Source: a virus. From it: a DNA stretch of 40,982 nucleotides. The stretch lies in the IMG/VR virus record IMGVR_UViG_3300020731_000487, positions 1 to 40,982 of that record; one strand, written 5' to 3'. Both the position numbers and the translations under genes were made by a program. Positions 1 through 40,982 of this stretch are shown here, one piece after another; the stretch's first letter is position 1, and every line of letters begins with the position of its first letter. Below the pieces are notes generated by a model that had not been told where the DNA came from, made no database searches, and saw only the letters and a list, made by a program, of their open reading frames with translations.

Positions 1-6
1 TAGTCA

Positions 7-3000
7 TTACATTCTCCCTACCGCAACAGTTATTACACCTGCTTCACCGTAGTCTTTATCTTCAATAGCCTTACCAATGATAGCACCTAGTGTTGGATTT
101 AATGCTTTAACAGCATATCCGGGGGTACTTGATGTTGTCAGCATGTCGCCTTTCTTAACACGACCTACTACCTTAACTGGAACACGACCTGCTAGAGCTA
201 GACAAACCTTAATACCTGTTTGTTCACTATTCATGACGTAAGCCGGATTCGTTGTTACTACACCAGCTAGTCGTGTATCGTTCATAGTGTCAGTTGAAGT
301 AACTTCCTTATCACCACCAAACACTAACACTGTACCTGGTTCATACTCTTGGTCACCCTCATAGTATTCAGCTAAGTCAGCATAGGTAGCTTGTAAGGTA
401 CTTGCACCGCTTAAGGTCCACTTACCTTGGATAACACCTGCTAGCGAATCACCACCTGTTGTTAGTGTATATGATTTAAGTGTGCCAGCTGTTACATCCC
501 ATGTACTAGATGCAGTAACTTGATATGTACCTGTTACAGTTCCGACAGTACCTGCTGCGCCAGTGGTTATAGTTGTAGCTTTAAGAATTGCACCGCTAGC
601 ACTTATATCCACAGTACCAGCTAAGAATGCAAAGGTACTGTTAGTGCCATTTGTACCAGTTGATGTTCCAAACTGGTAGCCACCTGGAGTATAATAGTTA
701 AATGTAGTGCTAGTTAAGTCTTGTGCTTTATACCCACCAATTTGTAGAGTAGCAGTATTTAAAGTTGATACAGTAGAATTGCCGCTACTATCACGCAACA
801 CAATTGAGTTAGCAGTTGCAGTAGACACAGCAGGAATAATACTGTAGGTATTTCCACTAGTACCAGATGCGATATTATAGTTAACAATCATTACACCGGT
901 CGATACACTAGCCGATGAACTAAAGTTTGCGTTCTTAATACCGTCACCAGCTGTTACTACATTACCGGGTGTAAGTTGACTTGGACTTGCTGCAACGCTA
1001 CCTAGATTACCCAATATGGTACTTGCACTAATCTGTTGTATCTTACTTAGAACAACACCAGTGCTAGCACTGGTTGATGTTTGTACATCAATCCAACCGT
1101 TAGTAGAACTAAATGTCGCACTACTAAATGCTGCTACACCTAAATTAGCCTGTGTAATACCTGTAGCATTTGCTAGGACACCGGCACTGTTTAGACTCAA
1201 CTTACTTTGCGCGATAGCTGCTGTAGGACTAACTTGTTGGTTAACAATAACACCTAAGTTAATACTTGATGTTAATGCGCTGGTTGATGAATTCCAATTA
1301 ATTGCAACATCATTATTTGCACTAGTGCTATTTGGGAAGGCAATATTTCTCCAACGACCAGTTGTAATAGTACCACCGCCTACATATGCAGTACTGTATG
1401 CTGTAGCAAACTGCACACCGATTGAAGTACACGCAGTTACTACCCATGTTCCGTTATATCCGCTAGGATTTACACCTTGAACATAAATGGTCTGCCCAAT
1501 CGCATACGGAGCACTAGGTTGTACTGCGTAAGTTAAAGTAGCAGTACCACCTGATGTAGTAATGCTTATGATTGATAATTGATTGCCTACATACTGATCA
1601 AATACGTGTGTATTGCCGTTTGGAATATTTGCATAGGTGATTAACTGATCAGTTAGTTTATAAAGAGCATTAACTGACAACGTAAGTCCATCGGCATAGC
1701 TCTTGTTAGCAGCATCTAAACCGCTTTGTGGTGTAGATACGTTATTGATCAAATAGCCGCTCATATTTAGAGAGCCTTTCATGCTTAACGCACCACTTAG
1801 TGCTAGGTATCCTGGCCCAATTAAATTAGTTAACGCTACTGGTGAACCACCATGTGTTAAACCTAAACGTGCATCAATATATCCACGAACAGCTGATTGT
1901 ACTGGAACTGTATCCGATGCGTTGTTGGTCATTGTTGAATCTGTTGAGAATTCACTAACAACAACACCACGCTTGAATCCTAAACCGTCCAAGTTACTCA
2001 ACGCGATACTTGCAGAGAATGTAACTGTACCAGTACCTTGGTCCACTGTAAAGAAACGTCCCACACGGAAGATACCGTTCTGGTCCGATGTTACATAGAA
2101 TACACGACCTACCCCTTCTTCAAACACTTCTTGTGTTTGCTGTCTTGGCAGTGCCGGATTACCATAAATTTGATATGGATAGTTTGTAGTTACATAACCT
2201 CCAGTACCAATATCTAAGAAATCGTGTCCTGTGGCACGGCAAGTACTAATACGAACAGTAATTTGCGCACCTGATCCTGCTGGATATCCTAGACGTAGGG
2301 TTGGTATGTTAGCAACACTAAATGGTTTACTAATACCTAAACTACTACTTGATGCATTGGTTACCTCTGGAGCAATCAATACAGTTGCTCCACCGATAAC
2401 ACTAGTAGTTGTAGCAGTCGGAGTAATAGTTAAGTTAGTAGCAATCGCCCCTGAAGCAGCGGTCTGTGTTGTAGCAACAACATACATACCAACTCCACCT
2501 GTAGCACCCGATGGTGTAGCTGTTCCAGCATTACTGACGAATCCACTAGTACCAAAGTTACTTGCATTAGTTACTGTAAATTGTGTAGCTGTCGGTGCTA
2601 TGTTATTTGAAATAGTCCATGTATTATTATAACCAGTAGGTGTGACACCGGTAATAGTTACCTGTTGTCCAACTATCCAAGGTACTGGTTGTGCTGCTGT
2701 CGTAATAGTAAAGTAAGTGGCATTTGATGCTACGGCACTGATAAGTTTACCAGTTGTGTATGTACCTGTAACTGTTGTTGTAGTTACATTAGTTCCTGTT
2801 ATCACTTGATTAGTAGCAATCGCGCCGCTAGTTACCGCAGTTACAGCTAGAGTAGTGCCAGCAATTTGACCAGTACCAACTAGCCCAGCAACGAATGAAC
2901 CAGGATTACTTGGATAGCTAACCTGGATAGTACTGTTGGTGCTACCAACAACACTATAGGTACCGTTATATCCTGCGGTGCTACTACCTGCGACTGTGTA

Positions 3001-6000
3001 AGTAGTACCTGTAAATGGAACATAAGTTTGGCTTGTAATGTTATATGTAACAACATATGGGCCAGAACCTGTTACAGTTCCATAGCTGGTAATGTTGATC
3101 GGAGTCGCTGTGACAAATGTCCCTGGATTAGTTACATAACTTAGAGTAATACTTGTTGTACTTGAACTAGTAGCAGTAACTGATGTGTTAAATGCAGTAT
3201 TAACTTGTCCACTAACAGTATAATTAATGCCAGTAGTCGGAGCAACTGCCTGTGTTGGGATAGTAAATGTAACTAAGAATGGGCCAGCCCCTGATACACC
3301 GGAAACACTACTCAGTGTTGCGTTTAATGGTGTAATAAATGCACCTGGGTCATAAGGATAAAATAAACTTATGCTGGTTGCTGAACTAGCAGTTACAGCC
3401 CAAGAACCATTATACAATGGATTATAGCTAGATACAACGTTAGCTAACATAGTACCATAAGCAGTAGACAGTACTAGATTTGTACCACCTAGTGTAGTTG
3501 ATACAGTAAAATGTGTAGAATCTGGAATCGAAGTAATGTAATATGTTGTACTGTTAGTTAGCCCACCAAAGCCACCACCGCCGATACTGACCTTCATGAA
3601 TCCACTAGCAGCACTTAGACCAAATGCACTTAATGGGCTAGCAGTTTGACTAACAGTTATATGTGTACCGTCAACTACGCTGTTGATATAGTAAACTACA
3701 CCTTGTCCGAGTCCGCCAAATATACCACCTGCTGATGCACTCATGTTTGCACTAGCATTACTAAAAGTCTGATATGCGCCGCCGTTGACTGTAGTTACTC
3801 GGATATGCGTTGAGTCTGGAGCATCATAGATGTAATAAGTTTGATTAGGATTTAATCCGCCAGCGGCTGTTCCAGAGAACACAATCGGCATACCAAGGAA
3901 TAGTCCTGCGCTACTGTTAACAGTGATCTGTCCACTAGCCGCAACATAACTGACAGTCATATTGACTTGGTCATATGTAAATGTTATAGGCATACCAGCT
4001 GCCATACCGGTAGTATTGTTTACTGTGATATAGTTTGTACCGCTTGCAGCCGCAGTAGCATTAGTAAAAATATCAATGTTATTGAATTCAATCAATTGTC
4101 CGGTTGATAAGTTCGCAGTACTCGAAGTAGTAATATAGTTTGTACCAGTAGTTGTTGCTGTTATAATATTGGTATAGCTATAAACACGATAGTATGAATC
4201 TACTGTCGGTGCAACTGACTGTGTAGGCAATGGAAGTGTAAGAGTAAATCCATTGTTGCTCTTATATGTTGAAGGTACCTTGCTGGTATATCCAGTTGGT
4301 GCTACTAAGGCTCCAGTTTGGAATAATCCTGGATCACTAGGATAGGCCATTGTAACTTGTATATTACTAATACCTGAAATCGCTGTAGCATTAACAACTG
4401 GGTTAGCTGTAAGGACAGCTACTAGTACTGCGGTAACACCACTTGTTGGTGCGCTTACAGTAATTGTTGGCTGACTTGTATAACCGTATCCAGGACTTAC
4501 AATAGTAAATCCAGTTACACTACCGTTAGTCAAGGTAACTGTGGCAATTGCCTGAGAGCTTGCACCGCCTCCACTGAATGTAACAGTTGGTGGAGTTGTT
4601 CCATAGCCGCTACCTGCATTGCTAATTGTAAGACTCTGTACAGTCGCAACGTTCTGTGCTGACACAGTTGTACCTGAAGGGAACCAACAAGCAGGACTTA
4701 CAGTAAATTGATATCCATTACTACTAATACTAGTAATAGTAGCATTTGGCGCAACATATACTGCTGGAGGATTTAATACTGTAAATGTTAATCCTGTTAC
4801 GGTACCAGTACCTGTTGTTACTCCGCTACCATTTGATGTTGTAGATAAGGTAAAGGTAGTTGAATTATTAGTTGCAATAACATAGTATACAGTTGTAATG
4901 CCAGTGTATCCACTGATGCTGCCATTACCGGTTAATGCACCGCTAACTTGTATTTGTGTTCCTGTAATTAGTGATGTTGTGTTGCAAGCAAATTGTCCGC
5001 TTGTTCCTGTAATTGATACGTTACTGAGCGTAACAATCGCAGATATCAATTGTCCAACAGATAGACCGACAGTGCTACCAACAGTGACCAATGTAGTCGA
5101 AGTAACTGCTGATACTTGTTGATATCCGTTATAGGCAGCGTTAGGTTGATTAGCTACTAGATAGTAACCGTCAACGATTGGAGCATTGACTAAATCTAAA
5201 TTGGTATCATAGGTTACATAAGCAGTGCCACCGACAGTTGGAACATACTTACTATTATAGGTTAATGCACCAATTGATGCGCCATATGTAGCAATATTAA
5301 ATGTTGGATTCGGATCAATAGTTAAGTAACCGTTAACAAATACGCCGAATGTAATAGTATATCCGCTAGTTGGAGCAGCATTATATAGACCGCTGACAAC
5401 TACTGTTCCTGTAGTTAATCCACCTGTAGTAGTAAGATTAGTGCTGACAACTGTGATATTCTGGCTTGCTAGGTATGCGTTGTTAGCAGCATTACCACCG
5501 GTAACTAGCATGCCAGCCGATATAGTTCCTGATACATTGTTTAAGGTAATTGTGTATGGACTTGTTCCACCACCGCTTACATAATATCCAGTTGCGATAT
5601 TAACTGGAGGAGTGTAGCTGATTGCACGATGACTACGACCGTTCCAAGTAAACACATAGATACCTCTATTGATTTGCGCAATAGTAGGTGCATCGCTGAT
5701 AGTAAGTACAGCAATCTTATTATCGCCTACTTTGCTACCCTGTGTCTTGGTAGGATCTTGTGGATCAAGAACAGCAATGCTAGTAGCATCTATAGTTAAC
5801 TTATAGTAGTTAAATGATGCATCACTTTGCAATACTGCAACGTTTGCAGGTAATATTTCACCTGTTGACTCTGTAAGATTATATGCAATCAAACGATACA
5901 CATCACTTAAATTATTAGTGTACTGTAAAGCAGTTGATGGTCTTGTTGGATTTACGTTGCTGATGTTATAAAACTTAGCATTTTGCAACATACGTATTTG

Positions 6001-9000
6001 TATCAATTGTCCATCATACAAGCTAAACAACAGTCCAGTTGCACTAGTAGAGTTAATTCCAGTTGTGGCAAGTGTTAATTGTAATACGTTTTGTCCGTTA
6101 ATTGTTACTGAGGTATGTGCAATAGTGCTTAACAGATAACGTGTAATCGGACCACCAGCTAGGGTATGATCAATTTCAATTTCTGACACATTGAATGGAG
6201 TATACTCGTAGCCTATAATAGCAAAGGACAATGATTTAGTACTATCTACTGTAATACCTAAACCAGTATTAGCATAGGTTCCCTGCTTGTATACACGAGC
6301 AGTTTGCGCCATGTCATAGGTAAGATTAACAGCATTAGGTAATTCAGTAACATCGTATCCACTTGAACGCAGACCATAGTCGCCGTGTGCATTAGAACCC
6401 GCCACTGAACGAATCTGTCCACCGTTGTTAGCCCAGTAATGGGTATGACAATAGTATGAGAATGTTGAAACTTGTTCAGTTACACCGCCGTTGGTAGCAA
6501 GAATACCATAGCCTAAATCGTTAATCATAGCAAAGTCGTTAGCCAACATTGACTTGTTGCCACCGCCCTCAACGTTAATTGTTAGCGTTGCGCCCTGATT
6601 GATAAAGGTAATCACACTAGATTGAATTGTGCTTCTAGCTGTTTGAATTGCAGACTGGGCAGCTAATAGATTAGTATTTGCTCCGCTGGTATTCGGAGTG
6701 GTTCTAGTAGCACTAGTTACACCAGTAGTATAATTAAATCCAGTTAAAATTGTAGCCAGCGTATTAATACTAGTTTGTTCTGTGCTAGTTGCTGCCGGTA
6801 GACTTGTATTTTGTGTAAAGATATTACCTAATGATTTAGTCACAGTAGTATTGAGAACAATCTGCTGTAAGATAGTATTCAATCGACCGTATGATGCAGC
6901 TATTACAGCTTCTTGACCTGTGACAGTATTAAATCCAGTTTCGGTTGATACACTCTTAGCAAAATATGAAATAGTAAAATCGAATGTCATCGAATTACCA
7001 CCATAGAGCAAATCGTAACATATAGCATCGACAGCATAGCCTACATTTTGCTGATAGACTACAGCGGAATAGTTAGGAATATTTTTAACAACATAGTTAG
7101 CATTTAACCAAGCTGTGATTTCCTGTTGTAAGAATGTACGATTAGCCTGTATGATTGCTACAGCATTTTGTTGGCCGGCGGTACTATTAGGACCAGCCGG
7201 GTATGTAATTGTTGGTGCGGCGCTGGCAACACCTTGTTGCAGAATAGTGTTTATTAGACTAAACGAATTAGCTATGGTTGTCTGGGCAGAAGAATATGAT
7301 GTCTGTGCCTGGGCCAAAGTACTTGCATAACTGAATGCTGCGGTAGTAGTAGTAATTTGTTTAGCTAATACGGTATAAGCATCTTGACGTAGATATGACA
7401 AACCTGCTTTAACTGATTGATAGTTGCTACCTAATACTACATCGTAGCCAACTGCATCTAATACTAATCCAGTATCTCTTGAGCAGGTTGCATTGTTATA
7501 TGCACCAGCAGCATTGTATGGTGTGGCTGTATCGAGAACTAAAACAGCGGTAGCAGTTGTAGCATCAAATGACAATATGTCGTCAACTTGATAACGGAAC
7601 CCTGATACATAGAAGGCACACGGTGGTTGAGGTGGTCGAATATCAAGACCACTAGACACACCAAATACAAGTGTACCGCTTGGAGTTGTCGTTCCATATC
7701 CGCTAGTAGTTACAGTATATGTAACATTGTCTGATGTTGTTACAGTTACAACTGTTTGACCAGTGCCGTATCCTGTACCACTAATTAAAGATCCCGGTTG
7801 GATAGTACCTGCTACGCCTGTTACTAACAATGTATTGCTGCCAGTACCGCCACCACTTACATAAGTACCAGTTGCACTAGTTGAACCTTTGATAGTTACA
7901 TAGATTCCATTGCCGCTGACTGTACTAACAGGGATACTAAATCCACTGCCAGTACCACCGATACTTGAGTTAGCACAACTAATACTATCACCTATTGTAT
8001 AGCCTGTTCCTGCTCCAATAGTCGCTACAGAAATATTAACAACAGCACCATTGGTAACAGTAATTGTTCCAGTTGCGCCTGAACCAGTACCGCCAGTTAA
8101 TGCTACGTTAGTATATGTTGCTGTTCCACTAGTCGGAGTATAGCCACTGCCGCCTACTAGACTACTTGTATTAAATCCTGTAATTGCATTATAACTAATT
8201 GCGTTAATTGTTCCACGTAGTCGACCTGTAAATCCGTCAACATACTGTCCCCCAGCAAATCTTTTAGCATTGATTGACTGTGAGAAACTTGAACACACTT
8301 GTCCGTATGGTGACTTAGTTTTAATTTGTCCTTCTGGGTCAAGTACCATGGCAAAGCCGCCGTGTCCTTGGAATGTTAAATTACTAACACGTGTTTGATC
8401 ATTACATAGCAATACGTCAATCAGTTTATTATTTTTAGGAGTACTAGTAATATCTAATGGGTTAGTCAAGTAGTGACGACCATAATTAATTGTATTGTAC
8501 ATACCCCAGTTGCCCGAAGTAAATGTACCTGCGGCACTAAACGGATAGATAGTTTGGCAGTTAGCAATATTATTACTTACGCTACTAATAACAGCTTGTC
8601 CTACACCAACTGTAATAACTTTTCCGATATATGATGATGGAACGAAGACTGAAGACGGGAAGGTAACTGTGATATTTCCAGTGGTACCACTGATAATAGC
8701 ACTTGCGCCAGTAAATGGTAATAGCGATGCATAGTTTATAGTTTGATCTAAATATCCAATCAAGTTAGCATCAATTACTGCATCACGATAGAAGAAAACT
8801 TTACGCCATGGACTTTGTGATATACGATCTAATGGGCGAACGATTGTACGACGGAATTCATCACCTTTAATAGAAACGTTAGCAGGTAAGCGTAGTGGGT
8901 AGTCTTCATAGTAGATACCGCTTTCGACAAACACTGTAATGTTAGCAGCCTTAACTGTTTCACCAAAATCTAATTGTTCGCTGTTAGTAAATAAAATAGG

Positions 9001-12000
9001 CTGTGTTAAACGTATCTGAATAAGGTCTAATCCTGAACTTGCATTAGGAGTATATGTAACAATTACGCCGGTAGCTCCTGAAGTTGCACCGACTAATGCC
9101 TTAGCTGGAATAATATGATTTGATCCTGGTTTACCTTGATCAACCGCGTTGTTGCCGCCATTAGTAATATAGACATTCCAAATACCTGTACCATAGCTGG
9201 GAGCAGGTGCCGAACCTAGACCGTTGGTAATGATACTGATTAGGGTATTCATATTATTGGTTACATCAGTAACTGCCTGACTGGCAGCACTTAGTCCACC
9301 GTTAGTATACTGTGTAAACGCAGTTTGATAACGACTAGCAGTAGTCTGATTTAAACATTGTATTGCTAGAGTTTTTGCGTAGTTGATACCATCTAAAGTT
9401 TCTTTATACTGTCCTCCAATAGCTAACAATGCACTAGCATTTCTATAATAGCTCTTACCGGCCTGGATACTTTGATAGGTACCACCGACGATCACATCAA
9501 TGGCCATGGCTTCAATAATCAAACCAACATCTCGTAAACAAGTTGCTTGATTATAATTAAATCCACCGGCATAGGTAGTATTAAGATAAAGTATGGTTGT
9601 TTGTGCTATATTGCTTTCATTAGGAACAATAGTATTTCTAGCTGACTGAGCAGTTGACGAAAATCCTGTTAGTGTAGGATACACTATTGTAGGAGCTGTA
9701 CCACCACCTAGCACTGTAGATATAATTGTAAAATCTGCAGTAATAGCAGTTGACGCTGCGCTAGCACCTGTTAACCCAGCGTTGATATATTGTGCATTAG
9801 ATGAGCTTACAGTGCTGAGATAGTTTGGACTAATTGCTACAGTTGTTGATATGATCGAAGAAATGTTAGCTTGTATTCTAGTAATAATAGCTGCATTGGT
9901 TTGAGAATCTGTACCGTTAGTATATAGTAGTTGGCTTGCTAGAGTTGCACCACTAGTGCCCCCATAGACTATGTCATATATAATACCTTCAATAATATAC
10001 TGTAGTTGTCTACGATAGGCAACAGTATCAGTAATAGCATTATAATAAGATAGATATGTAGTCTTAACATAGCCTAATGCATCATCGATTAAGAATGGAA
10101 TATTGTTTTTAATCAGAGTTGCTGCATTTTGGTATCCTGTGCTAGCACTTGTAAGTGTATATGTAGGAGTTGTACGTGACACGATACCGTTGGTCAATAA
10201 TGACGAAGCAACTGTGAACAAATTAGATATAGTTGCTAGAGTACCGCTGTCGATAATTACTGGGAAATTGTTATTTTGATATGTAACAGCATCTGATGCA
10301 TATGTAGTTGAATTTCCTAGAATATAACTTCTAATGGCCAAGTTAGGACTAGATACTCCTGTAGTTGATGGAACTACTAGGGTATCAGATTCACCATTTA
10401 TGTAATCTTGAACAGTTTCAATATTGTTTGCAATGCTGGTGCCCATTGTTCCACCGTTCAACAATGTAGTATTTTGATATTGAATAATACTTTGTTGATA
10501 CTGTGTAATTAGAGATGTGTTAGTGATGATTGCCTGTGCTAGAGTATTCACATAGTCGTAGGCATCAAGTGTTGCTTGTCTTTCTGAAGCGGCAATGACT
10601 AATGTACCGTTGTAGTAAGTTCTTGCGGCATTGATAGTAGCACTATTGCCACCATACATTAGGTCATATACTAACGCCCAAACAATATATTGTACATCTC
10701 GTTTGCATTTTGCTTGGCTATAAGCTAGGCCTGGATAGTTAGCACTCAAGAATGAAACTACTTCTGCTTGTATAAATGAAATATTATTCAACAATAAATC
10801 TCTAGCTGAAGTTTGACCAGTGGTAGTAGTTCCTGTAATAGCAGGGAATACCGGTGTAGCAAGTTTGCCTGTTGTTAGCATTGCTTCTAATGCAGCAATA
10901 TTACTACTAATACTAGAATTATTGTTAGCAATCGAGGTTGTTGTAAATACTGCGGTACCAGATACTGGACCAGCAGTTGGTAAACTTAGAATAATTGTAT
11001 TATTCACAATACTGGAAACTGTGTTACCTGCGGCAATATTGGTTCCTGAAACATTTTGTCCTACTGCTATTCCTGAAACATTAACAACAGTGATAGCATT
11101 AGATCCAAGTACAACTGATCCTGATACTGCATCAGTATTGGCACTACTTAAATAAATTGTACTGCCAACAATACTGGTTACACTAGCACCGCTAGCAATT
11201 CCAGCACCAGAGACTAGCATACCAACTACAATACCTATTGGTGACGATACACTTATTGTACTGCTAGACACTGTTCCTGTAGCAGTAGTAGTAACACTAG
11301 CTGCGCTCATTGATGTAGTACCATTAATACCTAAGATTTCATTTCCTAGATTACCAATAATAGAAACGATTTCTGTGGTACTTAGTGATGTATTAGCTGT
11401 TGAAAATGCTAGAGCAGCTTGAATAGTCTGATAGTTGCTGTTAAATATTAAATCGTAGCACAGGCCATTTATTACACTAGTAATGTATGACGATAAATTT
11501 GCACTGACGTAGCTATAATTTAATATTTGACTGCTAACATTATTAATAGCGTCAACTGTCTGTGCTAGACTTGTTGTTCCTGTACCTGCTAAAATAGTTG
11601 TTGCTACTCTTGTGGTATTATAAGTTGAACCAACAACCAAGTCATAACATACAGCATCAATTAAATTGACCAAATTGGTCTTCATTGTTGTTTGATTATA
11701 ACTAAATTGATTTACATATTTGTTATTGATATAACTGACAACTTCATTTTGAATAAATGTTTTGTTTTGTTCTAACAGTGTACGTGCATCTGGATAGCCA
11801 GGGACTGCACTATTACCACCTGTTAATGCAACGTTGTTAATTGTAGAAAAATATTCTGTCGGACTACCACTGAGTGTGTAACTAATTCTTTGGCGATATG
11901 GACCGGGTTCGATCTGTGCAATACTCTGTAGACTATCAGCGGCCAGCATAGCAGCACCGATCGTTTTATATGAATAACTCCAGCTACGTCCTTGCTTTCC

Positions 12001-12843
12001 AGGAGGTGCTTTTTGTTGTAGGTCATCACCACTTGATGTTGACACAAATAAATTAACATTTGAAGCAAATGTTGCTTGATCAACATAATATTTTGTAGCG
12101 GCTGTTTTGCTTGTAGAATCTTGAGGTCCTGTTCCGGTGATAGGAGATGGATGATCATTTAGTACTAGGGCTCCGGTCATAGTGTCGCCTTCGCGCAATA
12201 CTACAGCACGACGTTGTACAGCTTCTGTTGCCAAATAATTTCCAGTTAATGTTGGATCATAGTCTGGGTCGGTTGTAGGTGGAATAGAAGGCTCAGCACG
12301 TACTCGTACAGGACCGGTTACTACAGATACAGAAGTACCGCCGCCTGTTGTGGTAGTTGTTAATGGCAAGTAATGTGCATCAGCATAACCCTTATTAATA
12401 ACTAGATCATTGATTGTAATATTAGTTCCGTAGAGAGTATTAAATGTATTAACTAAACTCTGTGACGGAGCTGCTATATTTCCAATAGTAAATCCATTAG
12501 CGTTTATTGGTGCAACTAGTGTTGGAGCAGAATCATTACGCAATCCTGCGGCAGCCGCACTAAAAGTAACCTGAGCATTATTTGTAGTATCAATTACAAT
12601 ACCAGACCCGGCAATTAAATTACGAGCGGTAAGTTTGCTGCCAGTAGTATTCGACATAATAACCTGGCTATTACCATATGCAGATGGTGCATCAGCTAAG
12701 TTAGTAAATCCAATTTTACCTCCAGCACCAAAGGCAGCATATAGTTCAGTAAAGTTAGTATTAACCTTACGAAACGATTCACGAATACTGTCGCCAGTAC
12801 CGTCATTACCTTGTATACCGATATCAATTGATAATTGTGACAT
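7..12843 (-). CDS. Giant tail-fibre / virion structural protein (4278 aa)
   Basis: Residues 1-40 carry the phage-fibre start GTGDSIRESFRKVNTNFTEL. From about 345 to 2050 a helical module recurs at least six times (near 350, 460, 680, 910, 1070, 1790-1900), with a 'YDLxxGxxYxT' type signature and paired cysteines. Beta-helix-like stretches lie near 1300-1400 and 2085-2165. Residues 2400-3400 are Thr/Ser/Gly-rich, low-complexity beta repeats. A conserved block lies near 3560-3640. Residues 4155-4278 form a compact C-terminal domain starting ADLAEYYEGDQEYEPGTV, a type found at the ends of phage fibres and sometimes autoproteolytic. The start is ATG with GGAG (12854-12857) lying in the end of the upstream Fe-S carrier gene, so the two are probably coupled. 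The stop overlaps a possible next ATG (TAATG, positions 5-9) whose gene runs off the window. The role is inferred to be host recognition or baseplate/tail decoration. Its size is far beyond common fibres. Confidence 0.85.
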   Translation of the reverse strand: MSQLSIDIGIQGNDGTGDSIRESFRKVNTNFTELYAAFGAGGKIGFTNLADAPSAYGNSQVIMSNTTGSKLTARNLIAGSGIVIDTTNNAQVTFSAAAAGLRNDSAPTLVAPINANGFTIGNIAAPSQSLVNTFNTLYGTNITINDLVINKGYADAHYLPLTTTTTGGGTSVSVVTGPVRVRAEPSIPPTTDPDYDPTLTGNYLATEAVQRRAVVLREGDTMTGALVLNDHPSPITGTGPQDSTSKTAATKYYVDQATFASNVNLFVSTSSGDDLQQKAPPGKQGRSWSYSYKTIGAAMLAADSLQSIAQIEPGPYRQRISYTLSGSPTEYFSTINNVALTGGNSAVPGYPDARTLLEQNKTFIQNEVVSYINNKYVNQFSYNQTTMKTNLVNLIDAVCYDLVVGSTYNTTRVATTILAGTGTTSLAQTVDAINNVSSQILNYSYVSANLSSYITSVINGLCYDLIFNSNYQTIQAALAFSTANTSLSTTEIVSIIGNLGNEILGINGTTSMSAASVTTTATGTVSSSTISVSSPIGIVVGMLVSGAGIASGASVTSIVGSTIYLSSANTDAVSGSVVLGSNAITVVNVSGIAVGQNVSGTNIAAGNTVSSIVNNTIILSLPTAGPVSGTAVFTTTSIANNNSSISSNIAALEAMLTTGKLATPVFPAITGTTTTGQTSARDLLLNNISFIQAEVVSFLSANYPGLAYSQAKCKRDVQYIVWALVYDLMYGGNSATINAARTYYNGTLVIAASERQATLDAYDYVNTLAQAIITNTSLITQYQQSIIQYQNTTLLNGGTMGTSIANNIETVQDYINGESDTLVVPSTTGVSSPNLAIRSYILGNSTTYASDAVTYQNNNFPVIIDSGTLATISNLFTVASSLLTNGIVSRTTPTYTLTSASTGYQNAATLIKNNIPFLIDDALGYVKTTYLSYYNAITDTVAYRRQLQYIIEGIIYDIVYGGTSGATLASQLLYTNGTDSQTNAAIITRIQANISSIISTTVAISPNYLSTVSSSNAQYINAGLTGASAASTAITADFTIISTVLGGGTAPTIVYPTLTGFSSTAQSARNTIVPNESNIAQTTILYLNTTYAGGFNYNQATCLRDVGLIIEAMAIDVIVGGTYQSIQAGKSYYRNASALLAIGGQYKETLDGINYAKTLAIQCLNQTTASRYQTAFTQYTNGGLSAASQAVTDVTNNMNTLISIITNGLGSAPAPSYGTGIWNVYITNGGNNAVDQGKPGSNHIIPAKALVGATSGATGVIVTYTPNASSGLDLIQIRLTQPILFTNSEQLDFGETVKAANITVFVESGIYYEDYPLRLPANVSIKGDEFRRTIVRPLDRISQSPWRKVFFYRDAVIDANLIGYLDQTINYASLLPFTGASAIISGTTGNITVTFPSSVFVPSSYIGKVITVGVGQAVISSVSNNIANCQTIYPFSAAGTFTSGNWGMYNTINYGRHYLTNPLDITSTPKNNKLIDVLLCNDQTRVSNLTFQGHGGFAMVLDPEGQIKTKSPYGQVCSSFSQSINAKRFAGGQYVDGFTGRLRGTINAISYNAITGFNTSSLVGGSGYTPTSGTATYTNVALTGGTGSGATGTITVTNGAVVNISVATIGAGTGYTIGDSISCANSSIGGTGSGFSIPVSTVSGNGIYVTIKGSTSATGTYVSGGGTGSNTLLVTGVAGTIQPGSLISGTGYGTGQTVVTVTTSDNVTYTVTTSGYGTTTPSGTLVFGVSSGLDIRPPQPPCAFYVSGFRYQVDDILSFDATTATAVLVLDTATPYNAAGAYNNATCSRDTGLVLDAVGYDVVLGSNYQSVKAGLSYLRQDAYTVLAKQITTTTAAFSYASTLAQAQTSYSSAQTTIANSFSLINTILQQGVASAAPTITYPAGPNSTAGQQNAVAIIQANRTFLQQEITAWLNANYVVKNIPNYSAVVYQQNVGYAVDAICYDLLYGGNSMTFDFTISYFAKSVSTETGFNTVTGQEAVIAASYGRLNTILQQIVLNTTVTKSLGNIFTQNTSLPAATSTEQTSINTLATILTGFNYTTGVTSATRTTPNTSGANTNLLAAQSAIQTARSTIQSSVITFINQGATLTINVEGGGNKSMLANDFAMINDLGYGILATNGGVTEQVSTFSYYCHTHYWANNGGQIRSVAGSNAHGDYGLRSSGYDVTELPNAVNLTYDMAQTARVYKQGTYANTGLGITVDSTKSLSFAIIGYEYTPFNVSEIEIDHTLAGGPITRYLLSTIAHTSVTINGQNVLQLTLATTGINSTSATGLLFSLYDGQLIQIRMLQNAKFYNISNVNPTRPSTALQYTNNLSDVYRLIAYNLTESTGEILPANVAVLQSDASFNYYKLTIDATSIAVLDPQDPTKTQGSKVGDNKIAVLTISDAPTIAQINRGIYVFTWNGRSHRAISYTPPVNIATGYYVSGGGTSPYTITLNNVSGTISAGMLVTGGNAANNAYLASQNITVVSTNLTTTGGLTTGTVVVSGLYNAAPTSGYTITFGVFVNGYLTIDPNPTFNIATYGASIGALTYNSKYVPTVGGTAYVTYDTNLDLVNAPIVDGYYLVANQPNAAYNGYQQVSAVTSTTLVTVGSTVGLSVGQLISAIVTLSNVSITGTSGQFACNTTSLITGTQIQVSGALTGNGSISGYTGITTVYYVIATNNSTTFTLSTTSNGSGVTTGTGTVTGLTFTVLNPPAVYVAPNATITSISSNGYQFTVSPACWFPSGTTVSAQNVATVQSLTISNAGSGYGTTPPTVTFSGGGASSQAIATVTLTNGSVTGFTIVSPGYGYTSQPTITVSAPTSGVTAVLVAVLTANPVVNATAISGISNIQVTMAYPSDPGLFQTGALVAPTGYTSKVPSTYKSNNGFTLTLPLPTQSVAPTVDSYYRVYSYTNIITATTTGTNYITTSSTANLSTGQLIEFNNIDIFTNATAAASGTNYITVNNTTGMAAGMPITFTYDQVNMTVSYVAASGQITVNSSAGLFLGMPIVFSGTAAGGLNPNQTYYIYDAPDSTHIRVTTVNGGAYQTFSNASANMSASAGGIFGGLGQGVVYYINSVVDGTHITVSQTASPLSAFGLSAASGFMKVSIGGGGFGGLTNSTTYYITSIPDSTHFTVSTTLGGTNLVLSTAYGTMLANVVSSYNPLYNGSWAVTASSATSISLFYPYDPGAFITPLNATLSSVSGVSGAGPFLVTFTIPTQAVAPTTGINYTVSGQVNTAFNTSVTATSSSTTSITLSYVTNPGTFVTATPINITSYGTVTGSGPYVVTYNITSQTYVPFTGTTYTVAGSSTAGYNGTYSVVGSTNSTIQVSYPSNPGSFVAGLVGTGQIAGTTLAVTAVTSGAIATNQVITGTNVTTTTVTGTYTTGKLISAVASNATYFTITTAAQPVPWIVGQQVTITGVTPTGYNNTWTISNNIAPTATQFTVTNASNFGTSGFVSNAGTATPSGATGGVGMYVVATTQTAASGAIATNLTITPTATTTSVIGGATVLIAPEVTNASSSSLGISKPFSVANIPTLRLGYPAGSGAQITVRISTCRATGHDFLDIGTGGYVTTNYPYQIYGNPALPRQQTQEVFEEGVGRVFYVTSDQNGIFRVGRFFTVDQGTGTVTFSASIALSNLDGLGFKRGVVVSEFSTDSTMTNNASDTVPVQSAVRGYIDARLGLTHGGSPVALTNLIGPGYLALSGALSMKGSLNMSGYLINNVSTPQSGLDAANKSYADGLTLSVNALYKLTDQLITYANIPNGNTHVFDQYVGNQLSIISITTSGGTATLTYAVQPSAPYAIGQTIYVQGVNPSGYNGTWVVTACTSIGVQFATAYSTAYVGGGTITTGRWRNIAFPNSTSANNDVAINWNSSTSALTSSINLGVIVNQQVSPTAAIAQSKLSLNSAGVLANATGITQANLGVAAFSSATFSSTNGWIDVQTSTSASTGVVLSKIQQISASTILGNLGSVAASPSQLTPGNVVTAGDGIKNANFSSSASVSTGVMIVNYNIASGTSGNTYSIIPAVSTATANSIVLRDSSGNSTVSTLNTATLQIGGYKAQDLTSTTFNYYTPGGYQFGTSTGTNGTNSTFAFLAGTVDISASGAILKATTITTGAAGTVGTVTGTYQVTASSTWDVTAGTLKSYTLTTGGDSLAGVIQGKWTLSGASTLQATYADLAEYYEGDQEYEPGTVLVFGGDKEVTSTDTMNDTRLAGVVTTNPAYVMNSEQTGIKVCLALAGRVPVKVVGRVKKGDMLTTSSTPGYAVKALNPTLGAIIGKAIEDKDYGEAGVITVAVGRM

Positions 12844-12848
12844 TTATA

Positions 12849-13172
12849 TTAAACTCCGAAACTTGAACCGCAGCCGCAAGTTGATACTGCGGTAGGATTT
12901 TTTATTGAAAATTGGCTGCCATATAGATCTTCTTTGTAATCTATTTCTGCACCTTGCACATACTGTGCGCTCATTGCGTCTACTAAAACATGAATCCCGT
13001 CTTTTTCTATATCAAAATCGTCTTCATTAACAACTTCATCTAGAGTAAATCCATAGGTAAATCCGCTACATCCGCCACCCTGCACAAACATACGTAACTT
13101 TAATTCGGGATTATTTTCTTCAGCAAGGATATCTTTAATCTTTTCTGCGGCGTGTTCAGTGATAATGATCAT
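12849..13172 (-). CDS. A-type Fe-S cluster carrier, IscA/ErpA (HesB) family
   Basis: This 107-residue protein has the normal family length. All three cluster-binding cysteines are present: Cys35 in QGGGCSGF, and Cys99 and Cys101 in STCGCGSSF. Proteins of this family accept an Fe-S cluster and pass it to apo-enzymes in the cytoplasm. The start is ATG with AGGA upstream and a late-type promoter at 13193-13200. It sits 5 bp upstream of the giant fibre gene, whose ribosome site lies inside its last codons, so it is a late gene co-transcribed with the fibre. It could load a cluster into a virion protein or support the many Fe-S enzymes of this phage. Both roles are inferred. Confidence 0.93.
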
Positions 13173-13192
13173 GGCGTTCCTGTGTTATATGA

Positions 13193-13200
13193 TATTTATC
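13193..13200 (-). promoter_or_regulatory. Late promoter for the Fe-S carrier and fibre genes
   Basis: The minus strand reads GATAAATA, one base from the T4 late element TATAAATA and fitting the NATAAATA form of T4-like phages. It lies about 20 bases before the start codon, leaving room for an AGGA ribosome site. Confidence 0.65.
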
Positions 13201-13221
13201 AAAGGCTTTTTATAACCTTAA

Positions 13222-13229
13222 TGTAAATA
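13222..13229 (+). promoter_or_regulatory. Late-type promoter TGTAAATA
   Basis: TGTAAATA is followed by CTATT, which matches the extended T4 late consensus TATAAATACTATT at all but one base, and then directly by ATG at 13235. With T4 spacing the first transcribed base would be the A of the start codon. Confidence 0.5.
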
Positions 13230-13234
13230 CTATT

Positions 13235-13522
13235 ATGATACTTGGCACTGAATTTAGAAAACACACTTATATGAGACGCAGTAAGCGAGGCAAAACTCAC
13301 GCTTACTATCGTAATAAGACTGTGATTATTTTTAGATGCGATTGCTGCCAGGGGGTTTTTAATCGTGATAAAGGTGATATGGATCCTAAGCGATTAACCA
13401 ACAATTTCTATCACGTTTGTGGAGATTGTGATGCTAAGAAATTTGCTCAGGAAAAAGGTGTTGAAGCTCGTAAGATCTGGGATATGCCAGTAAGTAGTCT
13501 TAAGACGCTAGACCAACTCTAG
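13235..13522 (+). CDS. Small zinc-ribbon-like phage protein (95 aa)
   Basis: I do not recognise a named family. Two cysteine pairs, Cys35-x2-Cys38 and Cys62-x2-Cys65, are spaced like a zinc ribbon. The N-terminus is strongly basic (RRSKRGKTHAYYRNK), suggesting nucleic-acid binding. There is no ribosome site before the ATG, and the late-type element at 13222 would give a leaderless message. Met13 (13271) is an alternative start. The gene is transcribed against its neighbours, and its last codons overlap the end of the convergent gene at 13519 by 4 bases. Confidence 0.7.
   Translation: MILGTEFRKHTYMRRSKRGKTHAYYRNKTVIIFRCDCCQGVFNRDKGDMDPKRLTNNFYHVCGDCDAKKFAQEKGVEARKIWDMPVSSLKTLDQL
13507..13522. 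repeat. 16-bp hairpin repeat, copy 1
   Basis: GCTAGACCAACTCTAG is an inverted repeat (CTAGA / TCTAG, loop CCAAC) at the junction of two convergent genes. An identical copy lies at 14349-14364. No T-run follows, so it is not a classic intrinsic terminator. Confidence 0.6.
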
Positions 13523-14331
13523 CTTTGCCAATCCTTGTCGCCTGGATGTACTTGACTGTATCCACGTTTCCATTCTTTTCTATATTGATCAGCTGGGAGC
13601 AATCCAGAAAAATCTAATTTCTTAGCAACTCTATCTTTGAGTTGCGGGTAAAGTTTTTGTATATATGATTTATCTTTACTGCGCTGGCCTATCATATCAA
13701 TAAATCCACCTGGTCGATTATAACCTACATACCACTCAGTGGGTTCGGTTTTCTTTGGAGGATTACCACTGGTATATCCATTATTGTGTATTTTTAATTT
13801 TGACGGATCCGTATAATCGTTCTGCGGTTGGGGGCCAGTATCAGCAGGCGGTTTAGCTAGGGGATTTTGCCCTTCCTTGCGCCACGGAGAAATTTTAACA
13901 CCCATTGTTTTAGCGTGATCAAAAAAACCTCTGGGGATTTTTAAGTCAGGATCGTATTGTATTTCAACTATAAATGGAGCCTGAATAGGTATAGGTTTAT
14001 ATACCTGTTCTTCAGTTTCGTATTTGTAATGCATCATAGCACCTACCTTAGGTACTACTTTGTATCCAGCACGACGAAGAGCATCTTTATCTATAACAAA
14101 TTGAGCCACACCATTCCCGTAGGGAAAATGCAAGTATTGATTACGAGTTAGACTTATGCGTGGAATAGATTCTTCACCATTTTCTTGATCCATCTCTTGA
14201 TCAAAGTCAAAGGGCTTTTGCGGCTTTAAAGCACCACTTTTTAATATCTGCATCATAGTAGGGCCGTCTGGCACTCCGTGATACAAGAATTGATCGTTCA
14301 CACCCTCGTTTAATAGTTCCCAGATTTTCAT
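13519..14331 (-). CDS. ADP-ribosyltransferase-like protein with a possible capsid-targeting leader (270 aa)
   Basis: Residues 16-36 (LYHGVPDG...ILKSGALKP), the SLTRN at 60-64, and EEQVY near 107-111 follow the order seen in the ADP-ribosyltransferase/KptA fold (Y-H-G, S-x-T, E). This resemblance is from motif order only and is tentative. The first ten residues, MKIWELLNE|G, look like the short leader that T4 internal proteins and the Alt ADP-ribosyltransferase use for head packaging, cut after Glu by the head protease. Residues 165-200 are Pro/Asn-rich and probably a linker. A late-type AATAAATA lies just upstream (14340-14347), consistent with a virion-loaded protein. It could instead be an unrelated phage protein. 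Confidence 0.6.
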   Translation of the reverse strand: MKIWELLNEGVNDQFLYHGVPDGPTMMQILKSGALKPQKPFDFDQEMDQENGEESIPRISLTRNQYLHFPYGNGVAQFVIDKDALRRAGYKVVPKVGAMMHYKYETEEQVYKPIPIQAPFIVEIQYDPDLKIPRGFFDHAKTMGVKISPWRKEGQNPLAKPPADTGPQPQNDYTDPSKLKIHNNGYTSGNPPKKTEPTEWYVGYNRPGGFIDMIGQRSKDKSYIQKLYPQLKDRVAKKLDFSGLLPADQYRKEWKRGYSQVHPGDKDWQS

Positions 14332-14338
14332 AGCAATA

Positions 14339-14902
14339 TTATTTATTTGCTAGACCAACTCTAGAGCTGATCACATTCCAGTTGATAATCTTCCATTGAT
14401 TAGCAAGATAACCTTTCTTGTCAGCTTGGTAATCTAATGCCCAGGCATGTTCCCAAGCATCGATTAACAGCACAATATCCATTTTAATTTCGTGATTTTT
14501 GATAGTCTTAATTTTTCCATCTCGGGCTAGATAGCACCATCCGCTGCCTTGGATAGACATAAACTCTTTTTGAAAAGCATCGGTAAACGCATCAAAACTC
14601 TTGTAGTGTTTGTTAATAAATTCACCAGCAGTGCCGTCGGGCTCGTTTGATCTTGTGGGTTTTTGGAACTGTGTAAAGTAGATATCATGTAAGAAAGCAC
14701 CTGCTTCATTAAAGTCTGGATCGCCTTCACCGTCGTTAAACCGTGTAACATACCCCTTATATAGTTTACCATAGTGATAGTCTATAGTATCTTGGCTCAT
14801 ACTAGGCTCGAGATCATCCTTGGCATAGGGCAACTTAGTTTGAACTAGGGTTTTAGGACTCTTACCTTCGTTCAGTGTAATATGCTTAATAAAGTTGTAC
14901 AT
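14339..14902 (-). CDS. Fe/Mn superoxide dismutase with N-terminal extension (187 aa)
   Basis: The family N-terminal block (LPYAKDDLEPSMS) starts at residue 24. All four metal ligands are visible: His43 (DYHYGK), His72 (AFLHDIYF), and Asp148 and His152 (LIDAWEHAW). GSGWCYL (119-125) is the family's central motif. The enzyme dismutates superoxide to oxygen and peroxide. The usual second-sphere His pair after the first ligand (K-H-H) is K-L-Y here, and the usual active-site Gln is not evident, so activity may be altered. The extra N-terminus ends in L-N-E|G (residues 10-13), a candidate head-protease site, and cleavage would leave a normal-length enzyme. The late element GATAAATA sits five bases before the ATG with no ribosome site. 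Confidence 0.88.
   Translation of the reverse strand: MYNFIKHITLNEGKSPKTLVQTKLPYAKDDLEPSMSQDTIDYHYGKLYKGYVTRFNDGEGDPDFNEAGAFLHDIYFTQFQKPTRSNEPDGTAGEFINKHYKSFDAFTDAFQKEFMSIQGSGWCYLARDGKIKTIKNHEIKMDIVLLIDAWEHAWALDYQADKKGYLANQWKIINWNVISSRVGLANK
14340..14347 (-). promoter_or_regulatory. Possible late promoter AATAAATA for the ADP-ribosyltransferase-like gene
   Basis: The minus strand reads AATAAATA overlapping the stop of the superoxide dismutase gene. Eight bases separate it from the ATG at 14331, so the leader would be only about three bases long. Confidence 0.45.
14349..14364. repeat. 16-bp hairpin repeat, copy 2
   Basis: This is identical to 13507-13522, here in the last codons of the superoxide dismutase gene and in a different reading context. 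Confidence 0.6.
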
Positions 14903-14907
14903 AATGA

Positions 14908-14915
14908 TATTTATC
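14908..14915 (-). promoter_or_regulatory. Late promoter for superoxide dismutase
   Basis: GATAAATA on the minus strand is followed by TCATT and then the ATG at 14902. T4 spacing puts the first transcribed base on the start codon. Confidence 0.6.
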
Positions 14916-14916
14916 G

Positions 14917-14924
14917 AATAAATA
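14917..14924 (+). promoter_or_regulatory. Late promoter for the small basic protein
   Basis: AATAAATA is followed by CTGTA and then AGGAG (932-936 region) before the ATG at 14944. It is arranged back to back with the minus-strand late promoter at 14908-14915, within 41 bases between the two start codons. Confidence 0.6.
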
Positions 14925-14943
14925 CTGTACTAGGAGAAATACC

Positions 14944-15150
14944 ATGATTAAATTTATTAAAAGTTTGTTTGCACCAGCAGTTAAAATTGAAACACCTGTA
15001 GTTGAAGCGCCTTATAAAGTTGAAACCTCAAATGCCAAGGCTGCATCTGAAGCGGTTGTTAAAAGCATTGCTGCCAAGAAAAAGCCAGCGGCTAAGAAAG
15101 CACCAGCGGCTAAAAAGCCACGTGCTCCACGTAAGCCTAAAGCAGAGTAA
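14944..15150 (+). CDS. Histone-H1-like Lys/Ala/Pro-rich small protein (68 aa)
   Basis: Residues 44-68 are almost entirely Lys, Ala, Pro and Arg, in repeats of the AAKKxPAAKK type seen in histone H1-like tails. Residues 1-12 (MIKFIKSLFAPA) are a short hydrophobic/basic helix. It has a clear AGGAG ribosome site and a late promoter. DNA or RNA binding is expected from composition alone. A head-internal or DNA-packing role fits late expression next to two candidate packaged proteins but is not shown. Its last 14 bases overlap the convergent UV-endonuclease gene. Confidence 0.75.
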   Translation: MIKFIKSLFAPAVKIETPVVEAPYKVETSNAKAASEAVVKSIAAKKKPAAKKAPAAKKPRAPRKPKAE

Positions 15151-16165
15151 GAGCTTTAGCTTGCTCGTAAAGAGCAAAACTAGCTAGGTTTTTACCTTTA
15201 GATTCGCACATAATATCGTGCGTATTTAAAAAGCTCAATGCCCATTCGTTAGTTGCTGTATTCCAGTAAAAGTCTGAATGCGCTCTGAGCTTTTGCTTTT
15301 TGTAACCTTCTTTTAATAGCTCTGCATGGTGAGGCATTATACTAGTGTCATGGCCCACGAGTACATCTTCACGAGATACTGAGTAATGACAAGTAGGGCG
15401 CACACCGCGCCAACTGTCCACGACACGCATAACACGGCTATCCTGGTTGCTGATATATTCACCTTCACGTATCCAATGATGGTGTATGTCAAGCACAATA
15501 GGAATGATATCGCTAATAGCAAGGCAGTCATCTAACCCCCATGAATTTTCTTCGTTTTCGATTGTAATACAATTACGTGCTTCGGGCGTTAGTTTTCCGT
15601 AGGCCCGTCGTATGCCGTCTGGGCCTTGTCGACCGGAGATGTGAACATTGATTTTAAAGTCTTGAAACGTTTTTCCATAACCCATCCATCGGGCCATGTC
15701 TGTGTGATATTCGAATTCAGCGATTGAACGTTCAACAATCCCTGGGTTATCGCTTGCCAAGACAGTAAACTGCCCAGGATGCATAGATAACCGAACGCCG
15801 CTATTGCGAGCAATGTCACCCACTCTCTTAAAGTGGGTTTCGCAGTATGATACAACGTCAGGTTGACGCCAATAATCAGCAAAGTCAGCGTGAGTATAAA
15901 CAGGCAGAATGTCGCTACTAAGCCGAACCATCCTAAGATTAGGCTCAAGCTGACTAACACGTTCTACTAGCAATCGAGTTGCCTCGATATTGCCCACCAT
16001 TAAGTCCCATAGTCTCTGCTCCGCAACGTCTCTTGGTTGATTATTTAACCAACGAACAGTAGTTGTGCCAGTGTTATACTTCTTGGCATCATCTTTAGGT
16101 TTAATACCCTCAGTTTGATCAGGGCGATCAATCCATTTACAAGCAAATCCGATTTTCTTAGTCAT
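15137..16165 (-). CDS. uvsE: UV-damage endonuclease (UvsE/UVDE family)
   Basis: This TIM-barrel endonuclease nicks DNA 5' to UV photoproducts. The metal-binding barrel motifs appear in the right order: RLSMHPGQF (125-133), NVHISG (173-178), TIENEE (201-206) and LDIHHHW (225-231), with more conserved His in the C-terminal part. At 342 residues it is a little longer than the common bacterial form. A near-consensus early promoter (16171-16199) ends five bases before the ATG and no ribosome site exists, so the message looks leaderless. No other in-frame Met precedes the conserved domain. It probably repairs sunlight damage in phage DNA. Confidence 0.92.
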   Translation of the reverse strand: MTKKIGFACKWIDRPDQTEGIKPKDDAKKYNTGTTTVRWLNNQPRDVAEQRLWDLMVGNIEATRLLVERVSQLEPNLRMVRLSSDILPVYTHADFADYWRQPDVVSYCETHFKRVGDIARNSGVRLSMHPGQFTVLASDNPGIVERSIAEFEYHTDMARWMGYGKTFQDFKINVHISGRQGPDGIRRAYGKLTPEARNCITIENEENSWGLDDCLAISDIIPIVLDIHHHWIREGEYISNQDSRVMRVVDSWRGVRPTCHYSVSREDVLVGHDTSIMPHHAELLKEGYKKQKLRAHSDFYWNTATNEWALSFLNTHDIMCESKGKNLASFALYEQAKALTLL

Positions 16166-16170
16166 GCTTT

Positions 16171-16199
16171 ATTATAGCACAAAATATAGTAAAAGTCAA
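16171..16199 (-). promoter_or_regulatory. Early sigma70 promoter of the UV-endonuclease gene
   Basis: The minus strand reads TTGACT, 17 bases, TATAAT, with a TG one base before the -10 (extended -10). The predicted start falls on the ATG at 16165. Confidence 0.8.
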
Positions 16200-16202
16200 C
16201 AC

Positions 16203-16766
16203 TTATTGATCGTATGTGTACCAACCGGTTATAATATATTTGAGTCCGGTGTAGATTGGATTACCTCTATGCGGATAAGTCCAGCCGCTGGGCCAAATTA
16301 CTACCTTGCCAGCTTCTGGTTTAATCTTAACACCCTGATACAGATATTCGGTTTCGCCGCCTTCTTCTATATCGTTCAAATATAGTGTATAAGCTACTAC
16401 TCTAGAAACGCTAAAGTTCCCTTCGCTTTCTACATGCCAGGTATGATATCCCTGATGTGGATTAGTGCGCTGTATGCACATGCCTTTAGGACTGTGTCTG
16501 CTGACTTCTTTAAGCATGGCATACTTTTCAATATATTGATCATAACATGCATTTATACCCGCATAAAATGCCTGCACAACGTCATGATGATAATAATGCA
16601 TTTGACCGTGTGGTGCCCAATCGTATGATACTCGATCATCGCCGTTTTTAGATAAAGAATTCCTAGAATAAGTCTGTCTTTCGGAATGCATTCTTTCAAA
16701 AATTTCTATAATATTATTACAAAAATCTTTACTAAATGCATTTGAATATTCTTCAATCATGTTCAT
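16203..16766 (-). CDS. 2OG-Fe(II) oxygenase, prolyl-4-hydroxylase-like (187 aa)
   Basis: The iron and 2-oxoglutarate site can be read as His111-x-Glu113 (TWHVES), His166 (YPHRG) and Lys176 (GLKYI) for the cosubstrate. The C-terminal half is the jelly-roll core, with LYLNDIEEGGETEY being typical of the P4H group. A Glu in place of the usual Asp in the HxD pair is the only oddity. It lies 8 bases after queD and is probably co-transcribed from the promoter at 17294. The substrate is unknown. Small oxygenases of this type are common in T4-like aquatic phages. Confidence 0.88.
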   Translation of the reverse strand: MNMIEEYSNAFSKDFCNNIIEIFERMHSERQTYSRNSLSKNGDDRVSYDWAPHGQMHYYHHDVVQAFYAGINACYDQYIEKYAMLKEVSRHSPKGMCIQRTNPHQGYHTWHVESEGNFSVSRVVAYTLYLNDIEEGGETEYLYQGVKIKPEAGKVVIWPSGWTYPHRGNPIYTGLKYIITGWYTYDQ

Positions 16767-16774
16767 ATCTAGGA

Positions 16775-17224
16775 TTAGCCTTCGTATATAGCACTATTAG
16801 CACCATGCTCTGCACACTCTGCTCGTACACAATAACAACGGCCATTGCTTTTTTCTCTAATCAATTGATCGGCAAAGTGGAAAGCATGTTCGGCAAACTT
16901 CTCAGCACCCACACCGTCAAAGATTCTAATTTCGGCTAGGCCTAGTTCTTCTAGTTCTTGGAATTTGGCTAAGTGTGGATCAGCAAGATCCAAAGCCAAT
17001 TTGTGATCAAACTTATCTTCAAGCCATGCTTTGAGTTGTTTGAGTCCACCAAAGTCTACTGCCCAATTTTTATCATCTAGTGTGTCGCAACCAAATGTAA
17101 ATGTAAATGCTAGACTGTAGCCATGTAGCAAATGACAATGACTATGATCCGCATTGGGCTGTCTAAATACGGCACTTAATCCAATGTTGTGTCCGTAATG
17201 TTTTGTACTGTAATATTTTGCCAT
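16775..17224 (-). CDS. queD: 6-carboxytetrahydropterin synthase-like protein (QueD family)
   Basis: QueD makes 6-carboxytetrahydropterin on the route to preQ0/queuosine or 7-deazaguanine bases. The family features visible are Cys30-x3-His34-Gly (CHLLHGY), WAVDFGGLK (54-62 region), the Asp-His pair in KFDHKL, and a C-terminal VRAECAEHGANSAIYE with the substrate Glu. The classical zinc ligands differ: the first AxH position is Phe and the HGH motif is HGY. Zinc would therefore have to be bound by the local His cluster DHSHCH. The ATG has AAAGGA upstream, a long leader and an early promoter. No queC, queE or folE is in this window. Confidence 0.85.
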   Translation of the reverse strand: MAKYYSTKHYGHNIGLSAVFRQPNADHSHCHLLHGYSLAFTFTFGCDTLDDKNWAVDFGGLKQLKAWLEDKFDHKLALDLADPHLAKFQELEELGLAEIRIFDGVGAEKFAEHAFHFADQLIREKSNGRCYCVRAECAEHGANSAIYEG

Positions 17225-17288
17225 CTTGTTTTCCTTTAAGATGACACGCAGAGTTTATAATGCGGGATGAGCGTCTAAGTCCGCAATA
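17225..17288 (-). promoter_or_regulatory. Long, possibly structured leader of queD
   Basis: About 63 bases lie between the predicted transcription start and the ATG. The transcript can pair GCGG with CCGC around a loop of about 15 bases, followed by an A/U-rich tail. A competing pairing of GACGC with a downstream GCG is also possible. The place and gene suggest a preQ1-type control element, but the consensus bases are not convincingly there. Confidence 0.3.
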
Positions 17289-17293
17289 TAGTA

Positions 17294-17321
17294 ATTATAC
17301 AGTCTTATACAGATAAGTCAA
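17294..17321 (-). promoter_or_regulatory. Early sigma70 promoter of queD and the oxygenase
   Basis: The minus strand reads TTGACT, 16 bases, TATAAT. Confidence 0.7.
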
Positions 17322-17323
17322 TA

Positions 17324-18649
17324 TTATTGATTGCCAATAGCACCGAATGGTAACCACTCTCCTGGATTGCCTTCGGCTACACATACCCAACCAATATAAT
17401 TATGAACGATTGGATTATTGTTCCAGCAAATATCGCCTTTGCTATATGTACCTTCAGTTGGTGCCGCATCACCGTTGATAAATTTCTTACCACCAAAACT
17501 AACATTACCTGCAACAGCCAATGCAAGATCTGGATCAGGGTTATTAACACCCACAGTTAATGATCCAAATACTTTAACAGTACGAGATGTATTAGATTTG
17601 CTACCAAGTGCAATTTGCTGACTATCACCGTAGAACACTTCATCTTGAGCAACAGCCAACGACATGTAGTCGCTATTATTGATCTGATTGCCGTTAATAG
17701 CAACTCTTATCAACCCGTCAACTAAAGTAAATGATTTTGCTGTAATATTTGAATGCGTAGCATCAAGACCACCAAACATAGTAGTTAACCCTTGTACCGC
17801 TAGAGTTTGTAGAGTACCAACCGAAGTAAGGTTACTAGATGATATACCGACACCTAATGCACCGCCAGATAAAACAAGTTGCCCATCGATGTAGTATGCT
17901 TGATTTTGAGCTAGATCGATACTTTCTGTACTAGATAGTCTATCCGGACTAGCCATCATAATGAAATGGCGTTGTGGCCCAGTTCCAGTCCAAACAAGTC
18001 CTTGACCATATATAGATGTATCACGGCCTGCCTTGAATTCTAATGGGCTATAACGATCAATCCTTGTATCAGTTACTACTGAATTAGCAGTTAATGTACC
18101 ATTAATAGTTACATTTGCATTGCTACTTGCGGCATTACCGATAATGATCTCACCGGTACCTTTGATAGTAATTCTTGGAGTATCGTCGGTGATAATATTA
18201 AAATCGCTAGTAGTATATGTTCCAATACTAGCAGAATTAACACCTTGGCTACCGATGATAATATTTACATTGTTATCGAGTATATCCAAGGCTGCTAGTG
18301 GAGTAGCAGTGTTGATACCAACTCGCTGTATAGCTGAGCTTACAGTTATAACATTGCCTAATACAGCGTCGCCTAGCACGTCTAGATAGTGTAGAGACCC
18401 AATTTCTTGTATATTACTCTTAGTAACAGTTGGTCCTAGTTCATTTAAACTAAGGACAGGAATGTTACCGATTTGGTATGAACGAGCTTCATCGAGATCA
18501 AAGTCACCGTTAGTCCAAACTCTTTCGCCTATTCTATAAGCAAGTTTAACTATTCCAGCACTAGAGATCCAGGTTAAACCTGCTCCGTCGATTTCAGATT
18601 CTGGACCACCTGTCCAAGTTGCAGTAATATTATTGTATGATTGGGCCAT
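17324..18649 (-). CDS. Tail-fibre-like virion protein (441 aa)
   Basis: The N-terminal part (1-105) contains ARSYQIGNIPVLSLNELGPTV-type sequence shared by fibre proteins of T4-like phages. Residues 105-260 are 'TPLAALDI...GTGEIIIGN...VTINGTLTA' repeats of a trimeric beta fibre. The end (from about 400) is CWNNNPIVHNYIGWVC...GEWLPFGAI, typical of a C-terminal tip. It has a late promoter at 18671 and a short leader with AAGAGAG. It is likely a structural partner of the giant fibre, as both are late and share repeat style. The exact tail position is unknown. Confidence 0.82.
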   Translation of the reverse strand: MAQSYNNITATWTGGPESEIDGAGLTWISSAGIVKLAYRIGERVWTNGDFDLDEARSYQIGNIPVLSLNELGPTVTKSNIQEIGSLHYLDVLGDAVLGNVITVSSAIQRVGINTATPLAALDILDNNVNIIIGSQGVNSASIGTYTTSDFNIITDDTPRITIKGTGEIIIGNAASSNANVTINGTLTANSVVTDTRIDRYSPLEFKAGRDTSIYGQGLVWTGTGPQRHFIMMASPDRLSSTESIDLAQNQAYYIDGQLVLSGGALGVGISSSNLTSVGTLQTLAVQGLTTMFGGLDATHSNITAKSFTLVDGLIRVAINGNQINNSDYMSLAVAQDEVFYGDSQQIALGSKSNTSRTVKVFGSLTVGVNNPDPDLALAVAGNVSFGGKKFINGDAAPTEGTYSKGDICWNNNPIVHNYIGWVCVAEGNPGEWLPFGAIGNQ

Positions 18650-18670
18650 GGATAAACACTCTCTTTCGAG

Positions 18671-18678
18671 TATTTATC
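18671..18678 (-). promoter_or_regulatory. Late promoter of the 441-aa fibre gene
   Basis: GATAAATACTC on the minus strand, with a predicted 16-base leader carrying a purine-rich ribosome site. Confidence 0.6.
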
Positions 18679-18694
18679 TATAACCTACAGCATT

Positions 18695-19894
18695 CTATAC
18701 TGCTTTTAACAGGATAGTTTCTTCGTTAATACGCCCGTTCATCTTAGTATCTACAGCATTGATATCTTCTAAAAACTTGCGTAATTGCACTTTGCCAGCG
18801 TCTTTAAACGCTTTTAACTGCTCTGCAGGCTTACGCAATGTCTTTTGTACACTGGTATTTTCGTTAAAACCTACGATACTTGTGCCCTTAACTGTAAGTT
18901 CTAGGTATTCTGATGCTACATATTTGCCTAGTTTACGAGTCTTAGTATTAAAAGTCCAAAGCTCTTTAGCACCGATAATGTCAATTGGGTTGATACTAAC
19001 CAACTTCATCGGTTCGTCCGACTTTTTGTATTTCAATTTAGCAACAATCTTTTCTTTGGGCTGTGCTTTCTTAGCACGTGGAGCACGATTAACTTTAGCT
19101 TCTTGAGCTAGCATGTCGCACGCTGCCATAATCTCTTGATAGAAGGCGATTAAATTCTTAACTTGTTTACGGCTAAGATGGCTATAGCCTTCACGTAGCT
19201 GTTCATCAGCTTCTCCGCTAGCTAACTCCTCAAGTTCATCTAAATCACGCTTATACAGCGTTTTAATAATTCTAGCATGAGCAGCCTTGACTTCTTTGCC
19301 CTTGAGCAAGTTGAGTACTTTAAACGCTTTTGGATCAAATGATTCTGGATCCTTTTGAAACCCTTCAATAGCATTTTCTAATTCTTCAGTCATTTTAAGA
19401 CTGGCTTCACGAACACGCTCTTGGATAGATGGGGTATAGACAGCTGGCTTAGCATCTTCAATAGCGTTGGCATCTTCTTCACTAATGTCATCTTTACCTG
19501 CAGAAATTACCTTAACAATTTCAGCACGGAGCCAGGCAGCAGTATCTCGACCGTTATTAAAGTCAGCACGCTGAGGAGTCATGCCTCTCAATAGACAGCA
19601 GGCAACAGCACCCATAGTAGTGCCAACACGGCTATCTTTGACTTTCTTAAATGCGGCAATGTCAGCTTTGGTGCAGCCAACTGATTCCATCCATTTGGCT
19701 ACAGATGGTTTGTAACTTTTGATATCGGAGTCTAAACGATAGTAATCCATAGCTGTCTTAAAAAAGCGATGGAACTTATCACCATCCCAAGTTTCACAGC
19801 CTTCCCAAACTGGGCTAGAGTCTTTAGATGCTTTAGCGCGATGAGCATGTACTTGTTTTTTGGTTACACGAGTTTTGCTTGCTACTTTTGCCAT
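18695..19894 (-). CDS. Conserved-type phage protein of unknown function (399 aa)
   Basis: I do not recognise the family. The N-terminus (1-25) and a linker near 268-290 (PRAKKAQPKEKIVAKLKYKK) are strongly basic. Residues 30-110 are a helical region rich in Trp and Cys. Residues 140-265 look like a long charged helical or coiled segment. The C-terminal 110 residues look mixed alpha/beta (ELWTFNTKTRKLGKYV). Nucleic-acid binding is plausible from the basic tracts. It has a clean AGGAG site and a perfect consensus early promoter (19926-19954), so it should be strongly expressed early. Confidence 0.85.
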   Translation of the reverse strand: MAKVASKTRVTKKQVHAHRAKASKDSSPVWEGCETWDGDKFHRFFKTAMDYYRLDSDIKSYKPSVAKWMESVGCTKADIAAFKKVKDSRVGTTMGAVACCLLRGMTPQRADFNNGRDTAAWLRAEIVKVISAGKDDISEEDANAIEDAKPAVYTPSIQERVREASLKMTEELENAIEGFQKDPESFDPKAFKVLNLLKGKEVKAAHARIIKTLYKRDLDELEELASGEADEQLREGYSHLSRKQVKNLIAFYQEIMAACDMLAQEAKVNRAPRAKKAQPKEKIVAKLKYKKSDEPMKLVSINPIDIIGAKELWTFNTKTRKLGKYVASEYLELTVKGTSIVGFNENTSVQKTLRKPAEQLKAFKDAGKVQLRKFLEDINAVDTKMNGRINEETILLKAV

Positions 19895-19925
19895 TTACCA
19901 CTCCTATCTATTAAACAATATGTAT

Positions 19926-19954
19926 ATTATAACACCATTTGAGCTAGCTGTCAA
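19926..19954 (-). promoter_or_regulatory. Perfect early sigma70 promoter
   Basis: TTGACA, 17 bases, TATAAT on the minus strand, with TG one base before the -10. The -35 overlaps the end of the upstream radical SAM gene. The predicted leader is about 25 bases with AGGAG. Confidence 0.88.
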
Positions 19955-21215
19955 CCTCACCCGAAATATCATTTATTCGCCAATTTCTCGATTTATCATC
20001 CATTTTTTCATGGGTGTATATGCGATCAACACGACTAAATGTTCCGCAGATATTGGCACAGTAGGCCATTTTTCCTTCGGCACAGCTGGGCTTAGTCCAG
20101 GAGTCAGTAAACACTCGATCCAAATGATGACCTTCCATTATTTCTTCTAGAGTATGTAAGTTTAAATCAAAATGATCCCAACCATACTTTTCTATCTCAT
20201 AGTGTAATTGTAGACTTTGACCATCTGAGTGTACACCATTTAAGTGTGTGCCCATATAGCAACATGGAATTACTCGACCTTTTTGATCGATAAACACTTC
20301 TTTACCACCATCCCGTGTTTCGGCTTTGCATTTGATCTGTGCAGTATCTAAAATTGAGTTGTCTTCGCGTGATAAAGTACTGTAGGCGTTGGCAATACGT
20401 TCCGGATAATTATTATGAGTTAGTTTATTTTCTTTTAATCGTTTATATTCGTCAACATTGAATTCCCAGAACTGAGCTTGTATTGGGCCAACAGGATTTT
20501 CTAAATTCCTGTTTTTAGGATCTTCCGGAGGATCAATCCAATAGTCAAATTTTCCTTCTCGGGTTATCGCTGACATCCGAACTAGTTGCACTCCATTATC
20601 TGTACCTAGAGCTTTCTTTGGAGTAAAAGAATAAAATCCAAGTTCTTTTGATAATGCTTTTGCTTCGTCAATCTGATGCTCATTATGTTTGAATATTAGA
20701 TAATCCCACTCTGCTCTGCCGCCTGCATTAATAAATGCTTTGACATTGGCCATTAACTTATCCCATTCTACGTTACGTCTGTACAAATGATTAGTATCTG
20801 CTAATCCGTCGATACTAAAGGTTATTTGCCACGACCAATGATCACGCAGTTTGCCTGCAAATAATTTGCCAATCTTCTCCCAAAACTCTGGTTTACGCAT
20901 ACCGCCATTGGTGTTCATACGTACTGTTGTTTCTGGACTTACTTCAGCTATATATTCACAAATTTCATATAAGTCTTTAGCCATGCCCGGGTCGCCGTGT
21001 ACCCCACAAAATAATATTACTTCACATTTTCTTATAATTGTAGGAGGAAAGAATTTTTTAAATTGATCAATAGTAATCTGATCTATTTCTAAGTCGGGCC
21101 GGATTAATGGACTATTAACATGGAAACGTGTACACATTGGACACGCGGCATTACACGCATTTGTGAGCTCAATGTGTAATTGATTTAGTTCAGAGAAATT
21201 AAAAAAATTATTCAT
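19944..21215 (-). CDS. Radical SAM protein with C-terminal Cys-rich domain (423 aa)
   Basis: The cluster motif CNAACPMC (Cys21, 25, 28) marks a radical SAM enzyme. In place of the usual GGE there is FCGVHGDP, the variant also found in the two plus-strand proteins at 39047 and 40140. The C-terminal third has KCKAE, IPCCYMG and a Cys-rich CAEGKMAYCANICG tail, consistent with a SPASM-type auxiliary Fe-S cluster. I chose ATG 21215, which overlaps the previous stop as ATGAATAA, over a TTG six bases earlier. It is the last gene of the early operon. The substrate is unknown. Confidence 0.9.
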   Translation of the reverse strand: MNNFFNFSELNQLHIELTNACNAACPMCTRFHVNSPLIRPDLEIDQITIDQFKKFFPPTIIRKCEVILFCGVHGDPGMAKDLYEICEYIAEVSPETTVRMNTNGGMRKPEFWEKIGKLFAGKLRDHWSWQITFSIDGLADTNHLYRRNVEWDKLMANVKAFINAGGRAEWDYLIFKHNEHQIDEAKALSKELGFYSFTPKKALGTDNGVQLVRMSAITREGKFDYWIDPPEDPKNRNLENPVGPIQAQFWEFNVDEYKRLKENKLTHNNYPERIANAYSTLSREDNSILDTAQIKCKAETRDGGKEVFIDQKGRVIPCCYMGTHLNGVHSDGQSLQLHYEIEKYGWDHFDLNLHTLEEIMEGHHLDRVFTDSWTKPSCAEGKMAYCANICGTFSRVDRIYTHEKMDDKSRNWRINDISGEVDS

Positions 21216-22425
21216 AACCAATCACCTTGGCGTATTCTGGATAGGTATCGGCAAAGTTTTGCTTTCGATACTGATCGTGTACCCGCGTTCTTTCTTTAAA
21301 TCTTTCCCAAGAAGCAGGATTGGGGACACCGTTTTTAATAAAATTAATAATTCCAGGTATATGTTGTTCATACATATATTGATCAACAGTATCTTTAGGT
21401 ATAGATTCTAATATGCCTACAACATACTCTTTGATATCAGCCGGAAGCTGACCTAGATTATACTGTATTGGGCCGTGTACTAAATTTAAGTAAGGTCCGA
21501 AGTCTTTAAAATTCTTTTGATGTTCTTCTAAAATTCTCGGAAGCCCTGTAATGTTTAATGTACTAAGAGTAATACACCACCCTAGATAGAGATTTTTAAA
21601 ACGTTCATTGAGTGCAATCGCTTTACGCATATTCTCTTGTACTTCATTCCACTTGGCTGGATATCGCATATATTCAAATTGTTCACCAATTCCGTCTACA
21701 CTAAAACTTAAATGCACGTGTCGGAAATGTTGGAAGATTTCAACCTTATCAGTGGGCCATTGTGTACCGTTAGTAGCATAATGTATTTCAATATCTTTAG
21801 CGTAACCTTGCTCTACTGCAACTTCTAAAATCTTCCACATCTTTTTGCTCATAAAAGGTTCGCCACCATAAAAATCAAACTGCTTAATGGTTGATAGATT
21901 AGCTTCTAAGTCATCCCAGAACGGACTTTCGTCATCGTAGTGCTGATGATACTTCTTCATGTTATCTGCAAACAATTTGTATGTAGGGTAGCGACTGCTT
22001 TCGTTAATATCAAAGTCTTCTTCCATCCAGGTGCTACTAGAATGACTACCACAAGTACGACATTTTAAGTTACAGGTATTACCAAGATTTAATTCAAATT
22101 TGGCTAGCCCGTTAAATGGTGCATTGCCTTTACTCAACCAATCTTTGTACTTGTCGTTATCACGCTGGCGTTTGCTTTTACGGCCAGCATCTTCTTCCTC
22201 AAAGCACCAATTGCATTTAGAATGCCTAATACCGGCACTGAGAGCCTGACGTACTTCTATAAATGCTTCTTGATTAAAGTTAACTGCGATAGTTTCACTA
22301 CCTAGAGAATGCTTAAGATCCTCGTCTCGGTACATACAACATATTTTTGTTGTACCAGTGTTATTACCACTCATGGCGTGTTCTGCGTTTACACACCACG
22401 AATGCTTGTTATTATCGTTTATCAT
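21208..22425 (-). CDS. Radical SAM protein with N-terminal twitch-type Cys domain (405 aa)
   Basis: The radical SAM motif is CNLKCRTC (Cys118, 122, 125), and the SAM-binding GGE appears as FYGGEPFM. Before the core, Cys11, Cys29/30, and Cys71 with Cys74 (CNWC) are spaced as in proteins carrying an auxiliary Fe-S cluster in an N-terminal twitch domain. Its architecture matches the proteins at 22412 and 24442, so these are three diverged paralogues side by side. It overlaps both neighbours by 8-14 bases, so translation is coupled. The reaction is unknown. Confidence 0.9.
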   Translation of the reverse strand: MINDNNKHSWCVNAEHAMSGNNTGTTKICCMYRDEDLKHSLGSETIAVNFNQEAFIEVRQALSAGIRHSKCNWCFEEEDAGRKSKRQRDNDKYKDWLSKGNAPFNGLAKFELNLGNTCNLKCRTCGSHSSSTWMEEDFDINESSRYPTYKLFADNMKKYHQHYDDESPFWDDLEANLSTIKQFDFYGGEPFMSKKMWKILEVAVEQGYAKDIEIHYATNGTQWPTDKVEIFQHFRHVHLSFSVDGIGEQFEYMRYPAKWNEVQENMRKAIALNERFKNLYLGWCITLSTLNITGLPRILEEHQKNFKDFGPYLNLVHGPIQYNLGQLPADIKEYVVGILESIPKDTVDQYMYEQHIPGIINFIKNGVPNPASWERFKERTRVHDQYRKQNFADTYPEYAKVIGYE

Positions 22426-23773
22426 AGTTATTATATATATCTTTACAAAAGTTGTAAAACTCTGTATATTCTGGAAACGTCTTTAACAAATCTGTACCCA
22501 AACGTTTGTCATTCTCTGTAAAGAAGCTATAAAAGTCTCTACGACCTGCACAAATCTTCTCCTCTGGTATAGTCTTAGCCTTCATGTAATCAGTTACACG
22601 CAGGAATTTTTCATACTCTAAGTCACTTAACCAATCGGGATTAGCTTTAATAAAATCTAATGTCTTATCCATATAGGGTAAGAAGTCATCTGTTAGGATA
22701 TTGATCATCCAGTGTGGAGGTTCTTTTAAGTAAGGAGTATCAAACTTAATAGCTTCCTTGCCAAACTCTTTACGCCACTCAATTACTTTCTCTAACAATA
22801 ATGTAAAGTTAGTAACACACAACACATTGAATGTACACATAAAGTTAACAGTGGTACCTGTTGCCAGTACAGCTCTCATGTTGCGTTCCCAATGCTCACA
22901 GTTTAATCCTGTACGCATATACTCTGCTTGTTCTCCCCAACTGTCGATACTGGTATAAAAACTAAAACTGCGAATCTTCTTTTGCGTTAGCAACGACTGT
23001 ACTCTCTCAATTAAACTATCTACTTTAGCAAAACTTACACCTAGATTACTGTTAAGACTAATCTCAAGCTGCGGTGCCGGCTCATTTTCTAGCAGGTCAA
23101 AGAACTGCATAGCACCCGGATTCATTAGCGGCTCACCGCCTGTGATACGTAGGGTATGCAGATCATTACGCAAACTTGGCCACCACTTCCAGAATGCATC
23201 GATATAGGGATTTTCATCTTTAGGGCCGTAATATGACCCGTTAGTCATAAACTCAATGCCATACTGATTGTAGGTCAAGTCATAGTTACCATGCTTTTTA
23301 ATTTCTTCAGTCCACATGGTGCTAGCCTGCGGACAGCAATAGCCGCAACGATAGTTACAGCCGTTACCAAAACTGACTTCTAAATAACGTGGATTGATAT
23401 CTCGATCCCATGGTAACTTGGCAACTTCATCAATCATTGGAACACTAAAATCACTTGCACTATGTATCATGCGATCGCTAATATGTTCACCGGGCAAGTC
23501 TTCGATATTCCAACAATAGTAACATTCTTGTGGACGTTCCCCTTCTAACATTTTTTTACGTTGCTCTTTTTTCCATTTAGTATTATGTAAAGCAGCCGGA
23601 TTAACTGCAATTTCATCTAGACCGATATGATGAGGACGTGGGTGATAACAACTATGGTTATCGCCGGTATGGAGATATAATGTTTGTGTCAACCATTTCA
23701 TTGTGCAAAAGCTAGGGCTTACATCGTTTAGTTTGTCTCTTATGAATTTAATTTCCTGTAGTCTATGATCCAT
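22412..23773 (-). CDS. Radical SAM protein with N-terminal twitch-type Cys domain (453 aa)
   Basis: The radical SAM motif is CNYRCGYC (Cys139, 143, 146), and the GGE motif is RITGGEPLMN. The N-terminal auxiliary-cluster cysteines are Cys23 (PSFC), Cys42 (HSCYHP), and Cys84 with Cys87 (ECYYC). The closest relative in the window is the 468-residue protein at 24442, which shares PSFC, SCYHP, ALHNTK and GERPxEC. It overlaps the SGNH-hydrolase gene by 11 bases and the next radical SAM gene by 14. Confidence 0.9.
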   Translation of the reverse strand: MDHRLQEIKFIRDKLNDVSPSFCTMKWLTQTLYLHTGDNHSCYHPRPHHIGLDEIAVNPAALHNTKWKKEQRKKMLEGERPQECYYCWNIEDLPGEHISDRMIHSASDFSVPMIDEVAKLPWDRDINPRYLEVSFGNGCNYRCGYCCPQASTMWTEEIKKHGNYDLTYNQYGIEFMTNGSYYGPKDENPYIDAFWKWWPSLRNDLHTLRITGGEPLMNPGAMQFFDLLENEPAPQLEISLNSNLGVSFAKVDSLIERVQSLLTQKKIRSFSFYTSIDSWGEQAEYMRTGLNCEHWERNMRAVLATGTTVNFMCTFNVLCVTNFTLLLEKVIEWRKEFGKEAIKFDTPYLKEPPHWMINILTDDFLPYMDKTLDFIKANPDWLSDLEYEKFLRVTDYMKAKTIPEEKICAGRRDFYSFFTENDKRLGTDLLKTFPEYTEFYNFCKDIYNNYDKR

Positions 23774-24449
23774 TGCTTATCCTGTTGTTTAAATTAATCT
23801 TACCTGCTATTTTATTTTCTGCAAAATCACATACTATGTTATAAAGTGCATCGTGTACTCTTTGATTACCAAGATGATTTGCTCTTTTATCTGCTGTAAA
23901 AAATTCTGATATTTTATCTTGATCGGTAATATGCGCTATTTCTTTTCTTGAAAAGTATATTAGAGGCGGCTTAACTTCGTTTTCGAACTCGTCAATGTAG
24001 TCATATAATGCATCATTGGATGTACTGTTTGTCCAGTTAGAGTTTGTACGATCTGTAAGGTACCCGGATGGAAATGCCCATATCACTAGCAATCTTAAAT
24101 TTTTTAATTTTGCTAGTCTCTTAACTTCTGTAGTATATAATTTTTGATATAAATTATCTAATGTTTCATTATAAAAGTTAGTCCAATACACATTGTATAA
24201 AAATTCTGTTCGAACTAATCCGGATTTTAAATAAAATCTAGTAGGGTCCGACCACGATAATATGACAATAGAGTTATCAGGCATTAGATCACAATACTTT
24301 AAAAATTTTAAAAATATCTCATGATTACTAGCACCGCCTTCTGCTTCATTAATAACAAAAAACTTTTCACGTAGTTTAATAGTCCATGCATTTTTATCAG
24401 GAACAAGTTCTGCGCAAAAGCTATCACCAAATATATAGATATTATCCAT
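23763..24449 (-). CDS. SGNH/GDSL-like hydrolase (228 aa)
   Basis: The nucleophile block GDSF puts Ser10 close to the start. EGGASNHE gives the second-block Gly and Asn, LSWSDPTRF resembles the third block, and D-x-x-x-NHLG near residue 190 gives the Asp/His block. Such enzymes remove acyl groups from lipids, sugars or peptidoglycan, or act as acyltransferases. There is no signal peptide, so it is cytoplasmic. It sits between two radical SAM genes with overlaps on both sides, suggesting it edits an acylated intermediate or product of the same pathway (inference). Confidence 0.75.
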   Translation of the reverse strand: MDNIYIFGDSFCAELVPDKNAWTIKLREKFFVINEAEGGASNHEIFLKFLKYCDLMPDNSIVILSWSDPTRFYLKSGLVRTEFLYNVYWTNFYNETLDNLYQKLYTTEVKRLAKLKNLRLLVIWAFPSGYLTDRTNSNWTNSTSNDALYDYIDEFENEVKPPLIYFSRKEIAHITDQDKISEFFTADKRANHLGNQRVHDALYNIVCDFAENKIAGKINLNNRISNGS

Positions 24450-25848
24450 GCAGATCCTTACACCTGTTCCAAAAATCAGTTAGTTCTGGGAATGTCTTTA
24501 ATATGTCTGTATTATTTCTACGATCTTGTTCTGTAAAATACAAATAAAAATTCATCATTGCAGTATCCTGATCATATTTAGTAGGTGTTTTAATCCAGTC
24601 AATTAGTCTTTGAACTTTGCTAATTTCAAAATCTTTAAATCCTTTGAATCGAGAAAGCTGATCTTCTTTATTAGCTTTCATATACTCTACACTCTTTTCT
24701 AGTTCTGTAACCATTTCTGGTAGTATCTTTGCACTCATCCATTCTGGGCTTGTAAGCATTGGTACATCAAACCAGATAAGCTGCCTATCTTTACAGTAGT
24801 CTTTACGTAACTGATGTATGTTTTTAACATAGTTTAACCAATTGGGATAACTTAGTACATTAAATGTAGCTATGAATGTTAGACTATGTTTGCTGCCATT
24901 GGCTAGAAAATCTGTAATATTCCTATAGAGGGTATTAAACTCCATACCGTGGCGAATATACTCGGCTTGCGATCCCCACGAATCTAAACTACAGAATAAC
25001 ATAAAATGATCTATAGCATCCGCATCTGTTAGATCCTTTAGTCCGTCCATAAACCGATTCCATTGATCCCCCGGCGGGCAGCAATTACTTGTAATACTTA
25101 AATTAAGATCGGGTTTGGGATTTTCTCTAATGTAATCAAACATACGAAACGTATTTTTATCCATTAGCGGTTCGCCACCAGTCATGCGGAATGTTTCAAG
25201 TGTTGGGTAGATCTGAGGTAGCCATTTCCAAAAAGCCAGCAAGTATGGATTGTCTAGACTGTTATTAGGCATGTTCTGTTGCATCCACGACATGTCATTA
25301 TGCCAGGTACCTATTAGTTTATATGCACCATGTTTTTCAATATCCTTCATCCATGTGGTTGAAAGATGCGGACTGCAATAACTACACTTAAAATTGCACG
25401 CCTGATTAAAGTTTACTTCTACATAGCGTGGATTAGGATTTTCAATAGTCTTAGCTTCTTCTAATAATTCAGGACTAAAGACATCTTTACTACGATAAGC
25501 ACGATCGCTAAGATTATTACTGCTATCCTCTATTTGCCAACAAAAACTACATTCTTCAGGTCGTTCGCCAGCTAGCATCAGCTTGCGTTGTTCTTTTTTA
25601 TATTTGGTATTGTGTAGTGCCGAAACATCAACAACAACTTCTTCAACTGGTATACGGTGACTTGGTGGATGATAACAGGAATGTGTTTTACCTGTTGGAA
25701 TATGCAGACTTACATTATACCATTTGGCTAGACAAAAGCTAGGACTTACCTCATTTAATTTTTGATAAACGGTTTCGGAGTCGTACTGGTATTGGGATTC
25801 AAATTTCCCATTAATTTTCTTTACCTCATCGCCCTTGATATTATCCAT
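24442..25848 (-). CDS. Radical SAM protein with N-terminal twitch-type Cys domain (468 aa)
   Basis: The radical SAM motif is CNFKCSYC (Cys151, 155, 158), with MTGGEPLMD as GGE. The N-terminal auxiliary cysteines are Cys39 (PSFC), Cys58 (HSCYHP), Cys100 and Cys103 (ECSFC). It is a clear paralogue of the 453-residue protein at 22412. It is the first radical SAM gene of the operon, 7 bases after the 74-residue gene. No precursor peptide with a Cys- or Gly-rich core is seen beside it, so a peptide-modifying role is unsupported. Confidence 0.9.
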   Translation of the reverse strand: MDNIKGDEVKKINGKFESQYQYDSETVYQKLNEVSPSFCLAKWYNVSLHIPTGKTHSCYHPPSHRIPVEEVVVDVSALHNTKYKKEQRKLMLAGERPEECSFCWQIEDSSNNLSDRAYRSKDVFSPELLEEAKTIENPNPRYVEVNFNQACNFKCSYCSPHLSTTWMKDIEKHGAYKLIGTWHNDMSWMQQNMPNNSLDNPYLLAFWKWLPQIYPTLETFRMTGGEPLMDKNTFRMFDYIRENPKPDLNLSITSNCCPPGDQWNRFMDGLKDLTDADAIDHFMLFCSLDSWGSQAEYIRHGMEFNTLYRNITDFLANGSKHSLTFIATFNVLSYPNWLNYVKNIHQLRKDYCKDRQLIWFDVPMLTSPEWMSAKILPEMVTELEKSVEYMKANKEDQLSRFKGFKDFEISKVQRLIDWIKTPTKYDQDTAMMNFYLYFTEQDRRNNTDILKTFPELTDFWNRCKDLHG

Positions 25849-25855
25849 ATAGTAG

Positions 25856-26080
25856 TTATTGCCATCTCAGCATAAACCACTCCAGGTCTGATTTTTTCTT
25901 AAATTCAAATACGTGATAAGCAGTACGAGCATGATAACCTAGAGTGCTAATACACCAATCATTAATTTCTTGATACAGTTCTTCTGGATAGGGCATACGC
26001 TCATCGTCAACCTGCACTTGGTCACTTGACCAAATTTCAGCCAACCAACCCTTACCATGTTGTCTAAATTCTATATCCAT
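25856..26080 (-). CDS. Small acidic protein of unknown function (74 aa)
   Basis: No family recognised. It is Trp- and Tyr-rich with a compact predicted alpha/beta order: FRQHGKGWLAEIW strand region, a helix near 30-45, then YHVFEFKKKSDLEWFMLRW. It is tightly packed between the oxygenase (1 base gap) and the first radical SAM gene, which supports it being real. A partner or carrier for the pathway is possible but not shown. Confidence 0.7.
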   Translation of the reverse strand: MDIEFRQHGKGWLAEIWSSDQVQVDDERMPYPEELYQEINDWCISTLGYHARTAYHVFEFKKKSDLEWFMLRWQ

Positions 26081-26081
26081 T

Positions 26082-26630
26082 TTATTTTACGTAATATTGG
26101 GCTGCCATAGTAATTCTTAAATCATTTGTTATCGGGCTAGTTGCACTATGATATATGTTACTTGGAAATATTGCGGCTTGTCCACGTTTATATTCGCATC
26201 TTTTAATTTCAGTAGTTTGATCAGTATCGTAAAATACAAGATCCCCATCACTATAGTTTACAAAATAAACTATGGTCCATTGCGAACTATCAACCCAATC
26301 ACGATGTGTACTTGGCGGATGATCTTTAATTACACCATTCCATCGAAGTCCAAAAAATCCTGTAAGTTCAACACCCGGCGCATTTTTCGGAATAACATCA
26401 GCACTTAATACTTCGTGTATTATATTAACAAGTTCCAGTATATCCGGTCCATTAGTATGTCCATTTTGATAACTTAGATAGGATAATGTAGTTTCGGTAT
26501 ACTCTGAACTTATTTTATTCTCACGGATCTCCCACGGAATAGTATTAGCACGTTTTTCAATATAGTTTTGTAGCCAATGGGGGAATATATCGTCGACTAT
26601 AAAAATTTTATCAGTATCAATCACGTCCAT
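26082..26630 (-). CDS. 2OG-Fe(II) oxygenase (182 aa)
   Basis: The metal triad and cosubstrate residue are His109-x-Asp111 (THRDW), His161 (NIYHSA) and Arg172 (LRITMAA), all in the expected order in a jelly-roll core (YFVNYSDGDLVFYD). It is probably a hydroxylase on an unknown substrate. It overlaps the upstream 278-residue gene by 10 bases inside the early operon. Confidence 0.88.
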   Translation of the reverse strand: MDVIDTDKIFIVDDIFPHWLQNYIEKRANTIPWEIRENKISSEYTETTLSYLSYQNGHTNGPDILELVNIIHEVLSADVIPKNAPGVELTGFFGLRWNGVIKDHPPSTHRDWVDSSQWTIVYFVNYSDGDLVFYDTDQTTEIKRCEYKRGQAAIFPSNIYHSATSPITNDLRITMAAQYYVK

Positions 26631-27457
26631 AGCCCGTGCCGCACTTTAATAAGACGAATCAACATTTCTTCATCTTCTTTTTCATGGGCTGCTTCCATTT
26701 TGGTAAGAGCCTTGTGCGCACGATCATGTTCTTTCTTAAGCTCGGGTGGAGTACGAAAGGTGAGTTTACCGCCGTTCATTTCACGGGCCTTTTCGCATAC
26801 AGCAGTCCAACCACTGGCTTCATATGGATCGGATCGTCCTGGACGAATTACAGTCCACCAAAAGTATAATTCATAAATCTCTTTAGCCTTTATAGCTTGA
26901 CTAGTGGGCTTGCCATAGCGTGGGTCGTCTTTATCTAATAACTCGTCATCACCCCAAGTTAGATTCATCTGCCAACCTAAGTTATCTAAACCAGCACGTT
27001 TATTTCGCCATGTACGCCAACGGAACCATCCGCTTGACCAAAATGGTGCTTTATATCTTTCCTTTGATTCATCGCTCCATGCTACCTGCATCCACGCGAG
27101 TTCGACTTCAACAAAGTTAACAAGTTCGTTAAAAAGACAAGGGAGAAACCGATTACCAACGTCACTCCAACTGCCAGGGCGGATATCGCGAGGGTGGGCA
27201 GTAAGAGCATGACTCTTAGTAACCCAACGATTGTTGACGTAATATTTGATGTCATATAGTGTCCTTACGGGCCATGTAATAATGTCTTGTAGATAGCCAA
27301 GGCCCTCGTCAGCTAACCAAAAACGGATAGGATGTGTTCGGCTAGCAGATTTGTTCCACTCGTCCCATTGCTCCATGGTTCCTGCCATAGGTTTTGCAGT
27401 ACCACGCAGCCAGTCTGCAAATTTACTACAGGTCCAATAGTGTGTGTGCTGTGCCAT
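26621..27457 (-). CDS. Conserved-type phage protein of unknown function (278 aa)
   Basis: It is very Trp-rich and contains blocks I associate with a conserved hypothetical family in T4-like and other phages (HYWTCSKFADWLRG, HPIRFWLADEGL, WVTKSHALTAHPRDI, GNRFLPCLFNELV), but no function is known to me. The last 50 residues are a charged helix (ELKKEHDRAHKALTKMEAA). It sits in the early operon 1 base after the preceding stop. Confidence 0.8.
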   Translation of the reverse strand: MAQHTHYWTCSKFADWLRGTAKPMAGTMEQWDEWNKSASRTHPIRFWLADEGLGYLQDIITWPVRTLYDIKYYVNNRWVTKSHALTAHPRDIRPGSWSDVGNRFLPCLFNELVNFVEVELAWMQVAWSDESKERYKAPFWSSGWFRWRTWRNKRAGLDNLGWQMNLTWGDDELLDKDDPRYGKPTSQAIKAKEIYELYFWWTVIRPGRSDPYEASGWTAVCEKAREMNGGKLTFRTPPELKKEHDRAHKALTKMEAAHEKEDEEMLIRLIKVRHGLWT

Positions 27458-27458
27458 C

Positions 27459-28217
27459 TTAGTCCTTTACTACATTCTTTTTAGCCATTTTTAAAATACG
27501 CTGGCGCAGTTTAAATTGATGGAAATATTCATAGCACTTGGCTAATGGGATTACTCCGGTACCTTGGTGTTTAAGTCTAGCACAGGTATTATCAAAACGC
27601 CAATCGCCTTGCTTGTTATGCTCAGTGTCGTCGTATTCGATTAATCTAACTTTTTCTGAAGTGTTAAATTTGAAATACATTAGTGCATCGCCTTCTTTAA
27701 TATCTACGATTCTTGCACCCGGCTTCCAGGCAAATGCAGGTTTACCTGCTACTCGGAACCAGCTGCCTACGTCAAAGCTAGCACTGATAAGGAATGAATT
27801 TTCTGTAAATCCATTGATATCATAGTACGCTGGTAGTTGGGTAGCTACAAGGCTTTTTTCTGCAATAAACAAATAGCCCAATGCCATTTGATGTAGTCCC
27901 ATGCGACCCTGCGGATTACCTAAAAACGATTGTGCAAATTGTACACTTTGGGTAAGGATTTTCATAGTATGATCCTCCATAACCTCAACCTTCATATCTA
28001 CTGGACTTTTGATAACAAAGATATTTTTTAAATCGTCTATGATTGCAGGACAACGAGACACCGCTGGTCCAAAAAATTCCTTATAATCCATATGTTTTAA
28101 TAGGGGCTCGGGTGCCTGTATTCTTAATGGACTAATCATAGAGTTTCCGTCAAGACCAGACATACGTAATTCTGTCTCGCCCGGATTGCATCTTGTCCAA
28201 TATACATTAATAGTCAT
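27459..28217 (-). CDS. Phage protein of unknown function (252 aa)
   Basis: No family assigned. The order is a small N-terminal beta region (VYWTRCNPGETELRMSGL), a helical centre near 40-125, then a probable beta-rich half (FLISASFDVGSWFRVAG...GDALMYFKFNTSEKVRLIEYDD) and a basic C-terminus. The C-terminal part could be a jelly roll like its oxygenase neighbours, but no HxD...H set is convincing. It has tight operon spacing of two bases on each side. Confidence 0.75.
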   Translation of the reverse strand: MTINVYWTRCNPGETELRMSGLDGNSMISPLRIQAPEPLLKHMDYKEFFGPAVSRCPAIIDDLKNIFVIKSPVDMKVEVMEDHTMKILTQSVQFAQSFLGNPQGRMGLHQMALGYLFIAEKSLVATQLPAYYDINGFTENSFLISASFDVGSWFRVAGKPAFAWKPGARIVDIKEGDALMYFKFNTSEKVRLIEYDDTEHNKQGDWRFDNTCARLKHQGTGVIPLAKCYEYFHQFKLRQRILKMAKKNVVKD

Positions 28218-28219
28218 TC

Positions 28220-28837
28220 TTATTCCTTAGGATTTAATATTGTTTGCAGACCTTTTAATTCTGCATTAAAAGCTATACTTATTCGATCAGTATTGCTGTG
28301 ATTAGGATTTGCTTGATGTCTAACCCACGCAGGAAAGGTAACTAAGGTTCCTGCTTTGGGGGTGACAATCCAAGTAGTACTATTATGTTCATCTCTCTTT
28401 TCATATACTTGATGTGGAATAGCAAATTCCATCATATCGTGCATTGGTGATACTAGTGTTAATGTGCCACATTTTTCTTCTGCTCGAACATAATAGACAA
28501 AGCTAGCAAATTTTCCAGGGTGTAAATGTGGAACATTATTCCCTAGAACAACGCCGGTTGGCTTATTAATGTTAATCCACGCATTAGTTAATTCCGGTGC
28601 ATGTTCTTTTTTAATTTTATATAAGCAAGTTATTTCGTCTAGCTTTACATTGATAGCATCAACTAGTGGTTTTAGAACTGCTACATTAAAATCAATAAAT
28701 CCGCTTTGCCATCCTACTGCCTTATGAGGAGCAGGTGATTTTTCTTGCTCTGCATAACAAAACGATTCGATAGCAGGATTATCTATTTCAAGATATTCCC
28801 AACCGAAGTTAGTTCCAAAGATTGGCATTGCATTCAT
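28220..28837 (-). CDS. Putative 2OG-Fe(II) oxygenase (205 aa)
   Basis: Residues 99-118 (GNNVPHLHPGKFASFVYYV) and 163-190 (GTLVTFPAWVRHQANPN...DRISIAFN) match the small phage/marine group of 2OG-Fe(II) oxygenases with HxH, a distal His (His174) and Arg185. Candidate metal ligands are His104/His106 and His174. It is the second gene of the early operon, 3 bases after the ligase. It is the third oxygenase of the window and differs in subgroup from the other two. Confidence 0.85.
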   Translation of the reverse strand: MNAMPIFGTNFGWEYLEIDNPAIESFCYAEQEKSPAPHKAVGWQSGFIDFNVAVLKPLVDAINVKLDEITCLYKIKKEHAPELTNAWININKPTGVVLGNNVPHLHPGKFASFVYYVRAEEKCGTLTLVSPMHDMMEFAIPHQVYEKRDEHNSTTWIVTPKAGTLVTFPAWVRHQANPNHSNTDRISIAFNAELKGLQTILNPKE

Positions 28838-28840
28838 AAG

Positions 28841-30169
28841 TTAAATCTTTTCCCCTACTACGAATCCTCTGAATCCTTTGAAGCGTGGGAATCGTAAACT
28901 ATATGTACCATCTTGATTTTGTGTAATAGCATCGGCTCTTACTTCAACGATGTTACCTATAAGTGTATCAGCATTATCCCAGTATACAACACGATCTTCA
29001 TCTGTAAGTCCGCTACCGACATTAACCCGAATAGTCTTACCATCATCTACTCCTTCGCACACTAGCGCACCAAGTTTGCCTATGTTTTTACCTGTACCTT
29101 CTTCTACGGCAACTACTGCCAAACTAACTTCAATAAAAGGCTTCAACTTCAACCATGCAACTGAACGCTTACATTCATAACTAGCATCTGGATCCTTAAG
29201 CATTATGCCTTCGTATCCGCCTGCAATTGCCTTGGCATTGATTTCTTTATAACGAGCCTGACCTTCTTCGGTATCTAAGTCTACAAGTTCGTTGCTTAGT
29301 GCTTCTACATTAGACAACATATCTTTGTTTTCGTTGACCCAAAAACTAACCATTGTGCTACGAACACTTTGCGGTTTATCATAAGCACCCGCTTCGAAGT
29401 CTGCTAGCGGGATAATGTCAAACAAATTTAATACAGCATCATTGGCTTTGATATCACTCTTACGGTGTACCTGCTTCATCAAGTCCTGGAATGAGCTAGA
29501 CATAATTTCGCCATCTAATACGAGATCCATGCCTTTGCTTGTGCCTTTGGATTTAACTACACTACTAATTTGTTCTTTAATATGTGGAAAGTTTACGAGC
29601 TCTTTGCCATTGCGGCTAAACTGATCAACTCGGCCATCTGCACGAACAACAGTGATAACACGAACACCATCCAGCTTGACTTCAATAAGTTTCTTGCCTG
29701 AAACTTTGGACTCATGGTTAGCACTATCGTGAGCAAGCTGACAACTAAACACAGGGATTGTATATTGAGCATATTTCTTCTCCACCACTTTGTTAACAGT
29801 TTTTTCACTAACTCCGCAACGTAGGTCTTTAATTAGGATTCTACGATACCATCCATTCCATTGACTCTTAGTAGCCTGTGCTATCATCTGATCCAGGGTA
29901 TCACGAGCGGCATTGCCGGTGACTGTGCGATTTATAAAGCCATCCAGAATAGAAGTAAACTCACTCCAAGGTAAGCCAGGGCCGTCTTCATCTGTTTTTT
30001 CCTTTACTTGTTTGATACCAAACGTAGTCATAGGATCTAATGCTAGTCGCATACCAGCAAATAGCTCATCATTGCCTGCTTCTGCTTGAGCAAGAATAAT
30101 AGCCTCTTTGTTTAAGCGGCTAGGATGATCTTCTAGGGTTGAAATAACATACTGGCAGGGATCGCTCAT
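28841..30169 (-). CDS. ATP-dependent DNA ligase, T4 gp30-like
   Basis: It seals nicks in DNA using ATP. Motif I is VKLDGVR with Lys165 as the adenylated residue. LDGEIM near 223-228, EGIMLKDP (motif IV) and VAWLKLKP (motif V) follow in order, and an OB-fold tail with GKLGALVC and RFPRFKGFR ends the protein. At 442 residues it is close to T4 ligase (487) in layout. It leads the 10-kb early operon from the promoter at 30199. Confidence 0.93.
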   Translation of the reverse strand: MSDPCQYVISTLEDHPSRLNKEAIILAQAEAGNDELFAGMRLALDPMTTFGIKQVKEKTDEDGPGLPWSEFTSILDGFINRTVTGNAARDTLDQMIAQATKSQWNGWYRRILIKDLRCGVSEKTVNKVVEKKYAQYTIPVFSCQLAHDSANHESKVSGKKLIEVKLDGVRVITVVRADGRVDQFSRNGKELVNFPHIKEQISSVVKSKGTSKGMDLVLDGEIMSSSFQDLMKQVHRKSDIKANDAVLNLFDIIPLADFEAGAYDKPQSVRSTMVSFWVNENKDMLSNVEALSNELVDLDTEEGQARYKEINAKAIAGGYEGIMLKDPDASYECKRSVAWLKLKPFIEVSLAVVAVEEGTGKNIGKLGALVCEGVDDGKTIRVNVGSGLTDEDRVVYWDNADTLIGNIVEVRADAITQNQDGTYSLRFPRFKGFRGFVVGEKI

Positions 30170-30182
30170 TTTAGACCTTTCT

Positions 30183-30201
30183 AATAACTATATTAGTTAT
30201 T
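30183..30201. repeat. Palindrome overlapping the ligase-operon promoter
   Basis: AATAACTA-TAT-TAGTTATT is a perfect 8-bp inverted repeat that overlaps the end of the -10 and covers the start point. It is a candidate operator or mRNA 5' hairpin. Confidence 0.5.
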
Positions 30202-30228
30202 ATAGCATCTTTAGAGCTAGTATGTCAA
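30199..30228 (-). promoter_or_regulatory. Early sigma70 promoter of the ligase/radical SAM operon
   Basis: TTGACA, 18 bases, TATAAT on the minus strand. The ribosome site for ligase is GAAAGG. No other good promoter was seen down to 19954, so it may serve eleven genes. Confidence 0.8.
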
Positions 30229-30942
30229 GTGATTATTAGTTTTAAATGGCTTACCAATATAAGCATTTTCTAATTGGCGCATAATCAAATTTTTCATTCT
30301 GCGTATAATTGGATGATTATGGTTCCAATCAAACGTTTTTAAGTATGATTGCCAGTCTGAATTTTTATGGCGTCGACACTCGTTTGAATCTAAGTAATGC
30401 CTAATTCTTGTAGGATCATATCCAAAACGTCTAACCAATTCGCAAGCAGTATTAAATGCAAAAGCGCCCATTTCATCAGTATCACCGTAGTATTCTTGCT
30501 CTTTGCGAGTTTTACTTAATTCTGCAGTGCTTTGATAACCTGGGATATTTTTAAAATTTCGAGCGCGGAATTGGCGCATATGTACTACTTCGTGAAGAAC
30601 TACATCTGCAAATCGGACACACATACGCTTAAAACGATACGGTGTGAGCTTCAATTTTTTATCTGTGGGATTAAAATTAAAGTTGATTTCGATAGCCGGT
30701 TTTCCCTTTTTATCTAAATCGCTGTAATAAACGCCGCCTAGAAAAATAAAGCCTTTAGTAGTAGGTGAATGAATACACTTGCGTAACTTAATGGGCAACC
30801 AGGGTTTAATACCCTTATTAATTCGTTTCTGGATTTGACTAGGGGATAAATCCTTGCCTACTAATTCGCCGTTAAGCGAGTAGAACATGGAATATAAGTC
30901 ATATGCAGTAATTTCCGACCAATTAAAGGGTAGCTGGGCCAC
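30217..30942 (-). CDS. HExxH zinc metallopeptidase, SprT-like (241 aa)
   Basis: The zinc motif HEVVH is at residues 117-121, and the third ligand is likely Glu157 in DTDEMGAFAF. Basic residues follow the motif (MRQFRARNF). SprT-like proteins act on DNA-bound or misfolded proteins, but the substrate here is unknown. The start is GTG (30942) with AGGAG at good spacing, and that site sits in the arm of a perfect hairpin that also holds a late promoter. It is a paralogue of the protein at 35549. Confidence 0.82.
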   Translation of the reverse strand: MAQLPFNWSEITAYDLYSMFYSLNGELVGKDLSPSQIQKRINKGIKPWLPIKLRKCIHSPTTKGFIFLGGVYYSDLDKKGKPAIEINFNFNPTDKKLKLTPYRFKRMCVRFADVVLHEVVHMRQFRARNFKNIPGYQSTAELSKTRKEQEYYGDTDEMGAFAFNTACELVRRFGYDPTRIRHYLDSNECRRHKNSDWQSYLKTFDWNHNHPIIRRMKNLIMRQLENAYIGKPFKTNNHLTY

Positions 30943-30946
30943 AATA

Positions 30947-30985
30947 ACACTCCTAGTAAAACTATTTATAGTATACTAGGAGTGT
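30947..30985 (-). promoter_or_regulatory. Ribosome-site-sequestering hairpin with exact T4 late promoter in the loop
   Basis: A perfect 12-bp inverted repeat (30947-30958 with 30974-30985) encloses 15 bases. On the minus strand the 3' arm contains AGGAG for the GTG at 30942. TATAAATA lies at 30963-30970 and would start transcription near 30957, after the 5' arm. Read-through RNA from clpP would hide the ribosome site and late RNA would expose it. Confidence 0.85.
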
Positions 30986-31001
30986 CATTTTATTACATGT
31001 T

Positions 31002-31592
31002 TTACGGGCGTTTCGTTATAATTTCGTCAATTAAACCGTATTCTAGGGCTTCTTCTGCGCTCATAAACTTATCGCGTTCCATATCAGCCATTAATTGTTC
31101 AATAGTTTTGCCCTTGCTATTGTGCTTGGCATAAATGCTGGTTAAATTATACTTCATTTTAATGATTTCAGCTACCTGAATTTCCATGTCTGTAGCTTGT
31201 CCACCTGCGCCGCCCGAGGGCTGATGGATCATGTGGCGAGCATTTGGAAGCATTTTACGCTTGCCGGGAGCACCAGCAGTAGCCAGCAAACTACCCATAC
31301 TACACGCTTGTCCCATAACGACTGTGGCAACATCTGGTTTAATGAATTGCATTGTATCGTAAATGGCCATACCAGCAGTAACAACGCCGCCTGGACTATT
31401 AATAAAGAAAGTAATATCTTCATTGCCTTGACTTTCCAAAAATAACAACTGTGCTACTAGCAAACTAGCAGAATGCTCGTTTACATCTGTGTCCAGCATA
31501 ACAATACGATCTTTTAATAAACGACTGTAAATATCATAACTGCGTTCACCTCGAGCCTCTTGCTCAATAACCATTGGTACTAAATTTGGCAT
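31002..31592 (-). CDS. clpP: ATP-dependent Clp protease proteolytic subunit
   Basis: At 196 residues it has the length of mature bacterial ClpP. The catalytic triad is Ser98 (GQACSMGS), His123 (MIHQPSGG) and Asp174 (ERDKFMS), with the oxyanion SPGG at 66-69. ClpP forms a tetradecameric barrel fed by ClpX or ClpA. No ATPase partner is in the window, so it would use the host's or one elsewhere. It overlaps the glycosylase gene by 13 bases. Confidence 0.95.
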
Positions 31593-31996
31593 CCTATTTC
31601 CTCTTGTAAATATCTTTTTAATTCTTTGTCTGTAGGCTCTACAGTATAATTCTGTTTGAAAAATATTTCATAACTGTCTGATCCGTATTTTCCAATACCG
31701 TACAGCATTGTAGCATCTTCGCCATCCCAAGTCAAATAGTCTCGGCTCATACCAATTAATCGATTATACCGCACAGTCATCATGCCCAGGGGTGCTAGGA
31801 TAGTTTTGACAAAGTCCGGATCGGCCTTGAGTAACGCCTGCGGAGTAGGAAACCAATAAAGGAATTCTGGTAGGGCTAACTTAACTGGTCTACGTCCAGT
31901 CTGATTAAGCATGATAACTCCTACCATATGCTCCCAGGAATTAGAGATCTGCTGTTGAACCATCAGGTCATCACGTAGCGGCTGAAAAAACTCCAT
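31580..31996 (-). CDS. HhH-type DNA glycosylase, MBD4-like (138 aa)
   Basis: The layout matches the catalytic domain of MBD4 mismatch glycosylases: [10 protein letters not shown] (29-38), the helix [19 protein letters not shown], the helix-hairpin-helix [14 protein letters not shown] (99-112), and then [12 protein letters not shown] with Asp123 as the likely catalytic residue. MBD4 removes T or U from G mismatches arising from deamination. At 138 residues it is the bare domain. No Fe-S cluster loop is present, unlike Nth/MutY. It sits between a lipoprotein gene and clpP in one operon. Confidence 0.8.
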
Positions 31997-32001
31997 AGCT
32001 A

Positions 32002-32556
32002 TTAGTTGTCTAATTCTTTAAATGCTTCAGGAGCACGGCGAGCCGCAATCTCATTTAACTTAGCTTGATCTTTAGCTTTTCTAAGAATATTAGCATCACC
32101 TGTAGGTAGTGCTACTAGAACGTATGCACGGAAACGATTACCCTCTGCAACAATCTTTTTCTCAGTAGTTTCGACGCCAGTAAGATCTACTTCCTTGCAT
32201 GAAGTACGCAAGATCATTTCTGAATATTCTGAACTGGAATCTGCTGTATCTGCTTTATATACTTTAGTACGCTGACTAGCCGTTCCGCCAGCAGTCATAC
32301 AGATTTTGCCATATGCATCTGCTTTGGCTTTTTGGAAAGCCATTGAGTAGTCACCGCTTGCACTAGTACCCGCGGCATAGACTGCTGAATTACTAATTGG
32401 TGTAACTATCATCCATTTAGGAGCCTGGTCAATAGCACGTTCGACTTGGCGCTCTTTGTAAGCACGTTCATTGTCTGCACGTTTTTGGTATGGGTCTGTA
32501 GTACCACAAGCAGCCAAAGCGGCAACGATAGGTAATAGTAGTAGGGTTTTTTTCAT
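32002..32556 (-). CDS. LPP20-type outer-membrane lipoprotein (184 aa)
   Basis: It has a signal peptide with lipobox LAAC (Cys17). The body has the LPP20 pattern: PKWMIVTP, YAAGTSASGDYSMAFQKAKADAYGKIC, and a C-terminal YVLVALPTGD. It should be lipid-anchored in the host envelope. Its ATG overlaps the stop of the entericidin-like gene (ATGA), with GGAGA upstream. A phage envelope lipoprotein might block superinfection or alter the membrane during infection, but this is inference. Confidence 0.82.
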   Translation of the reverse strand: MKKTLLLLPIVAALAACGTTDPYQKRADNERAYKERQVERAIDQAPKWMIVTPISNSAVYAAGTSASGDYSMAFQKAKADAYGKICMTAGGTASQRTKVYKADTADSSSEYSEMILRTSCKEVDLTGVETTEKKIVAEGNRFRAYVLVALPTGDANILRKAKDQAKLNEIAARRAPEAFKELDN

Positions 32557-32720
32557 TTAGAATCTCCAGTCATTTTATCTTTAGTCCAGTTGGCGGCACC
32601 TGAAATATCGTTGCCCAAACCGGCAACTGTACCACAACCACTTGTACACAGAACTATCGCTAGCATCATTACTATGATAATAGTCCACAAGATATTTTTA
32701 ATCAAATAGTTCGGATTCAT
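32553..32720 (-). CDS. Entericidin-like small lipoprotein (55 aa)
   Basis: The protein starts MNPNYLIKNILW, has a hydrophobic segment (IIIVMMLAIVL), then TSGC and CGTVAGLGNDISGAANW. The GTVAGxGxDIxxxA block after a lipid-attached Cys is the hallmark of EcnA/EcnB entericidins, small membrane lipoproteins linked to toxin/antidote lysis in bacteria. The lipobox TSGC is non-ideal at -3. Its stop overlaps the next ATG (ATGA). AGAAAGG precedes the ATG, and a near-consensus early promoter lies at 32755-32783. A membrane-active or lysis role is possible. Confidence 0.78.
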   Translation of the reverse strand: MNPNYLIKNILWTIIIVMMLAIVLCTSGCGTVAGLGNDISGAANWTKDKMTGDSK

Positions 32721-32754
32721 TTTACAACCTTTCTCTGTGTGTTAATACATGTAT

Positions 32755-32783
32755 AGTATAACATCTCTATTACCACTTGTCAA
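32755..32783 (-). promoter_or_regulatory. Early sigma70 promoter of the entericidin-like/LPP20/glycosylase/clpP operon
   Basis: TTGACA, 17 bases, TATACT on the minus strand. The 10-bp palindrome ATACATGTAT (32745-32754) directly follows the -10 and may be an operator. The -35 overlaps the end of the upstream 175-residue gene. Confidence 0.78.
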
Positions 32784-33297
32784 CTACTAGCCATTCATCA
32801 TTGTCCGTTTGGCACATGACTCCGTTGTATGTCCGCAACTGACGTTCTACGGCGTAATGTTCTTGGAACATACGACATTTAGTTCCGTTGTGCATAAACT
32901 CTTTTTTAACCGGACTAGGTCGGACTTGGTTAGCCAAAATGATATCGCCAATCTTTATTTTGGACGATACATCGCTTCCTTCTCGACAAGTAGTGATAGC
33001 TTCGCTTTTAAATTCTCCACCCAAATCTAAAAGCAAGTTTTTACGAGCTCGCTCTTTGGCATAATAACATAGGCTCTCTTCTTGTTCCAATCCTTTTTCG
33101 GTTTCGGTCAAGTGATGTGGAATGCCATCTACAGTAATATCAAAACTAACAGTACATACACCCATGCTGATAGTTTTAGTTAGATGCTCGATTGGTCCGA
33201 CCTTATGCTCGGTAGCCAATTGGCTAGCTGAGTTTATATTACAATCGGCTAGGGCAGATTGGCTAACAAGCAGAGCTAGTAACAGTAGCCGTTTCAT
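32770..33297 (-). CDS. Secreted Cys-containing protein of unknown function (175 aa)
   Basis: A classic signal peptide (MKRLLLLALLVSQSALA, cut before DCN) sends it to the periplasm. Eight or so cysteines in the mature chain suggest disulphides. No family recognised. Its ATG overlaps the previous stop by 4 bases (ATGA). It is part of the early operon that starts at 35512. Confidence 0.78.
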   Translation of the reverse strand: MKRLLLLALLVSQSALADCNINSASQLATEHKVGPIEHLTKTISMGVCTVSFDITVDGIPHHLTETEKGLEQEESLCYYAKERARKNLLLDLGGEFKSEAITTCREGSDVSSKIKIGDIILANQVRPSPVKKEFMHNGTKCRMFQEHYAVERQLRTYNGVMCQTDNDEWLVVDKW

Positions 33298-33554
33298 GAT
33301 TTATCACAGCTATAAGCATACCACCAGATAGTAGCTTTCAATCGTGCATTGTAGGCACGATCACTATCATTGAGTTTGTCGGGATCTGCATCAAAGTTTT
33401 TATCACGTTGTATTGCTTTAAGGCGGTCTAGCTGAGAACCTGCAAGATCGCAATCAGTGTGATAGTGTACTAGTTCTTCATAGGTAAGATCAGTAGAGTT
33501 TGAGTTACCACACCCTACTAATAATACTGTTAGAATAATTGCAAGGTATTTCAA
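33294..33554 (-). CDS. Small lipoprotein (86 aa), TTG start
   Basis: MKYLAIILTVLLVGCG is a lipoprotein signal with lipobox LVGC (Cys15). The only start giving a complete signal peptide is TTG at 33554, overlapping the previous stop as TTGA, so translation probably depends on coupling. The mature part is polar with further Cys at 36 and 83. Function unknown. Confidence 0.72.
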   Translation of the reverse strand: MKYLAIILTVLLVGCGNSNSTDLTYEELVHYHTDCDLAGSQLDRLKAIQRDKNFDADPDKLNDSDRAYNARLKATIWWYAYSCDKS

Positions 33555-33973
33555 GATACACTTTCATTTAGACTCACGTTAGTCAAACCTGCTATATTTT
33601 GAAACTTATCCCAGGCTATTTTAGCGGCTGGGTTAGACTCTAATTCAATACTAGGTAAAACTGCTTCTAACCAATAGTACGGTTGACGCCTTGGGTTGCC
33701 ATTTTCAAATTGTCTCGGTTGATGCAACTTGCCACTATCATACAGTCCTTTAGCTACTGTTCTGAATTGGTCTTCATCGTCTTGGTGATCGAACCATTCT
33801 GGATTACTCATGGGGCTGCTACCTAGGGCATAACCTTCCCAAATATCTGCCCATTGTTCATCAATGTGTGGATTAAAATTTGTTCGAGCAATTATAACTA
33901 AAATATCGTCAAATTCGATGCGTCCTTCAACAATGTCAAGGACACATCGACTAAAGCTCAATCCAATTTTCAT
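33551..33973 (-). CDS. Phage protein of unknown function (140 aa)
   Basis: No named family. The order is MKIGLSFSRCVLDIVEGRIEFDDILVIIART, then an acidic Trp-rich centre (EQWADIWEGYALGS), then QPYYWLEAVLPSIELESNPAAKIAWDKF. It is cytoplasmic. ATGA/TTGA-type overlaps with both neighbours mark it as a real operon member. Confidence 0.75.
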   Translation of the reverse strand: MKIGLSFSRCVLDIVEGRIEFDDILVIIARTNFNPHIDEQWADIWEGYALGSSPMSNPEWFDHQDDEDQFRTVAKGLYDSGKLHQPRQFENGNPRRQPYYWLEAVLPSIELESNPAAKIAWDKFQNIAGLTNVSLNESVS

Positions 33974-34152
33974 TTTTGACTTTCTAGTTCTTGTATACGA
34001 TTTACTAATTGTACTATCTCTTCTTCTAGTTTGTCAATATGATCGGCCATCTGTAACAACAGATTATTGGTATTTTGGCTAGTTGTACGCAACATATCGC
34101 CTACACTGATTGGTTGCTGTTGTTCTTCTACGATTTCAATTTCGTCTGTCAT
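33970..34152 (-). CDS. Small coiled-coil protein (60 aa)
   Basis: Residues 28-60 form a heptad-patterned acidic coiled coil (LLLQMADHIDKLEEEIVQLV). The N-terminus is acidic. It starts right after the metallophosphatase stop and overlaps the next gene by 4 bases. Function unknown. Confidence 0.7.
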   Translation of the reverse strand: MTDEIEIVEEQQQPISVGDMLRTTSQNTNNLLLQMADHIDKLEEEIVQLVNRIQELESQK

Positions 34153-35007
34153 TTAAATCTCCACTGTTATATTTGGGTTCCAGCCTGTACTTTCTACAAA
34201 ACTGTAAGTTTCGTAACCGCGCGGGTTACATACTATTCGAGTAGTACCAATAAAGTAATCAAATGTCTCGTGTGTATGTCCATGAGTCCATAGTTTAATT
34301 TTTGGTCTATCTAAAATAAATTGATCAAGATTACTGTGATATCCACCATTCATTAGAGTATCGGCAGCGTACTTTGGATGTGCGCTTTGGAAACTAGGTG
34401 TATGATGTGTAACCACTACTACCTTAGCATCTTCGGGCAAGTTTTCAATCACGTGACTTATATATGATTTAGTCTTATGAAATTCAGCCATAGCACGAAC
34501 TGGCAGGAATTTTCTAAAGTTTTCTTTAGCAATACGTATAACACTAAAATCATTCATGCAGTGTTCTAGATGATACATGGTAAATTTATCACCACCATTC
34601 ATATCGGTCCATAACGTGCCACCGACAAAATAAACATCATCAATCTGCTTAGTATCATTGTCTAATAAGTAGATATTATGCAACTGTAAGTCGTCGAGCA
34701 TTTTACGGAATATATCTGCACTTTGATCAAACTTGCCATTGTAGTGTTCGTGATTTCCCATTACATAGACCACATGTGGGAATCTAGTACTACAGCGTTG
34801 GAAGAAGTCAGCAAACCGCAGACCGCGTTCAGCTCGCTTGCTCAGAGGCTCCTCTGCATCATTCCATGCAACAGAAACAGGTGATACCTTGAGATCGTGA
34901 AGAACGCAGATATCCCCCGATAGTATCAGTACATCATAATCATTATCATTGAATATATCAATGTCGGACATCTCTATATGGAGATCCGATACAACTTTAA
35001 TTTTCAT
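34153..35007 (-). CDS. Calcineurin-like metallophosphoesterase (284 aa)
   Basis: All five metal-site blocks are present in order: Asp8-x-His10 (SDLH), GD at 31-32 (SGDI), GNHE at 84-87, His201 (VTHHTP) and GHTH at 243-246. Family members cleave phosphate esters in nucleic acids, cyclic or dinucleotides, or proteins. The substrate is unknown here. It overlaps the upstream gene by 11 bases in the early operon from 35546. Confidence 0.92.
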   Translation of the reverse strand: MKIKVVSDLHIEMSDIDIFNDNDYDVLILSGDICVLHDLKVSPVSVAWNDAEEPLSKRAERGLRFADFFQRCSTRFPHVVYVMGNHEHYNGKFDQSADIFRKMLDDLQLHNIYLLDNDTKQIDDVYFVGGTLWTDMNGGDKFTMYHLEHCMNDFSVIRIAKENFRKFLPVRAMAEFHKTKSYISHVIENLPEDAKVVVVTHHTPSFQSAHPKYAADTLMNGGYHSNLDQFILDRPKIKLWTHGHTHETFDYFIGTTRIVCNPRGYETYSFVESTGWNPNITVEI

Positions 35008-35512
35008 TTAGTTCACCTTTAATTGCCTGCTTCAGTATATCTTCTACAAGTGCATTTAGAGTAATATCGCGGTCGTGAGCCAACCGCATCATTTCAAACA
35101 GTTGATCATTGTCTAACACCAAGGGCACTTGTACACGAGTATCATAGGCCTTGCCTGATACAATAGCTTTGGCTTTTTCTAACCAATCATCGTCGAGCTC
35201 TAAGTCTGTATATTCGACATCGTCCCACGCTTGTTTATAATCAACTTCTCTAAGTTTAGCTTCTTTCTTGTGCTTTTTAACCCAATCGGAATTCATTAAG
35301 CGATAAGCACGCTGATTAGCATAGTCATAAGCGGTAGCTTCGTAGACTTCTTGAGTCTTCGTGTCAAACAAAATACTAACACTGTGGCCATCGTGATCGC
35401 CATTCCACGCATCTAAACGATAGGCATTTTTACCATAACAATCCCACATGTAATCACTACCTTCAGTGATGCGATAGTCAGCAACTTCCATCCATTGTTT
35501 AAGTGTAATCAT
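34997..35512 (-). CDS. Phage protein with C-terminal helix-rich domain (171 aa)
   Basis: The N-terminus (MITLKQWMEVADYRITEGSDY) is of a type repeated at the start of several T4-like phage proteins. The centre is rich in Asp, Tyr and Trp. Residues 125-171 (VPLVLDNDQLFEMMRLAHDRDITLNALVEDILKQA; shown in parts at 129-145 and 150-163) resemble a ribbon-helix-helix DNA-binding fold of the CopG type. This is tentative. It is the first gene of an early operon with AAAGG before the ATG. Confidence 0.7.
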   Translation of the reverse strand: MITLKQWMEVADYRITEGSDYMWDCYGKNAYRLDAWNGDHDGHSVSILFDTKTQEVYEATAYDYANQRAYRLMNSDWVKKHKKEAKLREVDYKQAWDDVEYTDLELDDDWLEKAKAIVSGKAYDTRVQVPLVLDNDQLFEMMRLAHDRDITLNALVEDILKQAIKGELNEN

Positions 35513-35545
35513 ATACTGCCTTTTGATAATAGGTTTAGTGTTACT

Positions 35546-35574
35546 ATTTTACACGAAGATACAATCTGTGTCAA
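35546..35574 (-). promoter_or_regulatory. Early sigma70 promoter of the metallophosphatase operon
   Basis: TTGACA, 17 bases, TAAAAT on the minus strand. It overlaps the last codons of the HExxH gene upstream. It should drive the six genes from 35512 to 32770. Confidence 0.75.
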
Positions 35575-36214
35575 CCTTTTTAAGACGTATATAGATTTTT
35601 TTGATGAGCTCTTTAATAACAGGATCTTGAGGATTTTGAAACTCTTGTTTATACATAAACAAGCTAGGACTAACATAGTTGTTATTAAGTTTGAATCGGC
35701 TCAATGTAGTTGGACTATGTAGATATCGTAATGCTCTAGTTTTGCCCAAAGTGCGAGTAAGTTCGATCGCTATCGAAATTGAATATGCATCGATCTCATC
35801 TGGATCCGATAAGTATTCTTCTGGCTTAGAACCTGGGTGAGAATGGAATCTAAGTTTTCTTTTTCGAGCTTGCCTCTGATGGCGCAATTCATGTACTACA
35901 GTATCAAAAATCTGTATTAGGAAATCTCTAGAGTGATCCGGATACCATTCAATATGAGTTGGGAAATTATGTATTATGATTAGTTCAATTGGGCATTCAT
36001 TATGATGATCGCTTTCTGGATCATAATACCCATTAACATAAAACTCTTCTTCTGGAAGTTTTTTCTTTCGATGAGTCTTAATAGTTAAATCTATGTGTTG
36101 CTGTCGAAACTCTCGTCTTATATGAGTTAGCAATTTTTGAAAACTTATACCTTGGGCAGTCTTGCTTAGTATTCGATTACATACAGCACAGACAGTTTCC
36201 ATAATGCTATTCAT
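35549..36214 (-). CDS. HExxH metallopeptidase-like protein (221 aa)
   Basis: The motif VVHELRHQRQARKRK puts HELRH at 108-112, with the likely third ligand Glu140 in SDPDEIDAYSISIAIEL. The spacing, the Arg/Lys-rich tail after the motif and the DEx-A-[FY] block match the 241-residue protein at 30217, so the two are paralogues. The N-terminal 30 residues have a Cys-x2-Cys (CAVC) that may bind metal. It lies just after the IF-1 gene. Confidence 0.78.
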   Translation of the reverse strand: MNSIMETVCAVCNRILSKTAQGISFQKLLTHIRREFRQQHIDLTIKTHRKKKLPEEEFYVNGYYDPESDHHNECPIELIIIHNFPTHIEWYPDHSRDFLIQIFDTVVHELRHQRQARKRKLRFHSHPGSKPEEYLSDPDEIDAYSISIAIELTRTLGKTRALRYLHSPTTLSRFKLNNNYVSPSLFMYKQEFQNPQDPVIKELIKKIYIRLKKVDTDCIFV

Positions 36215-36215
36215 T

Positions 36216-36434
36216 TTATAACCTATAAGTTACTCTGCCCTTGCTCAGATCATATGTGCTAACTTCTAATTTGACTGAGTCACCTTCAATGATTCTAATT
36301 TTATGTTGTTTAAGTTTGCCGCCCATATAGCAAAGTAATAATTCGGGCATATTTTCTACTTTAACTCTAAACATATTACCCGGCAGTACTTCTTCTACTA
36401 CACCTGTTAATTCTAATAAATCGTCTTTACTCAT
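36216..36434 (-). CDS. infA: Translation initiation factor IF-1 homologue
   Basis: Taken from ATG 36434 the protein is 72 residues, the standard IF-1 length. The OB-fold signature is clear: LTGVVEEVLPGNMFRVKVEN, GGKLKQHKIRIIEGDSVKLE, YDLSKGRVTYRL. IF-1 binds the ribosomal A site during initiation. A TTG eight codons earlier is possible but lacks support, whereas this ATG overlaps the upstream stop as ATGA. A phage copy may tune the host ribosome toward leaderless or phage messages (inference). Confidence 0.92.
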   Translation of the reverse strand: MSKDDLLELTGVVEEVLPGNMFRVKVENMPELLLCYMGGKLKQHKIRIIEGDSVKLEVSTYDLSKGRVTYRL

Positions 36435-36592
36435 TCGTTTACTTTTGACAAGGACCAACTACCGTCACCGTTATCAGTCCATTCTAAATCGTCGCCTTCC
36501 TGCCACCCCTGTAGTTCGAGCAAGCCGTCTGGCAATGGGAGTACAAGTTCCCCATTTTCATCTTCTTCTATAAACGTAGTCCATTCTTTCAT
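36431..36592 (-). CDS. Small AbrB/MazE-like protein (53 aa)
   Basis: The sequence MKEWTTFIEEDENGELVLPL continues to LPDGLLELQGWQEGDDLEW and a short beta end. This is the swapped-hairpin AbrB pattern (ELVLPLP, then GW-x-EGD-x-LEW) seen in antitoxins and small phage proteins. It could bind DNA as a dimer, but basic residues are few. Its stop overlaps the IF-1 start (ATGA). A late-type element ends five bases before its ATG and no ribosome site is seen. Confidence 0.72.
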   Translation of the reverse strand: MKEWTTFIEEDENGELVLPLPDGLLELQGWQEGDDLEWTDNGDGSWSLSKVNE

Positions 36593-36597
36593 AGCAG

Positions 36598-36605
36598 TAT
36601 TTACC
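36598..36605 (-). promoter_or_regulatory. Late-type promoter GGTAAATA
   Basis: The minus strand reads GGTAAATACTGCT directly before the ATG at 36592, the same arrangement as at 13222 and 37476. Predicted start is at the ATG. Confidence 0.45.
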
Positions 36606-36612
36606 AAGATAT

Positions 36613-36999
36613 TTAATCAGATTTCCAAGGAATTGGAATCCAACCTAAGCGGTTTAAATCTACTTCAATTTCGTCTGCTACGACACCTTCGGAAATATAG
36701 CCAGTCCTAGCACGCCATTCTTCTTCGGTTTCTTCACTACTATAGTCACTGTTTAGTCCGCCCATGCCACTACAATACCAATCCATATAGTCGCCCTTAC
36801 CTATGAAGTCAGATACTAGTCCGCCTGCGGCACGCCAACTACAGGACCAATATTCTTCTTTTAGCATGGGCCATAAATCACGTGGGCACCATTGCATATT
36901 GCAAAATGCCGCATAGAGATTTTGAGCATAGTCGTTGCGAGTACGGATCTTGTTTAGAATCTCGTCATCACGCCAAATATCTTCTACTAAACTTTTCAT
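36613..36999 (-). CDS. Conserved-type phage protein of unknown function (128 aa)
   Basis: The core YWSCSWRAAGGLVSDFIGKG, then DYMDWYCSGMGG and a C-terminal EGVVADEIEVDLNRLGWIP form blocks I associate with a family found in several phages, without known function. It is Trp- and Cys-rich and cytoplasmic. The ATG overlaps the upstream stop (TAATG). Confidence 0.78.
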   Translation of the reverse strand: MKSLVEDIWRDDEILNKIRTRNDYAQNLYAAFCNMQWCPRDLWPMLKEEYWSCSWRAAGGLVSDFIGKGDYMDWYCSGMGGLNSDYSSEETEEEWRARTGYISEGVVADEIEVDLNRLGWIPIPWKSD

Positions 37000-37322
37000 T
37001 ATTTTTCAGGATGCCAATTGCCTTGAAAGCAGTGACGAGTTTCGTGACCTAATGTATCTAAATCGGTACTTTTCTTTGTAATAATAGTACATACTTTTGG
37101 ACCGCCGGGTGCAGGCCAAAAACTGCAGGCTTCTAGAGCATAACCGAATCCACGGTTGCCTCTTCTACGGCTTTCAGCTTCGCAGGCCTTATTCACATCA
37201 TCAACTTGGATCCATGTAATAGCAACTTGATTATTCATATTATGAGTAGCATCAAATTTATCATAAGAACCAGCATGCGCCACGCTACTAATTAAAAATA
37301 AAATACCTAATACTTTTTTCAT
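36999..37322 (-). CDS. Secreted protein with HExxH-type motif (107 aa)
   Basis: MKKVLGILFLISSVAHA is a signal peptide, so the product is periplasmic. Near the C-terminus LGHETRHCFQGNWHP resembles a zinc-protease site (HExxH, then Gly and a third His), although the spacing is one residue longer than in metzincins. Cysteines at about 48, 66, 78 and 97 may form disulphides. AAAGG precedes the ATG. It lies directly after the tRNA-like gene and may share its promoter. Confidence 0.75.
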   Translation of the reverse strand: MKKVLGILFLISSVAHAGSYDKFDATHNMNNQVAITWIQVDDVNKACEAESRRRGNRGFGYALEACSFWPAPGGPKVCTIITKKSTDLDTLGHETRHCFQGNWHPEK

Positions 37323-37349
37323 ACAATGCCTTTCTGTGCCTAATTAAAA

Positions 37350-37455
37350 TGGTGTAGACGGTAGGATTCGAACCTACAAAGGCAGTCTAGGACTTAGCCC
37401 CTGGCCCTCCCTAACGAATGCTAGGGAGGAGGTATACCGTTCCACTCACGTCTAC
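37350..37455 (-). tRNA. tRNA-like gene, class II-like, isotype unresolved
   Basis: A seven-base acceptor stem (GTAGACG with CGTCTAC), discriminator A, an encoded CCA and a perfect T arm (GTAGG-TTCGAAT-CCTAC) are clear. The D arm has T8, G18-G19 and A21 in normal places but only a weak three-pair stem. At 106 bases with CCA it is longer than normal. The anticodon-arm position holds an 8-bp hairpin (CCTCCCTA with TAGGGAGG) with an 8-base loop GCATTCGT, and a 28-base variable region can pair GGGC with GTCC. I cannot assign an anticodon with confidence. Confidence 0.75.
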
Positions 37456-37461
37456 GTTATA

Positions 37462-37490
37462 ATTATACTATCAAATGTAAATACTGTCAA
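37462..37490 (-). promoter_or_regulatory. Perfect early sigma70 promoter of the tRNA-like gene
   Basis: TTGACA, 17 bases, TATAAT on the minus strand. Exactly six bases separate the -10 from the first base (G) of the acceptor stem, so transcription should begin at the mature 5' end. Confidence 0.85.
37476..37483 (+). promoter_or_regulatory. Late-type promoter TGTAAATA of the second radical SAM block
   Basis: TGTAAATACTGTCA runs straight into the ATG at 37490, with no ribosome site. It overlaps the -35/spacer of the divergent tRNA promoter, so the two may exclude each other. Confidence 0.45.
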
Positions 37491-38473
37491 TGAACTTCTC
37501 AACCATACCCTTTGATAAAATAACTCGTTTTGGACAGCAGACAATGCTGGATCGTCCATTATTTAACACAAGTTGGATATTGGGCAGATTTTGTAATTAC
37601 AGTTGTTCGTACTGCTGGCCATATGCACGTACCGACTATAATGATCATAAGCCATTAGAGCTTTACCAAAAAACGGTTGATGAAATTAAACGGCAAGCTC
37701 GCCAAAATGGATTTAGCCAATTCCATTGGAGTTTTTCAGGTGGCGAACCTACAGCCTACAAAGATCTAATTAATCTAATTACCTATTTGGATGATGGAGT
37801 CCAATCTCCATATCAAAGCATACACATGACTACTAATTTGAGTCCAGGTCCAAAATGGTGGAAAAATTGGTCCACAGCAACCGAAGTACTTCAGCGCAGA
37901 AGTATTACAGCTAGCTATCATGAAGAATTTGCTAAAGAACAAGAATTTGGTGATAAGTGTTTGCAATTAATAAACGATGGCATATATGTTACTATTAATC
38001 AAGTCATGGTTCCGGAAAAGTTCTGGGGACTATATGATCGATTAGAACAGTTCCATGGTCGTGGAATTAATGTAACTTTAAAGCCTCAAAGCGATCCTAC
38101 TGCTAGTCGCATAGTTGATGGCTATACTGATGACATGATAAAAGCAATGCAAACTGGATTTAAACAACGGGCACAGGGCGAAGATGTATATCAAATAAAG
38201 CTCTCTGATGCAGATGGTAATGAATATCTATTTGATCAAGCAGAACGATTTAATTCATTTGGTTTTAACAAGTTCACCGATTGGCATTGCCATGCTGGGT
38301 GGCAAAGTGTTATAATACGAGGTAACGAAGTCAAGAGGGCATATAGCTGTCACGATGATATACTAGGAACACTCGAGGATGGATTTACTCTTTTTGATCT
38401 CCCAACCAAATGTAAAACACCTACCTGTGTCAGCTCAGCAGATTCAAAGATACCAAAATGCAAGTTGATCTAG
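37490..38473 (+). CDS. Radical SAM protein (327 aa)
   Basis: The cluster motif is CNYSCSYC (Cys35, 39, 42) followed by WPYARTDY, with FSGGEPTAY as GGE. A Cys-rich tail (CHAGW, YSCHDD, KCKTPTCVSS, KCKL) may hold an auxiliary cluster. It is the first gene of the plus-strand block. No ribosome site is seen before the ATG, and Met19 is an alternative start. Its end overlaps the next gene by 16 bases. Confidence 0.88.
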   Translation: MNFSTIPFDKITRFGQQTMLDRPLFNTSWILGRFCNYSCSYCWPYARTDYNDHKPLELYQKTVDEIKRQARQNGFSQFHWSFSGGEPTAYKDLINLITYLDDGVQSPYQSIHMTTNLSPGPKWWKNWSTATEVLQRRSITASYHEEFAKEQEFGDKCLQLINDGIYVTINQVMVPEKFWGLYDRLEQFHGRGINVTLKPQSDPTASRIVDGYTDDMIKAMQTGFKQRAQGEDVYQIKLSDADGNEYLFDQAERFNSFGFNKFTDWHCHAGWQSVIIRGNEVKRAYSCHDDILGTLEDGFTLFDLPTKCKTPTCVSSADSKIPKCKLI

Positions 38474-39054
38474 AACACTTACATTTTTGGATGCAGGCCA
38501 TCCGTCAAAGCCCGGATCCTATACGGACTATGGATGCTTTCTGGCAGGGTCAGATTAAGAGTAAAGAATGGCTAATTGATAGTATCAAACCTTTTATCAC
38601 TAGTGCTGTGAGTGTAGACATACACGGCGGGTGGGTTGGTGTATTAGCTAGCTTATTATTTCAAAGCGATATTGCAATAAAATATTTACGTAGTATAGAT
38701 ATAGATCCTAGTTGTCAACCGATAGCTACCATGATGAATAAAATAGAAGAACAGGATGGTTACTTTAAAGCTATCACTGACGACATGTGCAATGTAGAAT
38801 CTACAAGCGATGTTATAATTAATACCAGTTGTGAACATATTACACAGGATCAATACGATCAATGGCTAGCTAACTTACCAACTTCTAGTTTAATTGTATT
38901 ACAAAGTAACAACTATGACATACCAGAACATATTCGATGGTCCAAGGATCTCAAAGAATTTGAATCAATTAGTAATATCGATATACTATGGAGTGGAGAG
39001 TTGCCTACTCAAATGTATACACGCTATATGATTATAGGGCATAAGAATGTTTAG
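38458..39054 (+). CDS. SAM-dependent methyltransferase-like protein (198 aa)
   Basis: VDIHGGWVGVLASLL (53-67) fits the Gly-rich SAM-binding loop, RSIDIDPSC (79-86 region) gives the acidic residues after strand two, and VIINTSCEHI (119-128) sits where the catalytic strand is expected. A typical DxGxGxG is not present, so the call is moderate. It overlaps the radical SAM genes on both sides (16 and 8 bases), so it probably acts on the same substrate. Confidence 0.65.
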   Translation: MQVDLEHLHFWMQAIRQSPDPIRTMDAFWQGQIKSKEWLIDSIKPFITSAVSVDIHGGWVGVLASLLFQSDIAIKYLRSIDIDPSCQPIATMMNKIEEQDGYFKAITDDMCNVESTSDVIINTSCEHITQDQYDQWLANLPTSSLIVLQSNNYDIPEHIRWSKDLKEFESISNIDILWSGELPTQMYTRYMIIGHKNV

Positions 39055-40147
39055 ATTTAATGAATTAGAAAGCATCCATATAGAAATAACTAATCGATGT
39101 CAAGCCAGTTGCCCTATGTGTCCACGCAACATACACGGCGGTATAGAAAATCCTCAGTTAACTATTAATGATTGGTCGTACGAAGACTTTGTTCGTATTA
39201 TAAGTCCAGAAGTTTTACATCAATTAAAAGAACTTAATTTTTGTGGCAGTTTTGGTGATCCTATACTTAATAATGATCTAATAAAAATGTGTCAGTATAT
39301 TAAAAATACTGCACCTAATCTAAGAGTAGAAATTCATACAAATGGTAGTGCTAGGCCTAAAGCATGGTGGCAGCAATTAGCAGAAGCCATGCCCGGCAAT
39401 CATACGATAGAGTTTGCCCTAGATGGCCTAGCAGATACTCACGCATTATATCGTGTAGGGACAGATTGGCAGAAAGTCATTGATAATGCGCAGACATACA
39501 TGTCTGCTGGTGGACATGCTGCTTGGATGTTTATTAGATTTAAACACAATGAACATCAGGTAGCACAAGCAGAAAAGATGGCAAAGGATTTAGGATTTTC
39601 AAAATTTAAACTTAAAGACACCCGTCGATTCGAAACAGAAAAATTTGCGGTGGTTGATCGAGATGGGACTATAACGCACTATCTAGAAAAACCTACAGCT
39701 AGCATTATTAATTTTGTTAATAGCCGAGATTTAGAAACATACCCAAGTTGGCCTAATAAAACAGATATAGACTGTTTTGCCTTAAGGCATCGAGAAGTTT
39801 ATATTGATGCTTGCTATACAGTCATGCCGTGTTGCATACTAGCAGCATTTATCTATACTAACTATGATAAATCTATATTAGAAAAATATAATTTATATCA
39901 CGAGTATTCTAATATCGGCATTGGTGGTAAGATTCAAAAACAAGTATTTGAATTTATTGACGAGCTCGGTGGCACAGAAAATATAAATGCACTCAACAGA
40001 TCTATTAAAGATATTATAGACGATAACACGTGGCAGACATTATGGCAATCCAAATGGAATTCTGCTGAGTCTATCGGTTGTATAGTGCTTTGTAGCAATG
40101 ATAGTCCCTATGTTAAAATCGATAAACAGTGGGTTGAAAATGTATAA
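39047..40147 (+). CDS. Radical SAM protein (366 aa)
   Basis: The motif is CQASCPMC (Cys18, 22, 25). FCGSFGDPILN replaces the usual GGE, as in the proteins at 19944 and 40140. FALDGLADTHALYRVGTDW is a shared core block. The C-terminal cysteines (IDCFAL, ACYTVMPCC, GCIVLC) suggest an auxiliary Fe-S cluster. The gene is coupled to both neighbours by 8-base overlaps. Confidence 0.9.
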   Translation: MFRFNELESIHIEITNRCQASCPMCPRNIHGGIENPQLTINDWSYEDFVRIISPEVLHQLKELNFCGSFGDPILNNDLIKMCQYIKNTAPNLRVEIHTNGSARPKAWWQQLAEAMPGNHTIEFALDGLADTHALYRVGTDWQKVIDNAQTYMSAGGHAAWMFIRFKHNEHQVAQAEKMAKDLGFSKFKLKDTRRFETEKFAVVDRDGTITHYLEKPTASIINFVNSRDLETYPSWPNKTDIDCFALRHREVYIDACYTVMPCCILAAFIYTNYDKSILEKYNLYHEYSNIGIGGKIQKQVFEFIDELGGTENINALNRSIKDIIDDNTWQTLWQSKWNSAESIGCIVLCSNDSPYVKIDKQWVENV

Positions 40148-40982
40148 ATTTAAAGAAATCGGCGCCCTTCATGTAGAGCTTAGTTCTAACTGTCAGGCTA
40201 GTTGTCCGATGTGCGCTCGCAATCATCACGGTGGTCAAGAAAATCCATTACTCAAGGTTCGAGATATTGATCTTAGATTATTTGTTAAAATGGTGCCTAG
40301 TCGATTAGTAGAGCAGCTACATACTATTACTATGTGTGGCAACTTCGGTGATCCATTGCTTAACAATGATCTAATCAATATTGTCAACTATATTGTTATG
40401 AATAATCCTACCATTAGGATTGATATCCATACCAATGGTAGCTTACGCTCGACTAAGTGGTGGGCAGAATTAGCCGCAGCGTTACCTGACAATCATCTTG
40501 TACAATTTGGTATTGATGGATTGGAAGATACTCACGCATTGTATCGTGTAGGTACAGACTTTAATAAAATTATTGACAATGCTAAAACATTTATCAATGC
40601 TGGCGGCAAAGCCCGCTGGAACTTTATTACATTTAGACACAATGAACATCAACTAGAATCTGCACGTCAAATGGCTAAGGATTTAGGATTTGATAGCTTC
40701 TATGAAAAGCAAACTAGTCGCTTTATAGGCAACCCTTGGTTTGATGCTTACGATAAAAATGGGAATGTAACCCATCGGTTAGAAAATCCTACAGAACAAA
40801 AATTAGTGTTTGTAGATAAAAAGACTGTAGAAAACTATAGAGAATTAGTTGCTAGTGCTACAATTAAATGTGAAGTTGAGGAAACTAAAAGCATTTATAT
40901 TGACGCTCTAGGATACTTATGGCCCTGTTGTTTTGTAGGAGCAACTCCCTACATACATACTACAGACCAACAACTAGTGCAT
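40140..40982 (+). CDS. Radical SAM protein, partial at window end
   Basis: ATG 40140 overlaps the previous stop by 8 bases (ATGTATAA). The visible 281 residues begin MYKFKEIGALHVELSSNCQA, with the motif CQASCPMC (Cys18, 22, 25), then MCGNFGDPLLNND, GIDGLEDTHALYRVGTDF and WPCCFVGATP. It is a tandem paralogue of the protein at 39047. The open frame continues past the edge. Confidence 0.9.
   Translation, partial: MYKFKEIGALHVELSSNCQASCPMCARNHHGGQENPLLKVRDIDLRLFVKMVPSRLVEQLHTITMCGNFGDPLLNNDLINIVNYIVMNNPTIRIDIHTNGSLRSTKWWAELAAALPDNHLVQFGIDGLEDTHALYRVGTDFNKIIDNAKTFINAGGKARWNFITFRHNEHQLESARQMAKDLGFDSFYEKQTSRFIGNPWFDAYDKNGNVTHRLENPTEQKLVFVDKKTVENYRELVASATIKCEVEETKSIYIDALGYLWPCCFVGATPYIHTTDQQLVH

Follow-up and report, generated by a model that had tools for sequence, protein, structure and literature searches.

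The window, that is, the whole 40,982-base stretch analysed, held two adjacent genes on its minus strand, one for a superoxide dismutase (SOD) and, after a gap of 7 nt, one for an ADP-ribosyltransferase-like (ART-like) protein (Table 1). Both open reading frames and their starts lay where the sequence-only reading had placed them. With a slash marking the predicted cut, the SOD began MYNFIKHITLNE/GKSPKTLVQTKLPYAKD and the ART-like protein MKIWELLNE/GVNDQFLYHG (leader segments with the residue beyond the cut: MYNFIKHITLNEG and MKIWELLNEG).

Table 1. Positions of observed and predicted features at the SOD locus of the window.
Feature	Position	Strand	Basis or remark
SOD (Fe/Mn-type), 187 aa	14339..14902	-	Pfam Sod_Fe_N and Sod_Fe_C above cut-off; metal ligands present
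SOD, predicted capsid-targeting leader MYNFIKHITLNE	14867..14902	-	phi-x-E conservation in phage SODs
SOD, predicted cut after Glu12	codon 14867-14869	-	
SOD, predicted mature form, 175 aa from Gly13	within 14339..14902	-	
Late-type promoter of SOD, GATAAATA	14908..14915	-	5 nt ahead of SOD start codon
Weak late-type promoter, AATAAATA	14340..14347	-	Within the 3' part of the SOD gene; spacing to the ART-like ATG 8 nt
ART-like cargo candidate, 270 aa	13519..14331	-	AF2 model fold matches; residues invariant in 10 homologues
ART-like protein, predicted capsid-targeting leader MKIWELLNE, cut after Glu9	14305..14331	-	Leaders of homologues

By its domains and ligands the first product is a Fe/Mn superoxide dismutase. 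Pfam matched Sod_Fe_C (E = 2e-22) and Sod_Fe_N (E = 1.7e-11), with the match beginning at residue 23, and the His-His-Asp-His metal ligands were H43, H72, D148 and H152. The N-terminus was about 17 residues longer than in Fe-SODs of the PDB (query residue 22 corresponding to chain residue 5). Cleavage had been claimed to leave the enzyme near its usual family start; after the predicted cut at Glu12, 9-10 residues would precede LPYAKD, compared with about 4-5 in PDB Fe-SODs.

Late-type promoters preceded both genes, as had also been claimed, the one of the ART-like gene being the weaker. Relatives of the ART-like gene in L085 and L086 had stronger versions (GATAAATA or TATAAATA) 5 nt from the ATG. 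Of 77 distinct SOD genes, 51 had a TAAATA whose end was spaced exactly 5 nt from the start codon. The T4 late promoter covers -13 to -6 (PMC1524935), and the SOD mRNA would therefore be expected to start at or next to the A of the ATG; such a transcript would be late and nearly leaderless.

The motif phi-x-E stood ahead of the SOD core in 76 of 77 distinct phage SODs, and [LI]xE[GAS] occurred in the leader of 63 of the 77, against a background of 2.2% of equal-width internal windows and 3.2% of shuffled leaders. An [LI]xE[GAS] leader was present in 0 of 13 distinct cellular SODs, these being the ones that met the same automatic start criterion, with the remaining cellular N-termini judged by eye. 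Cellular relatives started a few residues ahead of LPY or had signal-peptide-like N-termini. One 'Methylophilaceae' match (L208) was excluded from the cellular controls as a phage-like SOD fragment (48% over the C-terminal part); it may be what is left of a phage, or the contig may be mis-binned. The leader was kept in 80 of 80 nearest IMG/VR relatives of the window SOD, a set for which one search pattern overlapped the leader itself. A second search used patterns confined to the C-terminal half and reached more divergent SODs; the leader was thus not selected for in the divergent half, because this half was collected with C-terminal patterns only.

The SOD leaders differed in sequence and length, with the cut at residue 7-17 and mostly 12, and divergent examples were MAYNFIQKFIVE/G, MDLRQTINLIE/A, MREIITLIE/S, MRAVEFLTE/S and MYDIVERIAE/A. 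At the predicted sites, P3 was L or I in 74 of 76 and P1' was G, A or S in 65 of 76. Variable sequence and length combined with a fixed protease-type site is the pattern that a removed propeptide should show, and by these comparisons the leader is a conserved, phage-only feature of these SODs. The N-terminal leader was absent from the SOD of Vibrio phage 2.275.O (L101:5968-6537), whose C-terminal tail ...KMLDE/SVNIRHLINFISK carried a phi-x-E site followed by S, recalling the C-terminal processing of T4 Alt.

No head genes were present in the 40,982-base window, and the capsid site was compared in close relatives; of 15 contigs searched for gp21 and gp23, the longest alone had them, most contigs being fragments. 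A 223-kb relative (G001) encoded a SOD 83% identical to the window SOD, in a gene order common to both: long tail-like protein, HesB, 95-aa protein, SOD, divergent small protein, UV-endonuclease-like gene and QueD. The ART gene was absent from this relative. Its head genes included gp20, gp22, gp21 (PF03420, 6e-27) and gp23 (PF07068, 1e-79), and because of the synteny the window is probably a fragment of a T4-type myovirus. The divergent small protein of the window (14944-15150, plus strand, 68 aa; relative at 214101-214364 in G001) had a Lys/Ala/Pro-rich, histone-H1-like tail. At least seven radical-SAM-like genes were seen by eye in the window at 19944-25848 and 37490-40982 (CxxxCxxC-type motifs).

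In T4, gp21 cleaves propeptides off gp23, gp24, Alt and the internal proteins (PMC5694885; PMC9026906), with Alt cut at ITE-6 (PMC5694885). In the gp23 alignment, YLAE41/S of G001 lay opposite FLTE65/A of T4, and the YLAE/S site was also found in G018 and G019. The window sites, TLNE/G in the SOD and LLNE/G in the ART-like protein, fitted this motif; the comparison with the capsid cleavage site that the sequence-only reading had proposed, made here on close relatives, showed one consensus. Genome-wide enrichment of the motif at N-termini was weak: 12/199 for the broad form (p = 0.009) and 5/199 for the strict form (p = 0.06) in G001, with p = 0.03 and p = 0.11, respectively, in G018.

Leaders of this type also headed unrelated proteins. 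The most direct link between a cargo leader and a capsid site is a 61-aa protein of G018 (C1:172655-172840; L295), which began MKIREIVE/SATAGATSAGNVA and over 14 residues repeated the cleavage region of gp23 from its own genome. Homologues of the ART-like protein at 64-44% identity began MRAEEFILE/A, MRALEFIVE/A and MRAKEFIVE/Y. Of 9 related contigs, 7 contained matches to a DNA pattern for MRAxEF, 18 in all, and the reversed-pattern control gave 0. In the phages with these ART genes the MRAxEFIxE leader headed the ART, basic small proteins, a GNAT-kinase-like protein and others with no evident common sequence. The EFIxE core of these leaders was also the core of the proven T4 IPII and IPIII leader, MKTYQEFIAE/A in the T4 record (IPI: MKTFKEFTSTTTPVSTITE/A). 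A Dps/ferritin-like protein recognised by eye (MEHDKYHLSLKTAFASEFSFYLKAHNFHWNVEGPLFGQLH; G001:C1:174681-175121) lay near leader-bearing genes and was itself without a leader. In the window, 34997-35512 (minus strand) encoded a possible third leader protein, MITLKQWMEVADYRITE/GSDYMW, of a length like that of T4 IPI; its two relatives were both identical.

The gene after the SOD varied among phages: no leader-bearing gene, an ART, a 244-aa protein beginning MRIWEIIKE/A, a protein beginning MKTIRDYVRLIE/N together with an ART, or an 846-aa polyprotein beginning MRATEFITE/S. The MKIWELLNE and MRIWEIIKE leaders occupied one slot, 3' of the SOD, and the SOD-ART order was retained down to 44% ART identity, followed by further leader-bearing genes. 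By gene order, the SOD would be the constant element of a cargo locus, and the gene downstream of it an exchangeable cassette. The 846-aa protein (L136:3525-6065, plus strand, directly 3' of a phage SOD) comprised GNAT, ParB_N, ART-like (YLWHGSRY) and second GNAT-like segments, set apart by four KQGVAEG or KQGVVES linkers that form repeated phi-x-E sites followed by G or S; it looks like a cargo polyprotein that would be cut within the head.

A SOD about 40% identical to that of the window, gp223 of Pseudomonas phage PA5oct, carried the leader MNDSIKKYISIAE/A and an ESI-MS/MS note on its CDS. Exactly 93 CDS of the PA5oct record were so noted; the published abstract reportedly gives 93 virion-associated proteins, and the noted CDS are presumably these. 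The N-terminal motif was found in 9 of the 93 noted CDS, compared with 6 of the 294 remaining ORFs (p = 0.0026, or 0.0066 when the SOD is left out). The noted set also held ribonucleotide reductase, thymidylate synthase and FtsH, and the tag is support for packaging rather than proof because cytosolic enzymes were tagged too. In keeping with this, the PA5oct cytidyltransferase had neither leader nor ESI-MS/MS note, whereas proteins of its Pfam family in G001 and G018 began MNLRELFE/S and MLLNELFE/A. Taken with conservation, the gp23 site and the leaders on unrelated proteins, the tag on the homologue gives good support to the claim of the sequence-only reading that the leader is a T4-type capsid-targeting and processing sequence.

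The SOD and its neighbour are thus probably internal head cargo of a T4-type phage, one of a family of bacterial viruses from fresh water, cut by a gp21-type protease and entering the cell with the DNA. As to its parts, packaging and cleavage of both proteins are likely from their sequences, and injection is plausible, because of the analogy with the T4 internal proteins and Alt. It is unlikely that the SOD simply works inside the infected cell as an ordinary auxiliary metabolic gene, with a lineage-specific N-terminal extension left uncut by the head protease. Lists of auxiliary metabolic genes of Microcystis viruses do include Fe/Mn-SOD (PMC12542629), and the PA5oct list includes cytosolic phage enzymes; however, the extension was free to vary except in the protease motif, was common to unrelated proteins and was absent from cellular SODs. 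That a leader-targeted SOD acts as a basic or structural internal protein and not as an enzyme is improbable: position 30 of the E. coli SOD (His) was Leu in the window SOD (by eye) and Sod_Fe_N was aligned over model positions 6-40 of 82 only, but the four metal-ligand columns, Tyr34 and the outer-sphere His were invariant in an alignment extending to PA5oct and a Vibrio phage, at identities down to about 32-40%. A start-codon artefact, with the true start at Met35 or elsewhere, is scarcely credible. In its favour, the ATG has no Shine-Dalgarno sequence ahead of it and lies right beside the late promoter; against it, the 5-nt promoter-ATG spacing and the leader codons were conserved across distinct genes, and with Met35 as the start part of the SOD core would be lost.

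Under the cargo reading, the SOD and ART-like precursors would be synthesised late, and the leader would direct each of them into the prohead scaffold core. A gp21-type prohead protease would then cut after the Glu of phi-x-E, ahead of G, A or S as in gp23, at Glu12 in the SOD and Glu9 in the ART-like protein. The mature enzymes would be freed inside the head, stay with the DNA and be delivered along with it into the cell on infection.

The ART-like protein had no match in Pfam and PHROG searches, and its alignment had none against the PDB and Pfam. An AF2 model from 10 sequences was of moderate quality (pLDDT 66); a first model, from eight mostly near-identical sequences, was dropped as poor (pLDDT 57). 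The best nine PDB fold matches all belonged to the ART superfamily (probability 1.00; marginal E of 0.0046-0.02; query TM-score 0.23-0.33). The model matched KptA/Tpt1 (tRNA 2'-phosphotransferases) and DarT, then Scabin and NarE. On this modelled fold the label ART-like is fair. Residues H18, S60, R63, E105, E107 and E108 were invariant in 10 homologues, within the conserved motifs YHG, ISLTR and ETEE, and are compatible with an active site of the H-x-E type. The T4 Alt clade is defined by an Arg-Ser-Glu active site (PMC5512222); none was apparent by eye in the ART-like protein, which also had no sequence match to Alt. The proposal that the enzyme modifies host proteins was not supported, since the fold matches were mainly to the nucleic-acid-acting KptA, DarT and Scabin; with KptA/Tpt1, DarT and Scabin as best matches, a nucleic-acid target is as likely as a protein target.

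For the SOD, quenching of a host oxidative burst is an unsupported guess. Shielding of packaged DNA and proteins (sunlit water) or of the enzymes of early infection would fit as well. A broader scheme is offered tentatively, being possible rather than probable: freshwater T4-type phages may have a modular delivery repertoire, with a near-universal virion SOD and exchangeable leader-tagged effectors whose injection would serve to neutralise superoxide and to reprogram the host within minutes of the start of infection. Within that same tentative scheme, the effectors would be ART, GNAT-kinase-like proteins and multi-domain polyproteins cut at internal phi-x-E sites followed by G.

In the literature searched, no report of a virion-packed SOD in phages and no relevant paper joining capsid targeting with a phage SOD were found. 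If the cargo reading is true, no earlier SOD would, within that literature, have been shown to be packed in a bacteriophage head, and the gene family in question counts hundreds of members among viral metagenomes. Phage SODs, so far read as genes of host metabolism, would become possible entry effectors or enzymes that protect the virion, and a leader rule (phi-x-E followed by G, A or S and matched to the gp23 site) would make injected T4-type cargo predictable from sequence alone.

Among known systems, T4 IPI, IPII and IPIII share with the window proteins a short leader at the N-terminus (in T4, 10-19 aa) whose last residues are phi-x-E, followed by A, G or S (PMC9026906), a late-type promoter and a phage with gp21, gp22 and gp23 (here from relatives); they differ in being small basic proteins, whereas the cargo here includes an enzyme of a cellular family. 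T4 Alt, which T4 packages and injects, is likewise of ART type and has a leader that is cut at phi-x-E, but belongs to the Arg-Ser-Glu clade, unlike the window protein with its YHG...ISLTR...ETEE and KptA/DarT/Scabin-like folds. PA5oct gp223 is a Fe/Mn SOD with a leader and an MS note, but is annotated as a hypothetical protein with no stated role or cleavage. The Cu/Zn SOD of the chlorovirus PBCV-1 (a245r) is expressed late, is packaged and goes along with lower superoxide (PMC7019647), and SODs are present in giant-virus virions (PMC9405923). These resemble the window SOD as late-expressed viral SODs inside the particle (packaging being predicted here) and differ in their eukaryotic hosts and, for PBCV-1, in the Cu/Zn type. 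To our knowledge, the SODs of PBCV-1 and giant viruses have no T4-type leader. Polyvalent phage proteins carry ART and other enzyme domains, for which injection together with the phage DNA is predicted (PMC5512222); they are multi-domain and the window proteins are not, although a multi-domain example lies beside the SOD in L136.

Follow-up and report, generated by a model that had tools for sequence, protein, structure and literature searches.

The gene under study lies in a viral DNA stretch of 40,982 nucleotides (positions 1 to 40,982 of IMG/VR record IMGVR_UViG_3300020731_000487), which we refer to as the window. The initial annotation had named it a UV endonuclease, an identity supported by its match to the Pfam family UvdE. 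The domain covers residues 43 to 267, equivalent to profile positions 28 to 253 of 275, and is common to the UvdE/UvsE UV-damage endonucleases (PF03851); the unusual part of the gene is its expression signal and not the enzyme. Its best match in a named phage is found in NCTB (45% identity), and among host genome contigs no UvdE relative was confirmed. The relevant features are as follows.

15137..16165, minus strand: uvdE-like UV-damage endonuclease gene, 342 aa (PF03851, E=7.5e-38)
16165-16163, minus strand: start codon ATG; the predicted RNA +1 is the A at 16165, the base before it being C
16170-16166, minus strand: discriminator AAAGC, five bases, no Shine-Dalgarno sequence (direct reading and Shine-Dalgarno energy)
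16179-16171, minus strand: extended -10 element TGC-TATAAT, TGC at 16179-16177 and hexamer at 16176-16171 (direct reading and promoter scan)
16199-16194, minus strand: -35 element TTGACT, starting 3 nt past the stop of the upstream gene (direct reading and promoter scan)
16203..16766, minus strand: 2OG-Fe(II) oxygenase gene (PF13640), upstream and codirectional
16775..17224, minus strand: 6-pyruvoyl-tetrahydropterin-synthase-like gene (PF01242), farther upstream, leadered, with AAGGA ahead of its ATG
17294..17321, minus strand: promoter TTGACT-16-TATAAT farther upstream (scan), separated from its gene by 69 nt; possible source of read-through RNA
19926..19954, minus strand: leadered promoter for comparison, TTGACA-17-TATAAT, followed after 31 nt by an ATG (19894) which has TAGGAG ahead of it

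At its 3' end, uvdE overlaps by 14 nt with a small convergent Lys/Ala/Pro-rich ORF (14944-15150, plus strand) which by eye resembles a histone-H1 tail. A uvdE 3' terminator at 15134-15118 is not claimed, as five such sites were found versus 5.6 expected. An Fe/Mn superoxide dismutase and a protein of an iron-sulphur-biosynthesis family are encoded near the UV-repair gene (14339-14902 and 12849-13172), hinting at a stress gene block. The 41-kb window also encodes an unusual number of radical-SAM-like proteins, at least six (20000-25848 and 37490-40147).

Direct reading and an independent promoter scan of the minus strand reproduce to the base the arrangement first reported for this start, i.e. 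TTGACT, 17 nt, TATAAT with an extended -10, five bases and the ATG at 16165. The promoter matches the host-type sigma-70 consensus at 11 of 12 positions, and its 17-nt spacer ends in TGC, which places a TG ahead of the -10. The ATG at 16165 had been considered the only reasonable start, and this assignment holds since an in-frame TAA lies immediately 5' of it while the second in-frame Met is residue 56, within the conserved domain. As the upstream gene on the same strand ends at 16203, the promoter occupies the whole gap of 37 nt between that stop and the uvdE ATG. The calculated Shine-Dalgarno energy ahead of the ATG is 0.00, hence a Shine-Dalgarno sequence is absent. The other strong promoters of the window are located 29 to 69 nt ahead of ATGs, several of them with Shine-Dalgarno-like sites; such a site (AAGG) also lies ahead of the gene starting at 30169.

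Chance alone may place a good promoter beside a start codon where a genome is compact and AT-rich. The combination of TATAAT, a -35 element matching at five or more of six positions and an ATG 5 to 7 nt downstream occurs once on the minus strand of the window, compared to 0.075 occurrences expected from first-order Markov versions, a difference which is modest by itself since the window had been read for oddities. In a generic scan of positions 12000 to 20000, promoter-like sites were overall no more frequent than expected (20 versus 23.5).

Inspection of the best 80 of 583 confirmed IMG/VR relatives of uvdE showed several distinct promoters ending 5 to 6 nt before the uvdE start, with differing upstream genes. 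A spacing scan of IMG/VR for TATAAT, four to eight free bases and a uvdE-type start, the -35 element being left out of the query, yielded 68 matches, 67 of which encode UvdE. The spacing was 5 nt in 19 of them, 6 nt in 47 and 7 nt in two, while spacings of 4 or 8 nt did not occur. A -35 element matching at five or more of six positions accompanies 64 of the 67 assessable matches, compared to 123 of 712 when every TATAAT of those loci is counted, and is still found in 20 of 22 after similar promoters were collapsed.

A promoter-blind scan for uvdE returned at least 80 loci, of which 77 were assessable and three too short. We distinguish leaderless uvdE (class A), a leaderless mini-ORF running into uvdE (class B) and a leaderless in-frame extension of uvdE (class C). 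Among the matches listed, 44 of the 77 assessable loci are leaderless (36 class A, seven class B, one class C), corresponding to 25 of 49 clusters, and the arrangement defining class A occurs at merely 8 of 465 other gene starts in these loci. No such layout is present in the remaining 33 of the 77 listed loci, hence the leaderless start is not essential. These counts refer to the 80 loci listed, while class sorting, the stem test and the tree described below also took in unlisted ones. For class sorting, 235 N-terminal matches were merged to distinct upstream sequences, seven being too short, which gave 30 nonredundant loci; one of these (L182, “other”) was excluded from later counts. In the 23 nonredundant class A loci the upstream stop lies at a median distance of 30 nt from the uvdE ATG (range -4 to 41), leaving no room for a promoter plus a leader, and the -35 element is often situated within the last codons of the upstream gene.

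In neither of the two cultured relatives inspected was a leaderless uvdE found: in NCTB uvdE abuts the upstream gene and in Dickeya JA13 it is preceded by GAGGTAG. Considered as a source of 5'-end data, the named phages gave uvdE and dexA matches which were all less than 60% identical. As a separate observation, loci L117 and L131 share a near-identical promoter and first codons (MTKRIGF), which in one of the two precede a non-UvdE protein, cytidylyltransferase-like by eye, as if a start cassette had moved or recombined.

The same spacing is encountered in a second gene family, dexA, so named from annotated relatives. The scan for dexA gave at least 120 matches (L299-L418), dexA-type exonuclease genes on environmental phage contigs. 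Among the matches listed, the spacing is 6 nt in 81 and 5 nt in 36, thus 5 to 6 nt in 117 of 120, with one case each of 4, 7 and 8 nt. Collapsing similar promoters and removing matches with less than 24 nt of upstream sequence left 38 of the 120 listed; 35 of these are in frame, all at 5 to 6 nt, whereas the three out of frame were counted as chance, and 31 of the 38 possess a -35 element matching at five or more positions. That dexA obeys the spacing rule of uvdE points to a recurring class of leaderless genes. Further members are indicated by large records read piece by piece: G003 (354 kb) contains 13 promoters 5 to 7 nt ahead of a gene ATG compared to one in the reversed-sequence control, and G006 contains three compared to none. 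In eight large records together, the pattern TTGACN-N15-17-TATAAT-N4-8-ATG matches exactly 42 times and the reversed pattern three times. In the window, a second leaderless-like start is located at 22425 (minus strand), where only 4 nt separate TTTACA-17-TATAAT from the start codon of a radical-SAM-like gene; this promoter overlaps the end of the upstream gene, and its spacing of 4 is absent from the uvdE set.

A distance of 5 to 7 nt puts the A of the ATG where transcription usually starts relative to the -10 element, and bacterial RNA polymerase prefers a pyrimidine before +1. At position -1 a pyrimidine is found in 27 of 29 uvdE loci (Fisher p 6e-6), as expected if the RNA starts on the A, and in 33 of 35 dexA loci (p 2e-7), compared to 310 of 585 background ATGs (53%); the p values are optimistic since the loci share kinship. 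A Shine-Dalgarno sequence is present in one of 23 class A uvdE genes, in 9% of the 35 dexA genes and in 8% of the 12 leaderless-position genes of G003; for genes with a promoter 20 to 60 nt upstream the values are 63% of 38 (G003) and 64% of 36 (G006). The leaderless start proposed in the initial annotation is thus strongly supported by spacing, absence of a Shine-Dalgarno sequence, the pyrimidine at -1 and recurrence in relatives and in dexA, all of which predict rather than map the 5' end. Its argument that the quality of the consensus makes chance unlikely stands in part: taken by itself, the window makes the site no more than moderately unlikely, and it is the conservation of the layout in relatives that rules chance out. 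Spacing, the missing Shine-Dalgarno sequence, the -1 base, the enrichment of -35 elements and the recurrence in two gene families all agree, and these comparative data contradict a coincidental promoter, which we regard as extremely improbable.

It is very probable that uvdE RNA originates from the sigma-70-type promoter with +1 on the A of the ATG, giving a leaderless mRNA of a design which recurs in this phage group; judged by the sequence rule, the gene of the window is a well-supported leaderless gene. Host sigma-70-type RNA polymerase would transcribe it, as the spacing and the initiator signature suggest. The early expression named in the initial annotation may apply as well, the one feature in its favour being the host-type sigma-70 consensus. 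Ribosomes generally bind leaderless mRNAs directly at the 5'-terminal AUG, as 70S particles in the textbook model. The uvdE mRNA, devoid of leader and Shine-Dalgarno sequence, would be bound by 70S ribosomes in this manner. Leaderless translation is reported to be insensitive to kasugamycin (PMC5230787). As the whole expression signal is contained within about 37 bp between two genes, the repair gene would possess its own minimal start, independent of its neighbours.

Alternatively, uvdE may mainly be expressed from a longer RNA which starts at the promoter at 17321-17294 and carries uvdE in third place, with translation by re-initiation behind the preceding gene and the local promoter being weak or incidental. 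The three genes 16775-17224, 16203-16766 and uvdE are indeed codirectional with short gaps, and a scan of the minus strand between 17321-17294 and 16165 found no terminator-like site, so that read-through is possible and a longer RNA may coexist; in addition, the local promoter is missing in the 33 of 77 relatives mentioned above, among the matches listed. However, such an RNA would present 37 nt without a Shine-Dalgarno sequence ahead of the ATG, the local promoter with its 11 matching positions sits at exactly the spacing seen in relatives, and loci with other genes upstream retain the -35 element, the spacing and the -1 base. We consider this alternative unlikely. The initial annotation had named a longer transcript from an upstream promoter, carrying a ribosome site for uvdE, as the observation that would speak against a leaderless gene; an upstream promoter and possible read-through were found, but they bring no ribosome-binding site.

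To follow the leaderless start through evolution, a tree was built from 145 UvdE proteins, cut down from 167 complete ones and including promoter-selected loci; as this partial selection biases proportions, only the intermingling of states was used. The leaderless state changes 32 times on this tree, at least eight changes being forced by strong branches. The UvdE of the window groups with class C and promoter-less relatives, on branches of weak resolution. The layout has been retained, or has arisen anew time and again, in many related uncultured phages, and the pattern fits a minimal start cassette which would have been gained and lost over time. It suggests that the benefit of the cassette may consist in compactness and independence from neighbours.

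Across the start of the window's uvdE a possible hairpin can be drawn:

16162..16182, minus strand: possible stem UUGUGCU/AGCAUGA, weak (-4.7 kcal/mol), spanning -10 and AUG in read-through RNA only

Such a hairpin might hide the AUG in read-through RNA, the internal promoter producing the translatable RNA, a proposal which would add to the leaderless reading. The window admits a stem of 7 bp that includes wobbles, strong stems occur in a few relatives (-21.7 kcal/mol in L103, and class B as described below), and a precedent exists in genes e, soc and 49 of T4 (available part of PMC3014915). The stem of the window is weak, however, and in class A (n=23) the left and right arms pair with their own partners hardly better, if at all, than with swapped ones (p between 0.046 and 0.72 across eight settings). 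A conserved AUG-hiding stem of the T4 type was found in stem-bearing class B only, and not in class A including the window. Hence the hairpin is rejected as a general mechanism for class A and retained for class B; for the window we consider it rather doubtful.

The class B element, a form which the window does not have, consists of TATAAT in the loop of a covarying hairpin, a T-rich run and a leaderless mini-ORF of 4 to 10 codons, followed by uvdE. Carriers include L031, L064, L157, L161, L166, L185, L201, L215 and L281. Of 44 matches in a scan for the hairpin form, 41 are directly followed by uvdE; in a 42nd (L265) a 61-aa ORF lies between the element and uvdE with overlapping stops and starts, and the remaining two (L277 and L278) look unrelated. 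Separately, L078 and L080 possess leaderless small ORFs (76 aa and 92 aa) between promoter and uvdE in an overlapping stop/start chain.

In 26 distinct class B elements, 12 of them from loci first fetched by stem-blind scans, the stem flanks the TATAAT and covers the ATG of the mini-ORF, and the whole element folds with about -13 to -21 kcal/mol. This set was built by asking for an ATG with [CT][CG] directly behind it and a narrowly defined start of uvdE, thereby missing L002 and its near-copies, which have a leaderless mini-ORF and belong to class B without a strong stem (-1.5 kcal/mol). Because the CATA/TATG core and some of the right arm were fixed by the search pattern, which thereby also selects a portion of the T-run, only varying pairs count as evidence. 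The arms are locus-specific, own partners pairing at -16.2 compared to -13.1 for swapped ones (none of 20,000 permutations as low). In an alignment of 24 of the 26 elements, 96% of cells pair, whereas slid partners reach at most 51%, and 23 cells change on both sides compared to 7.0 in shuffles; the number of pairs with changes on both sides (5 compared to 3.8, 72 of 500 shuffles as high) is unremarkable. The nine bases past the stem contain six to eight T in all 26 elements, compared to one to three in class A, and a terminator scan of two elements flagged L281 but not L166. The mini-ORF stop overlaps the uvdE start in 24 of the 26, which is weak evidence for coupling as ATGA and ATGACTAA supply stops automatically. 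A DNA operator is disfavoured: both arms covary, and the excess of GU/UG over AC/CA on the sense strand (24 versus 4) points to RNA made from upstream.

Class B RNA arriving from upstream would, we infer, fold into a U-tailed hairpin which terminates transcription or hides the AUG. RNA begun in the loop would lack the left arm, could not fold and would be read from its first AUG, whereupon the leaderless mini-ORF may pass ribosomes to uvdE via the overlapping stop and start codons. The promoter is likewise nested in a hairpin formed only by longer RNAs in genes e, soc and 49 of T4, as far as the available sections of PMC3014915 describe them. T4 gene e, however, has late promoters and a Shine-Dalgarno-led start according to the same sections (PMC3014915), while class B relies on promoters of the sigma-70 type and includes a mini-ORF with a leaderless start and, behind the stem, a T-rich run.

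The initial annotation had further suggested that an IF-1 encoded in the same window may be relevant:

36216..36458, minus strand: phage-encoded IF-1-like protein (PF01176, E=2.6e-18)

In vitro, IF1 and IF2 stimulate leaderless translation, according to the portion of a review available (PMC9031893). The gene is indeed present, but its relevance to the leaderless start amounts to a weak association. Of 54 records, 30 contain an IF-1 match, namely 21 of 31 with leaderless uvdE, seven of 20 without and two of three unclassified (the Fisher p of 0.042 takes neither kinship nor record length into account). These records were chosen mainly by length and class and are fragments, interrelated and in some cases near-duplicates. 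We regard the association as a weak lead and not as support.

In the lambda cI gene, the type example among phages, the promoter lies right at the AUG and there is no Shine-Dalgarno sequence. However, cI is a single repressor gene, whereas uvdE is a repair gene whose layout recurs in relatives and in dexA. The available part of PMC9031893 names lambda cI among leaderless phage mRNAs. In Deinococcus-Thermus, -10-adjacent leaderless genes likewise have a -10 motif about 6 to 7 bp before the ORF, and in D. radiodurans a TANNNT motif accompanies nearly a third of genes (PMC12340547, accessible text). In the phages studied here, by contrast, the layout concerns a few percent of genes or less and combines a strong -35 element with TATAAT, and Shine-Dalgarno sequences are often used otherwise. 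The authors of the AR9 study state in the available text that phage transcripts are often leaderless, yet report AR9 leaders of 26 to 491 nt (PMC5312081). By titles and abstract beginnings in the open-access literature, most subscription papers lying outside it, no description of a conserved leaderless uvdE or dexA was found. Leaderless -10-adjacent genes and promoters in start-hiding hairpins are known, and the leaderless uvdE and dexA genes of environmental phages would be a new variant.

In this phage group the design would recur in uvdE, in dexA and in a smaller share of the remaining genes, the majority being without it and many of Shine-Dalgarno type. Selection may have favoured it for being compact and portable, or for a translation mode of its own. 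That the group maintains dedicated leaderless genes (uvdE, dexA and others) beside Shine-Dalgarno-led ones, with class B acting as a one-way device, is a tentative extension which we consider somewhat less likely than not. Class B would represent a compact natural design which could insulate a gene against the one upstream of it. While leaderless mRNAs of phages are usually discussed via single examples such as lambda cI, the rule of TATAAT, 5 to 7 nt and a pyrimidine before the ATG offers a cheap marker of a recurring class in environmental phages, by which gene starts can be corrected. Since leaderless and leadered versions of one gene occur naturally in close relatives, the purpose of a leaderless start becomes directly testable.
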